Source: Croceivirga radicis (lineage in GTDB: Bacteria > Bacteroidota > Bacteroidia > Flavobacteriales > Flavobacteriaceae). Taken from it: a DNA stretch of 64,000 nt. Below, one piece after another: positions 1-64,000 of the stretch. The position numbers and the translations under genes are program-made. The notes under the pieces are model-generated. The model did no database searches, had not been told where the DNA came from, and saw only the letters and a program-made list of their open reading frames with translations. How positions within the stretch are numbered: position 1 is the first letter of the stretch; the number at the start of each line of letters is the position of its first letter. The stretch covers positions 62,001-126,000 of the forward strand of contig NZ_MTBC01000005.1 in NCBI RefSeq assembly GCF_002072105.2, read 5' to 3'.

Positions 1-782
1 GAAAAGAAAAGCAGCTATCTTGGTTGCGGCAACAAATCAATAGTATTCTTAGCGCAAAATCGAAACAAAAACTATATATAACTTATAGTTTATGCGCCAA
101 TCATTTTAATGCGGATGTTACCTTTGATTTAGTACATGAGCAACAAAGTTTTACAGTTAATACCACTTTGTTAGAAGCTGCTCGGTTGTATTTATTGCAA
201 ACGGTTCTAATTCAAGAGCCAAATTTTGTTAAAGCGGTACAACAGCTTATACAGGTAGCCGACAAAACAGAGTTGGAAGCTTTTTTAAAACACCTCTACT
301 TATTGCCAAATGCCATAGATTATAAGTTTGCGGGCGTGGAAGCCTTAAGAACCAACATTGCGACTGTTTTTAATGCAATATCTCAACAGAATCCTTACCC
401 TGGCGCCTATTTTAACGATGCGGAATGGAACCAAATGTATCTAAAAGCAGCTTTTATGCAACAAGATTTGACTAAAATTCTTGACGTGGATAAAAGAGCA
501 AATAAGGATTTAACCCGTATAATTTTAGATTATGCACATGAAAGATGGGCAGCTGGCCGTACTATTGACCCGCTGTTTTGGAGACCTGTTTCTAAATTTA
601 TAGATGGTGATGTTTTACATGATTTGGCAAGACTTTTTTCTAGTGCCAATATAAAAGAAAGAAAGGCGGCTACCTTGGTTTGCCAAAGCGCAACAAATGA
701 AAGTGCCAAAAAGCTGTTAAAAGAAAATAATGAATTTCAGGAAGACGCCATAAGCGGTAAATTAACCTGGCAAAATATTTAA
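1..782 (+). CDS. eboA: EboA domain protein (5' end cut by window edge)
   Basis: The reading frame is open to the first base of the window (codons start at base 3), and the first internal start-like codon is a TTG at 24, so the gene almost certainly begins outside. About 260 residues are visible. The protein is alpha-helical in appearance, with no signal peptide or membrane segment. No catalytic motif is visible. I call it EboA from its place as the first gene directly ahead of a TatD hydrolase, a UbiA prenyltransferase, a sugar phosphate cyclase, a TIM-barrel protein and a phosphodiesterase, which is the known ebo order. The biochemical role of EboA is unknown; ebo operons have been linked to metabolite export in cyanobacteria. 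The next gene starts two bases after its stop. Confidence 0.8.
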   Translation, partial: KEKQLSWLRQQINSILSAKSKQKLYITYSLCANHFNADVTFDLVHEQQSFTVNTTLLEAARLYLLQTVLIQEPNFVKAVQQLIQVADKTELEAFLKHLYLLPNAIDYKFAGVEALRTNIATVFNAISQQNPYPGAYFNDAEWNQMYLKAAFMQQDLTKILDVDKRANKDLTRIILDYAHERWAAGRTIDPLFWRPVSKFIDGDVLHDLARLFSSANIKERKAATLVCQSATNESAKKLLKENNEFQEDAISGKLTWQNI

Positions 783-783
783 G

Positions 784-1695
784 ATGGAAGAAGAAAAATT
801 GATGATTATTGATCCCCATGTACACATGACATCTAGAACTACGGATGATTATGAAGCTATGGCTGCAGCAGGTGTAGTTGCGGTTATAGAACCTTCTTTC
901 TGGTTGGGGCAGCCTAGAACCCAAGTTGGGTCTTTTCAAGATTATTTTAGTAGTCTAGTGGGGTGGGAGCCTTTTAGGGCATCTCAATTTGGAATTAAGC
1001 ACTACTGTACAATTGGCTTAAATTCTAAAGAGGCAAATAACATTCCTTTGGCAGAAGAAGTAATGGATTTATTGCCATTATATCTACACAAAGATAATGT
1101 TGTGGGTATAGGAGAAATTGGATACGATGACCAAACACCAGCAGAAGACCGTTTTTTTAGAGAGCAGTTAGAACTTGCCAAGACGTTCAATATGATGGTT
1201 CAAGTACATACACCACATAGAGACAAGAAAGCGGGCACCTTAAAAAGTATGGAGGTTTGTTTGGAACATGGTCTAGATCCTGGTATGGTGGTGATTGATC
1301 ATAACAACGAAGAAACCGTTAAATCGGTTTTAGATAAAGGTTTTATAGCAGCTTTTACTATTTATCCTAAAACCAAAATGGGTAATCAACGTATGGTAGA
1401 AGTAGTGCGGAAATTTGGAAGCACCAATATTATTGTTGATAGTTCTGCAGATTGGGGTGTAAGTGATCCTTTGGCCGTACCTAAAACAGCGAACCTAATG
1501 TTGCAAAATGGTATTCCAAGAGAAGATGTGGTTAAAACTTGTTACCAAAATGCACTTGACTTTTTTGGTCGTTCAGGGAAAATGAAGCCAGAACATTGGT
1601 TAACTCCAGAGGCTATTGATCAACGAAAATTGTTTAATAACAATAGTGTATTAAGGGGCCAAGAGCCAAAAGTAGAAAACAATAAAATACTCTAA
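784..1695 (+). CDS. eboB: TatD-family metal-dependent hydrolase EboB
   Basis: This 303-residue TIM-barrel hydrolase carries the amidohydrolase-type metal motif DPHVHM near residue 10, GIGEIGYD near residue 110, QVHTPHRD near 140 and VIDHNN near 168, which together supply the usual TatD metal ligands. It is longer than a standard TatD nuclease (about 260 residues), mainly through a C-terminal tail. A second possible start, ATG at 802 (MIIDPHVHM), would remove six residues; I kept the upstream ATG because it follows eboA by two bases. Its stop overlaps the ATG of eboC. The substrate is unknown; the ebo context suggests a small-molecule step rather than DNA repair. Confidence 0.85.
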   Translation: MEEEKLMIIDPHVHMTSRTTDDYEAMAAAGVVAVIEPSFWLGQPRTQVGSFQDYFSSLVGWEPFRASQFGIKHYCTIGLNSKEANNIPLAEEVMDLLPLYLHKDNVVGIGEIGYDDQTPAEDRFFREQLELAKTFNMMVQVHTPHRDKKAGTLKSMEVCLEHGLDPGMVVIDHNNEETVKSVLDKGFIAAFTIYPKTKMGNQRMVEVVRKFGSTNIIVDSSADWGVSDPLAVPKTANLMLQNGIPREDVVKTCYQNALDFFGRSGKMKPEHWLTPEAIDQRKLFNNNSVLRGQEPKVENNKIL

Positions 1696-2597
1696 TGGGT
1701 ACTGTTTTTAAGGCCTATTTACAATTGTGTAGGCCAGCAAATTTACCTACTGCTGCAGCAGACGTGTTGGCGGGTTTAGCCATTTCTGGATTGTTTGGAA
1801 GTTTAGCGTATTTTGAATTTCCAAACTTTTTAAATAGTAACCTTATTTTGTTGGTTTTTGCATCGGTATTCTTATATGCTGGAGGTGTAGTACTAAACGA
1901 TGTTTATGATTTTGAATTGGACAAAAAAGAAAGACCTGAAAGGCCAATACCTAGTGGAAGAGTAGCATACAAGAATGCCATGGTTTTTGGGTACACTTTG
2001 CTATTAATAGGTATAATTTGTGCTTTTTTGGTGAAATTAGAATGCGGTGTAGTAGCCATGGCATTGGCAACGGCTATCTTATCTTACGATAAGGTGGCAA
2101 AACACCATTCGTTTTTGGGCCCTTTGAATATGGGGATTTGCAGGGGGCTTAATTTATTTATGGGTATACTGTACGTGAATCAACTTGATAATTGGTTGTA
2201 TGCCTTAATCCCTGTTGTTTTTATCTTTGCGGTTACATTGATTAGCAGGGAAGAGGTGCATGGCAAGAACAAGCTTAACATTGTTTTTGCAGGCTTATTA
2301 TATACTTTGGTAATAGGGGCTGTAATCGTTTTAAATTACTTTTACGGTCTAAACGAGGGTGTTTCTTATTTGTTCTTTATTGTTCTTTTCGCATTTATGG
2401 TGTTTTTGCCTTTAATAAGGGCATACGTCAAGAATACGCCCCAGAATATCAAAAAGTCAGTTAAAGCAGGTGTATTATCAATTGTGCTACTAGATGCAGC
2501 TATGGCTGTAGGGTTTACCAGTATAGCGTACGGCATTGCTATACTTCTGCTTTTACCGTTATCTATCCTTTTGGCTAAAAAATTTGCTGTTACTTAA
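1695..2597 (+). CDS. eboC: UbiA-like prenyltransferase EboC
   Basis: This 300-residue integral membrane protein has seven to nine hydrophobic segments and the two aspartate-rich motifs of the UbiA superfamily: NDVYDFELDKKERPERP near residue 70 and a shorter YDKVAKHHS near residue 131. UbiA enzymes attach prenyl chains to aromatic or other acceptors at the membrane. The start codon overlaps the end of eboB and the stop lies two bases before eboD, so the genes are translationally coupled. In ebo clusters the acceptor and donor are not known. The second aspartate motif is weaker than in UbiA itself, having only one aspartate. Confidence 0.88.
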   Translation: MGTVFKAYLQLCRPANLPTAAADVLAGLAISGLFGSLAYFEFPNFLNSNLILLVFASVFLYAGGVVLNDVYDFELDKKERPERPIPSGRVAYKNAMVFGYTLLLIGIICAFLVKLECGVVAMALATAILSYDKVAKHHSFLGPLNMGICRGLNLFMGILYVNQLDNWLYALIPVVFIFAVTLISREEVHGKNKLNIVFAGLLYTLVIGAVIVLNYFYGLNEGVSYLFFIVLFAFMVFLPLIRAYVKNTPQNIKKSVKAGVLSIVLLDAAMAVGFTSIAYGIAILLLLPLSILLAKKFAVT

Positions 2598-2599
2598 CT

Positions 2600-3751
2600 A
2601 TGGATTTTAATAAACTCACTACCATTAAACAAGCTTTTCAGGTAAATTACCAGTATGAGTTGCATTTTACGTCTTCGGTATTTCAAGCCGAAAATTCTTT
2701 GTTTCGAAGAATTATTGAAAATTATGCTCCAACTCGTCCTGTTAAGTGCTTGTTTATTATTGATGATAAGGTAAGCCAATTGCACCCAGAGTTAGTAAGT
2801 CAGATAAAAGCCTATTGTAAAGAAAATGAAAATCAGTTACAGTTTACAACCGCCTTGGTGGTTCCCGGTGGCGAGATAGCCAAAAAAGAACCCAATCATA
2901 CCCAAACTATTTTAGCGGCAATCAATGATTTTGCAATCTGTAGACACTCTTTTGTGGTTGCGATTGGTGGTGGTGCACTAATAGATATGGTAGGTTACGC
3001 TGCTACAATAGCACATAGAGGTGTTAAATTAATACGTATACCTACTACTGTATTGGCACAGAACGATGCCGCTGTAGGTGTAAAAAATAGTATTAACGCC
3101 TTTGGGAAAAAGAATTTTTTGGGAACCTTTTCTTTGCCCTATGCCATTATTAACGATTTGGATTTTCTAGAAACATTAGAACAGCGAGATTGGATAAGCG
3201 GGGTGGCAGAGGCTATTAAGGTCGCATTAATAAAAGACAAGACCTTTTTTGAATCCATAGCAAATTCTGCAACGCAATTAGCGGCTAGAAAATTAGAACC
3301 AATGGCAAGGTTGATACATAGGTGTGCGGCATTGCATATGGAGCATATATCTAAAGGAGGTGACCCATTTGAAAGTGGATCTTCCCGTCCGTTGGATTTT
3401 GGGCATTGGGCGGCACATAAACTTGAGTACATGACCAATTACCGTCTGCGGCATGGTGAAGCCGTAGCTATTGGTATGGCTATAGACATAACTTATGCCT
3501 GTTTTATAAATCTACTATCTAAAGAAGAAAAAGACCAGATTATTCAAGTTTTGGAAACTATTGGTTTCGACTTGAGAATACCTATTGAGCAGTTTCAAAT
3601 TAAAGAGTTGTTAGAAGGGATTGAAGAGTTTAGAGAGCATCTAGGTGGCGAATTGACCATTACTTTAATCAATGCTATTGGAACCAAAGTAGATGTGCAT
3701 CAAATAGATTATCCGGTAATGGAGAAAGCAATTGCAGCTTTTATTAATTAA
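2600..3751 (+). CDS. eboD: Sugar phosphate cyclase EboD (3-dehydroquinate synthase-like)
   Basis: This 383-residue protein belongs to the 3-dehydroquinate synthase superfamily. It shows the NAD-binding segment AIGGGALIDMVGYAA near residue 120, the zinc-ligand region VAEAIKVALI near residue 202, and the histidine motifs PLDFGHWAAHKLE and HGEAVAIGM near residues 265-290. Sugar phosphate cyclases turn a phosphorylated keto-sugar into a cyclic product. The ebo member is usually grouped closer to 2-epi-5-epi-valiolone synthases than to AroB, so it is unlikely to be the shikimate-pathway enzyme, but sequence reading alone cannot fix the substrate. It starts two bases after eboC and is followed by eboE after 15 bases. 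Confidence 0.85.
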   Translation: MDFNKLTTIKQAFQVNYQYELHFTSSVFQAENSLFRRIIENYAPTRPVKCLFIIDDKVSQLHPELVSQIKAYCKENENQLQFTTALVVPGGEIAKKEPNHTQTILAAINDFAICRHSFVVAIGGGALIDMVGYAATIAHRGVKLIRIPTTVLAQNDAAVGVKNSINAFGKKNFLGTFSLPYAIINDLDFLETLEQRDWISGVAEAIKVALIKDKTFFESIANSATQLAARKLEPMARLIHRCAALHMEHISKGGDPFESGSSRPLDFGHWAAHKLEYMTNYRLRHGEAVAIGMAIDITYACFINLLSKEEKDQIIQVLETIGFDLRIPIEQFQIKELLEGIEEFREHLGGELTITLINAIGTKVDVHQIDYPVMEKAIAAFIN

Positions 3752-3766
3752 GAACTAAATACTAGT

Positions 3767-4954
3767 ATGGAAATAAATAATAGACATTTAACCTATTGTA
3801 CCAACATTCATGCTGGGGGTGATTGGGCTGAAACATTTGATTCCATACAAGAAAATTTACCCGCATTAAAACAAAGCGTTTCACCTAACAAAATAATGGG
3901 GTTAGGTTTAAGATTGAGTAACAAAGCAAGCTTAGAACTAGGTGAAAAAGATAACCTAGTTCAATTTAAAAAGTGGCTTGATCAAGAAGAATGCTATGTT
4001 TTTACTATGAATGGTTTCCCGTACGGAAATTTTCATGGTGAACCAGTAAAGGATAAGGTACATGCACCGGATTGGACTACGGAAGACAGGGTAAAATACA
4101 CGCAACGTTTGTTTGGTCAACTGGCATTTTTGGCTCCTGCTAACATGGAGGCAGGTATTTCTACGTCTCCAATTTCTTATAAACACTGGTATAGTACTGA
4201 AGCTTCTAAAACTATAGCTTTTAGAACGGGAGCTAGAAATATGGTTCGTATAGCAGACTATTTAAATCGTCTAGAGAAAGAAACCGGGCGCTATATGCAT
4301 TTAGATGTAGAACCTGAACCTGACGGATTTTTAGAGAATACCACTGAGGTACTCACTTTTTATAAAGATTACTTAATTCCTGAGGCACTAGTATTTTTTA
4401 ATAATTCAGGTAAAACAGAAATCGAAATTACCGCTTTGGTAAAAAGGTATATAACACTATGCTACGATGTTTGCCATTATGCTTTAGCTTTTGAAGAGCC
4501 TGAATTTACTTTTGAGCAAATGCAAAAAGCGGGTATATCCATAGGAAAAATACAGGTTAGTGCGGCCTTGAAAATAGTATACGATGACAACCATATAGAC
4601 ATTATTTGGAAAACGTTAGAGGAGTTTAACGAGCCGGTTTACTTGCACCAAGTAACAGAAGAGAAAGCAGGGAAAATAGTAACGTATAACGATTTGCCGT
4701 TGGTCTTGGATAAGAAATCACCGTTTACAGAATTACGCTCGCACTTTCATGTTCCCATTTTTTTAGAAGATTATGGGGTATTAAAATCTACCCAAGACCA
4801 AATTTTAAAAGTATTGGCCTTGTTACAAACAAACCATGTAAGTAATCATTTAGAAGTTGAAACCTATACATGGGATGTTTTACCACAGGCCTTAAAATTA
4901 CCTTTGGTAGATTCAATTGCAAGGGAATTAAATTGGATGAAAAGTAGGCTATAA
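3767..4954 (+). CDS. eboE: Metabolite traffic protein EboE, TIM-barrel sugar isomerase-like
   Basis: This 395-residue soluble protein resembles the xylose isomerase/AP endonuclease type TIM barrel. Putative ligand-bearing strands are seen in HLTYCTNIHAGGDW near the N-terminus, YMHLDVEPEPDGFLE near residue 180 and LCYDVCHYALAFEEPE near residue 233. It sits between eboD and eboF, overlapping the start of eboF by one base, and this position identifies it as EboE. The family is thought to take part in processing or moving a small metabolite; its reaction has not been established. Confidence 0.82.
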   Translation: MEINNRHLTYCTNIHAGGDWAETFDSIQENLPALKQSVSPNKIMGLGLRLSNKASLELGEKDNLVQFKKWLDQEECYVFTMNGFPYGNFHGEPVKDKVHAPDWTTEDRVKYTQRLFGQLAFLAPANMEAGISTSPISYKHWYSTEASKTIAFRTGARNMVRIADYLNRLEKETGRYMHLDVEPEPDGFLENTTEVLTFYKDYLIPEALVFFNNSGKTEIEITALVKRYITLCYDVCHYALAFEEPEFTFEQMQKAGISIGKIQVSAALKIVYDDNHIDIIWKTLEEFNEPVYLHQVTEEKAGKIVTYNDLPLVLDKKSPFTELRSHFHVPIFLEDYGVLKSTQDQILKVLALLQTNHVSNHLEVETYTWDVLPQALKLPLVDSIARELNWMKSRL

Positions 4955-6327
4955 TGAAAAAGACCGTGGTAATTAATGTAGTAGGGTTAAGCCAACGCTT
5001 AATTGGGGAGTACACTCCGTTTATTAGTCAATTTTTGGCTAACGGTAAAGCAGCAGTTATAGAACCAGTGTTACCTGCGGTAACGTGTAGTGCACAAAGC
5101 ACGTATCTAACAGGTAAATTACCTACGGAACACGGTATAGTAGGCAATGGTTGGTATTTTAAAGATGAATACGAGGTTAAATTTTGGCGTCAATCCAACG
5201 CTTTGGTACAGGCCCCAAAAATATGGGACGACTTAAAAGGCATAGACCCTAAATTTACTTGTGCCAATATGTTTTGGTGGTACAATATGTATTCTAATGC
5301 AGATTATAGTGTAACTCCTAGACCAAATTATTTAGCAGATGGCCGCAAGATTCCAGATATATATAGTAATCCAGCGTCGTTACGAGATGAATTGCAAGGG
5401 CAATTGGGAAGGTTTCCCTTGTTTCACTTTTGGGGGCCAAAAACAAGTATTAAATCTACAAAATGGATTGTAGATGCCACTATAGAGACCGATAAAAAGT
5501 ACAATCCTACGCTTACCTTGGTGTACTTGCCACATTTGGATTATAACATGCAGCGCTACGGTCTCAATTTTGAAATAATTAAAAATGATTTAAAGGAAAT
5601 TGATAGTGAAGTGGCCAAACTTGTTACTTATTATGAAGCACAGCAAGCCAATGTAATTTTGTTATCCGAGTATGGTATAACAGATGTTTCCAATCCCATT
5701 CATCTAAACAGACATTTAAGAAAAGCTAATTTATTGGGTGTCCGTGTTGAGCGAGGTTTAGAATTATTAGATGCGGGAGCAAGTGAAGCGTTTGCGGTAG
5801 CGGACCATCAAATAGCGCATGTATATGTCAAAAACAAAGAAAAGCTACCTTTAGTGGCTTCAATCTTAAAGGAAATTAAAGGTGTAGAACGGGTTATTCC
5901 CAAATCTGAATTGGATAACGTAGGTTTAGCGCACGACCGCGCAGGCGATTTTGTTTTGGTGGCAAATGCAACGAGCTGGTTTACCTATTACTTTTGGGAA
6001 GATGATGAAAAAGCTCCAGATTACGCACGTATGGTAGATATTCATAAAAAACCTGGATATGACCCTGTAGAGATGCTTACCAATCCTAGCGATAAACTAA
6101 TTATGGCCAAAGTAGCTTGGAAGTTGGCCAAAAAGAAACTTGGTTTTAGGAGTGTGTTAGATATTATACCACTAAAGGCAGAATTGATTAAGGGTTCTCA
6201 TGGTAGAAAACCAGAAGATAAGGCAGATTGGCCTATATTTATTAGTAATGCCAATCACTTAAATGTGCAATCCGAGATTTCGGCTACCGCAGTTTATGAT
6301 CAACTTAAAAACCATATTTTATTATAA
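4954..6327 (+). CDS. eboF: Alkaline phosphatase-superfamily phosphodiesterase EboF, atypical metal site
   Basis: This 457-residue protein has the nucleotide pyrophosphatase/phosphodiesterase fold. The nucleophile segment PAVTCSAQSTYLTG (Thr44) and the following GKLPTEHGIVGNGW are clear, as are LPHLDY (Asp196) and a C-terminal KGSHGRKPEDK histidine region. Several metal ligands expected in this superfamily look replaced: the first Asp-Gly is Val10-Gly11, the Asp-x3-His pair is Asp196...Gln200, and the Asp-His pair is Glu239-Tyr240. It has no signal peptide, unlike many relatives, so it should be cytoplasmic. It is the last canonical ebo gene and ends three bases before the TMEM220-like gene. 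Confidence 0.8.
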   Translation: MKKTVVINVVGLSQRLIGEYTPFISQFLANGKAAVIEPVLPAVTCSAQSTYLTGKLPTEHGIVGNGWYFKDEYEVKFWRQSNALVQAPKIWDDLKGIDPKFTCANMFWWYNMYSNADYSVTPRPNYLADGRKIPDIYSNPASLRDELQGQLGRFPLFHFWGPKTSIKSTKWIVDATIETDKKYNPTLTLVYLPHLDYNMQRYGLNFEIIKNDLKEIDSEVAKLVTYYEAQQANVILLSEYGITDVSNPIHLNRHLRKANLLGVRVERGLELLDAGASEAFAVADHQIAHVYVKNKEKLPLVASILKEIKGVERVIPKSELDNVGLAHDRAGDFVLVANATSWFTYYFWEDDEKAPDYARMVDIHKKPGYDPVEMLTNPSDKLIMAKVAWKLAKKKLGFRSVLDIIPLKAELIKGSHGRKPEDKADWPIFISNANHLNVQSEISATAVYDQLKNHILL

Positions 6328-6329
6328 TT

Positions 6330-6683
6330 ATGAACCTATTTTTCAAAGTTTTAGCCGGTTTGTTCGCTATCCTATTTGGTTTTGCTATAGTAGTACAGTT
6401 TAATGATCCAGATGCTTTTAAATGGGTAATTATTTATGCTATGGCATTGTTAGCATCCATTTTGTTTATTTTTAACGCGCTCAAAATATATCAAGCTTTA
6501 TTTTTAATGGCGTTCTATGTTGCATTAACGGTAATCTACTGGCCAAGTGTATTTGAAGGTGTGCAGTTAGATCAAGGTATGAAAACTGAAAATATAGAAT
6601 TGGCTCGTGAATCTTTAGGTTCACTAATTGCAGCGGTTGTAATGCTGGTTTATGCGCTACGTATTAAGTTTGGAAAAACCTAA
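6330..6683 (+). CDS. TMEM220-like small membrane protein
   Basis: This 117-residue protein has about four hydrophobic segments and the short motif VQFNDPDAFKWV near residue 22, typical of the transmembrane 220 family. The family has no known biochemical role. It follows eboF by three bases and is probably cotranscribed with the ebo genes. Its TAA stop overlaps the stop of the convergent dnaX gene by four bases, with no obvious terminator between them. Confidence 0.75.
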   Translation: MNLFFKVLAGLFAILFGFAIVVQFNDPDAFKWVIIYAMALLASILFIFNALKIYQALFLMAFYVALTVIYWPSVFEGVQLDQGMKTENIELARESLGSLIAAVVMLVYALRIKFGKT

Positions 6684-8443
6684 AAGTCTAAATCAAATTC
6701 CCTTCTAAGAATATCAAGTGCAGGGTTTTTCTCTCGTAGCTTTTCAAATTTCTCTTGAGGAGTAAACGCAAATTTTTTGGCCACCTCTTCGTTTACAGAT
6801 ATTTGAAGTTCTATATTATAGTTTTGTAATTTTTCCCTCAAGTATTGAATCAATGGTCCCTGTTCCCGTTCCACCTCTTTTTTCATGGTGCTATTGGGTA
6901 GCTCTATCCATAAGGTGTGTTCTCCTTTTTTTCTAGGTATATCTGCTTGTAGATTAGAAGCTAGTATCTTTTTACCGTTCTTTTCAATTTTATTTACAAA
7001 ATCGTTCCAATGGCGTTGCATGTCCTTTTCCTCAAAAGGTTTTGTAGGTAGATTTTTATGGTCTACTTCATCTACCTTTTGGGACTCGTGTACTTTTTTA
7101 GCCTTTATGCTGGATAACGACAAGCCAGAAACCCGTTTTTTACGTTCAGTTAAAGATATACCAACTTTCTTTGATTCTTCTACGCTTTGGGTATTTGTTG
7201 CTTGTGCTGTTTCGGTTTCTGATTTTACCTTAGGTTGTACCACTTCTTTTTCTTCCGCAACTTGGCTTCTGGTATGGGGTAGGGTAACCTCCTCTGTTAT
7301 ACTATAATTTTTTGAGGGAGCTTTGGTAAACGGTTGTCCTCTAAAATAAGTGGCAGGTATTATAAAATCAGGCTTTTTTTTTTCAGCCTCAAAACTTAAT
7401 GAAGCTAATTTCATTAAGCAAAGTTCTACTAGTAACCTTTGGTTTTTACTAGTTTTATATTGCAAATCGCACGTATTGGCCAGCTCTAAAGCGTTAAGTA
7501 GTAATGGTCTTTTAAATTGTTTGGCTTGTTCTAAGTATTTAGCTTTTGCTCCTTCCCCTACTTCTAATAGAATGTGTGTATCTGGGTGTTGACTTACCAA
7601 TAAATCCCTAAAATGGGAGGCCAAGCCGGTAATAAAATGATGCCCATCAAAACCTAATGCCAAGGTCTCATTAAAATGAATTAGCAGTGAGGGAATATTA
7701 TTTTCCAACATTAAATCCGTTGCCTTAAAAAAGGTATCGTAATCTAAAACATTAAGGTTTTCCGTAACGGCCAAACGGGTTAAATTATTACCAGAAAAGC
7801 TTACTACACGATCAAAAATAGAAAGAGCATCTCGCATGGCGCCATCTGCCTTTTGGGCAATTATATGCAAGGCGTCGTCTTCTGCGGTTATTCCTTGCTC
7901 TTCTGCAATGTATTTTAAATATTCCGCAGCATCTTTAACGGTAATCCGTTTAAAATCAAATATCTGACAGCGTGATAATATGGTGGGAATAATTTTGTGC
8001 TTTTCTGTTGTAGCCAGTATAAAAATGGCATGCTTTGGCGGTTCTTCCAACGTTTTTAAAAATGCGTTGAAAGCCGATTGAGATAGCATATGTACCTCAT
8101 CTATAATATATACCTTGTATTTGCCTGTTTGCGGTGGTATTCTAACTTGGTCAATTAAGTTTCTAATATCGTCCACAGAGTTATTAGATGCCGCATCTAA
8201 TTCAAAAATATTGAAGGCAAAATCTTCCTCCTCACTTTCGGTACCATCTTGGTTTATTTTTTTTGCCAAAATACGGGCACAGGTAGTTTTACCCACTCCT
8301 CTTGGGCCACAAAACAAAAGTGCTTGTGCCAAATGGTTATTGGCAATTGCGTTTTCTAAAGTGTTGGTAATTGCCTGTTGGCCTACCACATCTTTAAAAG
8401 TTTTGGGTCTATATTTTCTGGCAGATACAATAAATGGTTCCAA
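6680..8443 (-). CDS. dnaX: DNA polymerase III subunit gamma/tau, zinc-less type
   Basis: This 587-residue clamp-loader ATPase shows Walker A GPRGVGKTTCARILAKK near residue 46, Walker B IIDEVHML near residue 114, the arginine-finger segment SRC near residue 156, and a long tau-like C-terminal region rich in charged residues. The four-cysteine zinc module that normally follows Walker A is absent: the sequence runs from KKINQDGTESEEED straight into NIFELDAASNNSVDDIR. The start is a TTG, since an in-frame TAG lies two codons upstream. It loads the beta clamp on DNA as part of the replicative polymerase. A TAnnTTTG element lies just upstream. Confidence 0.95.
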   Translation of the reverse strand: MEPFIVSARKYRPKTFKDVVGQQAITNTLENAIANNHLAQALLFCGPRGVGKTTCARILAKKINQDGTESEEEDFAFNIFELDAASNNSVDDIRNLIDQVRIPPQTGKYKVYIIDEVHMLSQSAFNAFLKTLEEPPKHAIFILATTEKHKIIPTILSRCQIFDFKRITVKDAAEYLKYIAEEQGITAEDDALHIIAQKADGAMRDALSIFDRVVSFSGNNLTRLAVTENLNVLDYDTFFKATDLMLENNIPSLLIHFNETLALGFDGHHFITGLASHFRDLLVSQHPDTHILLEVGEGAKAKYLEQAKQFKRPLLLNALELANTCDLQYKTSKNQRLLVELCLMKLASLSFEAEKKKPDFIIPATYFRGQPFTKAPSKNYSITEEVTLPHTRSQVAEEKEVVQPKVKSETETAQATNTQSVEESKKVGISLTERKKRVSGLSLSSIKAKKVHESQKVDEVDHKNLPTKPFEEKDMQRHWNDFVNKIEKNGKKILASNLQADIPRKKGEHTLWIELPNSTMKKEVEREQGPLIQYLREKLQNYNIELQISVNEEVAKKFAFTPQEKFEKLREKNPALDILRREFDLDF

Positions 8444-8465
8444 ACGCTAATCTTAATGTGCATTA

Positions 8466-8473
8466 CAAATATA
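8466..8473 (-). promoter_or_regulatory. Putative -7 promoter element of dnaX
   Basis: On the minus strand the bases read TATATTTG, an exact match to the Bacteroidota -7 consensus TAnnTTTG. It lies 22 bases ahead of the dnaX TTG start. No TTG -33 element is seen at the usual 19-21 base distance, so the call rests on the -7 box alone. Confidence 0.45.
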
Positions 8474-8539
8474 AAAATTGAAGTGCTTTTGTATTGGTAA
8501 CAAATCTAAAGGCATTCATCTTTTTATTAACAATTAAAG

Positions 8540-8547
8540 TATCTTTG
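8540..8547 (+). promoter_or_regulatory. Putative -7 promoter element of rnpB
   Basis: TATCTTTG matches TAnnTTTG exactly and ends about six bases before the first base of the RNase P RNA P1 helix, the spacing expected between the -7 box and the transcription start. The -33 TTG is not obvious. Confidence 0.6.
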
Positions 8548-8552
8548 CCAGC

Positions 8553-8849
8553 TGCAGGCCACCTTATCGCTGCCGTGTTTGGCACGGGAGAGGAAAGTCC
8601 GGACACCGTAGTGCAACATAGCGGGTAACGCCCGTCCGCCGAAAGGCGAGGACCAGTGCAACAGAAAGCAAGTACAGTTAGGCTGTAGTGAAACCAGGTA
8701 AACTCTATGTGGTGCAACGTCATGTATACCAACGCTTGAGGGTTGCACGCCCAAGTTGGAGGGTAGGCGGTTAGACCTTAAAAGTAATTTTAAGGCTAGA
8801 TAAATGATAAGGACCCATTTTGGGAACAGAATCCGGCTTATGGCCTGCT
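8553..8849 (+). ncRNA. rnpB: RNase P RNA, class A
   Basis: The RNA is recognised by its universal P4 strands, GAGGAAAGTCCGGACACC at about 8590 and ACAGAATCCGGCTTAT at about 8827, and by the closing P1 helix formed by GCAGGCC (8554-8560) and GGCCTGC (8842-8848). A T-run follows P1 and probably ends transcription. RNase P RNA is the catalytic part of the enzyme that trims tRNA 5' ends. The length of about 297 bases is on the short side for a type A RNA. The 149 bases between here and rsmD hold nothing I can identify. Confidence 0.93.
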
Positions 8850-8998
8850 TTTTTGTAAACTAGTTATTAATTGTTCAAAAGGATGTGTAGGCTTAACAAG
8901 AAGCTGTTTTTCTTCTTTCTTGTGATTTATCTATTGTTATTTTAAAATGGATAAAAAGGTCTGGAAATTCTTAGGAGTCATTTAGGAATTTGGCTTGC

Positions 8999-9547
8999 CT
9001 AATCTTCTTCTTCTAAACCAAAAAAGCTAAAAACATTACTACCATATTTCCGGTCTTCTAAAAAGTAGGGTAGCTGGTCCATTTTAGTTTGGGGGCTGTG
9101 TTCTACTATCAAAGTACCTTCTGGTAGTAACAGGTTATTCTCAAAGATTAATTCAGGAATTTTTGCAAATTGTTCTTGAGTAAATTCATAGGGTGGGTCG
9201 GCAAAAATAACATCGTATTGTAGCCTATGACGTTCTAAGAATTTGTAGACATCTATTTTTATTACTTCTATAGAAAAATCTAGTTCCTGGGCTGTTTTTT
9301 GAATGTATTTAATACAGCCCATGTGTTGGTCTACGGCTGTTATTTGCTTTGTTCCTCTAGAGGCAAATTCAAAACTTATGTTTCCGGTTCCTGCAAAAAG
9401 GTCTAACACTTGTAAATCTTCTATATAATAGCTATTGCGCAAAATATTGAATAAGCTTTCCTTGGCCATGTCCGTTGTAGGCCTCACAGGTAATTTTTTA
9501 GGGGCTACTAGCCTTTTACCTTTATATTTTCCAGATATTATTCGCAT
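8999..9547 (-). CDS. rsmD: 16S rRNA (guanine966-N2)-methyltransferase
   Basis: This 182-residue Rossmann-fold methyltransferase begins MRIISGKYKGKRL, as in RsmD. It has the SAM-binding motif LDLFAGTGNISFEFASRG near residue 48 and the catalytic motif FADPPYEF near residue 115, which flips and methylates the amino group of G966. The length is normal for the family. Its start is adjacent to the stop of the upstream DUF3822 gene, so the two are likely cotranscribed. Confidence 0.93.
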   Translation of the reverse strand: MRIISGKYKGKRLVAPKKLPVRPTTDMAKESLFNILRNSYYIEDLQVLDLFAGTGNISFEFASRGTKQITAVDQHMGCIKYIQKTAQELDFSIEVIKIDVYKFLERHRLQYDVIFADPPYEFTQEQFAKIPELIFENNLLLPEGTLIVEHSPQTKMDQLPYFLEDRKYGSNVFSFFGLEEED

Positions 9548-10348
9548 TTATAAGGAGCTTAATAGCGTTAAGTCTATTGCGTTTTTTTGATGAACATCTA
9601 GTTCATAAGCCGTATTTTCAGGTTCGGCTAAGTATATCTGTTTAATATACTTTTCCGTAAGTATAAAGTTTTCGTCTGCAATGTCTATACTTCCAAACAA
9701 ATGGCAAGGCACTTTTTCGGTATCCAATCCTAATTGTTCGTACGTGAAAAGAATATAATAAAGGAAATCTTCTTTTGATAAATAATCAAATTGATTATAT
9801 AACTTAAGTTGTTTGTGTTCTATAACGCATATTTCCAGTGTTTTAGGGGTAACATGTACGTAGCAGGTTTTTTGCTGTTTACTTTCCGCTAATAGGGTTT
9901 GTATTACGGCCAAGCTAGAATGTTTAAACTCAAATGCGCCAAATAGATTTAAAAGGTAATTGTTTATGTTCGTGAAAGGTACATAAACACAAATAATATC
10001 TTGGTTAGGAACTTGATCGTAAACAATCTGATCCGTTGCAAGGATTTTTGCGTTAAATTTTAGGTAATTAGCCAATTCTTCTGGATCAAATAGAGCTTTG
10101 GGTACCAAACTAAATAGGTTGTTTCTGTGTAAAACCACAACTTCATTAAAATCTACACCAGTAAGGTTGTGCTTTTCAATGGTAGCTTTTAATTCTTTTA
10201 GGAGAAGGTAAGGAGTTAGCTCTGTTTTGAACGTAACTTGGTCTACCATTTCTATTTTTTTAGAAATGGTGTCTAGTACACAAAAAGAAAGTCCATTCAA
10301 GCTTACCTGAATGGACAGTTTCTTAAAATTATTCTTAGAATCGGTCAC
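9548..10348 (-). CDS. DUF3822 family protein
   Basis: This 266-residue soluble protein matches the Bacteroidota-specific DUF3822 family as I remember it: an N-terminal KLSIQVSLNGLSFCVLD, a central VVLHRNNLFSLVPKALF near residue 89 and a C-terminal aromatic segment. These proteins typically sit beside rsmD, as here. The fold has been likened to the actin/hexokinase group, but no function is known. It lies four bases downstream of the preceding minus-strand gene. Confidence 0.8.
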   Translation of the reverse strand: MTDSKNNFKKLSIQVSLNGLSFCVLDTISKKIEMVDQVTFKTELTPYLLLKELKATIEKHNLTGVDFNEVVVLHRNNLFSLVPKALFDPEELANYLKFNAKILATDQIVYDQVPNQDIICVYVPFTNINNYLLNLFGAFEFKHSSLAVIQTLLAESKQQKTCYVHVTPKTLEICVIEHKQLKLYNQFDYLSKEDFLYYILFTYEQLGLDTEKVPCHLFGSIDIADENFILTEKYIKQIYLAEPENTAYELDVHQKNAIDLTLLSSL

Positions 10349-10352
10349 CCCA

Positions 10353-11003
10353 TTAATTTTCTAATTTTCTATCATAGATAGGAGGCCAGTTACCGTTAGT
10401 GCTAACCTCGGTTAAAGAGCCTACTTTAATTGTGTTTCCATTAACTTCTTCAACACTATTATGGGAGTTTTCCTTTGCTCTTAAATCATCTGGTTGATCG
10501 TAAAGAATGACATCTTTTTTAACGCTTACCTCAAATACAGGAGCTTTAAAACCACTCTTTTCAATAATATCCGTTTTCATATCAAACTTTACATCTCCTT
10601 GAGCATAAGGTACGTTCATCATAGAAGTGTAGCGGTTATCCTTACCAAATAAAGTATCTTTTACCTTTACAAATCCTAAAGTATCTACCACAACGGTATC
10701 TACCTGCATGTCTATCTGGAATCTTTTATCGTAACGCATAAAAGAAGAATCACGTTGCTGGGTAATAGTAAAGTTGGCCGTATCTATAAATTGGATAAGG
10801 CTATTAAAATCTTTAGCATATTTTCCGTTTACTTTTTTGTAGGCCTCTTGAGAATCTCTAATATCCTTAAGTTTGGCGATAACGGCAGCATAACGCTCTT
10901 CACGTACTTTATTAAACTCAATAGGAGCCATTACGGACTGATAGATTAAATAAGCAAAAACTCCGCATAAAATCCAAAGAGCTATTTGTAAAATGGTCTT
11001 CAT
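10353..11003 (-). CDS. Conserved flavobacterial protein with N-terminal membrane anchor
   Basis: I do not recognise a named family for this 216-residue protein. It has one hydrophobic segment at residues 5-24 (LQIALWILCGVFAYLIYQSV) and then a periplasmic-type region. The stretch NKVREERYAAVIAKLKDIRDS with following YKKVNGKYAKDFNSL resembles the start of the mature part of pseudopilin-like proteins, a weak likeness only. It heads the minus-strand group with the DUF3822 gene and rsmD and is probably their first gene. Confidence 0.6.
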   Translation of the reverse strand: MKTILQIALWILCGVFAYLIYQSVMAPIEFNKVREERYAAVIAKLKDIRDSQEAYKKVNGKYAKDFNSLIQFIDTANFTITQQRDSSFMRYDKRFQIDMQVDTVVVDTLGFVKVKDTLFGKDNRYTSMMNVPYAQGDVKFDMKTDIIEKSGFKAPVFEVSVKKDVILYDQPDDLRAKENSHNSVEEVNGNTIKVGSLTEVSTNGNWPPIYDRKLEN

Positions 11004-11091
11004 TCTATATAGTATTAATTACATTTAGTGGTTAAAAGCAAATCTACAATTTTTTTTGAATGATGAAAGTTTTTGTCCTAAAAATGATGGC

Positions 11092-11099
11092 TATCTTTG
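11092..11099 (+). promoter_or_regulatory. Putative -7 element of the RecD-like helicase gene
   Basis: TATCTTTG matches TAnnTTTG exactly and ends seven bases before the ATG at 11107, so the transcript would carry almost no 5' leader. The nearest TTG is 16 bases upstream, shorter than the usual spacing. Confidence 0.5.
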
Positions 11100-11106
11100 A
11101 CCAAGT

Positions 11107-12546
11107 ATGGACCAACTTACACCTGAAAATTTTTACGTTTATTTAATTGACAAATTTCCACACAAGCCTACTACGCTGCAAGACTTAACGTTACGCCAAT
11201 TAGCAGAGTTTGTAATGTCTAAATCAAGAGAACAACTTTTCTTGTTGAAAGGATATGCGGGTACAGGAAAAACTACTATAATTGGTAGCTTGGTAAAAAG
11301 TCTTTGGAAGGTTAAAAAAACCGCGGTGTTATTGGCACCAACAGGTAGGGCCGCCAAGGTTATGACCAATTATTCAAATACACAGGCGTTTACTATTCAT
11401 AAAAAAATCTATTTCCCTAAAAAACAACAGGGTGGCGGGGTACAATTTACCCTTGCGCCCAATAAGCATAGAAATACCGTTTTTATTGTAGACGAGGCAT
11501 CTATGATTCCAGATGCACCTTCAGATTCCAAATTATTTGAAAATGGTTCTTTATTGGACGATTTAATATTTTATGTATACAACGGTCATAATTGTAAGCT
11601 GGTTTTAATTGGTGATACGGCCCAGCTACCACCGGTTAAATTAGATTTGAGTCCTGCATTGGACGCCGGTAAATTAGAATTGAACTATAATAAAGATGTG
11701 AAAAAAATAGAATTGGACGAGGTAATGCGACAATCTATTACCTCCGGTATTCTTTTTAATGCCACCAATTTAAGAGAGCAACTGCAAGATGCGTTTTATA
11801 CCGATTTTAAATTTTCTGTGACCGGTTTTACAGATATTGCCAGGTTGGTTGATGGTTATGAGGTACAAGAGGCCATAGATACTTCGTATGCAGAAAACGG
11901 TAAGGAAGAAACCGCCATTATAGTACGCTCTAATAAAAGGGCCAACTTATTTAATGAGAACATTAGAAGCAGAATTCTTTTTTTGGAAAACGAAATTTCT
12001 GTGGGTGATTTTATGATGGTGGTCAAAAACAATTATTTCTGGCTTAAACCAAATTCGGAAGCTGGGTTTATTGCCAATGGCGATATCATAGAAATCCTAG
12101 AGCTTTTTGCCATAAAAGAATTGTATGGTTTTAAATTTGCAGAAGTAAAGGTACAAATGGTAGATTACCCCAACCAAAAACCTTTTGAAACGGTTTTATT
12201 GTTGGATACCATTGCCGCAGAAACCCCTTCTTTATCCTATGAGGATGGCAATAGGTTATACCAAGAGGTAAGCCAAGACTATGCCCATGAAAAATCTAAC
12301 TACAAGCGATTTTTAGGGGTTAAGAATAATAAGTATTTCAATGCATTACAAGTAAAATTTAGCTATGCTATAACTTGTCATAAATCGCAAGGCGGCCAAT
12401 GGGACACGGTATTTGTAGAGCAACCCTACATGCCAAATGGCATGGATAAGGAAAATTTAAGGTGGTTGTATACTGCGATTACAAGAGCCAAGAACAAATT
12501 ATATCTTATTGGGTTTAAGAAGGATTTTTTTCTTGAAGACGAATAG
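11107..12546 (+). CDS. RecD-like ATP-dependent DNA helicase/AAA ATPase
   Basis: This 479-residue superfamily 1 helicase has Walker A GYAGTGKTTIIGSL near residue 48, motif II IVDEASM near residue 127, GDTAQLPPV near residue 170 and the C-terminal UvrD-like motif ITCHKSQGGQWDTVFVEQP followed by TAITRAKNKLYLIG. It is much shorter than RecD of the RecBCD complex and lacks its N-terminal domain. Similar stand-alone proteins are common in Bacteroidota and are annotated as RecD-like or Dda-like 5'-3' helicases; the exact role in DNA repair is not known. A DUF4126 gene follows after 27 bases. Confidence 0.85.
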   Translation: MDQLTPENFYVYLIDKFPHKPTTLQDLTLRQLAEFVMSKSREQLFLLKGYAGTGKTTIIGSLVKSLWKVKKTAVLLAPTGRAAKVMTNYSNTQAFTIHKKIYFPKKQQGGGVQFTLAPNKHRNTVFIVDEASMIPDAPSDSKLFENGSLLDDLIFYVYNGHNCKLVLIGDTAQLPPVKLDLSPALDAGKLELNYNKDVKKIELDEVMRQSITSGILFNATNLREQLQDAFYTDFKFSVTGFTDIARLVDGYEVQEAIDTSYAENGKEETAIIVRSNKRANLFNENIRSRILFLENEISVGDFMMVVKNNYFWLKPNSEAGFIANGDIIEILELFAIKELYGFKFAEVKVQMVDYPNQKPFETVLLLDTIAAETPSLSYEDGNRLYQEVSQDYAHEKSNYKRFLGVKNNKYFNALQVKFSYAITCHKSQGGQWDTVFVEQPYMPNGMDKENLRWLYTAITRAKNKLYLIGFKKDFFLEDE

Positions 12547-12573
12547 CCTATTTTTAAACAAATACATTTTGCC

Positions 12574-13143
12574 ATGACTTCGGAAACCATCATCAGTATA
12601 TTTTTAGGTATAGGCCTTGCTGCTTCTGCAGGTTTTAGGGTCTTTTTGCCACTTTTTGCTTTAAGTTTAGCTTCTTATTTTGGTGTTTGGGAACTAAATG
12701 ATAGCTGGAATTGGATAGGAAGTCTGGCAGCCGTTTTAACTCTTGGCGCGGCAACTGTTTTTGAGGTTTTTGCATACTTTATTCCCTGGGTAGATAATGC
12801 CCTGGATAGTTTGGCTATACCATTGGCTGCCATTGCTGGTACGGCGGTAATGGTGTCTACAATTGCAGATTTAGATCCAGTTATAACATGGTCTTTAGCT
12901 ATAATTGCAGGCGGGGGTACGGCTTCTGCTATAAAAGGTGCCAATGCAGCGGGTAGGCTTACTTCAACCGCTACAACAGGTGGTTTGGCAAACCCAGTGG
13001 TTTCTACGGTAGAAACCGGTACGGCGGTAGTTGTTTCTACTGCTTCTATTTTTGCGCCTATTGTGGCAGTACTATTAGTTATTGTAATTTTGGCAATCAT
13101 TTTTAGGGTCTATAGAAAACTCAGACCACGATTTAAAAATTAA
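12574..13143 (+). CDS. DUF4126 family membrane protein
   Basis: This 189-residue protein is strongly hydrophobic, with about five membrane segments. The N-terminal motif [20 protein letters not shown] and the internal [20 protein letters not shown] are typical of DUF4126. The glycine- and alanine-rich repeats suggest a small channel or transporter-like fold, but no function has been shown. It lies between the helicase gene and kdsB on the same strand, separated by 23 bases from the latter. Confidence 0.8.
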
Positions 13144-13166
13144 AACAACATCGCATACCCAATTTT

Positions 13167-13895
13167 ATGAAGGTAATTTCCATGATACCTGCACGGTATA
13201 AGGCCTCTAGGTTTCCTGCTAAATTAATGCAAGATTTGGCTGGCAAGCCAGTTATTCTTAGAACCTATGAAGCGGCCGTAAACACCAAATTATTTCAAGC
13301 TGTTTATGTAGTTACGGATAGTAAAGAAATCTTCGATTTGATAAAAGAAAATGGGGGTGACGTAATTATGAGTAAAAAGGAACACGAGAGCGGTAGTGAT
13401 CGTATTGCAGAAGCAGTTGCTGATCTAGATGTTGATATTGTGGTAAATGTTCAAGGAGACGAACCGTTTATAGATCAAGAAAGTTTAGAAAAGGTAATCC
13501 AGGTTTTTAAAAAGGATTCCCAAAAAGAAATAGATTTGGCATCGTTAATGACACCCATAACCGATTGGGAGGAAATAGAAAATCCAAATACCGTTAAGGT
13601 AATTGTAGATAACCAAGATTTTGCACTCTATTTTTCCCGTTCACCTATTCCTTATCCGAGGGAAAAACAAGGGGGAGCTACATATTACAAACACAAAGGT
13701 ATTTACGCCTTTAGAAAAAAGGCTATTCAAGATTTTACACAGCTACCCATGTTACCCTTAGAGGCCACGGAGAAAATTGAAGCCATTCGCTTTTTAGAAT
13801 ACGGCAAAAAAATTAAAATGGTAGAAACGCATGTAACGGGTGTAGAAATAGATACCCCGGAAGATTTGGAAAGAGCACGTAAGGAATGGAAGTAG
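13167..13895 (+). CDS. kdsB: 3-deoxy-manno-octulosonate cytidylyltransferase
   Basis: This 242-residue nucleotidyltransferase activates Kdo with CTP for lipopolysaccharide core synthesis. The N-terminal motif [15 protein letters not shown], the segment [10 protein letters not shown] near residue 93 and the C-terminal [13 protein letters not shown] are diagnostic, and the length is normal. Its 3' end overlaps the HAD gene by ten bases. Together with the KdnB-like gene downstream it forms a Kdo-processing group. Confidence 0.95.
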
Positions 13896-14593
13896 ATTAC
13901 AAGAAGATTAAAGTTATAGGCTTTGATGCAGATGATACCCTTTGGGTAAACGAAACTTATTTTAGGGAAACTGAAGAGCGTTTTGCAACTTTATTGGAAA
14001 ATTATGAAACCAAAAACAAAGTAGACCAAGAACTCTTTAAAATGGAGATAAAAAATCTTGACCTCTACGGTTATGGAATCAAAGGTTTTGTATTATCCAT
14101 GATAGAGTCTGCTTTAGACCTTTCCCAAAATAAAATTCCGCAAGAAACTTTGGTAGAGATATTGGATTTGGGTAAAAAAATGATTTCCCAACCGGTTGAG
14201 TTACTAGATGGGGTAAAGGAAACTTTAAAGACTTTGAGTGATAAAGGTTACCGATTAATAGTATTGACTAAAGGTGACTTGCTAGACCAAGAGCGGAAGT
14301 TAGAAAAGTCTGGTTTAAGCAGCTACTTTCATCATGTAGAGGTGTTGAGCGATAAGAAAGAAAGCAACTACAAAAACCTCTTGGAACACCTAGAGATAGA
14401 TGTAGATGAATTTTTAATGGTAGGGAATTCCATTAAGTCAGATGTTATACCCTTGGTAAACCTTGGCGCCAAGGCCGTTCATATTCCATTCCATACTACT
14501 TGGGTACACGAAACGGTTAGCGCCAAAGAAGAACAAGAGAGCGATTATCTAAAATTAAATTCGATAAAAGAGCTTATACCTCTTTTTAATTAA
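13886..14593 (+). CDS. HAD-superfamily hydrolase
   Basis: This 235-residue phosphatase-like protein shows the HAD motifs: [11 protein letters not shown] (motif I, nucleophile Asp near residue 14), VLTKGD (motif II near residue 122) and [11 protein letters not shown] (motif IV near residue 185). A helical cap lies between motifs I and II. It overlaps kdsB by ten bases, so the two are coupled. A role in Kdo or another sugar-phosphate pathway is possible, but the cap type does not match KdsC, which is shorter and lacks a cap, so I give no substrate. Confidence 0.85.
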
Positions 14594-14655
14594 AACCAAA
14601 TTGGTTTATAAAGTACAGAACACTGGAACAGACTAAAACATACAAGAATTTTCCA

Positions 14656-15711
14656 ATGGTGCCCAGAGTGGTGTTTGGCCGAGGTAGTTTTGCAAGTATA
14701 GACACCATCTTAATGCCAAAACGTAGAAATTCTGAGGCCCCATTTATTTACTTAGTAGATGCCTTTTTTGAAGGTACGGATTTACACACAAAAATACCCC
14801 TGTTATTTGACGACCAGATTATTTACATATCTGCAGAAGAAGAGCCCAAAACAGAACAAGTAGATGCATTGGTAGCCAAATTAAAGGCAGACTATACCGA
14901 GTTACCGTCTGGAATTATTGGAATAGGAGGTGGCACCCTTTTAGATATGGCCAAGGCGGTTGCCCTGTTAATGACCAATCCTGGGTCATCTGCAGATTAT
15001 CAAGGGTGGGATTTAATACAACGGCCCGGTTTATACCATGTAGGCATACCCACTATTAGTGGTACTGGTGCAGAGGTATCTAGAACTGCGGTTCTAATGG
15101 GGCCTGAAAAAAAATTGGGCTTAAACTCAGACTACACCACCTATGACCAAGTAATTTTAGACCCTAATTTTTTGGCAACTGTACCCAAAGAACAGTGGTT
15201 TTATACCGGTATGGACTGTTTTATTCATTGTGTGGAATCTTTGGAGGGTACTTACCTTAATGCCTTTAGTGAAAGTTATGGAGAAAAAGCCTATGACTTA
15301 TGTAAAGAGGTATTTCTAGGAGATATTCCAAAATTGGAGGCAGAAGAAAAATTGATGATGGCCTCTTGGCATGGCGGTATGAGTATTGCTTATTCTCAAG
15401 TAGGCGTGGCACATGCCATGAGTTACGGGTTATCTTATGTATTAAGTACCAAACATGGTATTGGTAATTGTTTGGTTTTTCAGTTTTTAGAAGAATTTTA
15501 TCCTGAAGGCGTGGCACTATTTAATAAAATGATGCAAAAACATAACATTTCCTTACCTAAAGGGATTTGTGCTAATTGCACCGATGCTGAATTGGAACTA
15601 ATGGCCAAAATAGCGTTGGGTATGGCACCGTTATGGGAAAATGCATTGGGTCCTAATTGGGAATCTAAAATTTCCAAAGAAGATTTAATCGCCATCTACA
15701 AAAAGATTTAA
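14656..15711 (+). CDS. kdnB: KdnB-like 3-deoxy-manno-octulosonate 8-oxidase (iron-containing alcohol dehydrogenase)
   Basis: This is an iron-dependent alcohol dehydrogenase fold: GIIGIGGGTLLDMAKAVA near residue 88 binds NAD, and metal ligands lie in MDCFIHCVESLEG near residue 183, GVAHAMSYGL near 250 and STKHGIGN near 263. The pattern is that of KdnB, which oxidises Kdo at C8 before the PLP enzyme KdnA makes 8-amino-Kdo. Neighbouring kdsB supports this; KdnA is not in the window. The frame is open upstream of the ATG to base 14590 and codes for residues KNFP that extend the family motif, so the true start may be a CTG at 14623. Confidence 0.78.
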   Translation: MVPRVVFGRGSFASIDTILMPKRRNSEAPFIYLVDAFFEGTDLHTKIPLLFDDQIIYISAEEEPKTEQVDALVAKLKADYTELPSGIIGIGGGTLLDMAKAVALLMTNPGSSADYQGWDLIQRPGLYHVGIPTISGTGAEVSRTAVLMGPEKKLGLNSDYTTYDQVILDPNFLATVPKEQWFYTGMDCFIHCVESLEGTYLNAFSESYGEKAYDLCKEVFLGDIPKLEAEEKLMMASWHGGMSIAYSQVGVAHAMSYGLSYVLSTKHGIGNCLVFQFLEEFYPEGVALFNKMMQKHNISLPKGICANCTDAELELMAKIALGMAPLWENALGPNWESKISKEDLIAIYKKI

Positions 15712-16256
15712 TGGCAAAATGGCTTTCCCATATAATCTTATTTAAAATTATGGGTTGGAAATTCAATGGTGAATTTCCAGATGTTAATAAATGCGTCATT
15801 GCCGTTATACCACATACCCATTGGATGGATTTTGTTGTAGGGGTCTTATGTAGAAGTATCATCAACAAGAAAATGCATTTTATTGGTAAAAAAGCATTGT
15901 TTAAACCACCATATGGATGGTTTTTTAGGTGGATGGGAGGTACTCCTGTAGACCGGTCTAAGAACAGTAACCTAGTACAGTCCGTTGCCGCAATTTTTAA
16001 CCAGAAAAAAGTATTTAGGTTGGCCTTGGCTCCAGAAGGTACAAGGAAGAAAGTAACTGATTTAAAAACAGGGTTCTACTACATTGCATTAAGTGCCAAG
16101 GTTCCCATTGTACTAGTAGCCTTTGATTTTGGTAAAAAGGAAGTCAAATTTAGTAAGCCTTTTGATCCCACGGGCGATTACATTAAGGATTTAAACTACA
16201 TACGTACGTTTTTTAAAGGGGTAACAGGTAAAATTCCACAGTACAGTTATTCCTAA
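15711..16256 (+). CDS. 1-acyl-glycerol-3-phosphate acyltransferase-like protein
   Basis: This 181-residue protein has the PlsC-type acyltransferase motifs: HTHWMDF (HX4D catalytic pair) near residue 37, GGTPVDRSKN near residue 76 and the substrate motif APEGTRKK near residue 104. Its start overlaps the stop of the kdnB-like gene. Short PlsC-like proteins of this type may transfer acyl chains to phospholipids, ornithine lipids or lipid A; its place next to Kdo genes would fit an envelope lipid, but this is only inference. Confidence 0.82.
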   Translation: MAKWLSHIILFKIMGWKFNGEFPDVNKCVIAVIPHTHWMDFVVGVLCRSIINKKMHFIGKKALFKPPYGWFFRWMGGTPVDRSKNSNLVQSVAAIFNQKKVFRLALAPEGTRKKVTDLKTGFYYIALSAKVPIVLVAFDFGKKEVKFSKPFDPTGDYIKDLNYIRTFFKGVTGKIPQYSYS

Positions 16257-16373
16257 ACCAGTTGTAATTAGATTTAACAATCATCGTTTTTTTTAACAGA
16301 ATTTGGCAGTTTTTAAGAAAACCTCATGCTCAAATTCTCGTAAGTAATTTCCAGAACAATTAAACAGATTCTT

Positions 16374-18314
16374 ATGAAAGTTTTAAAAACACTAACTGGT
16401 AGGTCATTGCTGTTATCGGCATGTACTGCCTTAATTTTTACCGCTTGTAGCGATGATGATTCTGAAATGATGGGTATGGAAGATGATGATATGCAAGTGG
16501 GTAGACGAGCACAATTGTATACTACGAACAATGAAAATGGGGATATAACCATTTTTGATTTAACCAATGATTCACAGGTTACATTAAACACCAATTCTAC
16601 AGCGGCAGAAGGTATTTATTACAATGCTGCAGAAGATTTAGTGGTACAAGCTTCAAGGTCAGGATTGGCATTAGAGGCCTATTCAGAAGTTAGTGCGTTA
16701 ACGGCTAATACAGCTGTTTCTGTTAGTTTAAGTGCTAATGCAGATTTAGAAAGCCCAAGGGAATTAGCGGTAAAGGGCAACACTTATGTGGTAGCAGACA
16801 ACGGAAGCAACAAACTTTTTGTCTACACCAAAAGTACGGCAGGGTTTAACTTGGATACTACAGTAGAAGTGCCTTTTGCCTTGTGGGGCATTACCTTTAA
16901 AGGCGATGATTTATATGCAGTAGTAGATAAGTCTAGTGATTTAGCAGTTTATTATGATTTCGTTGCAAATGCATCTACGGGTGCAATGGCTCCCAATAAA
17001 AGAGTTACCATAGAAGGCATTGTTAGAACCCATGGATTGGCGTATAGTGGTGCGGATGATACCATGGTAATGACGGATATTGGGGATGCTGCCAATACTA
17101 CAGACGATGGTGGTTTTCATATCATAAAGGATTTTTCTACAAAATTTGACGCTTTATCAGATGGTGATGTTTTGCCCATGGGCATGCAAACAAGGGTGGC
17201 CGGTGATGCCACGCTAATGGGTAATCCAATAGATGTTGCTTACGATTCAGAAACGGATGCAGTTTATATCTCCGATATAGGTACTGGAAAAGTATTGGGT
17301 TTTACAAATATCAATACTGGTGGTAATCTTTCACCTAGCTTTAATAAAGATCTTACATCTGCTTCCTCTATTTTCTTTTCTAGTGATGAAACGGATATGG
17401 ATTTTGGAAATGGTTCAACTAATTTCGCATCAACCTTATTTACAACTAGCACAGCAAATGGAAATATCACGGTTTACGATCTTTTAACGGGTGCTGTAAA
17501 AACGGTAGAAACTACATCCACGGCTACAGAAGGTATTTATTATTCTGCTTTGGATGATGTAGTGCTTCAAGCATCGCGTTCTAACCTTATGGTAGAAGCA
17601 TTTACAGATTTTTCTAATAATATGGATGCAGCAATGATTTCTCCATCCGGACAGAGTATGGCAGATTTAAATAGCCCAAGGGAAATAGCAGTATACGGTA
17701 GTAAAGTGGTAGTGGCAGATAATGGAGAAAATAAGTTATTTGTGTATTCCTATGCCAATGGTAGCTTTACAATGGAAGGTGTTTATGAAACAGGTTTTCC
17801 GGTATGGGGTATTGCTTTTAAAGGAAATGATTTACTAGCAGTGGTAGATACTACAAGCGATTTGGCAATTTATGGCGATTTCTTTTCCAATATTGCAGAT
17901 GGCACATTAACCACAACAAAACGTATAACCGTAGAAGGTATAGTAAGAACCCATGGTATAGCCTATAGCGCAGCAGATGATGTTTTGGTTTTAACAGATA
18001 TAGGAGATGCTGCAAATACCACGGATGACGGTGGATTTCAGGTAACCATGAACGCAACAGCCATGTTAGATGCGGTAGAAAATGGAGGAACTTTGGCCTT
18101 GGCCAATCAACTTAGGGTGGCAGGTGCTGCCACTCAAATGGGTAATCCAATTGATGTTGCCTATGACCATAAGACCAAAACAGTTTACGTTGCAGAAATT
18201 GGTAACGGTAAAATTTTAGGTTTTACGGGTGCTTTAGAAGCAACAGGAGATATAGCGCCAGCTTTGGCTAATGATTTGGAAGCTGCAGCTTCACTATACT
18301 TATATAATAATTAA
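16374..18314 (+). CDS. Lipoprotein with duplicated propeller-like repeats
   Basis: This 646-residue protein starts with a signal peptide ending in a lipobox (FTAC, Cys25) followed by an acidic SDDD linker, so it should be an exported lipoprotein. The rest consists of two similar halves, residues about 48-354 and 355-646. Each contains the blocks TEGIYY, VLQASRS, NSPRE, VVADNG, NKLFVY, WGI, GIVRTHG and DIGDAANTTDDGGF in the same order. The blocks resemble NHL or SMP-30 type beta-propeller blades. No enzyme motif is visible. It is a single transcription unit with a terminator just after it. I do not recognise a named family. Confidence 0.75.
   Translation: MKVLKTLTGRSLLLSACTALIFTACSDDDSEMMGMEDDDMQVGRRAQLYTTNNENGDITIFDLTNDSQVTLNTNSTAAEGIYYNAAEDLVVQASRSGLALEAYSEVSALTANTAVSVSLSANADLESPRELAVKGNTYVVADNGSNKLFVYTKSTAGFNLDTTVEVPFALWGITFKGDDLYAVVDKSSDLAVYYDFVANASTGAMAPNKRVTIEGIVRTHGLAYSGADDTMVMTDIGDAANTTDDGGFHIIKDFSTKFDALSDGDVLPMGMQTRVAGDATLMGNPIDVAYDSETDAVYISDIGTGKVLGFTNINTGGNLSPSFNKDLTSASSIFFSSDETDMDFGNGSTNFASTLFTTSTANGNITVYDLLTGAVKTVETTSTATEGIYYSALDDVVLQASRSNLMVEAFTDFSNNMDAAMISPSGQSMADLNSPREIAVYGSKVVVADNGENKLFVYSYANGSFTMEGVYETGFPVWGIAFKGNDLLAVVDTTSDLAIYGDFFSNIADGTLTTTKRITVEGIVRTHGIAYSAADDVLVLTDIGDAANTTDDGGFQVTMNATAMLDAVENGGTLALANQLRVAGAATQMGNPIDVAYDHKTKTVYVAEIGNGKILGFTGALEATGDIAPALANDLEAAASLYLYNN
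16515..18311 (+). repeat. Tandem internal gene duplication
   Basis: Bases 16515-17435 and 17436-18311 encode the two similar halves of the lipoprotein. Identical peptide blocks such as RTHG and IGDAANTTDDGGF recur in order, while the surrounding residues have diverged, so the duplication is not recent. Confidence 0.75.
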
Positions 18315-18337
18315 GTTAGTTTTTTTTGATTGAGAAG

Positions 18338-18363
18338 AAAAGGCTGCCAATTGGCGGCCTTTT
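18338..18363. terminator. Bidirectional intrinsic terminator
   Basis: The hairpin AAAAGGCTGCC-AATT-GGCGGCCTTTT with flanking A and T runs lies between the stop of the lipoprotein gene and the stop of the convergent lactate oxidase gene, and can end transcription from both sides. Confidence 0.85.
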
Positions 18364-18367
18364 TTAT

Positions 18368-19528
18368 TTATAAAGTGTTTAGGTGATTTGGAAAATCGGC
18401 TACTTCTTCGCAGCAAAGTTGTTCCATAACCTGTTGTAACTCGGTCTTTAGTAATGAGATGGTATGGTCTCCTCCTTTGCTGCCCAATGCAGCAACACCA
18501 TACATAAAAGATCTACCTAAAAAAGTAAAAGCCGCCCCAGAGGCCATAGTTCTAGCAATATCTGGTCCTGAGCGCAAACCGCTATCCATCATTACTTTAA
18601 TTTGGTCGCCATATTTTGCGGCAATTCTTGTTAAGGGTCTAATGGTAGATTCTCCCGCATCTAATTGTCTACCCCCATGGTTAGAAACTATAATACCGTC
18701 TAACCCTAAACGGATGGCTTTTTCGGCATCCATTTCCGTAGCAACGCCCTTTAAAACCAATTTACCTTTCCACATATCTCTAATTGGTTTAATCTTTTCT
18801 TCGTTTAACCTGCCAGAAAAAGTCTGATCCATAAATTTGCCCAGTTGTTTTAAATCCAAGTTTTTGGGCATATAAGGTTTAAGAGTCTCAAAATTAGGCT
18901 GACCGTGAACTAGGGTTTTATAAGCCCATTCTGGTTTGCCCAAAATTTGTAAAATATTACTTAAGCTCATTTTTGGGGGCATGGCTAAGCCATTTCTTAT
19001 ATCTCTAGGTCTAAACCCAAAGGTGGGCACGTCACATAGAATTACCAATACGGGGCAAGCTGCTGCTGCGGCCCTATTAATAATATCGTCTCGTAACTTA
19101 TTTTCAGCTGGGTGATAGAGCTGAAACCATGCTTTACCTTCTGTAATTTCAGAAATGCGTTCAATACTACTAGTAGTAACCGTACTTAAAATAAATGGTA
19201 TATTATGCTCAAAGGCTGCTTTGGCCAGAATTTCAGGGGCATTGGGCCACATTAAACCTTGAAGCCCAACGGGGGCAATACCAAAGGGAGCATCGTAGGT
19301 ATGGCCAAATAATTCTGTCTGCATGGTGGAGCCTTGGTGTTTGCTTAAATAGCTAGGCAAGAGTTCTATCGCCCTTATATCCGTTGTGTTTTTTATAAGA
19401 TTAACATCTTCATTGCAACCACCGTCTAAATACTCAAAAGCAAATTTTGGAATTTTTCGTTTTGCTTTATTCCGCAAATCCGTTACGGAAGGGTAGGCGT
19501 TATTAATTATCCACTTGTTGTTGCTCAT
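18368..19528 (-). CDS. FMN-dependent alpha-hydroxy acid oxidase/L-lactate dehydrogenase
   Basis: This 386-residue TIM-barrel flavoenzyme has the family's active-site segment IVSNHGGRQLD near residue 281, with the catalytic His, and the FMN phosphate segment DSGLRSGPDIARTMASGA near residue 315. Enzymes of this type oxidise L-lactate and similar acids. It is the last gene of the L-fucose operon, and the predicted pathway yields pyruvate plus L-lactate, so conversion of that lactate to pyruvate is the natural role. Its start overlaps the end of the mutarotase gene by four bases. Confidence 0.85.
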   Translation of the reverse strand: MSNNKWIINNAYPSVTDLRNKAKRKIPKFAFEYLDGGCNEDVNLIKNTTDIRAIELLPSYLSKHQGSTMQTELFGHTYDAPFGIAPVGLQGLMWPNAPEILAKAAFEHNIPFILSTVTTSSIERISEITEGKAWFQLYHPAENKLRDDIINRAAAAACPVLVILCDVPTFGFRPRDIRNGLAMPPKMSLSNILQILGKPEWAYKTLVHGQPNFETLKPYMPKNLDLKQLGKFMDQTFSGRLNEEKIKPIRDMWKGKLVLKGVATEMDAEKAIRLGLDGIIVSNHGGRQLDAGESTIRPLTRIAAKYGDQIKVMMDSGLRSGPDIARTMASGAAFTFLGRSFMYGVAALGSKGGDHTISLLKTELQQVMEQLCCEEVADFPNHLNTL

Positions 19529-19863
19529 AATTTAAAAATCAAGTCCATTAATTGCCACTTTTCTCCTGGTTTTGCTAGTGGTAATGCTTTTTGGTATTTC
19601 CACATAAGTGTTTCCCATTCTTGAACTTTAGCATTATTTTTATCCATTTCTTCTTTCAATTCAAAGGAAAAATTGTCTCCTGTTTCCATTATCATAAATA
19701 GTCTATTCGCAACCAGGTAGATTTCTAAATCTATAATACCTGCGGCTTTTATACTGCTGATAATTTCTGGCCAAACTTTAGTATGATGTTTTTTGTAGGC
19801 CGCTATTAATTCGGTATCGTCTATTAAATCTAAAGCAAAGCAATGCCTTTGTTTTTTCATCAT
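19525..19863 (-). CDS. L-rhamnose/L-fucose mutarotase family protein
   Basis: This protein of about 112 residues belongs to the RhaM (DUF718) mutarotase family, which interconverts alpha and beta anomers. Typical segments are RHCFALDLIDD at the start, HHTKVWPEI near residue 23 and a C-terminal WQLMDLIF. I chose the ATG at 19863, two bases after the fucP stop (an adjacent ATG at 19860 is equally possible); an earlier in-frame ATG at 19905 would run deep into fucP. In this operon the substrate is most likely L-fucose. Confidence 0.82.
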   Translation of the reverse strand: MMKKQRHCFALDLIDDTELIAAYKKHHTKVWPEIISSIKAAGIIDLEIYLVANRLFMIMETGDNFSFELKEEMDKNNAKVQEWETLMWKYQKALPLAKPGEKWQLMDLIFKL

Positions 19864-19864
19864 A

Positions 19865-21169
19865 TTAATCAAATAGTTTTTGTGCATAATTACCATAGAG
19901 GGCAATCACGATAAAGCAACCCAAGGGTAAAATAAATGAGAAGTTTATCTCGCTTATTCCTAAAATTTGGGTGTCGTTTACTCCATAACCGCCAATATCA
20001 ATAATTCTGCCCTGTAAATTTGGCATTAATGCCCCACCAACTATGGCCATGACCAACCCGGCCGCTCCAATTTTAGATTCTTCTTCTTTTAAACCTTCTA
20101 AAGCAATACCATAAATAGTAGGGAACATTACACTCATAAACAAGGTTATGCATACCAACCCATAAAGACCAATAATACCTTGTACGGTTATGGTTAATAT
20201 GGCGCTAAGTATTGCCGCAATTGCATAAAACTTGAGTAGTTTACCTGCAGAGATAAAACGAAGTAAATAGGTGCCAATAACGCGACCTACCAAGAATAAA
20301 ATAAAGGCCGCAAATTGATAGTTAGCCGCACGTTCACTAGAGATTCCAATAGCTTCGGCATATTGGTAAATGTAGGTCCAGCACATAATTTGGGCTCCAA
20401 CATAGAATACTTGAGAAAGTACACCAAAAACGTAATTTTTATTCTTTTTTAGCGAATTAAATGTTTGGGCAATACTAGGTATGTTGCCATCCCCTTTAGT
20501 TTGGGGCATTTTACTTACTCCAATTAGCACAAAAATACCAATGATTACAAGTCCTAGAATTACATAAGGGTCTCGTATAACCATTAAATCCGCAGTTCTA
20601 ATCATTGCTTTTTTGGTTTCGCTTAAAGCAGCATAGTTATCTATGTCATCTGATTGTAGATTTTTTAAAACAAACTGTTGGGCCACAAAAAGGCCTAATA
20701 ATAGGCCTACGGGATTAAACGCTTGGGCAAGATTTAATCTTTGTGTTGCCGTTTTTGGTTCTCCCATTGCGAGGATGTAGGGGTTGGCCGTGGTTTCTAA
20801 AAAAGCTAGGCCAAAGGTTAAAATATAAAGGCCCAAGCAAAAGAACCAAAATTGTTCGGTTATGGCCGCTGGATAAAATAGTAAAGCGCCAACAGCATAA
20901 AGCGCCAAGCCAATTAATACGCCAATCTTATATGAAAATTTTCTAACGAACAATGCTGCAGGTAGTGCCATACAGAAATAACCACCATAAAAAGCCATTT
21001 GTACCCAAGCTGCCTGGGCATTAGAAAGTTCTAAAACTTTTTTAAAAGCTTGTACCATAGGGTCTGTAACCGCATTGGCAAATCCCCAAAGCGCAAATAA
21101 AGATGTAATTAAAATAAAGGGAATCAGTGTTTTCTTGGCCACAACGGCCGGTTTTTGGTCTATTTTCAT
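19865..21169 (-). CDS. fucP: L-fucose:H+ symporter of the major facilitator superfamily
   Basis: This transporter of about 434 residues has twelve hydrophobic segments. The N-terminal LFALWGFANAVTDPMVQAFK and the segment FYGGYFCMALPAALFVRKFSY match FucP, where the conserved acidic residue of the first helix couples to protons. I placed the start at the ATG at 21169 rather than the upstream frame start at 21238, which would overlap the dehydrogenase gene by 35 bases. It supplies L-fucose to the operon's enzymes. Marine flavobacteria often meet fucose through algal fucoidan, though no fucosidase or sulfatase is present here. Confidence 0.88.
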   Translation of the reverse strand: MKIDQKPAVVAKKTLIPFILITSLFALWGFANAVTDPMVQAFKKVLELSNAQAAWVQMAFYGGYFCMALPAALFVRKFSYKIGVLIGLALYAVGALLFYPAAITEQFWFFCLGLYILTFGLAFLETTANPYILAMGEPKTATQRLNLAQAFNPVGLLLGLFVAQQFVLKNLQSDDIDNYAALSETKKAMIRTADLMVIRDPYVILGLVIIGIFVLIGVSKMPQTKGDGNIPSIAQTFNSLKKNKNYVFGVLSQVFYVGAQIMCWTYIYQYAEAIGISSERAANYQFAAFILFLVGRVIGTYLLRFISAGKLLKFYAIAAILSAILTITVQGIIGLYGLVCITLFMSVMFPTIYGIALEGLKEEESKIGAAGLVMAIVGGALMPNLQGRIIDIGGYGVNDTQILGISEINFSFILPLGCFIVIALYGNYAQKLFD

Positions 21170-21203
21170 TCTAGTTTTTAGTTGTTTGTTTGTGGTATGC
21201 AGT

Positions 21204-21983
21204 TTATAGGGCTCTATCAAGATGGGTATAACCACCATCTACAAAAAGTAATTGTCCTGTGGTATGGCTAGATTTATCTGAAAGCAAAAATGCCACTGTA
21301 TTTCCAATTTCAAATTCAGTGGTCATTCTATTCTCCAAAGGAATTTTATTATTGATTTCTTCTAAACGTTCTTTGGAATTGGGTAAAGAACTTATCCATC
21401 TCTCGTATAACGGAGTATAACATTCTGCAACAATTACGGCGTTTACTCTAATGGAGTGGGGTAGTAGTTCTACCGCCCATTCTCTTGTAAGTGCGTTGCG
21501 GCCACCGTTGGCTGCGGCATAACCAGAGGTGCCTCCTTGCCCCGTCACAGATGTTTTGGAGCCTATATTAACAATTGCCCCTTTATTAATTTTTAGTTGG
21601 GGTAGGGCATAATGGGCCATCATGTAATAGTGGGTAAGGTTTCTAGAGATAGAACGCATAAAATCTTCATGATTTCCTTTTTCTAGGCCAACAGAATCAT
21701 TAACCCCTGCATTGTTTACCAAACCATCTAAGGTTCCAAAGGCGGCTAAACACTCATTAACAGCTTTTTTACAATCTTCTGGTTGGGTAAGCTCTGCCTT
21801 ACAGTAGGCTGCTTTAACCCCAAACTGCTCTAATTCTCTTATAACCAATTTTAGATTGGTTTCGTTTCTACCAACTATAAATAGATTGGCGCCTTCTTGG
21901 GCTAGGGTTAGGGCAATACCCCTACCAATACCAGAAGAACCGCCTGTTATTAAAATAACTTTGTTTTTTAAGTTTAAATCCAT
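21204..21983 (-). CDS. SDR oxidoreductase, probable L-fucose dehydrogenase
   Basis: This 259-residue short-chain dehydrogenase has the cofactor motif TGGSSGIGRGIA near residue 13, NNAGVN near residue 91 and NIGSKTS near residue 138. The usual catalytic YxxxK is YAAAN here (Tyr155, Asn159), so the lysine is missing. Position in the operon suggests NAD(P)-dependent oxidation of L-fucose to its lactone. The lysine loss either marks a subfamily trait or makes the role structural. It is separated from the lactonase by 30 bases. Confidence 0.78.
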   Translation of the reverse strand: MDLNLKNKVILITGGSSGIGRGIALTLAQEGANLFIVGRNETNLKLVIRELEQFGVKAAYCKAELTQPEDCKKAVNECLAAFGTLDGLVNNAGVNDSVGLEKGNHEDFMRSISRNLTHYYMMAHYALPQLKINKGAIVNIGSKTSVTGQGGTSGYAAANGGRNALTREWAVELLPHSIRVNAVIVAECYTPLYERWISSLPNSKERLEEINNKIPLENRMTTEFEIGNTVAFLLSDKSSHTTGQLLFVDGGYTHLDRAL

Positions 21984-22013
21984 TCTACGTTTGTGTAAGC
22001 GGTTTAGTAATCT

Positions 22014-22838
22014 TTAAAGCTTATAAAATTTAATGGCATTATTGGCCATAATTTTACTTCTTTCATTTTCAGTTAAAGTAGCGGTATAATTTTTAACAAT
22101 AGATAAGACCTCATTGAAATTTGCAGCAAGATTGGATACGGGCCAATCTGAACCAAATAATAATCTATCGCAACCAAATGCTTCAAATACTACGTCTAAA
22201 TAAGGTTCAAAAACATCTGGGGTCCATTTCTCCCAATTTGCTTCGGTAACTAGACCAGAAACTTTACAAGAAACATTGGGTAATTGTGCTAATTCTTGCA
22301 AGTCTTTTTTCCAATTTAAGATGCGGCCATCTTTAATATAGGGTTTCCCCAAATGGTCTAGTACAAAAAACTGGTTGGGAAATTTTTTTACTAATTTTTT
22401 TGCCGCTTGTAATTGATTAGGAAAAACTAAAATATCATAGGTTAGGCCATATTTTTCCAATTTACCAATACCATGTAAAAATGATGCACTAAGCATAAAA
22501 TCTTGGTGTTCTGCCTGCAAAATATGTCTAACGCCTTTAAAAGCATTGAAAGTGCTGTAATGTGCCAAGCTTTCTTCTACGGAATTATCGCATAGGTCTA
22601 CCCAACCTACAACCCCTTTTATAAAAGAATAAGTTTTTGCTAAGCCTAAGAGAAAATCGGTTTCTTCTAAAGATTGGTCTGCTTGTACGGCAATACAGCC
22701 ATCAATACTATTGGTTTGGTAATGGGGTAGTACATCTTCTGGTAGAAAATTACGCCTAATGACCTGCATAGAATCATCTATCCAAGAATCTCGGACAGGG
22801 TTATATTTCCAAAAATGTTGATGGCCGTCTATTATCAT
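22014..22838 (-). CDS. Amidohydrolase, probable L-fuconolactonase
   Basis: This 274-residue protein of amidohydrolase family 2 has the metal motif DGHQHFWKYNP at its start, VLDHLGKPYIKDG near residue 155 and FGSDWPVSN near residue 234. Relatives hydrolyse sugar lactones, including L-fucono-1,5-lactone to L-fuconate. Its start shares one base with the stop of the FAH-family gene. The neighbouring fuconate dehydratase makes the lactonase role likely. Confidence 0.82.
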   Translation of the reverse strand: MIIDGHQHFWKYNPVRDSWIDDSMQVIRRNFLPEDVLPHYQTNSIDGCIAVQADQSLEETDFLLGLAKTYSFIKGVVGWVDLCDNSVEESLAHYSTFNAFKGVRHILQAEHQDFMLSASFLHGIGKLEKYGLTYDILVFPNQLQAAKKLVKKFPNQFFVLDHLGKPYIKDGRILNWKKDLQELAQLPNVSCKVSGLVTEANWEKWTPDVFEPYLDVVFEAFGCDRLLFGSDWPVSNLAANFNEVLSIVKNYTATLTENERSKIMANNAIKFYKL

Positions 22839-23692
22839 TAGCTATAGGCTTGCGCTATTTGAGACGATACTCCTAGTTTATCTATCCCTAATTCTACTAC
22901 ATCTCCGGGTTTTAAGTAACGTGGTGGATCAAAACCAAGCCCTACACCAAATGGTGTACCTGTAGAAATAATATCTCCTGGCAATAGCGTCATGTATTCG
23001 CTTATATAACTTACTAAATGCGGTATATCAAAAATTAAATCTTCTGTGTTGCTATCTTGTAAAAGTTCTCCATTTACCTTAAGCCATAGATTTAAATTAT
23101 GCGGATTGGGAACCTCTTCTTTAGTTGCTAAAAATGGACCTATGGGCGCAAACGTATCACAACTTTTACCTTTTACCCATTGCCCTTCTTTTTCTAATTG
23201 AAAAGCACGTTCGCTATAGTCGTTATGTAATGTATAACCGGCAACATAGTCCAGAGCATTTTCTTTAGATACGTAGCTGGCTTTTTTACCAATTACTACT
23301 GCTAACTCTACTTCCCAATCTGTTTTTTCACTATTTCTTGGAATTATAACAGGGTCATTAGGGCCGCAAATGGCAGAAGTAGCCTTAAAAAACAACACAG
23401 GTTCTTTAGGCAAGGCCATGCCACTTTCCGCAGCATGTTTGGCGTAATTTAAGCCAACGCACACTATTTTTGATGGTCTTTTAATTGGGGGCCCCAATCT
23501 TTCTTGATTATTTATTACGGGTAAAGCGGTTTCGTTTTGGGCCACGTATTGTGCCAATGATGAAAGGCCATCGTTTTCAAAGAAAGCTTCATCATAGTCT
23601 GAAACAAATCCGGAAACATCTAGTCTTATGTTGTCTTCTGTTAATATGCCCGGTTTTTCTTGGCCGGGTGCGCCAAAGCGTATTAATTTCAT
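22838..23692 (-). CDS. Fumarylacetoacetate hydrolase-family protein, probable 2,4-diketo-3-deoxy-L-fuconate hydrolase
   Basis: This 284-residue FAH-type enzyme has KIVCVGLNYAKHAAESG near residue 76, the metal-binding segment DWEVELAVVIG near residue 125 and the C-terminal STGTPFGVGLG near residue 245. In the known non-phosphorylative pathway this family cleaves 2,4-diketo-3-deoxy-L-fuconate to pyruvate and L-lactate. The neighbouring dehydrogenase would make that substrate and the lactate oxidase would consume the product. Confidence 0.83.
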   Translation of the reverse strand: MKLIRFGAPGQEKPGILTEDNIRLDVSGFVSDYDEAFFENDGLSSLAQYVAQNETALPVINNQERLGPPIKRPSKIVCVGLNYAKHAAESGMALPKEPVLFFKATSAICGPNDPVIIPRNSEKTDWEVELAVVIGKKASYVSKENALDYVAGYTLHNDYSERAFQLEKEGQWVKGKSCDTFAPIGPFLATKEEVPNPHNLNLWLKVNGELLQDSNTEDLIFDIPHLVSYISEYMTLLPGDIISTGTPFGVGLGFDPPRYLKPGDVVELGIDKLGVSSQIAQAYS

Positions 23693-23702
23693 TTTAAATT
23701 TT

Positions 23703-24476
23703 TTATCCGTTTAGTTTTATGAATCCACCATCTATTGGAAAATCGGTTCCCGTAATAAAAGACGCTTCATCTGAGCATAAGTATAGTGCCAAGTTAGCAA
23801 TCTCTTCTGGTTTTCCCATTCTTCCAATAGGCTGCGTGGCCGATAGTTTTCTGAACATTTCCTCTTCCTGCCCAGGATAATTTGCTTTTAAAAAACCATC
23901 CACAAAGGGTGTATGTACACGTGCCGGAGAAATACTGTTACATCTTATGTTATGGGCCAAATAATCTTTGGCTATGGAATAGGTCATAGTTAATATAGCC
24001 CCTTTGCTCATGGAATAAGCAAAGCGGTCTGTAATACCTACAGAAGACGCAATCGAAGCCATGTTAATTATTACCCCGCCGTGCTCTTTAAGGTGAGGTA
24101 CCATGGCATACATACAATTATAGGCGCCTTTTACATTAACATTATATACCCGATCTAAATCTTCTTCTGTTGTTTGTTCAATATTCCCAATATGGGCAAT
24201 ACCAGCATTATTTATTAAAATGGATAAAGGATGCGCTGCGGCAATGCTATTTACCGTATTTAGTACTTGTTGCTGATCAACAACGTTACAGGTGTAGGCA
24301 AAAGCTTTACCCTTTCTTTGTTCTATTTGAAGTAAAGTATCTATTGCATTTTCTTTACTAATTTCAATGATATGAACGGTAGCACCTTGTTCTGCAAATG
24401 TTTTGGCTATGGCCTGTCCAATACCACTTCCTCCACCAGTTACCAAGGCATGTTTTCCAGTTAGGTTAAATTTCAT
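23703..24476 (-). CDS. SDR oxidoreductase, probable 2-keto-3-deoxy-L-fuconate dehydrogenase
   Basis: This 257-residue short-chain dehydrogenase has TGGGSGIGQAIA near residue 13, NNAGIAH near residue 89 and an intact catalytic YSMSK near residue 153, unlike the other SDR of this operon. It likely oxidises C4 of 2-keto-3-deoxy-L-fuconate. Its start overlaps the fuconate dehydratase stop by four bases, which supports coupling of these consecutive steps. Confidence 0.83.
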   Translation of the reverse strand: MKFNLTGKHALVTGGGSGIGQAIAKTFAEQGATVHIIEISKENAIDTLLQIEQRKGKAFAYTCNVVDQQQVLNTVNSIAAAHPLSILINNAGIAHIGNIEQTTEEDLDRVYNVNVKGAYNCMYAMVPHLKEHGGVIINMASIASSVGITDRFAYSMSKGAILTMTYSIAKDYLAHNIRCNSISPARVHTPFVDGFLKANYPGQEEEMFRKLSATQPIGRMGKPEEIANLALYLCSDEASFITGTDFPIDGGFIKLNG

Positions 24477-25798
24477 GATACTTTAGTTTTTAATTCTTCT
24501 TTCCAAAATTTGCCGCTTGGAAACTCGTAGGTGTCCAAGGATTTATTTTTCATGGTAATGCTATATCCCGGTAATTTAGGGGGCATATATGCACCATTCT
24601 TTATTACAACAGGTTCTATAAAATGTTCGTGCAAATGGTCTACAAACTCAATGATACGATCATCTAATTTACCACTTATGGCAATGTAATCTATCATTGA
24701 TAAATGTTGTACGTACTCACAAAGGCCAACACCACCGGCATGGGGGCAAACGGGAATGTCAAATTTGGCCGCCATGAATAGTATGGCCAAAATTTCGTTT
24801 ACGCCGCCAACCCTACAACTATCAATTTGGCAAATGCCTAAGGCACCTGCTTGCATCAATTGTTTAAAAATAACCCTGTTTTGGCAATGTTCTCCTGTTG
24901 CTACTTCTATAGGGTCTACGGCTTTAGCAATTTTGGCATGTCCTAGTATATCATCCGGACTAGTAGGTTCTTCTATCCACCATGGATTAAATTGCTTTAA
25001 CGATTCCATGTTGGTAATGGCTTCGTCCACATCCCATTTTTGGTTGGCATCCATCATTAATTTTAAATCGTCACCAATTTCTTCTCTAATAATAGAGGCT
25101 CTTCTCATGTCGTCCTGGAGGTCTGAACCTACCTTGATTTTCATGTGTTTAAAACCACTTTCTTTAGCTTCTCTACAAAGCCTTCTCATTTTATCATCAG
25201 AATAGCCCAACCAACCAGCAGATGTAGTATAGGCGGGGTATCCATTTTTTTCTAAATGGGCAATACGCTCTGCTTTGGATTTTTCCTTGCTTTTTAGAAG
25301 ATCAAGCGCTTCCTCTGGGGTAATGGCATCTGTGATATAGGTAAAATCCACACAACTAACCAGTTCTTCTGGACTCATATCTGCCAATAGTTTCCAAAGT
25401 GGTTTTTGCGCCACTTTGGCGTATAGATCCCATACGGCATTTACCACTGCACCGGTTGCTAAATGTATAACGCCTTTTTCTGGGCCCAACCATCTTAACT
25501 GGCTATCTCCGGTTATCATTTTCCAGAAAGCACCCATGTTGCTCGTAAAACTTTCCAATGTTTTACCAACAACCAAGTGAGCCAATGATTCTATGGCCTT
25601 TGTACATAATTCATTGCCCCTACCAATGGTAAAGGTTAAACCATGACCTTCTAAGCCTTGTACATTTGTTTCTAAAATTACATAGGCTGCAGAATAGTCT
25701 GGATCTGGATTCATGGCATCTGAGCCATCTAAAGATTTGCTGGTAGGAAAGCGAATATCGCGAGCAATTACGGCAGTAATTGTTACGGGTTTAGACAT
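24473..25798 (-). CDS. fucD: L-fuconate dehydratase (enolase superfamily)
   Basis: This 441-residue protein matches the length and motifs of L-fuconate dehydratase: the KxK base pair in HMKIKVGSDL near residue 220, the metal ligands in LMMDANQKWD near residue 247 and WWIEEPTSPDD near residue 275, and ATGEHCQNR near residue 300. It removes water from L-fuconate to give 2-keto-3-deoxy-L-fuconate. It is the first gene of the operon and has a -7 promoter box 17 bases upstream. Confidence 0.9.
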   Translation of the reverse strand: MSKPVTITAVIARDIRFPTSKSLDGSDAMNPDPDYSAAYVILETNVQGLEGHGLTFTIGRGNELCTKAIESLAHLVVGKTLESFTSNMGAFWKMITGDSQLRWLGPEKGVIHLATGAVVNAVWDLYAKVAQKPLWKLLADMSPEELVSCVDFTYITDAITPEEALDLLKSKEKSKAERIAHLEKNGYPAYTTSAGWLGYSDDKMRRLCREAKESGFKHMKIKVGSDLQDDMRRASIIREEIGDDLKLMMDANQKWDVDEAITNMESLKQFNPWWIEEPTSPDDILGHAKIAKAVDPIEVATGEHCQNRVIFKQLMQAGALGICQIDSCRVGGVNEILAILFMAAKFDIPVCPHAGGVGLCEYVQHLSMIDYIAISGKLDDRIIEFVDHLHEHFIEPVVIKNGAYMPPKLPGYSITMKNKSLDTYEFPSGKFWKEELKTKVS

Positions 25799-25814
25799 GT
25801 GTTACTGTTTTAAT

Positions 25815-25822
25815 CAAAAGTA
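25815..25822 (-). promoter_or_regulatory. Putative -7 element of the L-fucose operon
   Basis: On the minus strand the bases read TACTTTTG, matching TAnnTTTG. Its 3' end is 17 bases upstream of the fucD ATG. The nearest TTG upstream is only 15 bases away, so the -33 element is poor, as expected if the promoter needs an activator such as the adjacent AraC-type regulator. Confidence 0.5.
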
Positions 25823-25883
25823 GCTGTCTATTTTTGACAAAACCACCTAATTAAACGCAGATACCTGTACTTTTTTTGCAATT

Positions 25884-26753
25884 TTAGAAATGTTTCTGAT
25901 GCCTTTTTAGGTAAGAACGAGGCGTTTCTCCTTTGATCAATTTAAATTGTCTGTTAAAATTAGAAATATTGCCAAAACCACTTATGAAGGCAATATGTGT
26001 TATACTTTCTTTGTCTTCCAAAAGAAGTTTACACGCAAAACCCACCCGTATTTCATTTAAAAACCGAGTAAATGGCTTTCTATGGGTATTTTTAAAAAAA
26101 CGGCTAAAAGCGGACGGATTCATATGGATATGATTAGCAACATCTTTTGCACTAATGGCATTGTGGAAATTGTTAAATACAAACTCATAGATGTTGTTCA
26201 TTTTATCGTCTGCAGTTTTATGAAATGTATTTATAAACCCATTACTAGATAGTATTTCAAAGGATTCTGTTTGTGCTAATTCTAGTAGAATTTCCAAAAT
26301 TCGTAAAAAACGGATACCATCATTATAATTACTAAGATTTAGAAGATTGTTTTTTAGTGTGTCTGTTAAGTCAAAAAAACGAATGCCCTGGCTCGCCTTT
26401 GCGAGTAATTTAGAGATAGCGCTCATTTCTGGGAGGGCAAAGAAAGTTTGTCCTGCAAAGTTTTCTTTAAAATGAATAGCTACCGCTTCTGCCTCAAGTG
26501 GATTCTCCTTATCAAAATAAGAATCATCATTTAACCACATATGCGGTACATTTTTACCAATTAAAACAAGTTCTCCACGATCAAACTTACCAATATGGTC
26601 ACCAATAAAACGAGTGCCAGAACTTTTTAGAATATAAACCAATTCCAATTCTTCATGGAAGTGCCAAATTTTTAGAAAATGTGGATAGCAATTATGAGAA
26701 ACTGTTATAGAAGTGTTATCAATGCTGGAACGGTCTAGCAAATGTAGGCGCAT
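25884..26753 (-). CDS. AraC-family transcriptional regulator
   Basis: This protein of about 289 residues has an N-terminal cupin-like sensor region with HFHEELELVYI near residue 35, and a C-terminal AraC double helix-turn-helix: KDVANHIHMNPSAFSRFFK near residue 198 and ITHIAFISGFGNISNFNRQF near residue 248. I chose the ATG at 26753 over a TTG two codons earlier. It lies directly upstream of the L-fucose operon on the same strand and is the likely fucose-responsive regulator. Confidence 0.85.
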   Translation of the reverse strand: MRLHLLDRSSIDNTSITVSHNCYPHFLKIWHFHEELELVYILKSSGTRFIGDHIGKFDRGELVLIGKNVPHMWLNDDSYFDKENPLEAEAVAIHFKENFAGQTFFALPEMSAISKLLAKASQGIRFFDLTDTLKNNLLNLSNYNDGIRFLRILEILLELAQTESFEILSSNGFINTFHKTADDKMNNIYEFVFNNFHNAISAKDVANHIHMNPSAFSRFFKNTHRKPFTRFLNEIRVGFACKLLLEDKESITHIAFISGFGNISNFNRQFKLIKGETPRSYLKRHQKHF

Positions 26754-26894
26754 TTTCAAAGTTTTGTTGAAAGAAACAATGTATAAAAAATATTAGTTTA
26801 AAACGTGATTTTAGCTAGGAGACTCTCTTTTAAACTGTTATAAATATGTTAATAAACCACTCTAAAACTACTTTTCTTGCACGGGCCTTACCGG

Positions 26895-26902
26895 TATATT
26901 TG
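26895..26902 (+). promoter_or_regulatory. Putative -7 element of the small hypothetical gene
   Basis: TATATTTG matches TAnnTTTG and lies 17 bases ahead of the ATG at 26919. A TTG is present 15 bases upstream, closer than usual. Confidence 0.4.
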
Positions 26903-26918
26903 TGGCGTAAACGGTAAT

Positions 26919-27260
26919 ATGAGACCATTAGAAATAGGAGATAAAGTGTATAATGTAAAGCAGAATGGTTTTGCTGATTTTAAAAGGTATTCTTTTTCTG
27001 TTGTTGTAGAACTTACGAAAACCTTAGCGGTTTTAAAGAATGGGGTTCGCTTAATTAATGTGCCAAAAGAGTCTTTTATTATGGAAGATGTTGGCTATTC
27101 TGTGTATAGAAAAAAAGGTGTGCACTGGCATTTGGTTAGTTTAAATGCCATACGTTCCGCTCAAATAGAGAATAGACGTATTGCTGCGCACGATTGGTTT
27201 AAGGAAAAAGAGTTTACTGTTGAAGAAATGATTAAAGTACATGATTTATTAAAAGGATAA
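26919..27260 (+). CDS. Hypothetical protein, 113 residues
   Basis: I do not recognise this protein. It is soluble and basic, starting MRPLEIGDKVYNVKQNGF, with a likely small beta-rich N-terminal half and a helical C-terminus containing FTVEEMIKVHDLL. The upstream frame extension to a TTG at 26877 overlaps the predicted promoter, so the ATG at 26919 is preferred. It stands alone with a terminator directly after it, which supports its being a real gene. Confidence 0.6.
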   Translation: MRPLEIGDKVYNVKQNGFADFKRYSFSVVVELTKTLAVLKNGVRLINVPKESFIMEDVGYSVYRKKGVHWHLVSLNAIRSAQIENRRIAAHDWFKEKEFTVEEMIKVHDLLKG

Positions 27261-27280
27261 CTTCATTCTAGAATAAATAA

Positions 27281-27304
27281 GAAAGCCGCTAAGTAGCGGC
27301 TTTC
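27281..27304. terminator. Bidirectional intrinsic terminator
   Basis: The perfect ten-base stem GAAAGCCGCT with its complement around the loop AAGT lies between the convergent hypothetical gene and yebC. Confidence 0.82.
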
Positions 27305-27319
27305 TATTAAATGCATAAA

Positions 27320-28030
27320 TTATTCTTTCATGGTGTGGTACACGTTCTGTACGTCATCGTCTTCTTCTATCTTTTCCAATAATTTTTCCACATCCGCAAT
27401 TTGTTCTTCGTTTAATTCTTTGGTTACTTGTGGTATGCGTTCAAAACCAGAAGATAAAATTTCAATTCCCCTAGATTCCAACTCTTTTTGTAAATCTCCA
27501 AAGCTTTCAAAAGGGGCATAAATTAAAATACCGTCTTCATCCACAAAAACCTCTTCGGCACCAAAATCAATCAACTCCAATTCTAATTCTTCCGGGTCTA
27601 GCCCTTCACCATTAATTCTAAAATTACAGGTATGGTCAAACATAAACTCTACAGATCCAGAAGTACCCAAGCTACCATTACATTTATTAAAATAACTTCT
27701 AATATTGGCCACGGTACGGGTATTATTATCTGTAGCCGTTTCTATTAAAATGGCAATGCCATGTGGTGCATAGCCTTCAAAAAGAACTTCTTTGTAATCT
27801 CCCTGACTTTTGTCAGAAGCTCTTTTAATGGCTCTTTCTATATTGTCTTTGGGCATGTTTACAGATTTGGCATTCTGTATAACCGCACGTAGTCTAGAGT
27901 TGGCATCCGGGTCTGGGCCACCTTCTTTAACTGCCATTACGATGTCTTTGCCAATTCTGGTAAACGCTTTGGACATTGCTGCCCAACGTTTCATTTTTCT
28001 GGCTTTTCTAAACTCAAAAGCTCTTCCCAT
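27320..28030 (-). CDS. YebC/PmpR family protein
   Basis: This 236-residue protein starts MGRAFEFRKARKMKRWAAMS and continues with KAFTRIGKDI and GGPDPDANSRLR, the signature of YebC/TACO1 proteins, and the DNVERA-like segment PKDNIERAIKRASDK. The family has been described as a transcription regulator and more recently as a factor that relieves ribosome stalling. It is a single gene facing a terminator. Confidence 0.92.
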   Translation of the reverse strand: MGRAFEFRKARKMKRWAAMSKAFTRIGKDIVMAVKEGGPDPDANSRLRAVIQNAKSVNMPKDNIERAIKRASDKSQGDYKEVLFEGYAPHGIAILIETATDNNTRTVANIRSYFNKCNGSLGTSGSVEFMFDHTCNFRINGEGLDPEELELELIDFGAEEVFVDEDGILIYAPFESFGDLQKELESRGIEILSSGFERIPQVTKELNEEQIADVEKLLEKIEEDDDVQNVYHTMKE

Positions 28031-28098
28031 GTTTACAATTTGATTTTTATGATAGCGACAAATTTAATCAATCAAGATTAAGAAATACAAATTTGGGC

Positions 28099-28377
28099 CT
28101 AGGCTAAATCTTGAATAGTTTTGGCAAGATCAAAATCTTTTTGGGTAACCCCACCAGCATCATGCGTGTTCAATTTTATGCTCACGGAATTGTATACATT
28201 TTCCCAATCTGGATGGTGGTTTTGTGCTTCACATTCAAACGCAACTCTTGTCATGAAAGCAAATGCCTGCTTAAAGTTTTTAAAGGTGTAGTTTTTTTGA
28301 ATACAACCGTCTTTGTGCTCCCAACCTTTTAAGTTGGGTAGTTTTTCTGCAATTTCTTTTTCCGTCAATTTTTCCAT
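28099..28377 (-). CDS. 4a-hydroxytetrahydrobiopterin dehydratase
   Basis: This 92-residue protein has the pterin carbinolamine dehydratase motif NHHPDWENVYNSVSIKLNTH near residue 55, followed by the conserved GGVTQKDFDLA. The enzyme recycles the pterin cofactor of aromatic amino acid hydroxylases, and in bacteria also has regulatory roles. No hydroxylase gene is adjacent. It is followed on the same strand by yebC after 68 bases. Confidence 0.9.
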   Translation of the reverse strand: MEKLTEKEIAEKLPNLKGWEHKDGCIQKNYTFKNFKQAFAFMTRVAFECEAQNHHPDWENVYNSVSIKLNTHDAGGVTQKDFDLAKTIQDLA

Positions 28378-28393
28378 GACCTAAAGTTAACCA

Positions 28394-29227
28394 TTATTCT
28401 ATAGGTAAATGATGGTCTATAACTTCTTGGTAGCCAAATTGTAGGTTTTTGGGTAGTAAATGATTTTTGGGCAAAGCGGCAAGATAACGGTCGTCATTGC
28501 TTGTGTAGACTTTTTTAAGAATAGGATGAAAATTACCAAGATTTTGAATGGTTTCTTTTATAAAATCTTCATGGTGCACCAAATCTTTACTTCCAAGGTG
28601 GTAAATTCCATAAAGATTCTGGTTTATGATGTAATGTATTTGTTGTGATAATTTATCATCATCAATAACATTGGTTATTAAATTTGGAAACACCTCTATA
28701 GGTTCGTTCTCCTGTAAAGCCGTTCTTATTTCTTTAAGACGTGGGGAGGCATTGCCAAAAACCATAGAGACTCTTAGTATGGCCATTTTCTCCTGAGGTA
28801 TTCTCATGAGCATGTTCTCTATCCTAATTTTTAATTTTCCGTAAATACTACCAGATAAGGTTTTGTCATACTCATACGAAGGAAACTTGCTGTAGGCATC
28901 AAAAACATTGGCAGACGAAATGAATAGAATTTTGGCATCATTTTCCGATACATATTCTACCAAATGTTGGTGGGCAATTAGCTGGGCAGCAAAATCGCCC
29001 CTAACGGAAGAAATTATAACATCGGGTTTAATTTTATCCAAAATTGCAAAAACATCGTCCTCTACCATATTGTAAGGATAAAATTGCTGATTATCCCTAA
29101 ACGTAGGGTTGGTGCAATAGGTGCCATACGTATCAAAATAACCCCTAAGTTCTTTGTATAGGGCATTTCCAATAAATCCGCTACCACCTAAAATCAGTAT
29201 TTTTTTTCCTTTTTCTCTACTACTCAA
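28394..29227 (-). CDS. NAD-dependent epimerase/dehydratase, RmlD-like sugar nucleotide-binding protein
   Basis: This 277-residue extended SDR has the N-terminal Rossmann motif ILILGGSGFIGNALYKEL, SSANVFDAYSKFPSYEYDKT near residue 103 (with a downstream Tyr-x3-Lys, YGKLK), and ITNVIDDD near residue 195. RmlD-type proteins reduce dTDP-4-keto sugars; the substrate here is unknown. The start is a TTG preceded by a Shine-Dalgarno-like AAGGAG at about 29240, unusual for this phylum. The pterin dehydratase follows after 16 bases. Confidence 0.78.
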   Translation of the reverse strand: MSSREKGKKILILGGSGFIGNALYKELRGYFDTYGTYCTNPTFRDNQQFYPYNMVEDDVFAILDKIKPDVIISSVRGDFAAQLIAHQHLVEYVSENDAKILFISSANVFDAYSKFPSYEYDKTLSGSIYGKLKIRIENMLMRIPQEKMAILRVSMVFGNASPRLKEIRTALQENEPIEVFPNLITNVIDDDKLSQQIHYIINQNLYGIYHLGSKDLVHHEDFIKETIQNLGNFHPILKKVYTSNDDRYLAALPKNHLLPKNLQFGYQEVIDHHLPIE

Positions 29228-29257
29228 ATCCGCTTTCTCCTTAATTTAAAAAACAAA

Positions 29258-29284
29258 CATCCTATCTTTTACAAAGGTAGGATG
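29258..29284 (-). terminator. Intrinsic terminator after gcvT
   Basis: A nine-base stem (CATCCTACC and its partner with one G-T pair) is followed on the minus strand by a T-rich stretch, 25 bases after the gcvT stop. Confidence 0.72.
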
Positions 29285-29308
29285 CTTTAATTTAGTGTTC
29301 GTTTTTGT

Positions 29309-30391
29309 CTAAACCTTATAAAAAGGCAATTTTACCACTTGTGCGGGCACTGTCTTTTTACGTATTTGTATGTGTATTTGGGTGCCTGGTTTGGCCATAT
29401 TGGTAGGTACGTACCCCAATCCAATGCCTTTGTTAAGAGAAGGAGACATGGTACCAGAGGTAACGGTTCCAACTGTGGTATTGTCCGCTACAATATCATA
29501 TCCTTGTCTAGGTATTGCTTTTTCTAGCATTTCAAAAGCCACCAACTTTTTAGAAACCCCATTTTCTTTTTGTAAGGCCAATGCATCCGAGTTAACAAAA
29601 TCTTTATTGAATTTGGTAATCCACCCTAAACCAGCTTCCAATGGTGAAGTAGAATCGTCTATATCATTACCATATAAACAATAACCCATTTCTAAACGTA
29701 AGGTATCTCTTGCGGCCAAACCAATTGGCTTAATTCCGTAAGCTTTTCCTGCTTCAAAAACCTTGTCCCAGACTTGCTGTACTTCAGCATTCTTGCAATA
29801 AATCTCAAACCCACCGGAGCCTGTGTATCCTGTTGCAGAAATTATTACATGCTCTATTCCGGCAAAATCACCAACTACAAAGTTGTAGAAGTTGATGGCG
29901 GATAAATCATGAGCGCTCAAAGATTGCATGGCTTCAACGGCTTTTGGACCCTGAATGGCCAAAAGAGAATACCCTTCGGATAAATCTTTCATGCTGGCTC
30001 CAAACTCCTTGTTGTATTTAGAAATATGATTCCAATCTTTCTCTATGTTAGCCGCGTTTACAACCAATAGATAGGTTTCTTCCTTAACACGATAGATGAT
30101 TAAATCGTCTACCACACCGCCTGTTTCATTGGGCATACAACTATATTGTGCTTTACCAACCGTAAGTTTACTGGCATCATTAGAACTGATTTTTTGAATC
30201 AATGCCAAAGCGTTAGGTCCTTCAATCAAAAACTCTCCCATGTGGGAAACATCAAAAACACCAACTCCGTTGCGAACGGTTTCGTGCTCTGCGTTTACGC
30301 CTTCATAGGAAACAGGCATTTCATAACCAGCAAAGGGTACCATTTTAGCACCTAAAGCAAGGTGTGTATCGTTTAAAGCAGTTTTTTTCAT
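29309..30391 (-). CDS. gcvT: Glycine cleavage system aminomethyltransferase (T protein)
   Basis: This 360-residue protein has the GcvT hallmarks [13 protein letters not shown] near residue 17, [10 protein letters not shown] near residue 45 (with the catalytic Asp), [14 protein letters not shown] near residue 190 and [16 protein letters not shown] near residue 255. It transfers the aminomethyl carbon to tetrahydrofolate. It follows the thr operon by 64 bases on the same strand and ends at its own terminator. Confidence 0.95.
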
Positions 30392-30455
30392 TAGTTGAAA
30401 TTTAGTCTGCGCAAAAATATTAAATCTAGATGGGTTAAAACGTGGCTATTTGTAA

Positions 30456-31754
30456 TTATGATTTTAATAGATAGGATTTTAGTTCTTCATAGGTGGTTAT
30501 GGCAATGGCTTCCTTTTTTCCATTCATAACTTTCATAATTTGCGGCGGTATTTCTGGTTCTATATCAAGCGTTTCTTTTACCACCGGTAAAAATTTAACA
30601 GGATGCGCAGTTTCTAAAAATATGCCATAGGTGTTTGGATTTGTTTCCTGGAATTTCTTAAGTCCAAGATAACCTACGGCTCCATGTGGATCCGCTACGT
30701 AACCCGTTTCTTCATAAATTTTTTTCATGGCGGCTTTTGTTTCTTGGTCCGTAAAAGAATAGGAAGAAAGGCTTTTAGAAAGCGTTTCAAATGCATTGCC
30801 ATACAGTTGCTGAATCCTAATAAAATTACTAGGGTCGCCCACATCCATTGCATTGCTAATGGTAGCTGTAGATGGTTTGGGACTGTACTTTCCTTTTGAT
30901 GCCATGTACTGTGGCACTACGTCATTAACATTTGTAGCGGCTACAAAGTGTTTTACGGGCATGCCTAATTTTTGGGCTACCATCCCAGCGCAAATATTTC
31001 CAAAATTGCCAGATGGTACGGAAAAAACTATTTCATTGCCTTGTTCCTTGGCTTGTTTGTAGGCAAATAAATAATACAAGAGTTGTGGAAGCCAACGGGC
31101 TACATTAATACTATTGGCAGAAGTAAGTTTCCTAACATTGGTAATTTCTTTATCTAAAAATGCCGTTTTCACCATACGCTGGCAATCATCAAAAACACCA
31201 TTTACCTCAATTGCGGTTATATTTTGCCCAAGCGTAGTTAATTGCTTTTCTTGAATAGCACTAACCTTACCACTAGGGTATAGGATAACCACACGTACCC
31301 CTTTTACACCTAAAAAACCATTGGCTACCGCACCACCGGTATCACCAGAGGTTGCCACTAAAACAGTTACTTCTTCATTATTGCCTTCAGAAAAATAACC
31401 TAAGCAGTTGGCCATAAAACGAGCCCCTACGTCTTTAAAGGCCATGGTTGGGCCGTGAAACAATTCTAAGGTGGCTACATTGTTTTCAATTGGCACGATA
31501 GGAAAATCAAAATCCAATACATTGGCCAATATTTCACGTAACCGTTGATTAGGAATTTCGTCAGCTACAAATTGATGTATGGCATTAAACGCAATTTCTT
31601 CTTTACTGAGTGTTGTTATATTCTTAAAAAAAGATTCTGGTAGCGGTGTTATTTGTTCTGGAAAATACAAACCCTTATCTGGGGCAATACCTGCTATAAC
31701 AGCCTCTTTAAAAGTTGCAGTATGCGAATTGTTATTTAGGCTATAGTACGTCAT
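30456..31754 (-). CDS. thrC: Threonine synthase
   Basis: This 432-residue PLP enzyme carries the lysine motif MAFKDVGARFMANCL near residue 105 and the phosphate-binding loop ATSGDTGGAVANGF near residue 134. It converts O-phosphohomoserine to threonine. The start follows the thrB stop by one base, so it is the last gene of thrABC. Confidence 0.95.
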   Translation of the reverse strand: MTYYSLNNNSHTATFKEAVIAGIAPDKGLYFPEQITPLPESFFKNITTLSKEEIAFNAIHQFVADEIPNQRLREILANVLDFDFPIVPIENNVATLELFHGPTMAFKDVGARFMANCLGYFSEGNNEEVTVLVATSGDTGGAVANGFLGVKGVRVVILYPSGKVSAIQEKQLTTLGQNITAIEVNGVFDDCQRMVKTAFLDKEITNVRKLTSANSINVARWLPQLLYYLFAYKQAKEQGNEIVFSVPSGNFGNICAGMVAQKLGMPVKHFVAATNVNDVVPQYMASKGKYSPKPSTATISNAMDVGDPSNFIRIQQLYGNAFETLSKSLSSYSFTDQETKAAMKKIYEETGYVADPHGAVGYLGLKKFQETNPNTYGIFLETAHPVKFLPVVKETLDIEPEIPPQIMKVMNGKKEAIAITTYEELKSYLLKS

Positions 31755-31755
31755 T

Positions 31756-32679
31756 TTACGAAATTTTGTGTACCCCTGAGGAGGCTATTTTAGAAACGTG
31801 GATATCGAAATCTATCCCTGTTTTACTATAAATTGTTTTAATGGTTTCGGCAACTTGCTTGGCCATCTCTTTGCCTTTGCTCAATGCAAAAATAGAAGGG
31901 CCAGAACCAGAAATGCCAGCTCCTAAGGCGCCAGTTTCTTTTACGCTATCGGTAACTTTTTTAAATTCTGGTATTAATATGGAGCGTATAGGCTCAATTA
32001 TATGGTCTTCTAACGAACGGCCAATTAAATTATAATCTGAAGTGTATAGGCCAGCGACCAAACCACCCATATTGCCCCATTGTTTAATACCCTGAGAAAG
32101 GGTAAAGGTATTTTTAAGAATTTTTCTAGAGTCTGAAGTTTTTACTTCTATTTGTGGATGCACTACGGTTGCATATAATTCTGTTGGAGTGGGTATGGGT
32201 ATTATATCTAATGGGCTGTAACTGCGTACTAAAGTAAAACCCCCAAAGATAGCTGGGGCCACATTATCTGCATGGGCCACGTTACTGGCTAATTTTTCGC
32301 CCTGCATGGCAAACGTGGTTAGTTGGGTAAAATTAAATGGATTGTCTAGTAAGATGTTCATGCCCACTACAGCACCTGCAGCACTGGCAGCACTACTGCC
32401 AATGCCACTACCCGGTTTTATTTTTTTATGGATTTCAATTTCAAACCCGCCATGATAATCAGATGCTTCCAAAAAGGCCAAGCCTGCTACACCTGCTACA
32501 TTGTTTTCTGTTGCCAGGGGTAAATCTTGACCGGTAATTTTGGTGATGGTTATACCGGGTTTCTTTTTTTTACGAATTATCATTGTATCCCCAACAGATG
32601 CTAAAGCTAGGCCAAGAACATCAAAACCACAGGAAACATTGGCAATTGTGGCAGGGCAAAAGAGTTGAATTTCTTCCAT
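31756..32679 (-). CDS. thrB: Homoserine kinase
   Basis: This 307-residue GHMP-family kinase has the ATP-binding motif PGSGIGSSAASAAGAVVG near residue 88 and the C-terminal GAGISGSGPSIFAL near residue 252. It phosphorylates homoserine. It lies two bases after thrA and one base before thrC. Confidence 0.95.
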   Translation of the reverse strand: MEEIQLFCPATIANVSCGFDVLGLALASVGDTMIIRKKKKPGITITKITGQDLPLATENNVAGVAGLAFLEASDYHGGFEIEIHKKIKPGSGIGSSAASAAGAVVGMNILLDNPFNFTQLTTFAMQGEKLASNVAHADNVAPAIFGGFTLVRSYSPLDIIPIPTPTELYATVVHPQIEVKTSDSRKILKNTFTLSQGIKQWGNMGGLVAGLYTSDYNLIGRSLEDHIIEPIRSILIPEFKKVTDSVKETGALGAGISGSGPSIFALSKGKEMAKQVAETIKTIYSKTGIDFDIHVSKIASSGVHKIS

Positions 32680-32681
32680 AC

Positions 32682-35123
32682 CTAAAAATTACCAATTCTA
32701 ACAATATCCGCAAAAATACCAGACGCCGTTACATCTGCTCCGGCACCGGCTCCTTTAATTATCAAAGGTTGTTGAGGGTACCTTTCTGTATAAAATAAGA
32801 CAATATTGTCACTGCCTTCCAAATTATAGAAATCATGCCCTTGCGGAATTTCTTGTAAACCAACCTTTGCTTTGCCATTTTCAAATTGTGCTACATATTT
32901 AAGTTTACACCCTTTATCGGCAGCATTTTTATAGCGTTTTTGAAAATCAGATTCGTACTTGACCAAAGTATTAAAAAAGGCTTCGTTAGAATTGGTTTGT
33001 AAACTCTCTTCTGGTAGAAAGGCTTCGTTTTCAATATCTGTTAATTCCAAATGGTAGCCACTTTCTCTAGCAAGTATCAGAATTTTACGGGCAACATCAA
33101 TTCCACTTAAATCTATTGTAGGGTCTGGTTCTGTATAACCCTGTACTTGTGCTTGTTTTACAACATCATGAAAAGTGGTTTCGCCATTAAAATTATTGAA
33201 TACAAAGTTTAAACTACCAGAAAGTACAGCTTGTATTTTCTTCACTTTATCGCCAGAAACAATTAAATGTTTTAGGGTGTCTAAAATGGGTAAACCCGCC
33301 CCAACGTTGGTTTCAAATAAAAAAGGTGCGTTGTATTTTTTAGCTAATTGCTTAAGTGAAAGGTAATTTTGATATTCGCTAGAACAGGCAATTTTGTTGC
33401 AGGTAACCACAGAGATACTATTCTTTAAATAGTCGCTATAGGTAGCCGCAACGGTTGCATTGGCCGTATTATCTACAAATATGCTGTTGCGATAGTTTAG
33501 TTCTTTAATTTTTGAAATAAATGCTTCTTGGTTGGCTATGGTTCCAGAATCCAAGGTGTCTTGCCAATTAGACAAATCTATACCCCCTTCTTGAAAGACC
33601 ATTTTTCTAGAATTGGCAATACCTATAACACGTACATTTAGTTTTAATTCCTTTTTTAAATAGCTATGTTGTTGCTGTAACTGTTGTAATAATTTGGAAC
33701 CAACGTTACCACAACCCATAACAAAAAGATTCAACTGCTTTATGTTTTCTTCAAAAAAGGCTTCATGCAATGCATTTAATGCCTTTTTTATATCTTTTTT
33801 ATCGATTACGGTAGAGATATTACGCTCAGAAGCACCTTGAGCTATAGCCCTAATATTCACGTTATTTTTCCCCAAGGTAGAAAACATCTTACCACTTAAC
33901 CCTTGATGACTTTTCATGTTATCGCCTACTAAGGCAACAATAGCTAAGTCTGTTTCTACTTTAACTGGGTGAATTTTTTTGGAAGCGATCTCATATTCAA
34001 ACGCAAGATTTACCGCTTTAGAGGCGTTAGCTACATCCTTATCTGCAATACCAATGCAAATAGAATGTTCCGAAGAGGCTTGGGTAATTAAAACTACACT
34101 TACTCCAATTTGGCTTATAGTTTCAAAAAAACGTTTGGAAATCCCTGGTATACCTACCATTCCGGGGCCCTCTAAAGATAACAGGCTAATGTTGCCTATA
34201 TGGCTTATACCTCTTACGGTTTTACCTTCTCCATTGGTGTTCTTTGTAATTAAAGTTCCTTCTTGTTCTGGTTCAAACGTATTTTTTATAACTATGGGTA
34301 TTTCTTTGTTTAAAACCGGTTGTATGGTAGGAGGGTAGAGTACTTTGGCACCAAAGTGCGACAACTCCATAGCTTCTTCATAAGATATATGTGCAACACA
34401 TTTAGCTTGCTTTACCAATTTTGGATTGGCAGTATACATACCACTAACATCTGTCCAGATTTCTAAAATTTCACTATTTGTAGCTGCGGCTAAAATGGCC
34501 GCGGTAAAATCAGAACCACCTCTACCTAATGTTGTGGCATCTCCATCTTCTGTTGCTGCCACAAAACCGGGCACAACGGTAATTTTATGCGAATTGTTTT
34601 CAAAAAATGCTGCAACTTGTTCATTGGTCTTGCTAAAATTTACGGATGCGTTACCAAAATTGTCATTGGTAATTATAAGTTCTCTTCCATTTTTGAGAAT
34701 CGCATCTAAACCTTCGGCCTTAAAATGTTCACTTATTAAATAAGAAGAAAGCAATTCGCCATAACTTACCACTTTATCAGAAAGGCGTTGAGTGGTTTCA
34801 CCAATTAAAAAAGCCCCTTCTAGTAAGGTTTCCAAATCGTTTAGTTCACTTTTTACCTTACTAATTAGTCCGCTATGTATGGCAACAGGAAATAGTAATT
34901 TTATAGCATTAAAATGTCTTTCTTCTATTTGAGAAAGAATTTCTTTATAGCCAATTTCGTTTTTGGCAGCTAGGTCTAAAGCGTTTAATAATAAATCGGT
35001 AACGCCACCAAAAGCAGAAACTACCACTACAGTAGGTACTTGGTTTTGCGAAACTATATCTTTTACTAGTTTTATATTATTGGCATTGGCGACAGAAGTG
35101 CCACCAAATTTTAGGGTTTTCAT
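32682..35123 (-). CDS. thrA: Bifunctional aspartokinase/homoserine dehydrogenase
   Basis: This 813-residue fusion has an N-terminal aspartokinase (LKFGGTSVANANNIK at the start, GRGGSDFTAAILAAA near residue 206), two ACT-type regulatory segments at about 310-460, and a homoserine dehydrogenase beginning with FVMGCGNVGSKLLQQL near residue 468. It carries the first and third steps towards threonine and is usually inhibited by threonine through the ACT domains. A threonine-rich leader peptide 64 bases upstream indicates transcriptional attenuation as well. Confidence 0.95.
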   Translation of the reverse strand: MKTLKFGGTSVANANNIKLVKDIVSQNQVPTVVVVSAFGGVTDLLLNALDLAAKNEIGYKEILSQIEERHFNAIKLLFPVAIHSGLISKVKSELNDLETLLEGAFLIGETTQRLSDKVVSYGELLSSYLISEHFKAEGLDAILKNGRELIITNDNFGNASVNFSKTNEQVAAFFENNSHKITVVPGFVAATEDGDATTLGRGGSDFTAAILAAATNSEILEIWTDVSGMYTANPKLVKQAKCVAHISYEEAMELSHFGAKVLYPPTIQPVLNKEIPIVIKNTFEPEQEGTLITKNTNGEGKTVRGISHIGNISLLSLEGPGMVGIPGISKRFFETISQIGVSVVLITQASSEHSICIGIADKDVANASKAVNLAFEYEIASKKIHPVKVETDLAIVALVGDNMKSHQGLSGKMFSTLGKNNVNIRAIAQGASERNISTVIDKKDIKKALNALHEAFFEENIKQLNLFVMGCGNVGSKLLQQLQQQHSYLKKELKLNVRVIGIANSRKMVFQEGGIDLSNWQDTLDSGTIANQEAFISKIKELNYRNSIFVDNTANATVAATYSDYLKNSISVVTCNKIACSSEYQNYLSLKQLAKKYNAPFLFETNVGAGLPILDTLKHLIVSGDKVKKIQAVLSGSLNFVFNNFNGETTFHDVVKQAQVQGYTEPDPTIDLSGIDVARKILILARESGYHLELTDIENEAFLPEESLQTNSNEAFFNTLVKYESDFQKRYKNAADKGCKLKYVAQFENGKAKVGLQEIPQGHDFYNLEGSDNIVLFYTERYPQQPLIIKGAGAGADVTASGIFADIVRIGNF

Positions 35124-35186
35124 ATGAAATGAAATTTAGATTTAAACGAATTTAATTGAAATATGGACGGAAAGTATATAGATAGA

Positions 35187-35276
35187 TTACCCCAAAGGGG
35201 TTGTAGTGGTAATTGTGCGGAAGTTGAAATTACCATGGGAAAAAGTTGTTTTAATGTCCGTTTGCTTAAATTGCAT
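35187..35276 (-). CDS. thrL: Threonine operon leader peptide, 29 residues
   Basis: A small frame between the thr promoter and thrA reads MQFKQTDIKTTF, then SHGNFNFR, then TITTTTPLG and a TAA. Nearly all the threonine codons cluster near its end (T-I-T-T-T-T), as in the thrL leader of enterobacteria. This pattern allows charged threonyl-tRNA to control downstream transcription. Its ATG is about 12 bases from the predicted transcription start. The last codons form a CCCC-TTT-GGGG hairpin without a T-run, so the exact terminator/antiterminator fold is not clear. Too short to be found by routine gene callers. Confidence 0.78.
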   Translation of the reverse strand: MQFKQTDIKTTFSHGNFNFRTITTTTPLG

Positions 35277-35293
35277 GCTTCAATTATCTACAC

Positions 35294-35323
35294 CAAAAGT
35301 AGTGTATAGCAAATAGGCATCAA
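35294..35323 (-). promoter_or_regulatory. Promoter of the thr operon
   Basis: On the minus strand, TTG (35321-35323), exactly 19 bases, then TACTTTTG (35294-35301) fits the Bacteroidota consensus TTG-N19-21-TAnnTTTG fully. Transcription would start near 35288, just before the leader peptide. Confidence 0.82.
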
Positions 35324-35378
35324 ATAGATTCGTCTTATTTTTACGATATTATCAATTTAACACAAGCATTCTTATATA

Positions 35379-36935
35379 ATGAAAATTTTATCTGCAAAAC
35401 AAGTACATGAGGCTGACAATTTCACAATACAGAAATACGGAATTACCAGTGATATGCTTATGGAACGGGCTGCTGACCAAGTTTTTAACTGGATACATAG
35501 TAGGTTGCAAGGCAATCCTATAAAAATTCATGTCTTCTGTGGAATTGGCAATAACGGAGGGGATGGGTTGGCTGTTGCTAGGATGCTTAAAGAGCATGAT
35601 TACAATGTAGTGGTCTACGTGGTAAATTATAGTGAAAAACGCTCCAAGGACTTTTTGATAAACCTAGACCGTTTAAAAGAACGTAAGCTATGGCCAGAAT
35701 TTATAGATGAAAATTTACATTTAACCTCAATTGGTAAAGACGATGTGGTTATAGATGCAATTTTTGGTATAGGCCTAAATAGGGATCCAGAACCATGGGT
35801 CGTAAAAGTGTTAAGCCATATTAATGCTTCTGGAGCTTTTGTGTTAAGTGTGGATATACCTTCCGGATTATTTATGGAGCAAGCTCCATCAAGCGAAGAA
35901 AATGTGATTAAAGCAGATGTTGTATTAAGTTTTCAGACGCCTAAGCTTTCCTTCTTTTTACCAGAAACGGCAAGTTATTTGAACCACTGGGAACTTTTGG
36001 ACATTGGGTTAGATCCTGAATTTATTTACAATGCCCCTACTGAATACCAATATATTGGTAAGCCTGAGGTGGCTGCATTGTATAGGCCAAGATTAAAATT
36101 TTCCCATAAAGGAACTTACGGTCACGCATTAATTGTTGGTGGTAGTTATGGTAAAATTGGGGCTGTACAATTAGCTGCAAAAGCTACATTAACGGTAGGG
36201 GCCGGTTTGGTTAGTACTTATGTTCCTGCCTGCGGTTACATGCCCTTACAAACTGCCCTGCCAGAGGTTATGGTAATAACAGATGAGCAAAATAAGCAGA
36301 TTAGCGCTGTTGAAGTACCTGAAAAAGTGAACGTAATTTGTTTGGGAATGGGTTTAGGGCTACATGATGATACAAAAATAGCACTGACCAATTTTTTAAA
36401 GAAGAATAAATTACCGCTGGCTTTAGATGCTGATGCTTTAAACTTGTTATCCGCTAATAGGCAATTATTAAAATTGGTGCCAGAGGGTTCTGTTTTTACT
36501 CCACACCCAAAAGAATTTGAACGGTTGGTAGGTACGTGGTCCAGTGATTTTGAAAAGTTGGAAAAGGCCAAAAAATTTAGTGCGCAAACCAAAAGTGTGT
36601 TGGTCTTAAAAGGTGCACATACTATTTGTTTTTACAATGGTGTTGGCTACATTAACTCTACTGGAAATCCCGGAATGGCCACAGGAGGGTCGGGAGATGT
36701 ATTGGCCGGAATGGTCACTGGATTAATAGCTCAGGGTTATGATGTTTTGGCGGCAAGTGTTATGGCAACTTATTTACACGGTTTATCTGCAGATATAGCT
36801 GTTACTACTATAGGGTATGAAGCGTTAACAGCAAGCAAAATTATTGAGGGTATTGGTGCCGCTTTTGTGGAATTGTTCAAACGTGAACAGCCACAACAAC
36901 AAGGTCAACAACAACAAGAGAGAGCGGAGCAATAA
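35379..36935 (+). CDS. nnr: Bifunctional NAD(P)H-hydrate epimerase/dehydratase
   Basis: This 518-residue fusion repairs hydrated NAD(P)H. The N-terminal epimerase half has FCGIGNNGGDGLAVARML near residue 50 and the Asp-containing VVIDAIFGIGLNR near residue 124. The C-terminal dehydratase half has HKGTYGHALIVGGSYGKIGA near residue 245, TPHPKEFERL near residue 375 and NPGMATGGSGDVLAGMVTG near residue 427. The tail is rich in glutamine, unusual but harmless. It is convergent with the next gene, with seven bases between the stops and no terminator hairpin. Confidence 0.93.
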   Translation: MKILSAKQVHEADNFTIQKYGITSDMLMERAADQVFNWIHSRLQGNPIKIHVFCGIGNNGGDGLAVARMLKEHDYNVVVYVVNYSEKRSKDFLINLDRLKERKLWPEFIDENLHLTSIGKDDVVIDAIFGIGLNRDPEPWVVKVLSHINASGAFVLSVDIPSGLFMEQAPSSEENVIKADVVLSFQTPKLSFFLPETASYLNHWELLDIGLDPEFIYNAPTEYQYIGKPEVAALYRPRLKFSHKGTYGHALIVGGSYGKIGAVQLAAKATLTVGAGLVSTYVPACGYMPLQTALPEVMVITDEQNKQISAVEVPEKVNVICLGMGLGLHDDTKIALTNFLKKNKLPLALDADALNLLSANRQLLKLVPEGSVFTPHPKEFERLVGTWSSDFEKLEKAKKFSAQTKSVLVLKGAHTICFYNGVGYINSTGNPGMATGGSGDVLAGMVTGLIAQGYDVLAASVMATYLHGLSADIAVTTIGYEALTASKIIEGIGAAFVELFKREQPQQQGQQQQERAEQ

Positions 36936-36942
36936 GATTTTT

Positions 36943-37350
36943 TTATTTCTTCTTGGCTTTTACCTTTTTCTGAGCCCAAACAACCGCGTTTTCATATTCT
37001 ATAAAAAACTCCATTTGTTTTTTATAGAATAGTTTTTCTATCTTAAAGTTGTGCATGTCTATTTCTTTTTTTGAAACAACGGCCAGTGCTTTAAGGTTAT
37101 CTAGTTCTCTTAAGTACGTGTAAATTATTGGGTCTATAGCAAAAGAATTTTTTCTATAACTAATATATGCAAAGGGCCTTTCCCTAAAATGGATTTCTGT
37201 AATTCCAATAAGTTGATACAAACGCTCGAGAGTTAAGGTAGTACCCTCGTTAAAATGCGAAACAATATAGTCTTCAAAGACTTGTATTATGCCCGCATCC
37301 AAGTGGTACTCGCGCACGACCACCTGTTTCTTTGCTGCCCCAAATTTCAT
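36943..37350 (-). CDS. STAS/SpoIIAA-like small protein
   Basis: This 135-residue soluble protein is of a type common in Flavobacteriaceae; the stretch RPFAYISYRKNSFAIDP near residue 58 followed by LDNLKALAVVSKKE resembles SpoIIAA-like STAS domains, a weak family call. No phosphorylatable serine motif of true anti-anti-sigma factors is evident. Its tail is lysine-rich. It lies between the convergent nnr gene and the clpC terminator. Confidence 0.6.
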   Translation of the reverse strand: MKFGAAKKQVVVREYHLDAGIIQVFEDYIVSHFNEGTTLTLERLYQLIGITEIHFRERPFAYISYRKNSFAIDPIIYTYLRELDNLKALAVVSKKEIDMHNFKIEKLFYKKQMEFFIEYENAVVWAQKKVKAKKK

Positions 37351-37487
37351 TTGCTCTTATTATAGTGTCTCAAGAGCAAAACTATAAAGGTGAGGTACGG
37401 TCTTGAAATTTATTAGATTAAAAGCAGATTTAGCTGGACAAATGTTAAAAAAAATGAACTTTTATCGATTTTAGACGCAACCATAAA

Positions 37488-37513
37488 AAAAGGACTGCAT
37501 CAGCAGTCCTTTT
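37488..37513 (-). terminator. Intrinsic terminator of clpC
   Basis: A perfect 11-base stem AAAAGGACTGC with its complement around the loop ATCA lies 24 bases after the clpC stop, with T-rich flanks in both directions. Confidence 0.85.
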
Positions 37514-37536
37514 CAAAAAACTTTTAACCTAACTTT

Positions 37537-40095
37537 TTAGTCTTCCTTTGTTTCAGAAGATTTTTCGGCTTTATTTATTTTTATGGTCAACTCTTCTTTG
37601 TCTTTGTTTAAGTCCATAAAAATGCTATCGCCCTCCTCTAGGTTTGCATTAACTATTTCTTCTGCAAGGGCATCTTCAATGTATTTTTGAATAGCTCTTT
37701 TTAAAGGTCTGGCACCGTATTGCTTATCAAAACCTTTGTCTGCAATGTAATCTTTAGCTTCTTCTGATAGCGTTAAATCGTAGCCAATATCTTTTATACG
37801 TTTGAACAATCTGTTCAACTCTATGTCTATGATTTTATGGATATCTTCACGTTCTAATGCATTGAATACGATAACATCGTCAATTCGATTTAAGAACTCA
37901 GGAGCAAAAGCTTTTTTAAGTGCATTTTCTATAACACTTTTTTGATGACTATCTGCTTGTGCCTTCTTTGAAGCTGTTCCAAAACCAACACCCTGTCCAA
38001 AGTCTTTAAGTTGTCTGGCCCCTATATTAGAGGTCATGATTATAATGGTATTTCTAAAGTCTATTTTTCTACCTAGACTGTCAGTAATAAAACCATCATC
38101 CAATACCTGTAACAACATGTTGAATACATCTGGATGGGCTTTTTCTACCTCATCCAACAAAACAACAGAATAAGGTTTTCTTCTTACTTTTTCGGTTAAT
38201 TGCCCACCTTCTTCGTAACCAACATATCCTGGAGGCGCACCCACTAATCTTGATATGGCGAATTTTTCCATGTATTCGCTCATATCTATACGAATCAGCG
38301 CGTCTTCAGAATCAAATAATTCTCTTGCTAGAACTTTTGCTAGTTGGGTTTTACCCACACCTGTTTGTCCTAAAAAGATAAAAGAACCAATAGGTTTGTT
38401 CGGGTCTTTAAGACCTGCTCTATTTCGTTGTATAGCTTTAGCTACTTTTTGTACAGCTTCATTTTGGCCAATTACAAAATCCTTGATAAGGCTTGGCAGT
38501 TCTGCAAGTTTGTTGCTTTCTGTTTGGGCAATCCTGTTAACGGGAATTCCGCTCATCATACTTACCACGTCTGCAACATTATCTTCCGTAACCGTTTCCC
38601 TATTAAGCTTGCTTTCTTCTTCCCATTGTTCTTGGGCAGATGCTAGATCTTTTTCTAAACGTTTCTCATCATCCCGTAGTTTAGCAGCTTCCTCATATTT
38701 CTGCTTTTTAACTACGCTATTTTTAAGCTCCCTTACATCTTCTAATTGTTGTTCTAATTCTAGAATTTGCTTGGGAACGTCCATATTAACTATATGAACG
38801 CGAGAACCAGCTTCGTCCAAGGCATCTATAGCTTTGTCTGGTAAAAAACGGTCTGTCATGTACCTGTTGGTCAGGTTAACACAAGCTTTAATGGCATCGT
38901 CCGTGTAGACCACATTATGGTGGTCTTCGTATTTGCCTTTAATATTCATTAGAATTTCTATGGTTTCATCTACAGAAGTAGGTTCTACCATAACCTTTTG
39001 GAATCTTCTTTCTAAGGCACCATCCTTTTCAATATATTGGCGGTATTCATCTAGTGTAGTGGCACCAATACATTGAATTTCGCCACGAGCCAATGCTGGT
39101 TTAAACATGTTAGATGCATCTAGACTTCCGGTTGCACCACCAGCACCAACAATGGTATGAATTTCGTCTATGAAAAGAATAATATCATCATTTTTCTCCA
39201 ACTCGTTCATTACCGCTTTCATTCGCTCTTCAAACTGTCCACGATATTTGGTGCCCGCAACCAATGAAGCAAGGTCCAAGGTAACAACACGTTTGTTGTA
39301 TAAAATCCTGGAAACTTTTTTATTGATAATGCGTAAGGCCAAACCTTCTGCAATGGCACTTTTACCTACACCAGGTTCCCCAATCAAAAGAGGATTGTTC
39401 TTTTTACGTCTGCTCAGAATTTGAGACACACGCTCAATTTCTTTTTCCCTACCCACTACTGGATCTAGTTTGTTATCTTCGGCAAGGCGGGTAAGGTCCC
39501 TACCAAAATTATCTAGAACAGGGGTCTTGGATTTTTTGTTGCCTTTTGCTTGTCCAGAAGAACCAAAGGTGCTTTCCTTTCCATCTCCTAAATCGTCAGG
39601 TTCTCCAGGGAAAGATTCTGCCCTTGGTGAATCTGTAAAATCATCGTCGCTTGTTATCATAGACTTAAATTGCTCTTTTACGTTATCATAATCAACTTTT
39701 AGTTTATGGAGCAATTTGGTTGTAGGATCGTTTTCGTTCCTTAAAATGCACAATAGCAGGTGTGCGGTATTAATAGACGAACTTTGAAAAAGTTTAGCCT
39801 CTAAAAAAGTTGTTTTTAAAGCTCTTTCTGCCTGTCTAGTTAAATGTAGGTTTTTTTTATCTTTTTGTGTGGTACCTGCACTGGGGTTTGCGGGGCTTAA
39901 TATTTCTACCTTCCTCCTCAAATGATCCAAGTCCACATCTAGGGCATCTAATATGTTTATTGCTTTGCCATTACCGTCTCGCAATAATCCCAACATCAAA
40001 TGTTCGGTGCCAATAAAGTCGTGCCCTAAACGCAGGGCTTCTTCCTTACTGTAAGCAATCACATCTTTTACCCTTGGTGAGAAATTATCATCCAT
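37537..40095 (-). CDS. clpC: ATP-dependent Clp protease ATP-binding subunit ClpC
   Basis: This 852-residue Hsp100 protein has a Clp N-domain (1-150), an acidic linker, a first AAA module with GEPGVGKSAIAEG near residue 221, a UVR motif EEAAKLRDDEKRL near residue 450 marking ClpC, and a second AAA module with GQTGVGKTQLAKVLA near residue 577. It unfolds substrates for ClpP. It is a single-gene unit, divergent from gyrA across 258 bases. Confidence 0.95.
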   Translation of the reverse strand: MDDNFSPRVKDVIAYSKEEALRLGHDFIGTEHLMLGLLRDGNGKAINILDALDVDLDHLRRKVEILSPANPSAGTTQKDKKNLHLTRQAERALKTTFLEAKLFQSSSINTAHLLLCILRNENDPTTKLLHKLKVDYDNVKEQFKSMITSDDDFTDSPRAESFPGEPDDLGDGKESTFGSSGQAKGNKKSKTPVLDNFGRDLTRLAEDNKLDPVVGREKEIERVSQILSRRKKNNPLLIGEPGVGKSAIAEGLALRIINKKVSRILYNKRVVTLDLASLVAGTKYRGQFEERMKAVMNELEKNDDIILFIDEIHTIVGAGGATGSLDASNMFKPALARGEIQCIGATTLDEYRQYIEKDGALERRFQKVMVEPTSVDETIEILMNIKGKYEDHHNVVYTDDAIKACVNLTNRYMTDRFLPDKAIDALDEAGSRVHIVNMDVPKQILELEQQLEDVRELKNSVVKKQKYEEAAKLRDDEKRLEKDLASAQEQWEEESKLNRETVTEDNVADVVSMMSGIPVNRIAQTESNKLAELPSLIKDFVIGQNEAVQKVAKAIQRNRAGLKDPNKPIGSFIFLGQTGVGKTQLAKVLARELFDSEDALIRIDMSEYMEKFAISRLVGAPPGYVGYEEGGQLTEKVRRKPYSVVLLDEVEKAHPDVFNMLLQVLDDGFITDSLGRKIDFRNTIIIMTSNIGARQLKDFGQGVGFGTASKKAQADSHQKSVIENALKKAFAPEFLNRIDDVIVFNALEREDIHKIIDIELNRLFKRIKDIGYDLTLSEEAKDYIADKGFDKQYGARPLKRAIQKYIEDALAEEIVNANLEEGDSIFMDLNKDKEELTIKINKAEKSSETKED

Positions 40096-40275
40096 AGCTT
40101 ATCTTTTCCGAACTTAAAATTAATAAAAGTATTGCAACCCTGTCCAAATACCGTACCTATATTCGATAAAGAAGTGCTAAATCACGGAAAATGTCAGGGT
40201 TTTGTAAAAACTTTAACGAAATACTTCTTCATAATATTGAACTGGAAGTGTTAATAATTTTTTTAATAAAGAAGT

Positions 40276-40305
40276 TTGTCAGTTCCTGTAAGGCGGCAAT
40301 TTTTG
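40276..40305 (+). promoter_or_regulatory. Putative gyrA promoter
   Basis: TTG (40276-40278), 19 bases, then AATTTTTG (40298-40305) matches the Bacteroidota consensus except for the first base of the -7 box. It leaves a leader of about 40 bases before the gyrA ATG. Confidence 0.5.
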
Positions 40306-40353
40306 GTATATTGCCACGATATTTAAACTGCAATTAAATTTAGCAAAATAAGT

Positions 40354-42912
40354 ATGGCTGAAGGAGAAAAATTAATACCGATCAACATCGAGGACGAAAT
40401 GAAATCTGCCTACATTGATTATTCAATGTCGGTCATTGTGTCACGTGCCCTGCCAGATGTTAGAGACGGTCTTAAACCGGTACACCGTAGAGTACTTTTT
40501 GGAATGCATGAATTGGGTGTAAGGTCTTCTAGTTCTCACAAGAAATCTGCGCGTATTGTTGGGGAGGTATTAGGTAAATATCACCCGCATGGCGATACAT
40601 CTGTATATGACACCATGGTGCGTATGGCCCAAGAATGGAGCTTGCGTTATATGTTGGTAGATGGTCAAGGTAACTTTGGTTCCGTAGATGGCGATAGCCC
40701 AGCGGCAATGCGTTATACAGAGGCCAAAATGCGTAAGATATCTGAAGAGATGTTGGCAGATATTGATAAAGATACCGTAGATCACCAACTAAACTTTGAC
40801 GATACCTTAAAAGAACCTACTGTTTTACCCACACGTATACCCAATTTATTGGTAAACGGAGCTTCTGGTATTGCTGTAGGTATGGCTACCAACATGCCAC
40901 CGCATAACCTATCTGAAGTTGTGGATGGTACCGTAGCGTATATAGACAATCATGATATAGAAATAGACGAATTAATTACACACATTAAAGCGCCCGATTT
41001 TCCTACTGGAGGAATTATCTATGGCTATGATGGTGTTAAGGAAGCTTTTCATACCGGCCGTGGGCGTGTAGTTATGCGTGCCAAGGCTTCTTTTGAAGAA
41101 GTACAGGGTAGGGAGTGTATCGTTGTTACGGAAATACCTTATCAGGTTAACAAGGCAGATATGATCAAGAAAACTGCCGATTTGGTCAATGATAAGAAAA
41201 TAGAGGGTATTTCTACCATAAGAGACGAGTCCGATAGAAAAGGTATGCGAATCGTATACATGTTAAAACGCGATGCCATACCAAACATCGTACTTAACAT
41301 GCTGTACAAATACACGGCATTACAATCTTCTTTTAGTGTAAATAATATTGCATTGGTCAATGGTAGGCCCAAATTATTGAACCTAAAGGAAATTATCCAT
41401 CACTTTGTAGAGCACAGACATGAAGTGGTGGTGCGTAGAACGCAATATGAACTAAAAAAAGCAGAAGAGCGCGCCCATATTTTAGAAGGATTAATCATCG
41501 CTTCTGACAATATTGACGAGGTAATTGCAATAATCCGTGGTTCTTCTAATGTAGAGGAAGCTAGAAATAGCTTAATGGAGCGCTTTAAATTAAGCGAAAT
41601 ACAAGCTAAGGCCATTGTAGAAATGCGTCTTAGACAGTTAACGGGTCTAGAACAAGATAAGTTAAGGGAAGAGTACGATGAGTTGATTAAAACCATTGAA
41701 GACCTTAAAGATATCTTGGAAAAGAAAGAGCGTAGAATGCAAATCATTAAAGATGAATTGCTAGAGGTTAAAGACAAGTATGGCGATGCCAGACGTTCAG
41801 AAATTAATTTTGCCGGAGGCGATTTAAGCATAGAGGATATGATACCAGATGAACAAGTGGTAATCACCATTTCTCATGCAGGTTATATCAAAAGAACATC
41901 ACTTTCTGAATATAAAACACAAAATAGAGGTGGAGTAGGCCAAAAGGCTTCCAACACTCGTAATGAGGATTTCTTGGAACATTTGTTTGTAGGTACCAAC
42001 CACCAATATATGTTGTTCTTTACTCAAAACGGAAAGTGTTTCTGGATGCGTGTTTATGAAATTCCAGAAGGCAGTAGAACCTCTAAAGGAAGAGCAATAC
42101 AGAACCTAATCAATATAGAGTCAGATGATAAGGTTAAAGCGTTTATCTGTACGCAAGACCTAAAAGACGAAGATTACGTCAACAGCCATTACGTAATTAT
42201 GGCAACCAAAAAGGGTACGGTTAAAAAGACTTCTTTGGAGCAATACTCTAGACCAAGACAAAACGGTATCAATGCCATTACTATTAAAGATGGAGACGAA
42301 TTGCTAGAGGCAAAATTAACCACTGGTACCAGTCAAATCTTCTTAGGATTAAAATCTGGTAAGGCTATTCGTTTTGAAGAAAGTAAAACCAGACCTATGG
42401 GTAGAAATGCCTCTGGTGTACGTGGTATTACATTAGCAGATGATAAAGACGAAGTTATAGGTATGGTATCGGTAAACAATTTTGAAGACAACATACTAGT
42501 AGTTTCAGAAAATGGCTATGGTAAACGGTCGGATATTGAAGATTATCGTATAACCAATAGAGGTGGTAAAGGTGTAAAAACTATTTCTATTACTGATAAG
42601 ACGGGTGGTTTGGTAGCTATAAAGAATGTTACCGATTCTGATGATCTAATGATTATTAATAAATCCGGTATCGCTATACGTTTAAGTGTAGAAGATTTAA
42701 GGGTTATGGGTAGAGCAACCCAAGGTGTTAGGCTTATAAACCTAAAAGGAAAAGATTCTATAGCGGCTGTAGCAAAAGTGATGAAAGATGAAGATGCCGT
42801 AGAAGATGTTGATGTTATGGATATAGAGGTGAAATCTGAAGATGGCACGGCTATTGATAATAAGACAGACGAAAACGGTTCTGAAGAAGCGTCCAATCCG
42901 GATAACGAATAA
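40354..42912 (+). CDS. gyrA: DNA gyrase subunit A
   Basis: This 852-residue type II topoisomerase subunit has the quinolone-resistance region [14 protein letters not shown] near residue 83, the catalytic tyrosine in [10 protein letters not shown] near residue 119, and a C-terminal beta-pinwheel whose first blade carries [10 protein letters not shown], a variant of the GyrA box. The last 35 residues are strongly acidic. Gyrase introduces negative supercoils. The TPR protein gene follows after 54 bases on the same strand. Confidence 0.97.
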
Positions 42913-42966
42913 AAAAGAGCCTAATAAAGATTAATAAACACTAAATTAAAATTACAAATTAAGAAG

Positions 42967-44214
42967 ATGAAACGTAAAATGTTAGTGCTACTTGCAATGG
43001 GAGTTTCCCTTGTAGGTGTTGCCCAAAAAGATGAAATAAAAACTGCTGCAAAAGCGATGAAAACTGGCGATGCTGCTGGTGCTAAAACAGCGTTGATGAG
43101 TGCTTCTGGTAGTATTTCTGGTGCAGATGAAAAATTACAAGCACAATACTATGCCCTTCTAGGTGACGCTCATGCTAAATTGTCAGAATTTGATCCTGCA
43201 ATCGAAGCTTATAAGAAAGCAATTAGTATAGAAGAGGCTAGTGGTAAGAAGAAGTACTCTGCGGAAATAGAGCAAAAAATGTCTCAAATGTCTGCAGATA
43301 TGGTTAATTCCGCTGTAGAAGACAACGCAAATAAAAATTTTAAATCTGCGGCAAAAAAGTTATACCAAGTTTATAACATGAGGCCGCAAGACACCATCTA
43401 CCTTTATTATGCTGCTAGTAGTGCTGTAACTGCGGGTCCTGATAACTATGATCAAGCCATTAAGTATTATGAAAAGTTAAAAGAAATTAACTATGATGGT
43501 AGCGGTGTAAAATATACTGCTGTAAATGTGGCTACTGGAGAAGTTGAAGAGTTGGACCAGAATACCCGTGACCTATACATAAAAGCCGGTACCCATAAAG
43601 ATCCTAAAGATGAAAAAACCGAATCTAAAAAGGCAGAAATTGTTAAAAACATTGCCTTAATATACCAAGAACAAGGTAAAAACGATGAGGCTTTAGCTGC
43701 TTACGAAGATGCGATTGCTAGCAATCCAAATGACGTTAATTTGGTATTGAACAAAGCAAATCTTTATTACTCAATGGGTGATAAGGATAAGTTTAAAGAA
43801 TTGATGGCCCAAGCTTCTGAAATGGATCCAGATAACGCTGATTTGTTGTACAATATTGGTGTTATTAACATGGAGCAAGGAAATCTTGAAGAGGCACGAG
43901 CTGCCTATAAAAGAGCCTTGGAAATTAATCCAGATTATACTAACGCACAGCTTAATTTATCTACATCTTACGTAAATGAAGGTAATGCTTTAATTGACGA
44001 GATGAATACCTTGGGAACTTCTAGGGCAGACACCCAACGCTATGATGAACTAAAGAAGCAAAAAGATGATTTGTTTAAAAAGGGTGCCAAAATTTTAGAA
44101 GACGCATTAAAGCAAAAACCTAATAACGAAGGGATTTTGGCTCAGCTAAAGAACATTTATGGTGCTTTAGGTGATAATGAAAACTTTATGCGAATTAAGC
44201 AAATGATGGAGTAA
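42967..44214 (+). CDS. Tetratricopeptide repeat protein, exported
   Basis: This 415-residue protein has a signal peptide (MKRKMLVLLAMGVSLVGVAQ) and TPR units, clearest in ALLGDAHAKLSEFDPAIEAY near residue 60, EQGKNDEALAAYEDAIASNP near residue 235 and EQGNLEEARAAYKRALEINP near residue 302. It should be a periplasmic or surface scaffold. It may be cotranscribed with gyrA and is followed by a strong terminator. No specific partner is evident. Confidence 0.85.
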   Translation: MKRKMLVLLAMGVSLVGVAQKDEIKTAAKAMKTGDAAGAKTALMSASGSISGADEKLQAQYYALLGDAHAKLSEFDPAIEAYKKAISIEEASGKKKYSAEIEQKMSQMSADMVNSAVEDNANKNFKSAAKKLYQVYNMRPQDTIYLYYAASSAVTAGPDNYDQAIKYYEKLKEINYDGSGVKYTAVNVATGEVEELDQNTRDLYIKAGTHKDPKDEKTESKKAEIVKNIALIYQEQGKNDEALAAYEDAIASNPNDVNLVLNKANLYYSMGDKDKFKELMAQASEMDPDNADLLYNIGVINMEQGNLEEARAAYKRALEINPDYTNAQLNLSTSYVNEGNALIDEMNTLGTSRADTQRYDELKKQKDDLFKKGAKILEDALKQKPNNEGILAQLKNIYGALGDNENFMRIKQMME

Positions 44215-44239
44215 GGATTACTTTGTCTTATACAGAATA

Positions 44240-44269
44240 AAAAAGCCTCGTTTTAAACGAGGCTTTTTT
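44240..44269. terminator. Bidirectional intrinsic terminator
   Basis: AAAAAGCCTCGTTT and its complement form a long stem with A and T runs, placed between the convergent TPR and NlpC/P60-like genes and reaching into the last codon of the latter. Confidence 0.85.
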
Positions 44270-45020
44270 ATACAATCTTTTTAATGACCCTAAGTTGATG
44301 GGAATAGCGGTTTTCATCCGTGTTGAAAATACCGGTATGGTCAATACGGTCTATGCGTACTTTATGGTGGGCGTGAATAATATAGTTGTCTTGTAGAATT
44401 ATTCCAACGTGATTTATATTTCCTTCGCTGTCATCAAAAAAGGCCAAATCACCAGGTTCACTTTCTTCTATAAAACTCAAGGCTTCACCCTGTTTTGCCT
44501 GTTCTTGGGTTGTTCTAAGCAATTTAAGGTTATTTAGTCTGTATACCATTTGGGTAAATCCAGATGCATCCGTGCCTAAAGGAGTTTTACCACCGTTTAA
44601 AAAAGGCGCATTCAAAAATAGGAAAGCGGTTTTGACCAATTCTTGCTTAGCGGTAAACACGGTTGGCGCTTCTTCTTCATAAGTGTGTTGCAATAAAGGC
44701 GCTACATCTAATCTAGAGCCAAGGACCACAGGTTGTAACACATCTTTTTTAGTAGATATGTAAGTAAACAAATCTTGTGATAAAACACAGGTGTGCTGTT
44801 CCTCTATGGCCAAGAAGGAATTTTCTTCAATTTTGGTTATTTGCCCATTAAGAACCCAGCCTTCTATGCCGTCAAATCTATTTTGTACGCGGCACCAATA
44901 TTTACGTTCTTCCTTAATCTTAAAATGATCACCGTAAATAAGTTGGGTGATCATTTCAGCTGTATTGTCTGGGTTTATCCTTACCGGGATAACACTTAAA
45001 TGTGCCAGTCCATATTGCAT
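44268..45020 (-). CDS. NlpC/P60 (C40) homologue with Cys-to-Ala active site
   Basis: This 250-residue protein has an SH3-like N-terminal half (GLAHLSVIPVRINP at the start, WCRVQNRFDGIEGWVL near residue 42) and an NlpC/P60 C-terminal half. The family's nucleophile motif is DCSGF; here the codons give GTDASGFTQMVY, with Ala152 in place of Cys. The catalytic His motif NHVGIIL near residue 206 and the third His region IIHAHH are present. The fold is therefore retained, but hydrolysis of cell-wall peptides should be lost unless another residue substitutes. There is no obvious signal peptide. It follows the thiolase gene by 11 bases. Confidence 0.82.
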   Translation of the reverse strand: MQYGLAHLSVIPVRINPDNTAEMITQLIYGDHFKIKEERKYWCRVQNRFDGIEGWVLNGQITKIEENSFLAIEEQHTCVLSQDLFTYISTKKDVLQPVVLGSRLDVAPLLQHTYEEEAPTVFTAKQELVKTAFLFLNAPFLNGGKTPLGTDASGFTQMVYRLNNLKLLRTTQEQAKQGEALSFIEESEPGDLAFFDDSEGNINHVGIILQDNYIIHAHHKVRIDRIDHTGIFNTDENRYSHQLRVIKKIV

Positions 45021-45031
45021 GTATATTAGTA

Positions 45032-46228
45032 TTACAGACGTTCCAGAACCAATGCGGAAGCACCACCGCCACCATTACAGATACCTGCTGCTCCTAGTTT
45101 GGCATTGTTTTGTTCTAGTACGTTTAAAAGGGTAACTACAATTCTTGCTCCGGAGCATCCTAAAGGATGTCCTAAAGAAACTGCACCACCGTTTACGTTT
45201 ACATTACTATCATTTAATCCTAAAAGCTTCATATTGGCCAAAGCCACTACAGAAAAAGCTTCGTTAAATTCAAAATACTCAATATCCTCTATTGCCACGT
45301 TGGCTTTTGCCAATGCCTTTGGTAATGCTTTTGCCGGGGCTGTAGTAAACCATTTTGGTTCTTGTGCGGCATCAGCATAACCTGTTATTTTAGCCAATGG
45401 TTTTAGATTCAATTCCTTGGCTTTTTCGGCACTCATTAAAACCAAAGCGGCAGCGCCATCATTAATGGTAGATGCATTGGCAGCTGTTACTGTTCCTTCT
45501 TTAGTAAAAGCTGGGCGTAAAGCTGGTATTTTCTCCATTTTTACGTTTTTGTACTCTTCGTCTTCATCGATTTTGATTGCATCTCCACGACGCTGAGGTA
45601 CTTCTACCGGTACTATTTCATTCTTAAACTTGCCATTATCCCATGCGGCCTTAGAACGGTTATAAGACTGTATGGCGTATTGATCTTGGTCTTCCCTTGT
45701 AAAGCTATATTCGGCAGCACAGGCATCTGCACAAACCCCCATGGCTTGTTGATCATAAACATCTACCAAACCATCTTTTTGCATGCCATCTACTAGGGTA
45801 GCCGAGCCAAATTTGGTGCCAGTGCGCATATGTACGTAATGTGGAATTTGGCTCATATTTTCCATACCGCCAGCAACTACAATATCCAAATCGCCCAAAG
45901 CAATACTTTGTGTGGCTTGCATAATGGTTTTCATGCCAGAGGCACAAACCTTATTTACCGTTGTACAAGGAACGCTATCTGGAATACCAGCATAAATTGC
46001 CGCTTGTCTTGCGGGCGCTTGCCCTGTCCCCGCTTGTACTACGTTACCCATTAGTACCTCTTGTACCATTTCTGGCTGCAAGTTTATTTTATCCAATGCT
46101 CCTTTAATTGCAGTTGCGCCTAATTTAGGTGCAGGAATGCTGCTTAAAGCACCCATAAAACTACCAATTGGTGTTCTAACCGCAGAAACAATGACTACTT
46201 CTTTCATGTCTTTTTCAGTTTGTGCCAC
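45032..46228 (-). CDS. Acetyl-CoA C-acyltransferase (thiolase)
   Basis: This 398-residue thiolase has the first cysteine motif NKVCASGMKT near residue 92, FNEAFSVVAL near residue 353, and the second cysteine motif GHPLGCSGARI near residue 380 with its general-base histidine. Thiolases condense or cleave acyl-CoA units; without partner genes I cannot say whether it works in fatty acid breakdown or acetoacetyl-CoA formation. It is divergent from the HDIG gene across about 90 bases. Confidence 0.93.
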   Translation of the reverse strand: MAQTEKDMKEVVIVSAVRTPIGSFMGALSSIPAPKLGATAIKGALDKINLQPEMVQEVLMGNVVQAGTGQAPARQAAIYAGIPDSVPCTTVNKVCASGMKTIMQATQSIALGDLDIVVAGGMENMSQIPHYVHMRTGTKFGSATLVDGMQKDGLVDVYDQQAMGVCADACAAEYSFTREDQDQYAIQSYNRSKAAWDNGKFKNEIVPVEVPQRRGDAIKIDEDEEYKNVKMEKIPALRPAFTKEGTVTAANASTINDGAAALVLMSAEKAKELNLKPLAKITGYADAAQEPKWFTTAPAKALPKALAKANVAIEDIEYFEFNEAFSVVALANMKLLGLNDSNVNVNGGAVSLGHPLGCSGARIVVTLLNVLEQNNAKLGAAGICNGGGGASALVLERL

Positions 46229-46293
46229 GAAAATAGTAAATAAAGAGAAATGATGCGGTAAACTTTGCTAGTCCACGTTGCGTTATAATTTTC

Positions 46294-46301
46294 TATTTTT
46301 G
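46294..46301 (+). promoter_or_regulatory. Putative -7 element of the HDIG gene
   Basis: TATTTTTG matches TAnnTTTG and ends 19 bases before the ATG at 46321. No TTG is seen at the ideal -33 position. Confidence 0.5.
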
Positions 46302-46320
46302 AAGATAACCAATCTATAAA

Positions 46321-48360
46321 ATGGCAAACGCTTTAGATAATCTATATAAAAACCAATCCCTTATTTACAAGTATATTCTATATGCCATTTCGGTTGGATT
46401 GATTGTTTTTTTCTTTCCTAGAGGCGGAAAATTTAAATTTGATTTTCAAAAAGGAAAAGCTTGGCAATACGAGAACCTTTATGCCCCTTTTGATTTTTCC
46501 ATACGTAAGGGCATTGAAGAAATTGAAGCCGAAAAAAAAGAATTGCTGCTTAATAAGGCTGCATATTATGTATTTGATCAAAGTATATACAATCAAGTTC
46601 AAAAACGATTTGCCAATGATTTTGCCGATGTATTTGATGCTGCAAACTACAATACCAGTGAAAGAGAAAAGTTATTTAAGCTAGGAGAAGCGCTTCTAAC
46701 TTCTATTTACAGAATAGGTGTTTTTAGAGACAACAAGATTACAGGGCAACCTTATTTAGTTAAAAACAATGAAGCTACTTTAATTCGTAAACATCAAATT
46801 ATTACCATAGGTTCTGCTGCTGTTTTTCTAGATAATAATTTAGATGCCAACTTGCCTAAAGAACAGCGCACGCAACTTTTAAATGTTTTAGAAGGCGTTA
46901 TTAAAGCTAATGTTGGTTATGACAAAGAATTATCTGATAAGGCATACGCAGATGAGCTAAGCAAGGTTTCTTTTACCCGGGGTTCCATACCAGAAGGGAA
47001 ATTATTGATAGCAAAAGGTGAGGTAGTAGATGCAGATAATTTTCTAGTATTGGATTCCTTACGTTCTGAGTACGAATCTGAAGTTTGGAGTAGGGATAAC
47101 TACTATTATATTTTAATGGGCTATGCCGTTCTGGTGGCCTTGGTGCTTGTAATGTTGCTTTTATTCTTAAAAAAATATAGACCAGATATCTTTGAAAATA
47201 ACATAAAAGTTACTTTCATTTTTTTTAATGTATTGTTGATGGTTTTTATCACCACCTTGGTGGTAAAACGTATGGATGGCTACGTCTACATAGTACCCTT
47301 ATGTATATTGCCCTTGATCTTAAAAAACTTTTTTGATGCTAGATTGGGATTGTTCGTACATGTACTTACTATATTGATTTTAGGGTTTGTGGTACCCAAT
47401 AGTTTTGAATATATTTTTCTACAGATTATAGCGGGCATCGTAACCATCTTAACTGTTTCTGAGTTATACAAGCGTGCCAATCTATTCATCTCTGTTGGCC
47501 AGATAACCCTCATTTATATTCTAGGTTATTTTGCATTCCACATTATCCATGAGGGAAATATGGATAATATACAATGGTTTACCTTTTTAATATTCCTTTT
47601 AAATGGGATGCTTACCTTATTTGTGCAACCGTTGATTTATTTATACGAAAAACTTTTTGGATTGGTATCGGATGTTAGCTTACTCGAATTATCGGATACC
47701 AACTCTAAACTACTAAAAGAGTTGGCTAACAAAGCGCCAGGAACATTTCATCATTCCTTACAGGTAGCTAACTTGGCCGAAGCAGCAGCCAATGAAATTG
47801 GTGCCAATGCAATGTTGGTTAGAGTAGGGGCGCTATACCATGATATTGGAAAAATGAACAAGCCCACTTTTTTTACGGAGAACCAGATAACCAATGTAAA
47901 CCCGCATGACGATTTACCTCCTAAGGAAAGTGCAAAAATTATAATAGACCATGTAATCCAAGGTATAGAATTGGCTAGAAAGAATAACCTGCCAGACCGT
48001 GTTATCGATTTTATACGAACCCATCATGGAAATTCGTTAGTGTATTATTTTTTTAAAAAGCAATTAGATTTGGAACCAGAAACGGACGAGGACTTTTTTA
48101 GATATCCAGGTCCTATGCCCTTTTCTAAGGAAACCGCTATTTTGATGATGTCAGATGCCGTAGAAGCGGCCTCAAAAAGTTTAAAGTCGCCAACCTATAC
48201 CATTATCAATGATTTTGTTGAAAAAATAATACAAGGACAATTAAAAGCAGACCAATTTATTAATGCGGACATTACACTAAAGGAAATAGAAATGGTAAAA
48301 AAAGTGCTTAAAAAGAAGCTAACCAACATTTATCATTTACGTGTAGAATACCCAGAATAA
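46321..48360 (+). CDS. 7TM-HD phosphodiesterase (PgpH-type)
   Basis: This 679-residue membrane protein has one N-terminal membrane helix, an extracytoplasmic 7TMR-HDED-type region (about 40-260), seven membrane segments (about 265-450), and a cytoplasmic HD domain with the metal ligands FHHSLQVANLA near residue 478, YHDIGKM near residue 509 and RTHHGN near residue 565. PgpH-like enzymes hydrolyse the second messenger c-di-AMP. It is the last core gene before the tRNA pair and the island. Confidence 0.9.
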   Translation: MANALDNLYKNQSLIYKYILYAISVGLIVFFFPRGGKFKFDFQKGKAWQYENLYAPFDFSIRKGIEEIEAEKKELLLNKAAYYVFDQSIYNQVQKRFANDFADVFDAANYNTSEREKLFKLGEALLTSIYRIGVFRDNKITGQPYLVKNNEATLIRKHQIITIGSAAVFLDNNLDANLPKEQRTQLLNVLEGVIKANVGYDKELSDKAYADELSKVSFTRGSIPEGKLLIAKGEVVDADNFLVLDSLRSEYESEVWSRDNYYYILMGYAVLVALVLVMLLLFLKKYRPDIFENNIKVTFIFFNVLLMVFITTLVVKRMDGYVYIVPLCILPLILKNFFDARLGLFVHVLTILILGFVVPNSFEYIFLQIIAGIVTILTVSELYKRANLFISVGQITLIYILGYFAFHIIHEGNMDNIQWFTFLIFLLNGMLTLFVQPLIYLYEKLFGLVSDVSLLELSDTNSKLLKELANKAPGTFHHSLQVANLAEAAANEIGANAMLVRVGALYHDIGKMNKPTFFTENQITNVNPHDDLPPKESAKIIIDHVIQGIELARKNNLPDRVIDFIRTHHGNSLVYYFFKKQLDLEPETDEDFFRYPGPMPFSKETAILMMSDAVEAASKSLKSPTYTIINDFVEKIIQGQLKADQFINADITLKEIEMVKKVLKKKLTNIYHLRVEYPE

Positions 48361-48400
48361 GGCAGTTATAAATTTTATCTAAAAAAAGCGGTTAAAATAG

Positions 48401-48431
48401 TTGCATTGTATATCAACTTATGGTATTTTTG
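48401..48431 (+). promoter_or_regulatory. Promoter of the tRNA-Ser/tRNA-Pro unit
   Basis: TTG (48401-48403), 20 bases, then TATTTTTG (48424-48431) is a full match to the Bacteroidota promoter consensus, 36 bases before the first base of tRNA-Ser. Confidence 0.82.
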
Positions 48432-48467
48432 CGACCGCATTTTTAGAGACGTTCTTATAAAAATATT

Positions 48468-48551
48468 GGAGAGGTGCCGGAGTGGTAACGGAGCAGATTG
48501 CTAATCTGTCAGCGCGTAAGTGCTGCCTGGGTTCGAGTCCCAGTCTCTCCG
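48468..48551 (+). tRNA. tRNA-Ser (GCT)
   Basis: The acceptor strands GGAGAGG and TCTCTCC pair, the anticodon loop is TTGCTAA (anticodon GCT), a long variable arm GCGCGTAAGTGC is present as expected for serine, and GGTTCGAGTCC forms the T-loop. No CCA is encoded. Confidence 0.95.
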
Positions 48552-48577
48552 CTTTTTTTCCAAATAATGATAACCTT

Positions 48578-48652
48578 CGGGGTGTAGCGTAGCCCGGTTA
48601 TCGCGCCTGCTTTGGGAGCAGGAGGTCGCAGGTTCGAATCCTGCCACCCCGA
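48578..48652 (+). tRNA. tRNA-Pro (TGG)
   Basis: The acceptor strands CGGGGTG and CACCCCG pair, the anticodon loop is TTTGGGA (anticodon TGG), and the T-arm contains GGTTCGAATCC. No CCA is encoded. The 3' end marks the likely attachment site of the following island. Confidence 0.95.
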
Positions 48653-48676
48653 CAAATTATAGTATCAATCTATAAC

Positions 48677-48710
48677 AAAAACCTGTTAATCGTATGATTA
48701 TCAGGTTTTT
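48677..48710 (+). terminator. Terminator of the tRNA pair
   Basis: AAAAACCTG and CAGGTTTTT enclose an imperfect inner stem around the loop GTAT, 24 bases after tRNA-Pro. Confidence 0.7.
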
Positions 48711-48756
48711 ACGTTTTATAGGATATCAAAACAAATCAATTAATCCCAATAAAAAC

Positions 48757-48829
48757 GTCAACGAATAGGTCAACAAATTTAAAACTATAAAAGTGTTGAC
48801 CTATTTGTTAAAACGCCAATTACGTTGAC
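48757..48829. repeat. Nested inverted repeats upstream of the integrase
   Basis: AATAGGTCAACA (48764-48775) is repeated in inverted form as TGTTGACCTATT (48794-48805), and around these GTCAACG (48757-48763) pairs with CGTTGAC (48823-48829). The shared core GTCAAC occurs four times in 73 bases. Such sites between attachment site and integrase gene are typical of arm-type recombinase or excisionase binding. Confidence 0.7.
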
Positions 48830-48903
48830 TAAATAAATGTATATTTATAAGTGATTTGACTTTCGTCTGATAACAAAATAAATGTTAACTAAAAGACGAA
48901 AAC

Positions 48904-50160
48904 ATGAAGACATCTTCAACATTCAGTATTCTCTTCAGGGCAGATTTTTCCAGAGTCAAGGACAATCAGGTATCACTTTATGCTAGAATCACGGTAAAAG
49001 GTAAACGGGCGGTCATCAGTTTAAAAAGAAAAGTTTTGATCTCCGATTGGGATGTACATAAAAACCGAGCTAAAGGGACTGGCCAAAAATCGAGAATACT
49101 AAACAGCTATTTGGACGAAACCTATAACCTTCTTTTTAATTCTTATCGGGATTTGATGGCCGGTAACAAGCTAATTACCGCGCAGGCTATAAAAGCTCGA
49201 TACTTGGGAAAGGATGAAAATAATCATTCCATTCTGAACATTATCGCCTATCACAATGAGGATATGAAAGGTAAGCTGAAATGGGGTACCCACAAGAACT
49301 ATTATACTACCCAAGGCTACATTTCGAAATTCCTTTTAAAATCTTATAAAACCTCCGATATATACTTGAAAGAACTGGATTATAACTTTATAACGCAGTT
49401 TGAAAAGTACCTTAGAAATTATATCCCGGAGGATCATCAACAACGAATGGGGAACAATACTGTGATGAAGCATATTGAGCGATTCAGGAAGTTGGTGAAC
49501 CTATCCATAAAGTTAGGATGGATTGAACGAGATCCCTTTGCGAACTTCAAGGCGAAGTTTATTAAAAATGAGCGGGGTTTTCTAAGTTTACTGGAGCTGA
49601 AAGCAATAGAAGACAAATCATTTACGACTACAAGGTTACAGCTGGTAAAAAATTTGTTCGTGTTTAGTTGCTATACCAGTATGAGTTATATCGATGTAAT
49701 TAATTTGACAGGAGAAAACCTCTGTATTGGAATTAATGGAGAACTCTGGATTTATTATCGGCGAGAAAAGACCACGAAACCTATCCGCGTTCCGTTATTG
49801 CCAAAAGCATTAGAAATTGTTGAGAAATATAAGAGTAATAAGAAATCTATTTCCCAAGGCACTATATTCCCTAAAATCAATAACCAAAAGCTAAACTCTT
49901 ATTTAAAGGAAATTGCCGATGTCTGTGGAATTAATAAGAACCTTACCTTTCATATCGCCCGGCATACCTTCGCAACAACGGTAACTTTGAGCAACGGTAT
50001 GCCAATCGAAACCGTCTCAAAACTATTAGGGCACACTAGGATATCCACTACCCAAATTTATGCAAAGGTTATAGAACGTAAGGTAAGTGATGATATGCAA
50101 CAATTAAGAGCTCAATTCAACGACATTGATAGTAAACCCCCTTCCAAACTATCAAATTAA
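48904..50160 (+). CDS. Tyrosine recombinase/site-specific integrase
   Basis: This 418-residue integrase has an N-terminal arm-binding region, a SAM-like core-binding region (about 110-220) and a catalytic region. HIARHTFATT near residue 358 supplies the HxxR pair, and LGHTRISTTQIYAKV near residue 378 the nucleophilic tyrosine. At the first conserved arginine the sequence reads CYTSMSYIDVINL, with Ser in place of Arg, as is known for the Bacteroides transposon integrase IntDOT. It faces away from the tRNAs and ends at a terminator. It probably integrated this island at tRNA-Pro. Confidence 0.9.
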   Translation: MKTSSTFSILFRADFSRVKDNQVSLYARITVKGKRAVISLKRKVLISDWDVHKNRAKGTGQKSRILNSYLDETYNLLFNSYRDLMAGNKLITAQAIKARYLGKDENNHSILNIIAYHNEDMKGKLKWGTHKNYYTTQGYISKFLLKSYKTSDIYLKELDYNFITQFEKYLRNYIPEDHQQRMGNNTVMKHIERFRKLVNLSIKLGWIERDPFANFKAKFIKNERGFLSLLELKAIEDKSFTTTRLQLVKNLFVFSCYTSMSYIDVINLTGENLCIGINGELWIYYRREKTTKPIRVPLLPKALEIVEKYKSNKKSISQGTIFPKINNQKLNSYLKEIADVCGINKNLTFHIARHTFATTVTLSNGMPIETVSKLLGHTRISTTQIYAKVIERKVSDDMQQLRAQFNDIDSKPPSKLSN

Positions 50161-50170
50161 GCTAAAAATC

Positions 50171-50201
50171 AAAAGACCAAATCGAATAGATTTGGTCTTT
50201 T
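50171..50201 (+). terminator. Intrinsic terminator of the integrase gene
   Basis: A perfect 13-base stem AAAAGACCAAATC with its complement encloses the loop GAATA, ten bases after the integrase stop, followed by T residues. Confidence 0.85.
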
Positions 50202-50226
50202 AATTTCTATCGCAGGATACCTGTTC

Positions 50227-51022
50227 TCAAATTTTTGTTTGTAAAACCACCTTTCTACTTCCTTTCAGCTCCTTTAATTCCAGCTGCAACTTTTCATTAT
50301 CCCCCAATACAAATTTAGGAAGTACATAAACAAAACGTTGTGAAAACCTATCCAATACTTGGTATTTTTTGATGATAAATCACTTCCTGTTTCAAACCTT
50401 GGAAAGAAGCTCTTCGTTTCTTGTTTCCATTGGTTCAATACACATTCAAATAGTCAATTTCAAAATTAATTCCGGAATTGTTCTGAACCTCTATAACCAA
50501 ATAGACTTCGGAACCATCATAGACCATTTTTTGTAGCTGTAATTTGATGCCCATTTGGCGTTTGGCTCTAATAGTCTGATAATTGGATTTCAGCAGGTAG
50601 TCGCAAGCTCTTTGAAAATAGGCTATCCGATTTTCATCACTTATGAGAGGTTGTTTTACCTGCTGTATTGGCTGTAGTGCTGGGGCCTCGTTTCCTATAC
50701 TTTCTTCTTCGTTTATGAAATAGTTCAACTTGGAAAGTTTTTCGGAATATTTCAAAATATACGAATATACCTTACCATCACTGGTTACGGCCAGTAGATT
50801 ACTCTCCAAACCCGGCTTTGCCTGTAGCAATCCTAAGTGTTGCTCCTTTTCCAAATTATAAGTGAATATAAAATGAGAGGCGCCTGTAATAGATTGCCGA
50901 ATTGGGCTAGGGAAGAACATAGCAACATTTTTTTGGTCATTGGCGTAAATAGTGTCCAAAGGTTGCTGTGCAGATATGGAAATCCAAGAGGTTAACAGTA
51001 AAATAAGAAGCGTATCTTTCAT
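50227..51022 (-). pseudogene. traN: Conjugative transposon protein TraN (DUF4138), broken
   Basis: The first 195 codons give a good TraN protein: a signal peptide, then YANDQKNVAMFFPSPIRQ, HLGLLQAKPGLESNLL and VYSYILKYSEKL. An in-frame TGA follows DYLNVY. Translation beyond it continues TraN-like (TNGNKKRRASFQ) and, after a frameshift near 50370, FVYVLPKFVLGDNEKLQLEL to a stop at 50227. TraN belongs to the outer-membrane part of the conjugation channel of Bacteroidota elements. The gene is therefore a recent pseudogene, and the element is unlikely to transfer itself. Confidence 0.82.
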
Positions 51023-51034
51023 GGCAAGGTGGTT

Positions 51035-52077
51035 TTAGTTGAACTGAAAATTGTTTTTTTGTTTCGATATTTTTATAATGAGCTGGTAGTTATCCAATAC
51101 GGTAACTCTTACATTTCTTTGATTGCGACGGAAAACATTTTTGATACCGCTTACTTGTGGTACACCAGGAATATTAATGTCCTCGACCATATCGCCTATT
51201 AGTTCATTTGTGATTTCTGCACGAAAACTATTTTCGATATAGATGCCTTCGCTACCATCCTGAAAATCGTGTGCTTTCAGTTTTACCGGCTTATGATTTA
51301 TATGTTCAATATCAATGATGGTACGATTTGGCTTAAAACTTACAAATCCATAAATAGGAGTATTTTTAGCGTAGTGCTCTTCATAAATATTTGCGGCTTT
51401 GTTTAAGCGTATCTGCAGCCTGTAATTGTTTTTGACCGTCTGATTACCGTCAACACGAACATAAATGAACGGGTCAGTTTTCAGGGAATTCAAATCATCA
51501 TTTTCAATGGGGTGCGAAGCAAAAAAGAGCTGATGCTCCAAGCCCAATTCCCTTAATACTACTTCCGTTCCTTTTTCTTCGATAGCGATTGTGGTGTCTT
51601 TTATCATATCCTGAGCAGATTTTAAGGGACCCTTATCGGTAGTGATGTTTTCGAACTTTCTTTTATAATATTGAATTTGACCTTGTTGATAGATATTATC
51701 AACAATTCGCATCTTTTCTTTATCCAATAAATCGGGGTCATAGACTCCTGTGGAGTCCAACAGGCGTTCATCATAGATGCTTGGGGCATTGTACTCAAAA
51801 AATCTTTTGCCATAGTACAGCATTGCTGAAAAAAACCAATATCATTCCCACCAACAATGCCCACATTGGCAATCGATTTATAATCTTCTATGTTTTTTGT
51901 AAGATGGGTGGGATATTCTTTAATTTTTGGTTGTACTTCTGATAGTGCATTTTTGTAGTTACTTGGAACAGGATGTTTGCTTTGGACTATAAGGTTGTCC
52001 CTAGGATTGGATTGGAAAAGGCTCCCAAGTAAATACGTCATTATCCACGTGGATAAAGGGTTATTTTTGCAGTTCAA
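51035..52077 (-). pseudogene. traM: Conjugative transposon protein TraM, frameshifted and truncated
   Basis: The C-terminal frame (51035-51823, 262 residues) is TraM-like: LRELGLEHQLFFASHPIE, DPFIYVRVDGNQTVKNNY, YGFVSFKPNRTI and VKLKAHDFQDGSEGIYIEN. The preceding part continues in another frame (up to 52077) as VGGNDIGFF, and the two join at a run of seven T near 51830, a typical slip site. The usual N-terminal membrane anchor cannot be followed beyond 52077. The stop is 13 bases before traN, the gene order seen in intact conjugative transposons. Confidence 0.72.
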
Positions 52078-52113
52078 TGATCTTTATTTTACCCAAAATC
52101 CATAGCTATGATC

Positions 52114-52371
52114 TTACTTTTCAAAATCGTTCAGCATTAAGGAAACATCTCCATAGGGCAGTCCCAACTAATTGATCAAAATGTCATATCCATGGTCATC
52201 GGTATACAAATCAACATTGGAATTCTCCCTTCTCAAGGTCAACAAGCTCAAACAGGTGCTCATCAAAAAATACTTGTACTCCAGCCAACCCCCAAATTTT
52301 CTGTTGTTGCTGAAGTCTTGTTTGTGTTTATGTAAACTGGGTTTGGATCAGAATGAATGGATGATTTTCAT
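52114..52371 (-). pseudogene. Remnant of a DUF6734-like glycosyltransferase-associated gene
   Basis: One continuous minus-strand frame reads MKIIHSF-stop-SKPSLHK, then FGGWLEYKYFLMS, NVDLYTDDHGYDILIN-stop-LGLPYGD and LNDFEK-stop. The residues match, as I remember it, the N-terminus of DUF6734 proteins (MKIvqSFWSKP...GGW...ELyTDd.G...Li..LgLPY). The first stop is a TGA where a TGG (Trp) is expected. The rest of the gene is missing. It follows glf by 51 bases, so it was once the last gene of the peptide operon. Confidence 0.65.
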
Positions 52372-52421
52372 ATAGTTAAGTTATGGTAAGAAATAATATG
52401 ACGTTGATATTAGAGTGAAAT

Positions 52422-53540
52422 TTATGGCATTGTATCGGCCTGTATTATTTTTTTTACTTTTGAAAGTGCTGAGGCGATTACTTGGTGCATATCATAATAT
52501 TTATATTCTGCTAAGCGCCCTCCAAAAATGACTTTTTCTTCCTTTTTTGCCAATCTTTGGTACACACCGAGTCTCTCCATGTTCATTCTATCATTTATTG
52601 GATAAAAAGCTTCAGAGCCTAAGGACCATTCTTGTGGATATTCTTTGGTTATTACTGTCCCCTTTTGCTTCCCAAATTCAAAATGTTTATGTTCGATTAT
52701 TCGTGTATATGGAACATTGAGATCAGTAAAATTTATTCCGGCTACCCCTTGATAATTTGGCAGGTTCAGATATTTATGCTCAAATCGTAAACTTCTGTAT
52801 TGCAAATGCCCAAATTTGTAATCATAGAACTCATCCAATTTGCCCGTAAACACTACACGATCTGTAATTTGGATAAGTTCATTGCGGTCTTTAAAGAAAT
52901 CGACTCCTGTCCTTACCTCAATACCATCCAAAAGACCATCGATTAATTTATTATACCCTCCAATTGGAATTCCTTGATATGTATCATTGAAATAATTGTT
53001 GTCATAGGTGAATCGAACAGGCAACCGTTTGATGATAAACTTTGGTAGTTCCTTGGCCTTTCTCCCCCATTGCTTTTCTGTGTATCCTTTAATGAATACA
53101 TTATAAATATCGGCTCCTACCATACTAATAGCTTGATCCTCAAGGTTTTGTGGTGCTGTAATATTTTCTTTTTCAATCTGTTCCTTAATCTTTTTCTCCA
53201 CCTCCTTGGGATTGCCTATTTTCCATAATTGGTAAAACGTGTTCATATTGAAGGGCAGGTTGAATAACTGTCCCTGATAATTAGCAAGTGGGGAATAGAT
53301 AAAGTTGTTAAACTCTACAAATGAGTTTACATAATCCCAAATTCCTTTATCATTTGTGTGAAAAATATGCGGACCATATTTATGTACATTTATTCCTTCT
53401 ACAGATTCACAATATACATTGCCCCCTTTATGGTCCCGTTTCTCGATGACCAGACATTTTTTTCCCATTTTAGTCATTTCATGGGCAAACACTGAGCCAA
53501 ATAGTCCAGATCCGACAATTAGAAAATCATACTTTTTCAT
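52422..53540 (-). CDS. glf: UDP-galactopyranose mutase
   Basis: This 372-residue flavoenzyme has the FAD motif FLIVGSGLFGSVFAHEM at the start, then KRDHKGGNVYC and VHKYGPHIFHTNDKGIWDYV near residue 52, and YTEKQWGRKAKELP near residue 154. It makes UDP-galactofuranose from UDP-galactopyranose. Its ATG is adjacent to the stop of the DUF707 gene. In this operon it would supply galactofuranose to one of the encoded glycosyltransferases. Confidence 0.93.
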   Translation of the reverse strand: MKKYDFLIVGSGLFGSVFAHEMTKMGKKCLVIEKRDHKGGNVYCESVEGINVHKYGPHIFHTNDKGIWDYVNSFVEFNNFIYSPLANYQGQLFNLPFNMNTFYQLWKIGNPKEVEKKIKEQIEKENITAPQNLEDQAISMVGADIYNVFIKGYTEKQWGRKAKELPKFIIKRLPVRFTYDNNYFNDTYQGIPIGGYNKLIDGLLDGIEVRTGVDFFKDRNELIQITDRVVFTGKLDEFYDYKFGHLQYRSLRFEHKYLNLPNYQGVAGINFTDLNVPYTRIIEHKHFEFGKQKGTVITKEYPQEWSLGSEAFYPINDRMNMERLGVYQRLAKKEEKVIFGGRLAEYKYYDMHQVIASALSKVKKIIQADTMP

Positions 53541-54182
53541 TTAGGTACTGTATATATCATAGCTTAAATCATGTTTGGTCATATACTCATGCAGTTCCTC
53601 CCTATTGTCCGATTGTACGGGACGGGTATGATTAGAACCGATATCATCGATAATAGCCATATTCATTTGAGTATAATCAAGAATTATGCCCCAATGAAAA
53701 TCTATGCCCCAACCACTCTTAGTCTCATTAAAGGTAAAGAGCACTTTCTTCAAAGCCTCTTGGGAAAAGCAAGGTTGCATAATTTCAATAAAATTGGTAT
53801 AACGGAGTATAGAATCCTTATGTTTTGTAGTATGGGGGTAAGAATAAAATGAATTGGCTATTGCTGGCTGTGCCGATGCCAACTGGTACTTATCCATAAG
53901 ATTGAATAATTTTTTAATACTGGAACTATCAATCGAAATATCGTCATCAGGCATGTATATATAATTATACCTATCTATTAAATCTGGATTCCTGGAAAGG
54001 TAGTCATAAATCAATTTAAACTTATATCCCTTGTCTGTAGTAACATAAGGGGTGTCATTCTTGTACAAGCCATATGAATCATCGTAAATGATCAAATGAA
54101 GGTCAAACTTGGAGTTTTCATCAACCCATTCTCGGTGTAAACTTGATTTGCCCACCGCTGCCATCACACAATTTTCATTCAT
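53541..54182 (-). CDS. DUF707 family protein, putative glycosyltransferase
   Basis: This 213-residue protein starts NENCVMAAVGKSSLHREWV and contains NYIYMPDDDISIDSSSI near residue 75, whose DDD resembles the metal-binding motif of GT-A glycosyltransferases, and KSGWGIDFHWGIIL near residue 160. This matches the DUF707 family. No signal peptide is seen. It lies next to glf without a gap and 67 bases after the broken GT90 gene. The acceptor is unknown. Confidence 0.78.
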   Translation of the reverse strand: MNENCVMAAVGKSSLHREWVDENSKFDLHLIIYDDSYGLYKNDTPYVTTDKGYKFKLIYDYLSRNPDLIDRYNYIYMPDDDISIDSSSIKKLFNLMDKYQLASAQPAIANSFYSYPHTTKHKDSILRYTNFIEIMQPCFSQEALKKVLFTFNETKSGWGIDFHWGIILDYTQMNMAIIDDIGSNHTRPVQSDNREELHEYMTKHDLSYDIYST

Positions 54183-54248
54183 AAGTATATATTATTTAAT
54201 GAAGGTAACAAAGTACTCTAAAGTTAATATTACATGACATAATTTTTA

Positions 54249-55085
54249 TTACAAATGATTTATTAATTGATTGGTGAAAAAATCAATTACACTTTTTTTA
54301 TTTAAGTTTTTTATTGCGTAGTTTCTAGCATTATCTGCAATAGCAATTGCATCTGAGTAGTTGTTTTCTGTCCCATTCTAATTGTACAATCAAATCACTA
54401 AGGTCCTCTTTTACAGGGATAAAATGCTAATAAGGAATAAGGTGGTCATAGAAATACTCTTGTTTGTTTTTATTTCTATCAACTATAAATAAAGGTCTAT
54501 TGGTATGGAGTAAAAACTTCAATCTACCACTAAACCCACGGGCACCACAATCTATCAAATATTTGTATTCGATATGATCTTCCAGGCTTAGGTATTTTGT
54601 AAAATCATGTATATGCCCTTTTGGAAAAGTTCTTTTCCATTCCATAGGAACAATCTCCATTTTTTCATCATAAAGATTGCCCAATCTTAATAGTTCGTAT
54701 CTTAGTGGTTGGGTGTTAAGGTTACCTATCCAAAAAAGTTTTTCGACGGAATGTTTTTTGTTTCCTTTATCTATAATTTTTTTTATCGTCTTACTGTAAG
54801 TAGTAATACCACATTCTATCCATTTATCAAAAGTGAAATCAGGACATGGAACAACATCACTGGATTTTGTATATCCAAAGGTTAATGTATCATTGATTTT
54901 TGACGAGACATCGTTGGTATTAATATAAAAATGAGTTGTTTTTAAAGCTTTTTTATCTTTTATCATATCAAAAGCTTCTTTATAAACAAGGTCATTGTTG
55001 AATTACTTCTTGATTCGTATCCAAAATGGTCAATAAAGGATACTTTTTGGTCAGAGTTAATAAAGACTTCAATATATTGATTCAT
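54249..55085 (-). pseudogene. GT90 (CAP10-like) glycosyltransferase, broken by two frameshifts and a stop
   Basis: The largest intact piece (54427-54966) contains WIGNLNTQPLRYELLRL and the GT90 hallmark YLIDCGARGFSGRLKFLL followed by EYFYDHLIPY. The N-terminus MNQYIEVFINSDQK lies in another frame from 55085, joined by a shift near 55010. After HLIPY an in-frame TAG replaces an expected sense codon and the frame continues as HFIPVKEDLSDLIVQLEW; a further shift near 54370 leads to NNYSDAIAIADNARNYAIKN and the final stop at 54249. GT90 proteins transfer xylose or glucose. This gene is inactive here. Confidence 0.82.
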
Positions 55086-55217
55086 AATTTATATTTATTC
55101 TGATGTTCACCATTCTAAGGATGAGGTGATTATACATAGGTTAATTTTAAACTTTAGTTTTGGTCAATATTATTTTATTGCTTTTTAGGAAGTCATGTAT
55201 TATAGAGAAATCCACAT

Positions 55218-56057
55218 TTACAATCGTTCAAGTCCGTTTGACAACAGATAATAGACCATCATGTTATCCTTAAAGTTGAAAGTGGTTTCCAAAGTGTTTA
55301 TAAGCTCTTGGTACGTGCGTTTTGACACACCATTACCTTTTATATATGTCTTGACAGCACTATCCCAACTTTTTTCCCATGATTCCGCTGTTTCTATCCA
55401 TTGGACATCTAAAGCTTTTTCCCTTAAATATCCGCAAATCTCATTTTTATTGGTCTCAAAATTCTCTTGAAGATTCTTTTTGACCTTTTCTAAAGATTCC
55501 GAATCATATTTTTGATACGTTTTCTGTAAGAGGGAATCAAAAAAATCGATGGCCTCCTTATTACTAAAACCTACAGAATGGCAAAAAACTGTGAGCAGTT
55601 CCAACATGATTTCAATGTTGCATTCCAAGGTCGACTCTTGGTAAGATTGGAATACCTGGATCAAAATCAAGGATATATCCCTCAATAGGATTTCAAAGGT
55701 GGCATTCGGTTCAATTGTATCCTCATAGGTAAATGCTCCATAGTGGATGGTATTATTTTTAAAATCTTGGAATAACGACGATTCCCGCAAATTTTTCACC
55801 TTGCTAAAGGATGGCCACTTGAAAAAAAAATCCTTAAAAAAGACATTGGCCTTTTCCGCTAAAGCCCTACATTTTTCTTTTTCTGTTCTTAAGACAAGCC
55901 TAATATGATCTCCCGATTCATGGCTCAACTTTAAAGAATAGGACCTTATATTTTCTTCTTCCAAAAAGGATTTGACTCCTTCACAAAGTAATATGTGCCA
56001 CATAGATTTGCCATAGATAAGCGAAATCCCTATTCCGGAAATTACATTTTTATCCAT
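55218..56057 (-). CDS. Stand-alone thiopeptide-type bacteriocin biosynthesis (SpaB_C-like) protein
   Basis: This 279-residue soluble protein resembles the C-terminal domain of lantibiotic dehydratases (TIGR03891/SpaB_C): WHILLCEGVKSFLEE near residue 20, SLKLSHESGDHIRLVLR near residue 40 and a helical C-terminal half. In split LanB systems this domain eliminates glutamate from activated Ser/Thr; in thiopeptide pathways it closes rings; in other pathways it uses aminoacyl-tRNA. No LanB glutamylation domain is in the window, so its role is open. It follows the GT2 gene by 12 bases within the peptide operon. Confidence 0.7.
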   Translation of the reverse strand: MDKNVISGIGISLIYGKSMWHILLCEGVKSFLEEENIRSYSLKLSHESGDHIRLVLRTEKEKCRALAEKANVFFKDFFFKWPSFSKVKNLRESSLFQDFKNNTIHYGAFTYEDTIEPNATFEILLRDISLILIQVFQSYQESTLECNIEIMLELLTVFCHSVGFSNKEAIDFFDSLLQKTYQKYDSESLEKVKKNLQENFETNKNEICGYLREKALDVQWIETAESWEKSWDSAVKTYIKGNGVSKRTYQELINTLETTFNFKDNMMVYYLLSNGLERL

Positions 56058-56069
56058 TTACCAGTATTT

Positions 56070-57191
56070 TCATAAATAATGTTGATTTAAGGTTACATAG
56101 CCAAAACTTCCTTTATTTGGGGTTAGCACTTTCCCTTCTAAGTTCTTTTTTGTTTTTATCCTATTGTTTATTTGTGAAAAGAACATGACCAAGTCCATGA
56201 ACAAGTCATTGTCCCAGACTTTATGGTAGATTTCGTTCCGTCCCTTTTCCGGACTCTGGAACATTCTTCCATTTTCGACCAATACCGTTTGTTTCCCTTG
56301 TTTGGGAAAAAGTTTTAAACCCTTATTGTTCCTTGAATATTCACCTGTTGTCCATTCGTCATTTTCCAAACGGTTCCTATATTCACGGGGCATCCCATTC
56401 CTTACAATTTCCTGGTTTCTGTTCTCTTTAAAGAGATTGTCTATGGATAATGAATTGTATAGGGCGTTGACTACTATGTTTCCCTTGAAAAAAGTTTGGT
56501 CATCCAACAGATACAACAACCCAGTAGTGGCATGGTCAATGTTCTTAAAATATATTTCCTTGATGTGATGGGTATTTGGTTCGTTCTCCAATCGGAGTAT
56601 ATCATCATGCTCCAAAGTTGTTAGGTGAGCCTTATTTATAATCTTCACTTTTCTTCCTAAAAGTTCCAAACGATTTCTCATGTCGTGGTCCTCAAAACCG
56701 TACCCTTTCATATTTTCATCGTATCCCTGTAATTTCACAAAGTCACTCTTTGTCATACATATCCTCCCAAAACCACCCTTGTCAGAAGTTAAGATATCGC
56801 CCGCCATATAAACATTGGCATTTTCAAGAAAGGACGTATTGATGTATTCCGCAAAACCGCGCCCAATAAAGTTATCTGCATCGACATTACAGACAATATC
56901 CCCGGACGCATTTTTGTGGGCTACATTTTTTGAGTGACTCATCAAAAAATATTTGGGTTTTCTTGTCCATATATATTTCAATACCCCAGAGTCCATATAA
57001 TCTTTCATTTCCCTCCTGATCCATTCATCCATCCCATCTTTTGAATTATAATTGAGCACAACAAATTCAACATTTCCGTACGACAGGTTATCTTCGATGT
57101 TTTTTGGAAGGGTCTGTTTCAAAAAACTCAGTCGGTTCATACATACTGTACAGAAGGATATTTTATATTTTTCTGTTTTTAGGCTTTTCAT
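56070..57191 (-). CDS. Family 2 glycosyltransferase with galactosyltransferase-like C-terminal region
   Basis: This 373-residue GT-A protein starts KISFCTVCMNRLSFLKQTLP, has the DxD motif NVDADNFIG (Asp104, Asp106) and the segment GYDENMKGYGFEDHDMRNRL near residue 165, typical of the GT7C domain found in galactosyl- and N-acetylgalactosaminyltransferases. No membrane segment is seen, so it should act in the cytoplasm, on the precursor peptide or on a lipid-linked acceptor. It lies nine bases after the HlyD gene. Glycocin operons also place a GT2 next to a C39 transporter. Confidence 0.85.
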   Translation of the reverse strand: MKSLKTEKYKISFCTVCMNRLSFLKQTLPKNIEDNLSYGNVEFVVLNYNSKDGMDEWIRREMKDYMDSGVLKYIWTRKPKYFLMSHSKNVAHKNASGDIVCNVDADNFIGRGFAEYINTSFLENANVYMAGDILTSDKGGFGRICMTKSDFVKLQGYDENMKGYGFEDHDMRNRLELLGRKVKIINKAHLTTLEHDDILRLENEPNTHHIKEIYFKNIDHATTGLLYLLDDQTFFKGNIVVNALYNSLSIDNLFKENRNQEIVRNGMPREYRNRLENDEWTTGEYSRNNKGLKLFPKQGKQTVLVENGRMFQSPEKGRNEIYHKVWDNDLFMDLVMFFSQINNRIKTKKNLEGKVLTPNKGSFGYVTLNQHYL

Positions 57192-57200
57192 TGGATTTTT

Positions 57201-58535
57201 TTAATATTTGAACACATCTTTGAACTTATAAAAGATACGTTCTGCTACACTCAGGTTTTCGGTGATGATCTCTGCATTGCCCAGAAGCTCCTGTTCAAAA
57301 GGGAGCCTTCTGTTGTAGGATGTTGTAGTGCCATGGGGAAGGGAAATATAAATGAAGTAATTTCCTTCCGAGTTTGGAGAAACCGATATGTTCTCCACTC
57401 TGCCAATCAACATACCATATTGTTGGTATGGGAAATTATCCAGTTTTACCAAGACTTTTTGCCCCTGGACCACCTTGCCCGCATTCTGTGAGGGAAGTAC
57501 CAGTTTGCCCACCAATTTATCCGTATCTGTTGGGAGGATGGAAAAGACCACTTCGCCCGAACCAATGTACTGGTTTTCGCCCCAAAACTCTTGAAAGCCC
57601 ACTACACCTTCTATGGATGAGGACAACACATAATTGTGCTCCCATTCCCTGACGGCCTTTTTGAGGGCATTGAATGTTTGTGACAGATTTGCCAAAAGTC
57701 TCGTATCATCCTCCTGCTTGTTGATTTTAGTTGTCTTAAGGGTCTGTCCCGCAGAGGCAATGGCCTCCCGCATCTGCGAAATGGAAATGGCCATGGCACT
57801 AAGGTTCTTCTCCATTTGGAGGAATTCCTGTTTTTTGGATTCAAATTCCTGTTGGGAAATGACCCCTTTTTCAGATAATTGCCTATAACGCTCGTAGTCC
57901 CTTTTCTCCAGTTCGTATTCCTGTTCCAACACCTTTTTTTGGTCCATTTGGCTTTTAAGCCTCTGTTTTATTTCTTCCAGGGTTTGACGGTTGCCGGACA
58001 ATTGGGTGGTATAGGGATCCAAATCCTTCAATAAATGGTAATCCACATAGCTTTTCTCAAAATTGATATAGGCTGTCTCAATATCCCCCAGGACAAATTG
58101 GGAAGCGGAGTCGATGGGAAACAAAAGGCCTTGGGAACTTTGCTGTACGGTATCCAAAATGGATTTCAGTTTGTATACGTCTTCCACGTTGGCAGTATTT
58201 CTCAGTACCGCCAAACGTTGGTCCACTGCCACGGTATCCCCATTCTCTATATAGATTTTCTGCAAAGCTCCTGAGTATCGTGCCACGATTTGCTCTGTCG
58301 GCCTTTCAGTGGTCACGATGACCTTGGCAGTGACAAAATCTGGGTATTTGATCATGAAGGAGAGTGCCAAAATTATGACAGTGAACATGAATATGAGTGT
58401 AATGCCCCAGCGTACGATCCACGCAGGGGGATTGGTCAGTATCTCCTGTACTTCCTCTGACCGTAGGTTCAACTTTTCTACGTTCGAATTTGGCTCCTCT
58501 GCATTTGAGTTTGGCATCTTTGGTATCCTCATCAT
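57201..58535 (-). CDS. HlyD-family secretion adaptor
   Basis: This 444-residue periplasmic adaptor has a cytoplasmic N-terminus with the near-repeat NAEEPNSNVEKLN, one membrane helix at residues 41-62, a lipoyl half-motif (ARYSGALQKIYIENGDTV near residue 85), a long coiled coil (about 150-290) and a C-terminal beta-barrel region. It links an inner-membrane ABC exporter to an outer-membrane channel. Its ATG overlaps the stop of the exporter gene by four bases. No TolC gene is in the window. Confidence 0.9.
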   Translation of the reverse strand: MMRIPKMPNSNAEEPNSNVEKLNLRSEEVQEILTNPPAWIVRWGITLIFMFTVIILALSFMIKYPDFVTAKVIVTTERPTEQIVARYSGALQKIYIENGDTVAVDQRLAVLRNTANVEDVYKLKSILDTVQQSSQGLLFPIDSASQFVLGDIETAYINFEKSYVDYHLLKDLDPYTTQLSGNRQTLEEIKQRLKSQMDQKKVLEQEYELEKRDYERYRQLSEKGVISQQEFESKKQEFLQMEKNLSAMAISISQMREAIASAGQTLKTTKINKQEDDTRLLANLSQTFNALKKAVREWEHNYVLSSSIEGVVGFQEFWGENQYIGSGEVVFSILPTDTDKLVGKLVLPSQNAGKVVQGQKVLVKLDNFPYQQYGMLIGRVENISVSPNSEGNYFIYISLPHGTTTSYNRRLPFEQELLGNAEIITENLSVAERIFYKFKDVFKY

Positions 58536-60730
58536 GCATTTAATTTTTCAAGTTCCAATTGGTTGCTCACCAAATTATAGTATGCCCCGTTGAGTTCCAA
58601 TAGCTCTTGGTGGGTCCCCGATTCCTTTATCCTACCCTCGTCCATTACTACAATCTGGTCGGCATGTTTTACCGTGCTCAGTCTATGTGCTATTATGATG
58701 ACCGTCCTGTCCTTAAAAAACTTATCCAGATTCTCCATGATGATCCGTTCATTTTTGGCATCGAGGGCAGAGGTGGCCTCGTCAAAACACAGTATCTGGG
58801 GATCCTTATAAACGGCACGGGCTATAAAGAGCCGTTGTTTCTGTCCTGTGCTTACCCCAACCCCCTCGTTCCCGATCTTGGTGTTGAACCCCAAGGGAAG
58901 GGATTGGATAAAATCATGGATGTTGGCAATCTTTGTGGCTTTAATTAATCGTTCCTGGTCTATGGTGTCCTCGCCCACGGCAATGTTGTAGGCAATGGTG
59001 TCGTTGAACACATATCCCTCTTGCATTACGGCCCCACAATGGTCCCGCCAGGCCTTATGTGATATACTTCCAAGATAGTGTTCCCCGTATTGGACGTTCC
59101 CTTTGTCGGGATCATAAAATTTCAACAATAGCTTCATCAAAGTGGTCTTGCCGCTGCCACTGGCGCCCACTATAGCGGTCACTTTATTGGCAGGAATCAT
59201 CATGTCCAAATCTTTGATGACATTCTCGTCACTGCCCAGATAACGAAAGGACACTTTTTTAAGTTTTATGTCCTGGCCGGGCTTGATCTTCTTTATCAGT
59301 TGCTTTTCCCTGTTTTCCTCGTCGTCCTTTTCGTGGATCTCGGCCAAACGCTCCATACTGATCTTCGCATCCTGATAGGAGCGGATAAAGCCCACCATTT
59401 GTCCGATAGGGGAATTGAGCTGCCCTATGATGTACTGTATGGAGAGCATCATCCCCAGGGTGATGTTCCCCTCGATGACCAGCACGGCCGAGGTAAAGGT
59501 GATGATGATGTTCTTGAGCTCGTTGATGACCGAGGAGCCCACCCCTTGGGTCTGTTCCAGTTTCAGGCTCTGGATGGACACCCTGAACAGACGTGCCTGG
59601 ACAAACTCCCATTTCCAGCGCTTTTGCTTTTCCGCATTGTGCATCTTTATTTCCTGCATGCCGTTGACGAGCTCTATGACCGTGCTCTGCTCCTGGCTCA
59701 ATTGGGAGAACCGTTTGTAATCCAGTTCCTTACGTCTTTTGAGGAAGTACATGATCCAAAGGATGTACAGGATACTGCCCACGGCAAATATGCCAAAAAT
59801 GGTAGGACTGTAATAAATAAGCACGGCCCCGAACACCACCAAGTTGAACATGGAGAACAGGGTACTCAATGTGGAACCGGTCAAAAGGTTCTCTATACGG
59901 CTGTGGTCATTGATGCGCTGCATGATGTCCCCCGTCATGCGGGTATCAAAATAGGCAATGGGCAGGGCCATGAGCTTGATAAAGAAATCCGAGACCAGGG
60001 AAATATTGATACGGGTGCTCAAATGCAACAGGATCCAGCTCCGGAAGATATCGACACTGGTACGCCCCAAAAAGAGCATCACCTGGGCGGCCAGGACCAC
60101 ATAGATAAAGTTGATGTCCCGGTTTTGGATGCCCACATCCACAATGCTCTGGGTGAGGAAAGGGAAGATGAGCTGCAATAAGCTACCCACAAGCAATCCA
60201 ATGCACAATTGGACCAGCAGCCCTTTGTACTTGAACAGGTATTGGAACAAGAAACGCAACGATTTTTTGTCCGTGTCCTCCCAATGTAGTTTTTTAAACT
60301 TTGGAGTGACCTCCAATAACAGGACAATGCCCTCTTTGGTATGCTCCGTGGCATTGTTGCCAATCCAGCGGGGCATAAACTCTTCTTTGCTGTATGTTAT
60401 AAGCCCATACGAGGGGTCTGAAATATAGACCACGTCTTTTTTTATGGCATAGACAACCACAAAATGGTTCTTGTTCCAATGGACGATGCAGGGCAGGGGG
60501 ACATCCTCCAACTGCCCAAAATCAAGCTTTGCCCCAATGGTCTTAAACCCGATGGCCTCGGCCGCATCGCTAAGTTTTAGCAGATTGCTGCCGGCCCTGG
60601 TCGTCTCTGAAAGCTCCCTGATCTCTTGCAACGAAATCAGTTTGCCATAATGTTTGGCAACAATACGCAAACAAGTGGGGCCACAGTCCTTGGAATCGGG
60701 TTGTTTATAAAATGGGAAGGACGTTTTCAA
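58532..60730 (-). CDS. Peptidase C39-containing ABC exporter (bacteriocin processing and secretion)
   Basis: This 732-residue protein has an N-terminal C39 peptidase with a complete triad: Cys16 in DSKDCGPTCL, His89 in WNKNHFVVVY and Asp105 in ISDPSYG. Six membrane segments (about 165-440) and an ATPase domain follow, with Walker A IVGASGSGKTTLMKLL near residue 507, the signature VSTGQKQR (Thr in place of the usual Gly) and Walker B ILCFDEATSALD. Such proteins cut double-glycine leaders and export the core peptide. The start is a TTG, as a TAA lies five codons upstream. The precursor gene lies two genes upstream. Confidence 0.93.
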   Translation of the reverse strand: MKTSFPFYKQPDSKDCGPTCLRIVAKHYGKLISLQEIRELSETTRAGSNLLKLSDAAEAIGFKTIGAKLDFGQLEDVPLPCIVHWNKNHFVVVYAIKKDVVYISDPSYGLITYSKEEFMPRWIGNNATEHTKEGIVLLLEVTPKFKKLHWEDTDKKSLRFLFQYLFKYKGLLVQLCIGLLVGSLLQLIFPFLTQSIVDVGIQNRDINFIYVVLAAQVMLFLGRTSVDIFRSWILLHLSTRINISLVSDFFIKLMALPIAYFDTRMTGDIMQRINDHSRIENLLTGSTLSTLFSMFNLVVFGAVLIYYSPTIFGIFAVGSILYILWIMYFLKRRKELDYKRFSQLSQEQSTVIELVNGMQEIKMHNAEKQKRWKWEFVQARLFRVSIQSLKLEQTQGVGSSVINELKNIIITFTSAVLVIEGNITLGMMLSIQYIIGQLNSPIGQMVGFIRSYQDAKISMERLAEIHEKDDEENREKQLIKKIKPGQDIKLKKVSFRYLGSDENVIKDLDMMIPANKVTAIVGASGSGKTTLMKLLLKFYDPDKGNVQYGEHYLGSISHKAWRDHCGAVMQEGYVFNDTIAYNIAVGEDTIDQERLIKATKIANIHDFIQSLPLGFNTKIGNEGVGVSTGQKQRLFIARAVYKDPQILCFDEATSALDAKNERIIMENLDKFFKDRTVIIIAHRLSTVKHADQIVVMDEGRIKESGTHQELLELNGAYYNLVSNQLELEKLNA

Positions 60731-60780
60731 ATTATCTTCGATTTAATGAGTTGTTTCGAACTAACAGGATTAAATAACAT

Positions 60781-61953
60781 TCAATCTAAGAACATATCTA
60801 AATCTCGCTCTAATTCACTAAAACCTTTTTTAAAATTATTAGCAGCAAGGTAACGCCCCTCAATTACCCCTTTTTCATCTATTAAAATAAGAGCTGGAAT
60901 AGGTTTGATGTTATAGAGTTCACTTATAGGTATTTGATTGTCCCATGAATTGACATGATGCCAAATATCTACACCCTCCCTTTTTATTGCTTCTTTCCAT
61001 GCCTTTTTATTTTCATCAATTGAAACCCCTATAATTTGAAAACCCTTACAATTATATTTTTTATATAATCTTATTAAATCAGGATGATTCTCAAGGCATG
61101 GGGCGCACCATGATGCCCAAAAATCTAATAGGACAAATTCATCCTTGAAATTTTCCAAGCTTATTTCATTACCATAAACATCCCTTAATTTAAAACTTAA
61201 CGCTTTACTATTAACTGCAGCCCCCCTTGCCAATTCAATTTTTTTTTCAAATTGTTTCCCGAATAAACTACTTTTTATTTCGGGTTTAAAATTTTTGTAA
61301 TATTGTTCAAGTGTGTCAATTGGCAACTTTTTAGAATAAAATTTAAGCCAGTAAGGATTTAAATATGATTGAGGATTATTTCTCAAATAATTTAATCGTA
61401 CATTCATCATCCTTTTTTGCCTGTTTTCCCATTCAATGCTTAGATATACGATTGATTCATCTATTGATTCAATCTTATCTGGATTATTTATTTTCTTTTC
61501 TAATAATTCATTCCATTTTGATTTTATTGAATCTATCTCTAAATGCAAATACTCCAATTGATTTTCTAAATATTCATGCTCCTTCTGTGTTGCGGAACCT
61601 ATTATTTTCGCGTTTTTAAATTTGTCTTCCGACAAGGAGATATAGTTCTTACCTGGTTCAATAAAAAAAAGGAGTACATTCGGGTCACTCATTCTCTGAG
61701 ACTTTTTGTTTCCTTCAATACGAGCATATATGGCACCATTTATGAATCCCTTTGAATAAAATTTTCCATTATTTATCGGAATGGTATCAAAAACTGAGAT
61801 TCCGAGAGTATCTTGATAGATAAAAATCAACTGTTCAGTATTTGTGCCTTTGAACTTACCATAAAGTTGAAACTCTCTATTCTCTTTTTGAGAGCATCCA
61901 ACAAATATAATATTGAAAATCAAATTAATAACTATTACTAAACCTACTCTCAT
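60781..61953 (-). CDS. TlpA-like thioredoxin lipoprotein (DUF4369 type)
   Basis: This 390-residue protein has a signal peptide with lipobox IIFVGC, a beta-rich DUF4369-like N-terminal half, and a thioredoxin domain with active site LDFWASWCAPCLENHPDLI near residue 272. It should sit in the periplasm anchored to a membrane and catalyse thiol-disulfide exchange. Between the precursor and exporter genes, it is a natural partner for the cysteines of the exported peptide. Its base composition is lower in G+C than the exporter gene next to it. Confidence 0.85.
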   Translation of the reverse strand: MRVGLVIVINLIFNIIFVGCSQKENREFQLYGKFKGTNTEQLIFIYQDTLGISVFDTIPINNGKFYSKGFINGAIYARIEGNKKSQRMSDPNVLLFFIEPGKNYISLSEDKFKNAKIIGSATQKEHEYLENQLEYLHLEIDSIKSKWNELLEKKINNPDKIESIDESIVYLSIEWENRQKRMMNVRLNYLRNNPQSYLNPYWLKFYSKKLPIDTLEQYYKNFKPEIKSSLFGKQFEKKIELARGAAVNSKALSFKLRDVYGNEISLENFKDEFVLLDFWASWCAPCLENHPDLIRLYKKYNCKGFQIIGVSIDENKKAWKEAIKREGVDIWHHVNSWDNQIPISELYNIKPIPALILIDEKGVIEGRYLAANNFKKGFSELERDLDMFLD

Positions 61954-61996
61954 TAATCCACTATTTAAAATTCATTTTATAAAATGGAACAAAAGA

Positions 61997-62096
61997 TTTG
62001 CCCGTTGTGCACTTAAATTATCACTAATTCCTAATTGTCTTGAAAATCTATACCATGAATAAAATGATAACTTTTCATAAATACACAACAGGCAAA
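61997..62096. repeat. Inverted repeat downstream of the precursor gene
   Basis: TTTGCCCGTTGTG (61997-62009) and CACAACAGGCAAA (62084-62096) are inverted copies with one mismatch, 74 AT-rich bases apart, in the gap between the precursor and tlpA-like genes. The pair could form a long hairpin in the operon RNA or be the ends of a small mobile element. Confidence 0.6.
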
Positions 62097-62113
62097 ATCA
62101 ACTTAATTTAGAA

Positions 62114-62302
62114 TCAAGTTCCACAACCCCCATCACCGCCTTGGGTAATGTAGCATTTTGGACATTCACCACTGCAATCAGAATCGGACTTGCAATCATC
62201 AAAACAACCACTTCCATACCCTCCAAAAACAGTCTTTAACTGTTCCTTTTGGAGCAGTTCGTCAGCTCCAAGATTCAACTTTTTTAAACTTAACTTCTTC
62301 AT
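62114..62302 (-). CDS. Double-glycine leader, cysteine-rich precursor peptide
   Basis: This 62-residue peptide has a leader MKKLSLKKLNLGADELLQKE followed by QLKTVFGG, with Gly27-Gly28 as the C39 cleavage site and hydrophobic residues at -4, -7 and -12 as required by C39 peptidases. The 34-residue core has six cysteines (33, 37, 43, 47, 50, 60), spacing C-x3-C-x5-C-x3-C-x2-C-x9-C, and many Gly, Asp and Ser. The leader resembles the Bacteroidota GG-type natural product precursors. The segment CKSDSDCSGECPKC recalls knottin peptides. It sits between the VKOR fusion gene and the thioredoxin and exporter genes. Its function, such as bacteriocin or signal, is unknown. Confidence 0.85.
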   Translation of the reverse strand: MKKLSLKKLNLGADELLQKEQLKTVFGGYGSGCFDDCKSDSDCSGECPKCYITQGGDGGCGT

Positions 62303-62342
62303 TTTTATATAAAATTTAAAATTAACTTTGCCCTGAACGTTT

Positions 62343-62422
62343 AGGGACCGTCAAGGTTTCGGTCCATGCTTCGCGAAAGCAATATCGTTCCCTCGGCCAA
62401 GGGTTTTCTTGGCCGTTTTTTA
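62343..62422. repeat. Cluster of three short stem-loops upstream of the precursor gene
   Basis: The gap contains GGACCG...CGGTCC (near 62343-62364), GCTT-TCGCG-AAGC type palindrome GCTTCGCGAAAGC (near 62369), and CGGCCAAG...CTTGGCCG (62395-62418). The last is followed by a T-run on the plus strand only. They may adjust transcript levels between the VKOR gene and the precursor gene. Confidence 0.5.
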
Positions 62423-62426
62423 TCTT

Positions 62427-64000
62427 CTATATTAAAACATTCTTTAAATCTTCAACGCTATACTCCTTGGGTAGTTCGTGCCCGTTGATGAAAATTGTGG
62501 GGGTATGGGTTATCTTTTCAGCATTGCACCATTGGCGCATGGCCTTTATTTTTTCATCCTGCTGCTCAAGCTCCCCATTCATGGGGTATCTTTGGGCAAA
62601 AACCCCATAATCCTTACTCTCGGAAAGGTACCAATCGTCAAGTGCCTTTTGGGTCTCTTTTTTATCCTCCTTGGAAGCAATGGCCAAAAAATGCCGTACA
62701 GGTTTGGCCTTAAAGTCCTTCTTATCCGCAGTTGCTGTAAAAAGAATCTGTAGGTTTATCTTATTATCTTCAACCAACCCCTCTAATACAGGATGTGCCT
62801 TGGCGCATGGGCCACAATAGGGGTTGCACACTTTTATGACATCATATCTTGCACCATCATTTTTTAGTGTTATACCCAATCCTTCAACAGGGGTCTCTAT
62901 TTTTCGGTTCTTGCCCAAAAGCCCCATCAACACATCGGGATTGTTCTTTATTTTTTTGAGCCCTCTTTTGTAGAGGTTGGTCTCTTTCTCTTTTTCCATC
63001 AAAGGCTTGAGCCATTTCCATATAGGGATGGGAATAAACAGTAGTGCTATGAGCAAGGGCAATGAACTCACCTCTACACGGGCCAGATGGAACCCGCCCA
63101 AAAAAGCGGTCGTAGCTTCCAGGAGCAGCACTGCCTGTACCACAATGCAGAATTTGCACCACTGCTTAATGACCACTCCTTGATAATAGGCTGATAGGGC
63201 CACCACGGGAAGGGCGGCAAAACCCATATAGGCCAAAGGGGTCAAGGATATATTGGAAAAGCCATTGATGAGCAAAAAGAAAAACGTGCCAAAGAAATAC
63301 GTAAAGCCAATCAACCCCAAACTCAGCTTTCCGTTAAAAACTTTTGCATATTTAGAGTTTAGGACAGAATCACAGTTCACCTTCTTGCCACCAGAGCAGA
63401 AACTTTGTAAGGTGGGGTTGTATTTGTCCACCTCGTACCAAAGCAGCATGCCCCCCATGGTAAGCCCAACCAGTTTCAGCAAAGCGTACCCGCCCAACAA
63501 TAATAGGTCTGTTCCATGTATAAGTGGGGAATTAAAAAAGTTCAAAATTGCCCAGAGCAACAGGAACAAGGCTCCTATCCATTTAAGTGCGGTCATTGTC
63601 CTTCTTTCGGACAGTTTCTTTTCGATGCCCGGTTCGCCTGAAAGTTCACTTGTTTCCACCAAAAGGCATATTCCCGACCATCGTTTTAAAAAATCATTCG
63701 TGGGAATTGAAACCTGTTTCCCTTTATCATCCAGATAAACCGTTTCCTCCTTAGAATAACGGACCAAAGCATGGAACATTCCACCACTATCGGTTAATTG
63801 TACAATACATGGAAGTGGAAGCTCTTTAAGCTTTTCTTTATCTATCTTAACAGCAAGATTCTCAATATTATACTTTGACAAAGTTTCTGAAACAGCCAAT
63901 AAACTGGGATGTTCGGGATGGGAAAGGATAGTGTCTCCCAGAAATTGGTTGGTATGCTTGATCTTGAGTTGGGCCAATAAATTTCCAGCCGCAAATGTGC
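62427..64000 (-). CDS. VKOR-thioredoxin fusion with C39-like N-terminal domain (5' end cut by window edge)
   Basis: The frame is open to the end of the window; the first visible start-like codon is a TTG at 63977. About 516 residues are visible. A C39-like region comes first (HPEHPSLLAVSETLSKYNIE, then GMFHALVRYSKEETVYLDD), whose cysteine region would lie outside the window. A VKOR membrane domain follows, with FCSGGKKVNCDS and the active-site pair WCKFC. A C-terminal thioredoxin-like domain has CNPYCGPCAKAHP. Such fusions make disulfide bonds in the periplasm using quinones. As the first visible gene of the peptide operon, it is the likely oxidase for the six-cysteine product. Confidence 0.88.
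   Translation of the reverse strand, partial: TFAAGNLLAQLKIKHTNQFLGDTILSHPEHPSLLAVSETLSKYNIENLAVKIDKEKLKELPLPCIVQLTDSGGMFHALVRYSKEETVYLDDKGKQVSIPTNDFLKRWSGICLLVETSELSGEPGIEKKLSERRTMTALKWIGALFLLLWAILNFFNSPLIHGTDLLLLGGYALLKLVGLTMGGMLLWYEVDKYNPTLQSFCSGGKKVNCDSVLNSKYAKVFNGKLSLGLIGFTYFFGTFFFLLINGFSNISLTPLAYMGFAALPVVALSAYYQGVVIKQWCKFCIVVQAVLLLEATTAFLGGFHLARVEVSSLPLLIALLFIPIPIWKWLKPLMEKEKETNLYKRGLKKIKNNPDVLMGLLGKNRKIETPVEGLGITLKNDGARYDVIKVCNPYCGPCAKAHPVLEGLVEDNKINLQILFTATADKKDFKAKPVRHFLAIASKEDKKETQKALDDWYLSESKDYGVFAQRYPMNGELEQQDEKIKAMRQWCNAEKITHTPTIFINGHELPKEYSVEDLKNVLI

Follow-up and report, generated by a model that had tools for sequence, protein, structure and literature searches.

A recurrent GT2-SpaB_C gene pair in an island-borne peptide-secretion operon of Croceivirga radicis, and its association with a tyrosine behind the double-glycine leader

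Closest described systems

Glycocins such as sublancin and glycocin F are encoded by operons that unite a double-glycine (GG) leader, a C39 exporter, a GT2 enzyme and thiol oxidoreductases. The operon described here contains all four, but its GT2 has no SunS-named match and is paired with a SpaB_C protein, Tyr directly follows GG (position +1), some related cores lack Cys, and the hosts are Bacteroidota. In pairs of the GtfA-GtfB type, a catalytic glycosyltransferase works with a non-catalytic, substrate-binding partner that is itself a dead glycosyltransferase; the present pair would be similarly built, except that the proposed non-catalytic partner is a dead eliminase.

Thiopeptide and pyritide [4+2] synthases (TbtD, PbtD) share with our protein a stand-alone SpaB_C fold free of an elimination role, and one related entry is titled as leader-fragment-bound; here, however, the partner is a glycosyltransferase and there is no LanB match, hence nothing known that would supply dehydro residues. 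Class I lanthipeptides of Bacteroidota are described as having GG leaders and C39 exporters (PMC7268733). Including pinensin with its split LanB, they resemble the operon in these traits and in the SpaB_C fold, and LanB or LanC also occurs at some loci with the pair; they differ in that the window genome has no LanB or LanC match and its SpaB_C protein lacks the elimination motifs. In the same source (Walker et al., 2020; PMC7268733), PIMT methyltransferases are described in fusion with stand-alone elimination-domain proteins, which likewise join an elimination domain to another tailoring enzyme, whereas here the partner is a GT2 and the pair is also found outside lanthipeptide clusters.

The operon and its precursor

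The window, a 64,000-nucleotide stretch of C. radicis DNA, holds a minus-strand operon of 11 genes, two of them broken (Table 1). Open reading frames and Pfam matches bear out the gene list of the original prediction, and the short gaps are real: the exporter and HlyD genes overlap by 4 nt, HlyD and GT2 are 9 nt apart, GT2 and SpaB_C 12 nt, and DUF707 and glf 0 nt. The VKOR-thioredoxin fusion is present as foreseen, with two additions: an N-terminal C39-like domain (35.8 bits, the profile being aligned only from position 24 on) and a start codon beyond the window, since the frame (62427-64010, ATG) begins 10 bases past its end (C16:126010). Its Thioredoxin_4 match (22.5 bits) falls slightly below the 23.2 cut-off.

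Table 1. Features of the operon and the surrounding island (window positions).
Feature	Position	Strand	Evidence
attL, 22-bp 3' end of tRNA-Pro	48633..48654	+	identical attR
Tyrosine integrase of the island	48904..50160	+	-
Conjugation-gene remnants	50435..51823	-	TraM 51035-51823; DUF4138 protein 50435-51022
DUF6734 pseudogene, limits approximate	51790..52371	-	in-frame stops; joined at its 3' end to the TraM remnant
glf, UDP-galactopyranose mutase (UDP-Galf donor)	52422..53540	-	Pfam; TIGR00031, 423 bits (cut-off 303.75)
DUF707 putative glycosyltransferase	53541..54182	-	Pfam
GT90 pseudogene	54427..55085	-	ORFs and Pfam
GT-linked SpaB_C protein, proposed adaptor, no elimination motifs	55218..56057	-	PF14028; predicted fold
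GT2/GT7C glycosyltransferase, SpaB_C partner	56070..57191	-	Pfam; predicted fold
HlyD-type adaptor	57201..58535	-	Pfam
C39 peptidase-ABC exporter	58532..60730	-	Pfam
TlpA-like thiol oxidoreductase, DUF4369 and redoxin	60781..61953	-	Pfam
GG-leader precursor, 62 aa	62114..62302	-	ORF; leader family
C39-like/VKOR/thioredoxin fusion, 527 aa	62427..64000 in window	-	PF03412, PF07884, PF13462

The Cys-rich GG-leader precursor was also correctly recognised. Its core begins Tyr-Gly and carries six Cys spaced C-x3-C-x5-C-x3-C-x2-C-x9-C. The leader is TIGR04149-like (18.2 bits, below the curated cut-off of 25) and belongs to the leader family that is counted below at loci with and without the GT2-SpaB_C pair. 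A relative in locus L180, whose exporter is 90% identical to that of the window, matches the precursor at 76% over 51 aa, and a PDB sequence search gave chance-like matches only (best E 0.15). The leader lies in one operon with a C39-ABC exporter and HlyD, the combination of a C39-exported GG peptide, and thiol oxidoreductases are encoded there too. The predicted secreted and probably disulfide-bonded product is supported.

The SpaB_C protein and its lost elimination motifs

The stand-alone SpaB_C protein scores marginally by sequence (PF14028, 25.5 bits; cut-off 24.4), and PDB sequence searches with the single protein and its profile returned chance-like matches only, yet the predicted fold upholds the assignment. 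The top Foldseek matches are TbtD, PbtD, a [4+2] aza-cyclase and MadB, with TMq 0.68-0.75 against TbtD chains, and a TbtD-like entry titled as leader-fragment-bound is also among them. In NisB, the substitutions R786A, R826A and H961A are reported to abolish elimination (PMC4979651). The window protein has none of these residues, the R826 position being the least certain in the alignment, and no His beyond residue 160. Because R826 and H961 are placed unsurely, motifs were counted alignment-free: HxRxR, RY and H..NR occur in 0/26, 0/26 and 1/26 GT-linked SpaB_C proteins, against 9/9, 9/9 and 8/9 LanB-linked controls. Fragments from L047 and L055 were left out of the alignments and motif counts; the L020 protein, from a draft with many split genes, was left out of A3 and the tree but kept among the 26. 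By its sequence, then, the GT-linked SpaB_C protein is not a lanthipeptide eliminase.

Profile searches of the window genome (G000) found no match to LanB (PF04738) or LanC (PF05147), and a canonical lanthipeptide was rejected on this ground. The [4+2] route to thiopeptides and pyritides, which uses LanB-made dehydroalanines, likewise does not apply, as no LanB match was found. With the motifs gone and both genes missing from the matches, the lanthipeptide or thiopeptide step that had been proposed for SpaB_C is not supported. LanB occurs somewhere in 20/25 genomes searched; in those 20, though not in G000, a LanB encoded at another place may take part.

Could the pair be a new dehydratase, in which GT2 places a sugar on Ser or Thr, SpaB_C eliminates it to a dehydro residue, and LanC (if present) or Cys attacks? 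LanC-like genes do occur in 8/29 loci of a neighbour census, and the fetched loci L022 and L058 include LanC while lacking LanB, the L058 genome having no PF04738 match. The missing elimination motifs, the existence of Cys-less cores, the fragmented L058 draft and a LanC search of five pair genomes (no match in four, including G000; one below the cut-off in G791) make this reading highly improbable.

The GT2 glycosyltransferase

GT2 retains D104, D106, D168 and H195, and its predicted fold is weakly similar to those of beta4GalT, chondroitin polymerase and polypeptide GalNAc-T. The NCBIfam library, which we take to include the SunS model, gave five matches at E<=0.1, none named SunS. No peptide S-glycosyltransferase appears by name among the best 50 of 271 fold matches at E<=0.001, which are mannosyl-, GalNAc-, TarP/TarS, chondroitin/heparosan and similar transferases. 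A SunS-type glycocin was rejected on these two results. Cores devoid of Cys exist among pair-linked precursors, in L069 (whole core) and L043 (printed part), and the printed part of the core is also Cys-free in L049, where GT2 and SpaB_C are present but apart. S-glycosylation thus cannot be the general rule, and obligate Cys glycosylation was rejected. The glycocin-like membership originally proposed, in the SunS sense, is therefore not retained.

Recurrence of the pair in Bacteroidota

Adjacent GT2 and SpaB_C genes form 27 pairs in 26 of 58 GT2-fetched loci from many genera, separated by -3 to +26 nt in 20/27; further pairs occur in the window and in L180 (Flagellimonas onchidii, a second pair there). 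Among 397 family genomes, a SpaB_C search gave three non-self matches, all adjoining a GT2. A truncated SpaB_C in G579 has no GT2 within 13.8 kb, and G402 has a weak SpaB_C match. Plasmid searches returned no SpaB_C and two weak partial GT2 matches. Such recurrence in many genera makes chance adjacency very unlikely. The GT-linked SpaB_C associates with GT2 and not with LanB; L021, L023, L027 and L036 have a separate, LanB-linked SpaB_C besides. The original prediction had offered co-occurrence in other genomes as a check, and GT2 and SpaB_C are indeed found there with GG precursors.

The glycosyltransferase genes could conceivably make a cell-surface glycan and adjoin the peptide operon by accident: glf and DUF707 also occur in polysaccharide loci, and GT90 and DUF6734 are broken here. 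However, GT2 closely follows HlyD, C39-ABC is present in 19/26 and HlyD in 18/26 pair loci (edge-of-locus partial genes counted), and pair-locus precursors mostly have Tyr at +1, so that an accidental neighbourhood is very improbable. The exporter of L058 is spread over three ORFs. Of the 26 pair loci, four also include glf, and two have a sulfotransferase gene together with APS kinase and CysD.

More weight, though still a minor share, goes to SpaB_C being an enzyme with another reaction, as in the [4+2] cyclases, while GT2 modifies the peptide independently. The nearest folds are TbtD and PbtD; against this, the 26 sequences offer little for an active site, since only Met1 and Gly49 never vary and Trp20 and Asn102 hardly do, and coupling to GT2 is tight across the 27 pairs. 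[4+2] chemistry requires dehydro residues, and G000 gave no LanB match. Stand-alone elimination domains may nevertheless catalyse other modifications, as suggested by Walker et al. (2020; PMC7268733), and we consider this reading unlikely. For the adaptor role preferred here, it is odd that the SpaB_C protein is only 27% identical to its L180 counterpart when the precursors match at 76%, as this seems fast divergence for a leader-binding protein.

Mirror-tree correlations overall do not discriminate, with rho 0.69 for GT2/exporter (13 loci) and 0.67 for GT2/SpaB_C (23 loci). In the small Flavobacteriaceae set, rho is 0.43 for GT2/SpaB_C (p 0.01, 12 loci) and -0.03 for GT2/exporter (8 loci); over those same eight loci GT2/SpaB_C gives 0.45 (p 0.10).

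Tyrosine directly behind the double glycine

Tyr at +1 marks 12/13 pair loci with a leader-matched precursor, against 4/36 loci with the same leader but no pair (Fisher 2.3e-7). The unit is the locus, scored as Tyr in both groups if any matched ORF had it; a leader-matched precursor was seen in only 13/28 pair loci. The leader model (A5) was built from 17 leaders, 14 of them from pair loci, and the +1 residue lies outside it. When any precursor seen is counted, Tyr is found in 13/22 pair loci, split into 13/17 without LanB (L024, L029, L058 and L069 not Tyr) and 0/5 with LanB. Non-Tyr leader-matched ORFs accompany the Tyr precursor in L020 (one) and the L026 operon (two). The Tyr loci without the pair (L131, L147, L181, L183) all lack the combination of VKOR and a full exporter; L180 was retrieved by leader alone and then turned out to carry the pair.

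One control locus among the 36, L116, was viewed with 1.5-kb flanks only. L135 was dropped (a rescan showed no precursor), as was L182 (contig end, counted within the L031 operon). L029 and L055 are outside the leader-matched count (leader E > 0.05), and L021, L027, L038, L056 and L070, pair loci with no precursor seen, enter no Tyr count. The second VKOR operon of L035 serves as an internal control in neither count, and a two-residue core (L035_9231) was dropped.

This signature supports a GT2 that glycosylates a SpaB_C-held precursor, the Tyr most likely being the residue that accepts the sugar or is recognised. It may alternatively be a feature of shared ancestry or of peptide activity unconnected with GT2. 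The leaders are related, the four Tyr loci without the pair fit such a view, and a phylogeny-controlled test on three pairs only, hence underpowered, gave 2.2 in the same direction and 0 opposite (median p 0.5). On the other side, pair loci are interspersed in the exporter tree with loci that lack the pair, while Tyr tracks the pair; Chitinophaga eiseniae has Tyr at its pair locus and at 0/8 others; and in L035 the pair operon has Tyr and the adjacent operon Ser. Ancestry or activity is on these grounds a rather doubtful explanation, if a more serious one than those weighed above.

Proposed pathway and its relation to known chemistry

We think it probable that the operon's product is a secreted peptide bearing both sugar and disulfide bonds, with SpaB_C holding the precursor, GT2 glycosylating it, and export and folding following. 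This keeps the secreted GG peptide and the GT2-SpaB_C co-occurrence of the original reading and drops its SunS glycocin and its lanthipeptide or thiopeptide step. The precursor would be made with its GG leader; SpaB_C, a relative of eliminases minus their motifs, would hold the substrate (most simply the leader) for GT2 without dehydration, and GT2 would put a sugar on the core in the cytosol. The residue that accepts this sugar or is recognised would most likely be the Tyr left as residue 1 once the leader has been cut off. The C39-ABC exporter and HlyD would cut behind GG and export the peptide, and the VKOR-thioredoxin fusion and TlpA would form the disulfides; the degenerate C39-like domain of the fusion may dock the leader. 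Products of glf, DUF707, GT90 and DUF6734 would elaborate the glycan, the last two now being broken.

More tentatively, the pair may be a two-component peptide glycosyltransferase, in which the pseudo-eliminase docks the leader and sets the GG-adjacent Tyr in the glycosyltransferase site, giving an O-glycosylated N-terminal Tyr, and which can move between RiPP loci of the knottin-like, lanthipeptide and grasp-with-spasm kinds in Bacteroidota. We know of no SpaB_C partner in cacaoidin, a RiPP with the same type of modification as proposed here. Cacaoidin carries an O-glycosylated Tyr (PMC8068269), but is a class V lanthipeptide of Streptomyces. The model gives one group of stand-alone elimination domains a testable role as glycosyltransferase carriers and not catalysts. 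GG followed by Tyr, with GT2-SpaB_C, is a sequence rule for finding candidate glycosylated RiPPs in Bacteroidota, and Tyr1, if it is the acceptor, would offer a leader-guided, site-specific tool for Tyr glycosylation.

Decay and the mobile island

GT90 and the DUF6734-like gene, both originally noted as broken, are pseudogenes. What persists of GT90 is 40 aa from its start (54963-55085) and, in another frame, 179 aa (54427-54966) followed by a stop, and the DUF6734 remnant frame (51622-52077) runs on into TraM conjugation-gene remnants. With these two genes broken, this copy of the operon may be decaying; the frames of glf and DUF707 are intact. A 17.3-kb tRNA-Pro island carries the operon as cargo, together with its own integrase and conjugation remnants, of which the DUF4138 protein is presumably TraN-like. 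An attR identical to attL lies at extended coordinates 65909-65930 (C16:127909-127930).

The GT2-SpaB_C cassette

The GT2-SpaB_C pair is a genuine cassette that recurs across genomes, and a new sequence rule goes with it. Scanning genome contigs with four GT2 proteins yielded 58 loci, and the neighbourhood comparison called for in the original prediction showed that the two genes co-occur: SpaB_C comes next after GT2, in the same orientation, in 26 of the 58 (27 pairs, two being in locus L026), with a gap of -3 to +26 nt in 20 of the 27 pairs. The window-type SpaB_C is rare (3/397 family genomes, Croceivirga radicis included); the three non-self matches in the family, from two genomes, all adjoin a GT2 resembling that of the window. 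A class-wide profile search matched 4/395 genomes: G000 (the 3.6-Mb window genome, which shares its family with G153 and G377), G407, with both matches beside a GT2, G744, where the match is LanB-linked, and G579, where GT2 was not found within 13.8 kb of the 165-aa match. Among the open-literature papers listed, no title or abstract opening describes the pair.

Three further loci (L037, L042, L044) carry SpaB_C and GT2 as divergent neighbours; their SpaB_C-like genes are longer, divergently transcribed and flanked by GT2, a second pair architecture. The remaining 29 comprise 13 lone GT2 genes from one Chitinophagaceae clade, 4 more Chitinophagaceae, 6 alphaproteobacteria, 4 others and 2 with SpaB_C farther away (L049, L060). 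A GT2 tree of 64 rows shows clustering of the pair label, which changes 7 times on it vs 21 in shuffles. The lone-GT2 clade (L039-L041, L045, L046, L048, L050-L053, L059, L061, L077) has no GT-type SpaB_C beside GT2, and in five of its loci the gene lies next to what we take to be a thymidylate-kinase-like gene.

With genes cut short by a locus edge included, the pair loci (26) have these neighbours: C39-ABC (19), HlyD (18), VKOR-C39 (9), LanC-like (9, one of them, in L031, under the Pfam cut-off), TlpA (8), LanB (7), glf (4), SPASM with presumably ATP-grasp-like genes (3), and sulfotransferase with CysD (2). Disulfide-type, lanthipeptide-type and grasp-with-spasm-like loci therefore all host the pair. 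In L026/L198 and L032, pair loci of Aquimarina and Flagellimonas meridianipacifica, the presence of sulfotransferase, APS kinase and CysD genes suggests a sulfated glycan.

Tyrosine after the leader

GG-cut leaders (a set of 17, 14 from pair loci) were searched against 397 family genomes and 23 genomes behind the loci, and the neighbourhoods were then read; a locus was scored positive if at least one leader-matched precursor has Tyr directly after GG (Tyr1). Tyr1 was found in 12 of the 13 leader-matched pair loci, drawn from 28 pair loci in total, vs 4 of the 36 loci without the pair (Fisher, 2.3e-7). The sole exception, L047, also has LanB; the four positive loci without the pair (L131, L147, L181, L183) all lack VKOR plus a full exporter. 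Leader-matched ORFs with another first residue inside positive loci number one in L020 and two in the L026 operon. A looser count of pair loci with any precursor gave 13/22 vs 2/20 controls (p 0.001), divided into 13/17 LanB-free (p 5e-5) and 0/5 LanB-bearing pair loci. L180 (Flagellimonas onchidii), missed by the GT2 scan, was recovered by leader alone; both its precursors have Tyr1, and VKOR, TlpA, exporter, HlyD, GT2 and SpaB_C are ordered as in the window. By profile, 0/15 control family genomes contain a GT-type SpaB_C.

The exporter does not account for Tyr1, since the exporter tree intermixes loci that have the pair with loci that lack it; an independent-pairs test of Tyr against pair, although underpowered, gave the same direction. 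No other hydroxyl residue holds a fixed position among the Tyr-starting cores compared by eye, which makes Tyr1 the simplest candidate for a shared acceptor; a role in recognition is just as possible. Tyr O-glycosylation is described for cacaoidin (PMC8068269).

Elsewhere, leader matches in Chitinophaga eiseniae number 11 (one region, L192, is tabulated). The cysteine pattern of two L035 precursors presumably resembles that of inhibitor-cystine-knot peptides.

SpaB_C, GT2 and a proposed mechanism

Judged by its motifs, the GT-linked SpaB_C is not an eliminase. When the LanB-linked control of L036 was aligned to NisB (4wd9), residues being matched by counting along the alignment, FFLRY..H.R.R, ERYG and H..NR corresponded to R775, H782/R784/R786, R826 and H961. 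NisB R786A, R826A and H961A are described as keeping glutamylation and losing elimination (PMC4979651), and H961A as abolishing dehydration, R784A being mild (PMC4341554). In alignment-free counts, HxRxR and RY each occur in 0/26 GT-linked vs 9/9 LanB-linked sequences, and C-terminal H..NR in 1/26 vs 8/9; the window SpaB_C has no His beyond residue 160. Four loci (L021, L023, L027, L036) hold a motif-bearing LanB-linked SpaB_C alongside the GT-linked one. On the SpaB_C tree, eight LanB-linked sequences are set apart by a long, fully supported branch, and all nine are separated from the rest with a support of only 77%.

PF04738 (LanB) has no match in G000 or G153; it occurs in 20 of the 25 genomes searched behind the loci, the five without it including that of L049, whose GT2 and SpaB_C stand apart. 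With PF05147 (LanC) also unmatched in G000 and the elimination motifs missing, lanthipeptide membership of the operon was rejected. The predicted structure of the window SpaB_C (pLDDT 92.1) has TbtD/PbtD-type pyridine synthases as best fold matches, one titled as a leader fragment-bound entry. Stand-alone elimination-domain proteins, often PIMT methyltransferase fusions, are described in class I lanthipeptide clusters, and a non-elimination reaction was proposed for them (Walker et al., 2020, PMC7268733).

The GT2 is probably active as an enzyme: D106, D168 and H195 are the same in all of 26 sequences and D104 in nearly all, and its model (pLDDT 87.7) is similar to GT-A enzymes, chondroitin polymerase and polypeptide GalNAc-transferases among them (TM ~0.4 of the whole protein). 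In a profile search, CHSY3 and beta4GalT came up as weak matches (E-values from 2e-4 upward). Glycocin membership was rejected by the tests run.

What the sequences show directly is confined to the gene level, and from it we infer glycosylation of the precursor. GT2 would place a sugar on the leader-bearing precursor, with SpaB_C as holder; export with GG cleavage would follow, after which VKOR-Trx and TlpA would fold the peptide oxidatively. UDP-Galf would be supplied by glf, and the glycan extended by DUF707, formerly also by GT90 and DUF6734. If glycosylation holds, the system would be a new variety among glycosylated RiPP systems.

The operon and its island

All predicted minus-strand genes were located in the window, and the GT90 and DUF6734-like genes described as broken are both pseudogenes, the ORF of the latter continuing into a TraM remnant. 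The operon is cargo of a 17.3-kb island with an integrase and decayed conjugation genes; 22-bp direct repeats bound this island, the second copy lying 1.9 kb past the window end, and the whole operon is therefore inside. Both same-genus genomes compared retain tRNA-Ser and tRNA-Pro; no homologue of the integrase or operon genes occurs within the 18 kb fetched from them, and SpaB_C has no match in either genome.

Coordinates of features in the window (extended past its end where stated) and in other loci
Feature	Location	Coordinates	Remark
Tyrosine integrase	window	48904-50160	near tRNA-Ser and tRNA-Pro
Conjugation gene remnants	window	50435-51823	decayed; near tRNA-Ser and tRNA-Pro
tRNA-Pro 22-bp 3' end, direct repeat	window, extended	48633-48654 and extended 65909-65930	exact copy, E 1.9e-6
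Intergenic stretch, VKOR gene to precursor	window	62303-62426	G+C-rich hairpins
Two C..C..CC..C..C precursors	L035	15560-16127	in a VKOR operon that lies beside GT2-SpaB_C and lacks the pair itself
GG precursor, then ATP-grasp-like and SPASM-like genes	L192, Chitinophaga eiseniae	9917-11437 (region)	

The operon's first protein fuses C39-like, VKOR and thioredoxin domains, and its start lies 10 bases beyond the window edge; the beginning of its C39-like domain is unmatched, as the Pfam match runs only from profile position 24. The intergenic DNA that separates the VKOR gene from the precursor has a better fold than shuffled versions of it (z -2.5; 2/200 did as well) and is a possible mRNA processing or stability element. 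Outside the window, ~51 nt upstream of the VKOR gene start, lies TATATTTG, which we take to resemble the Bacteroidota -7 promoter box.
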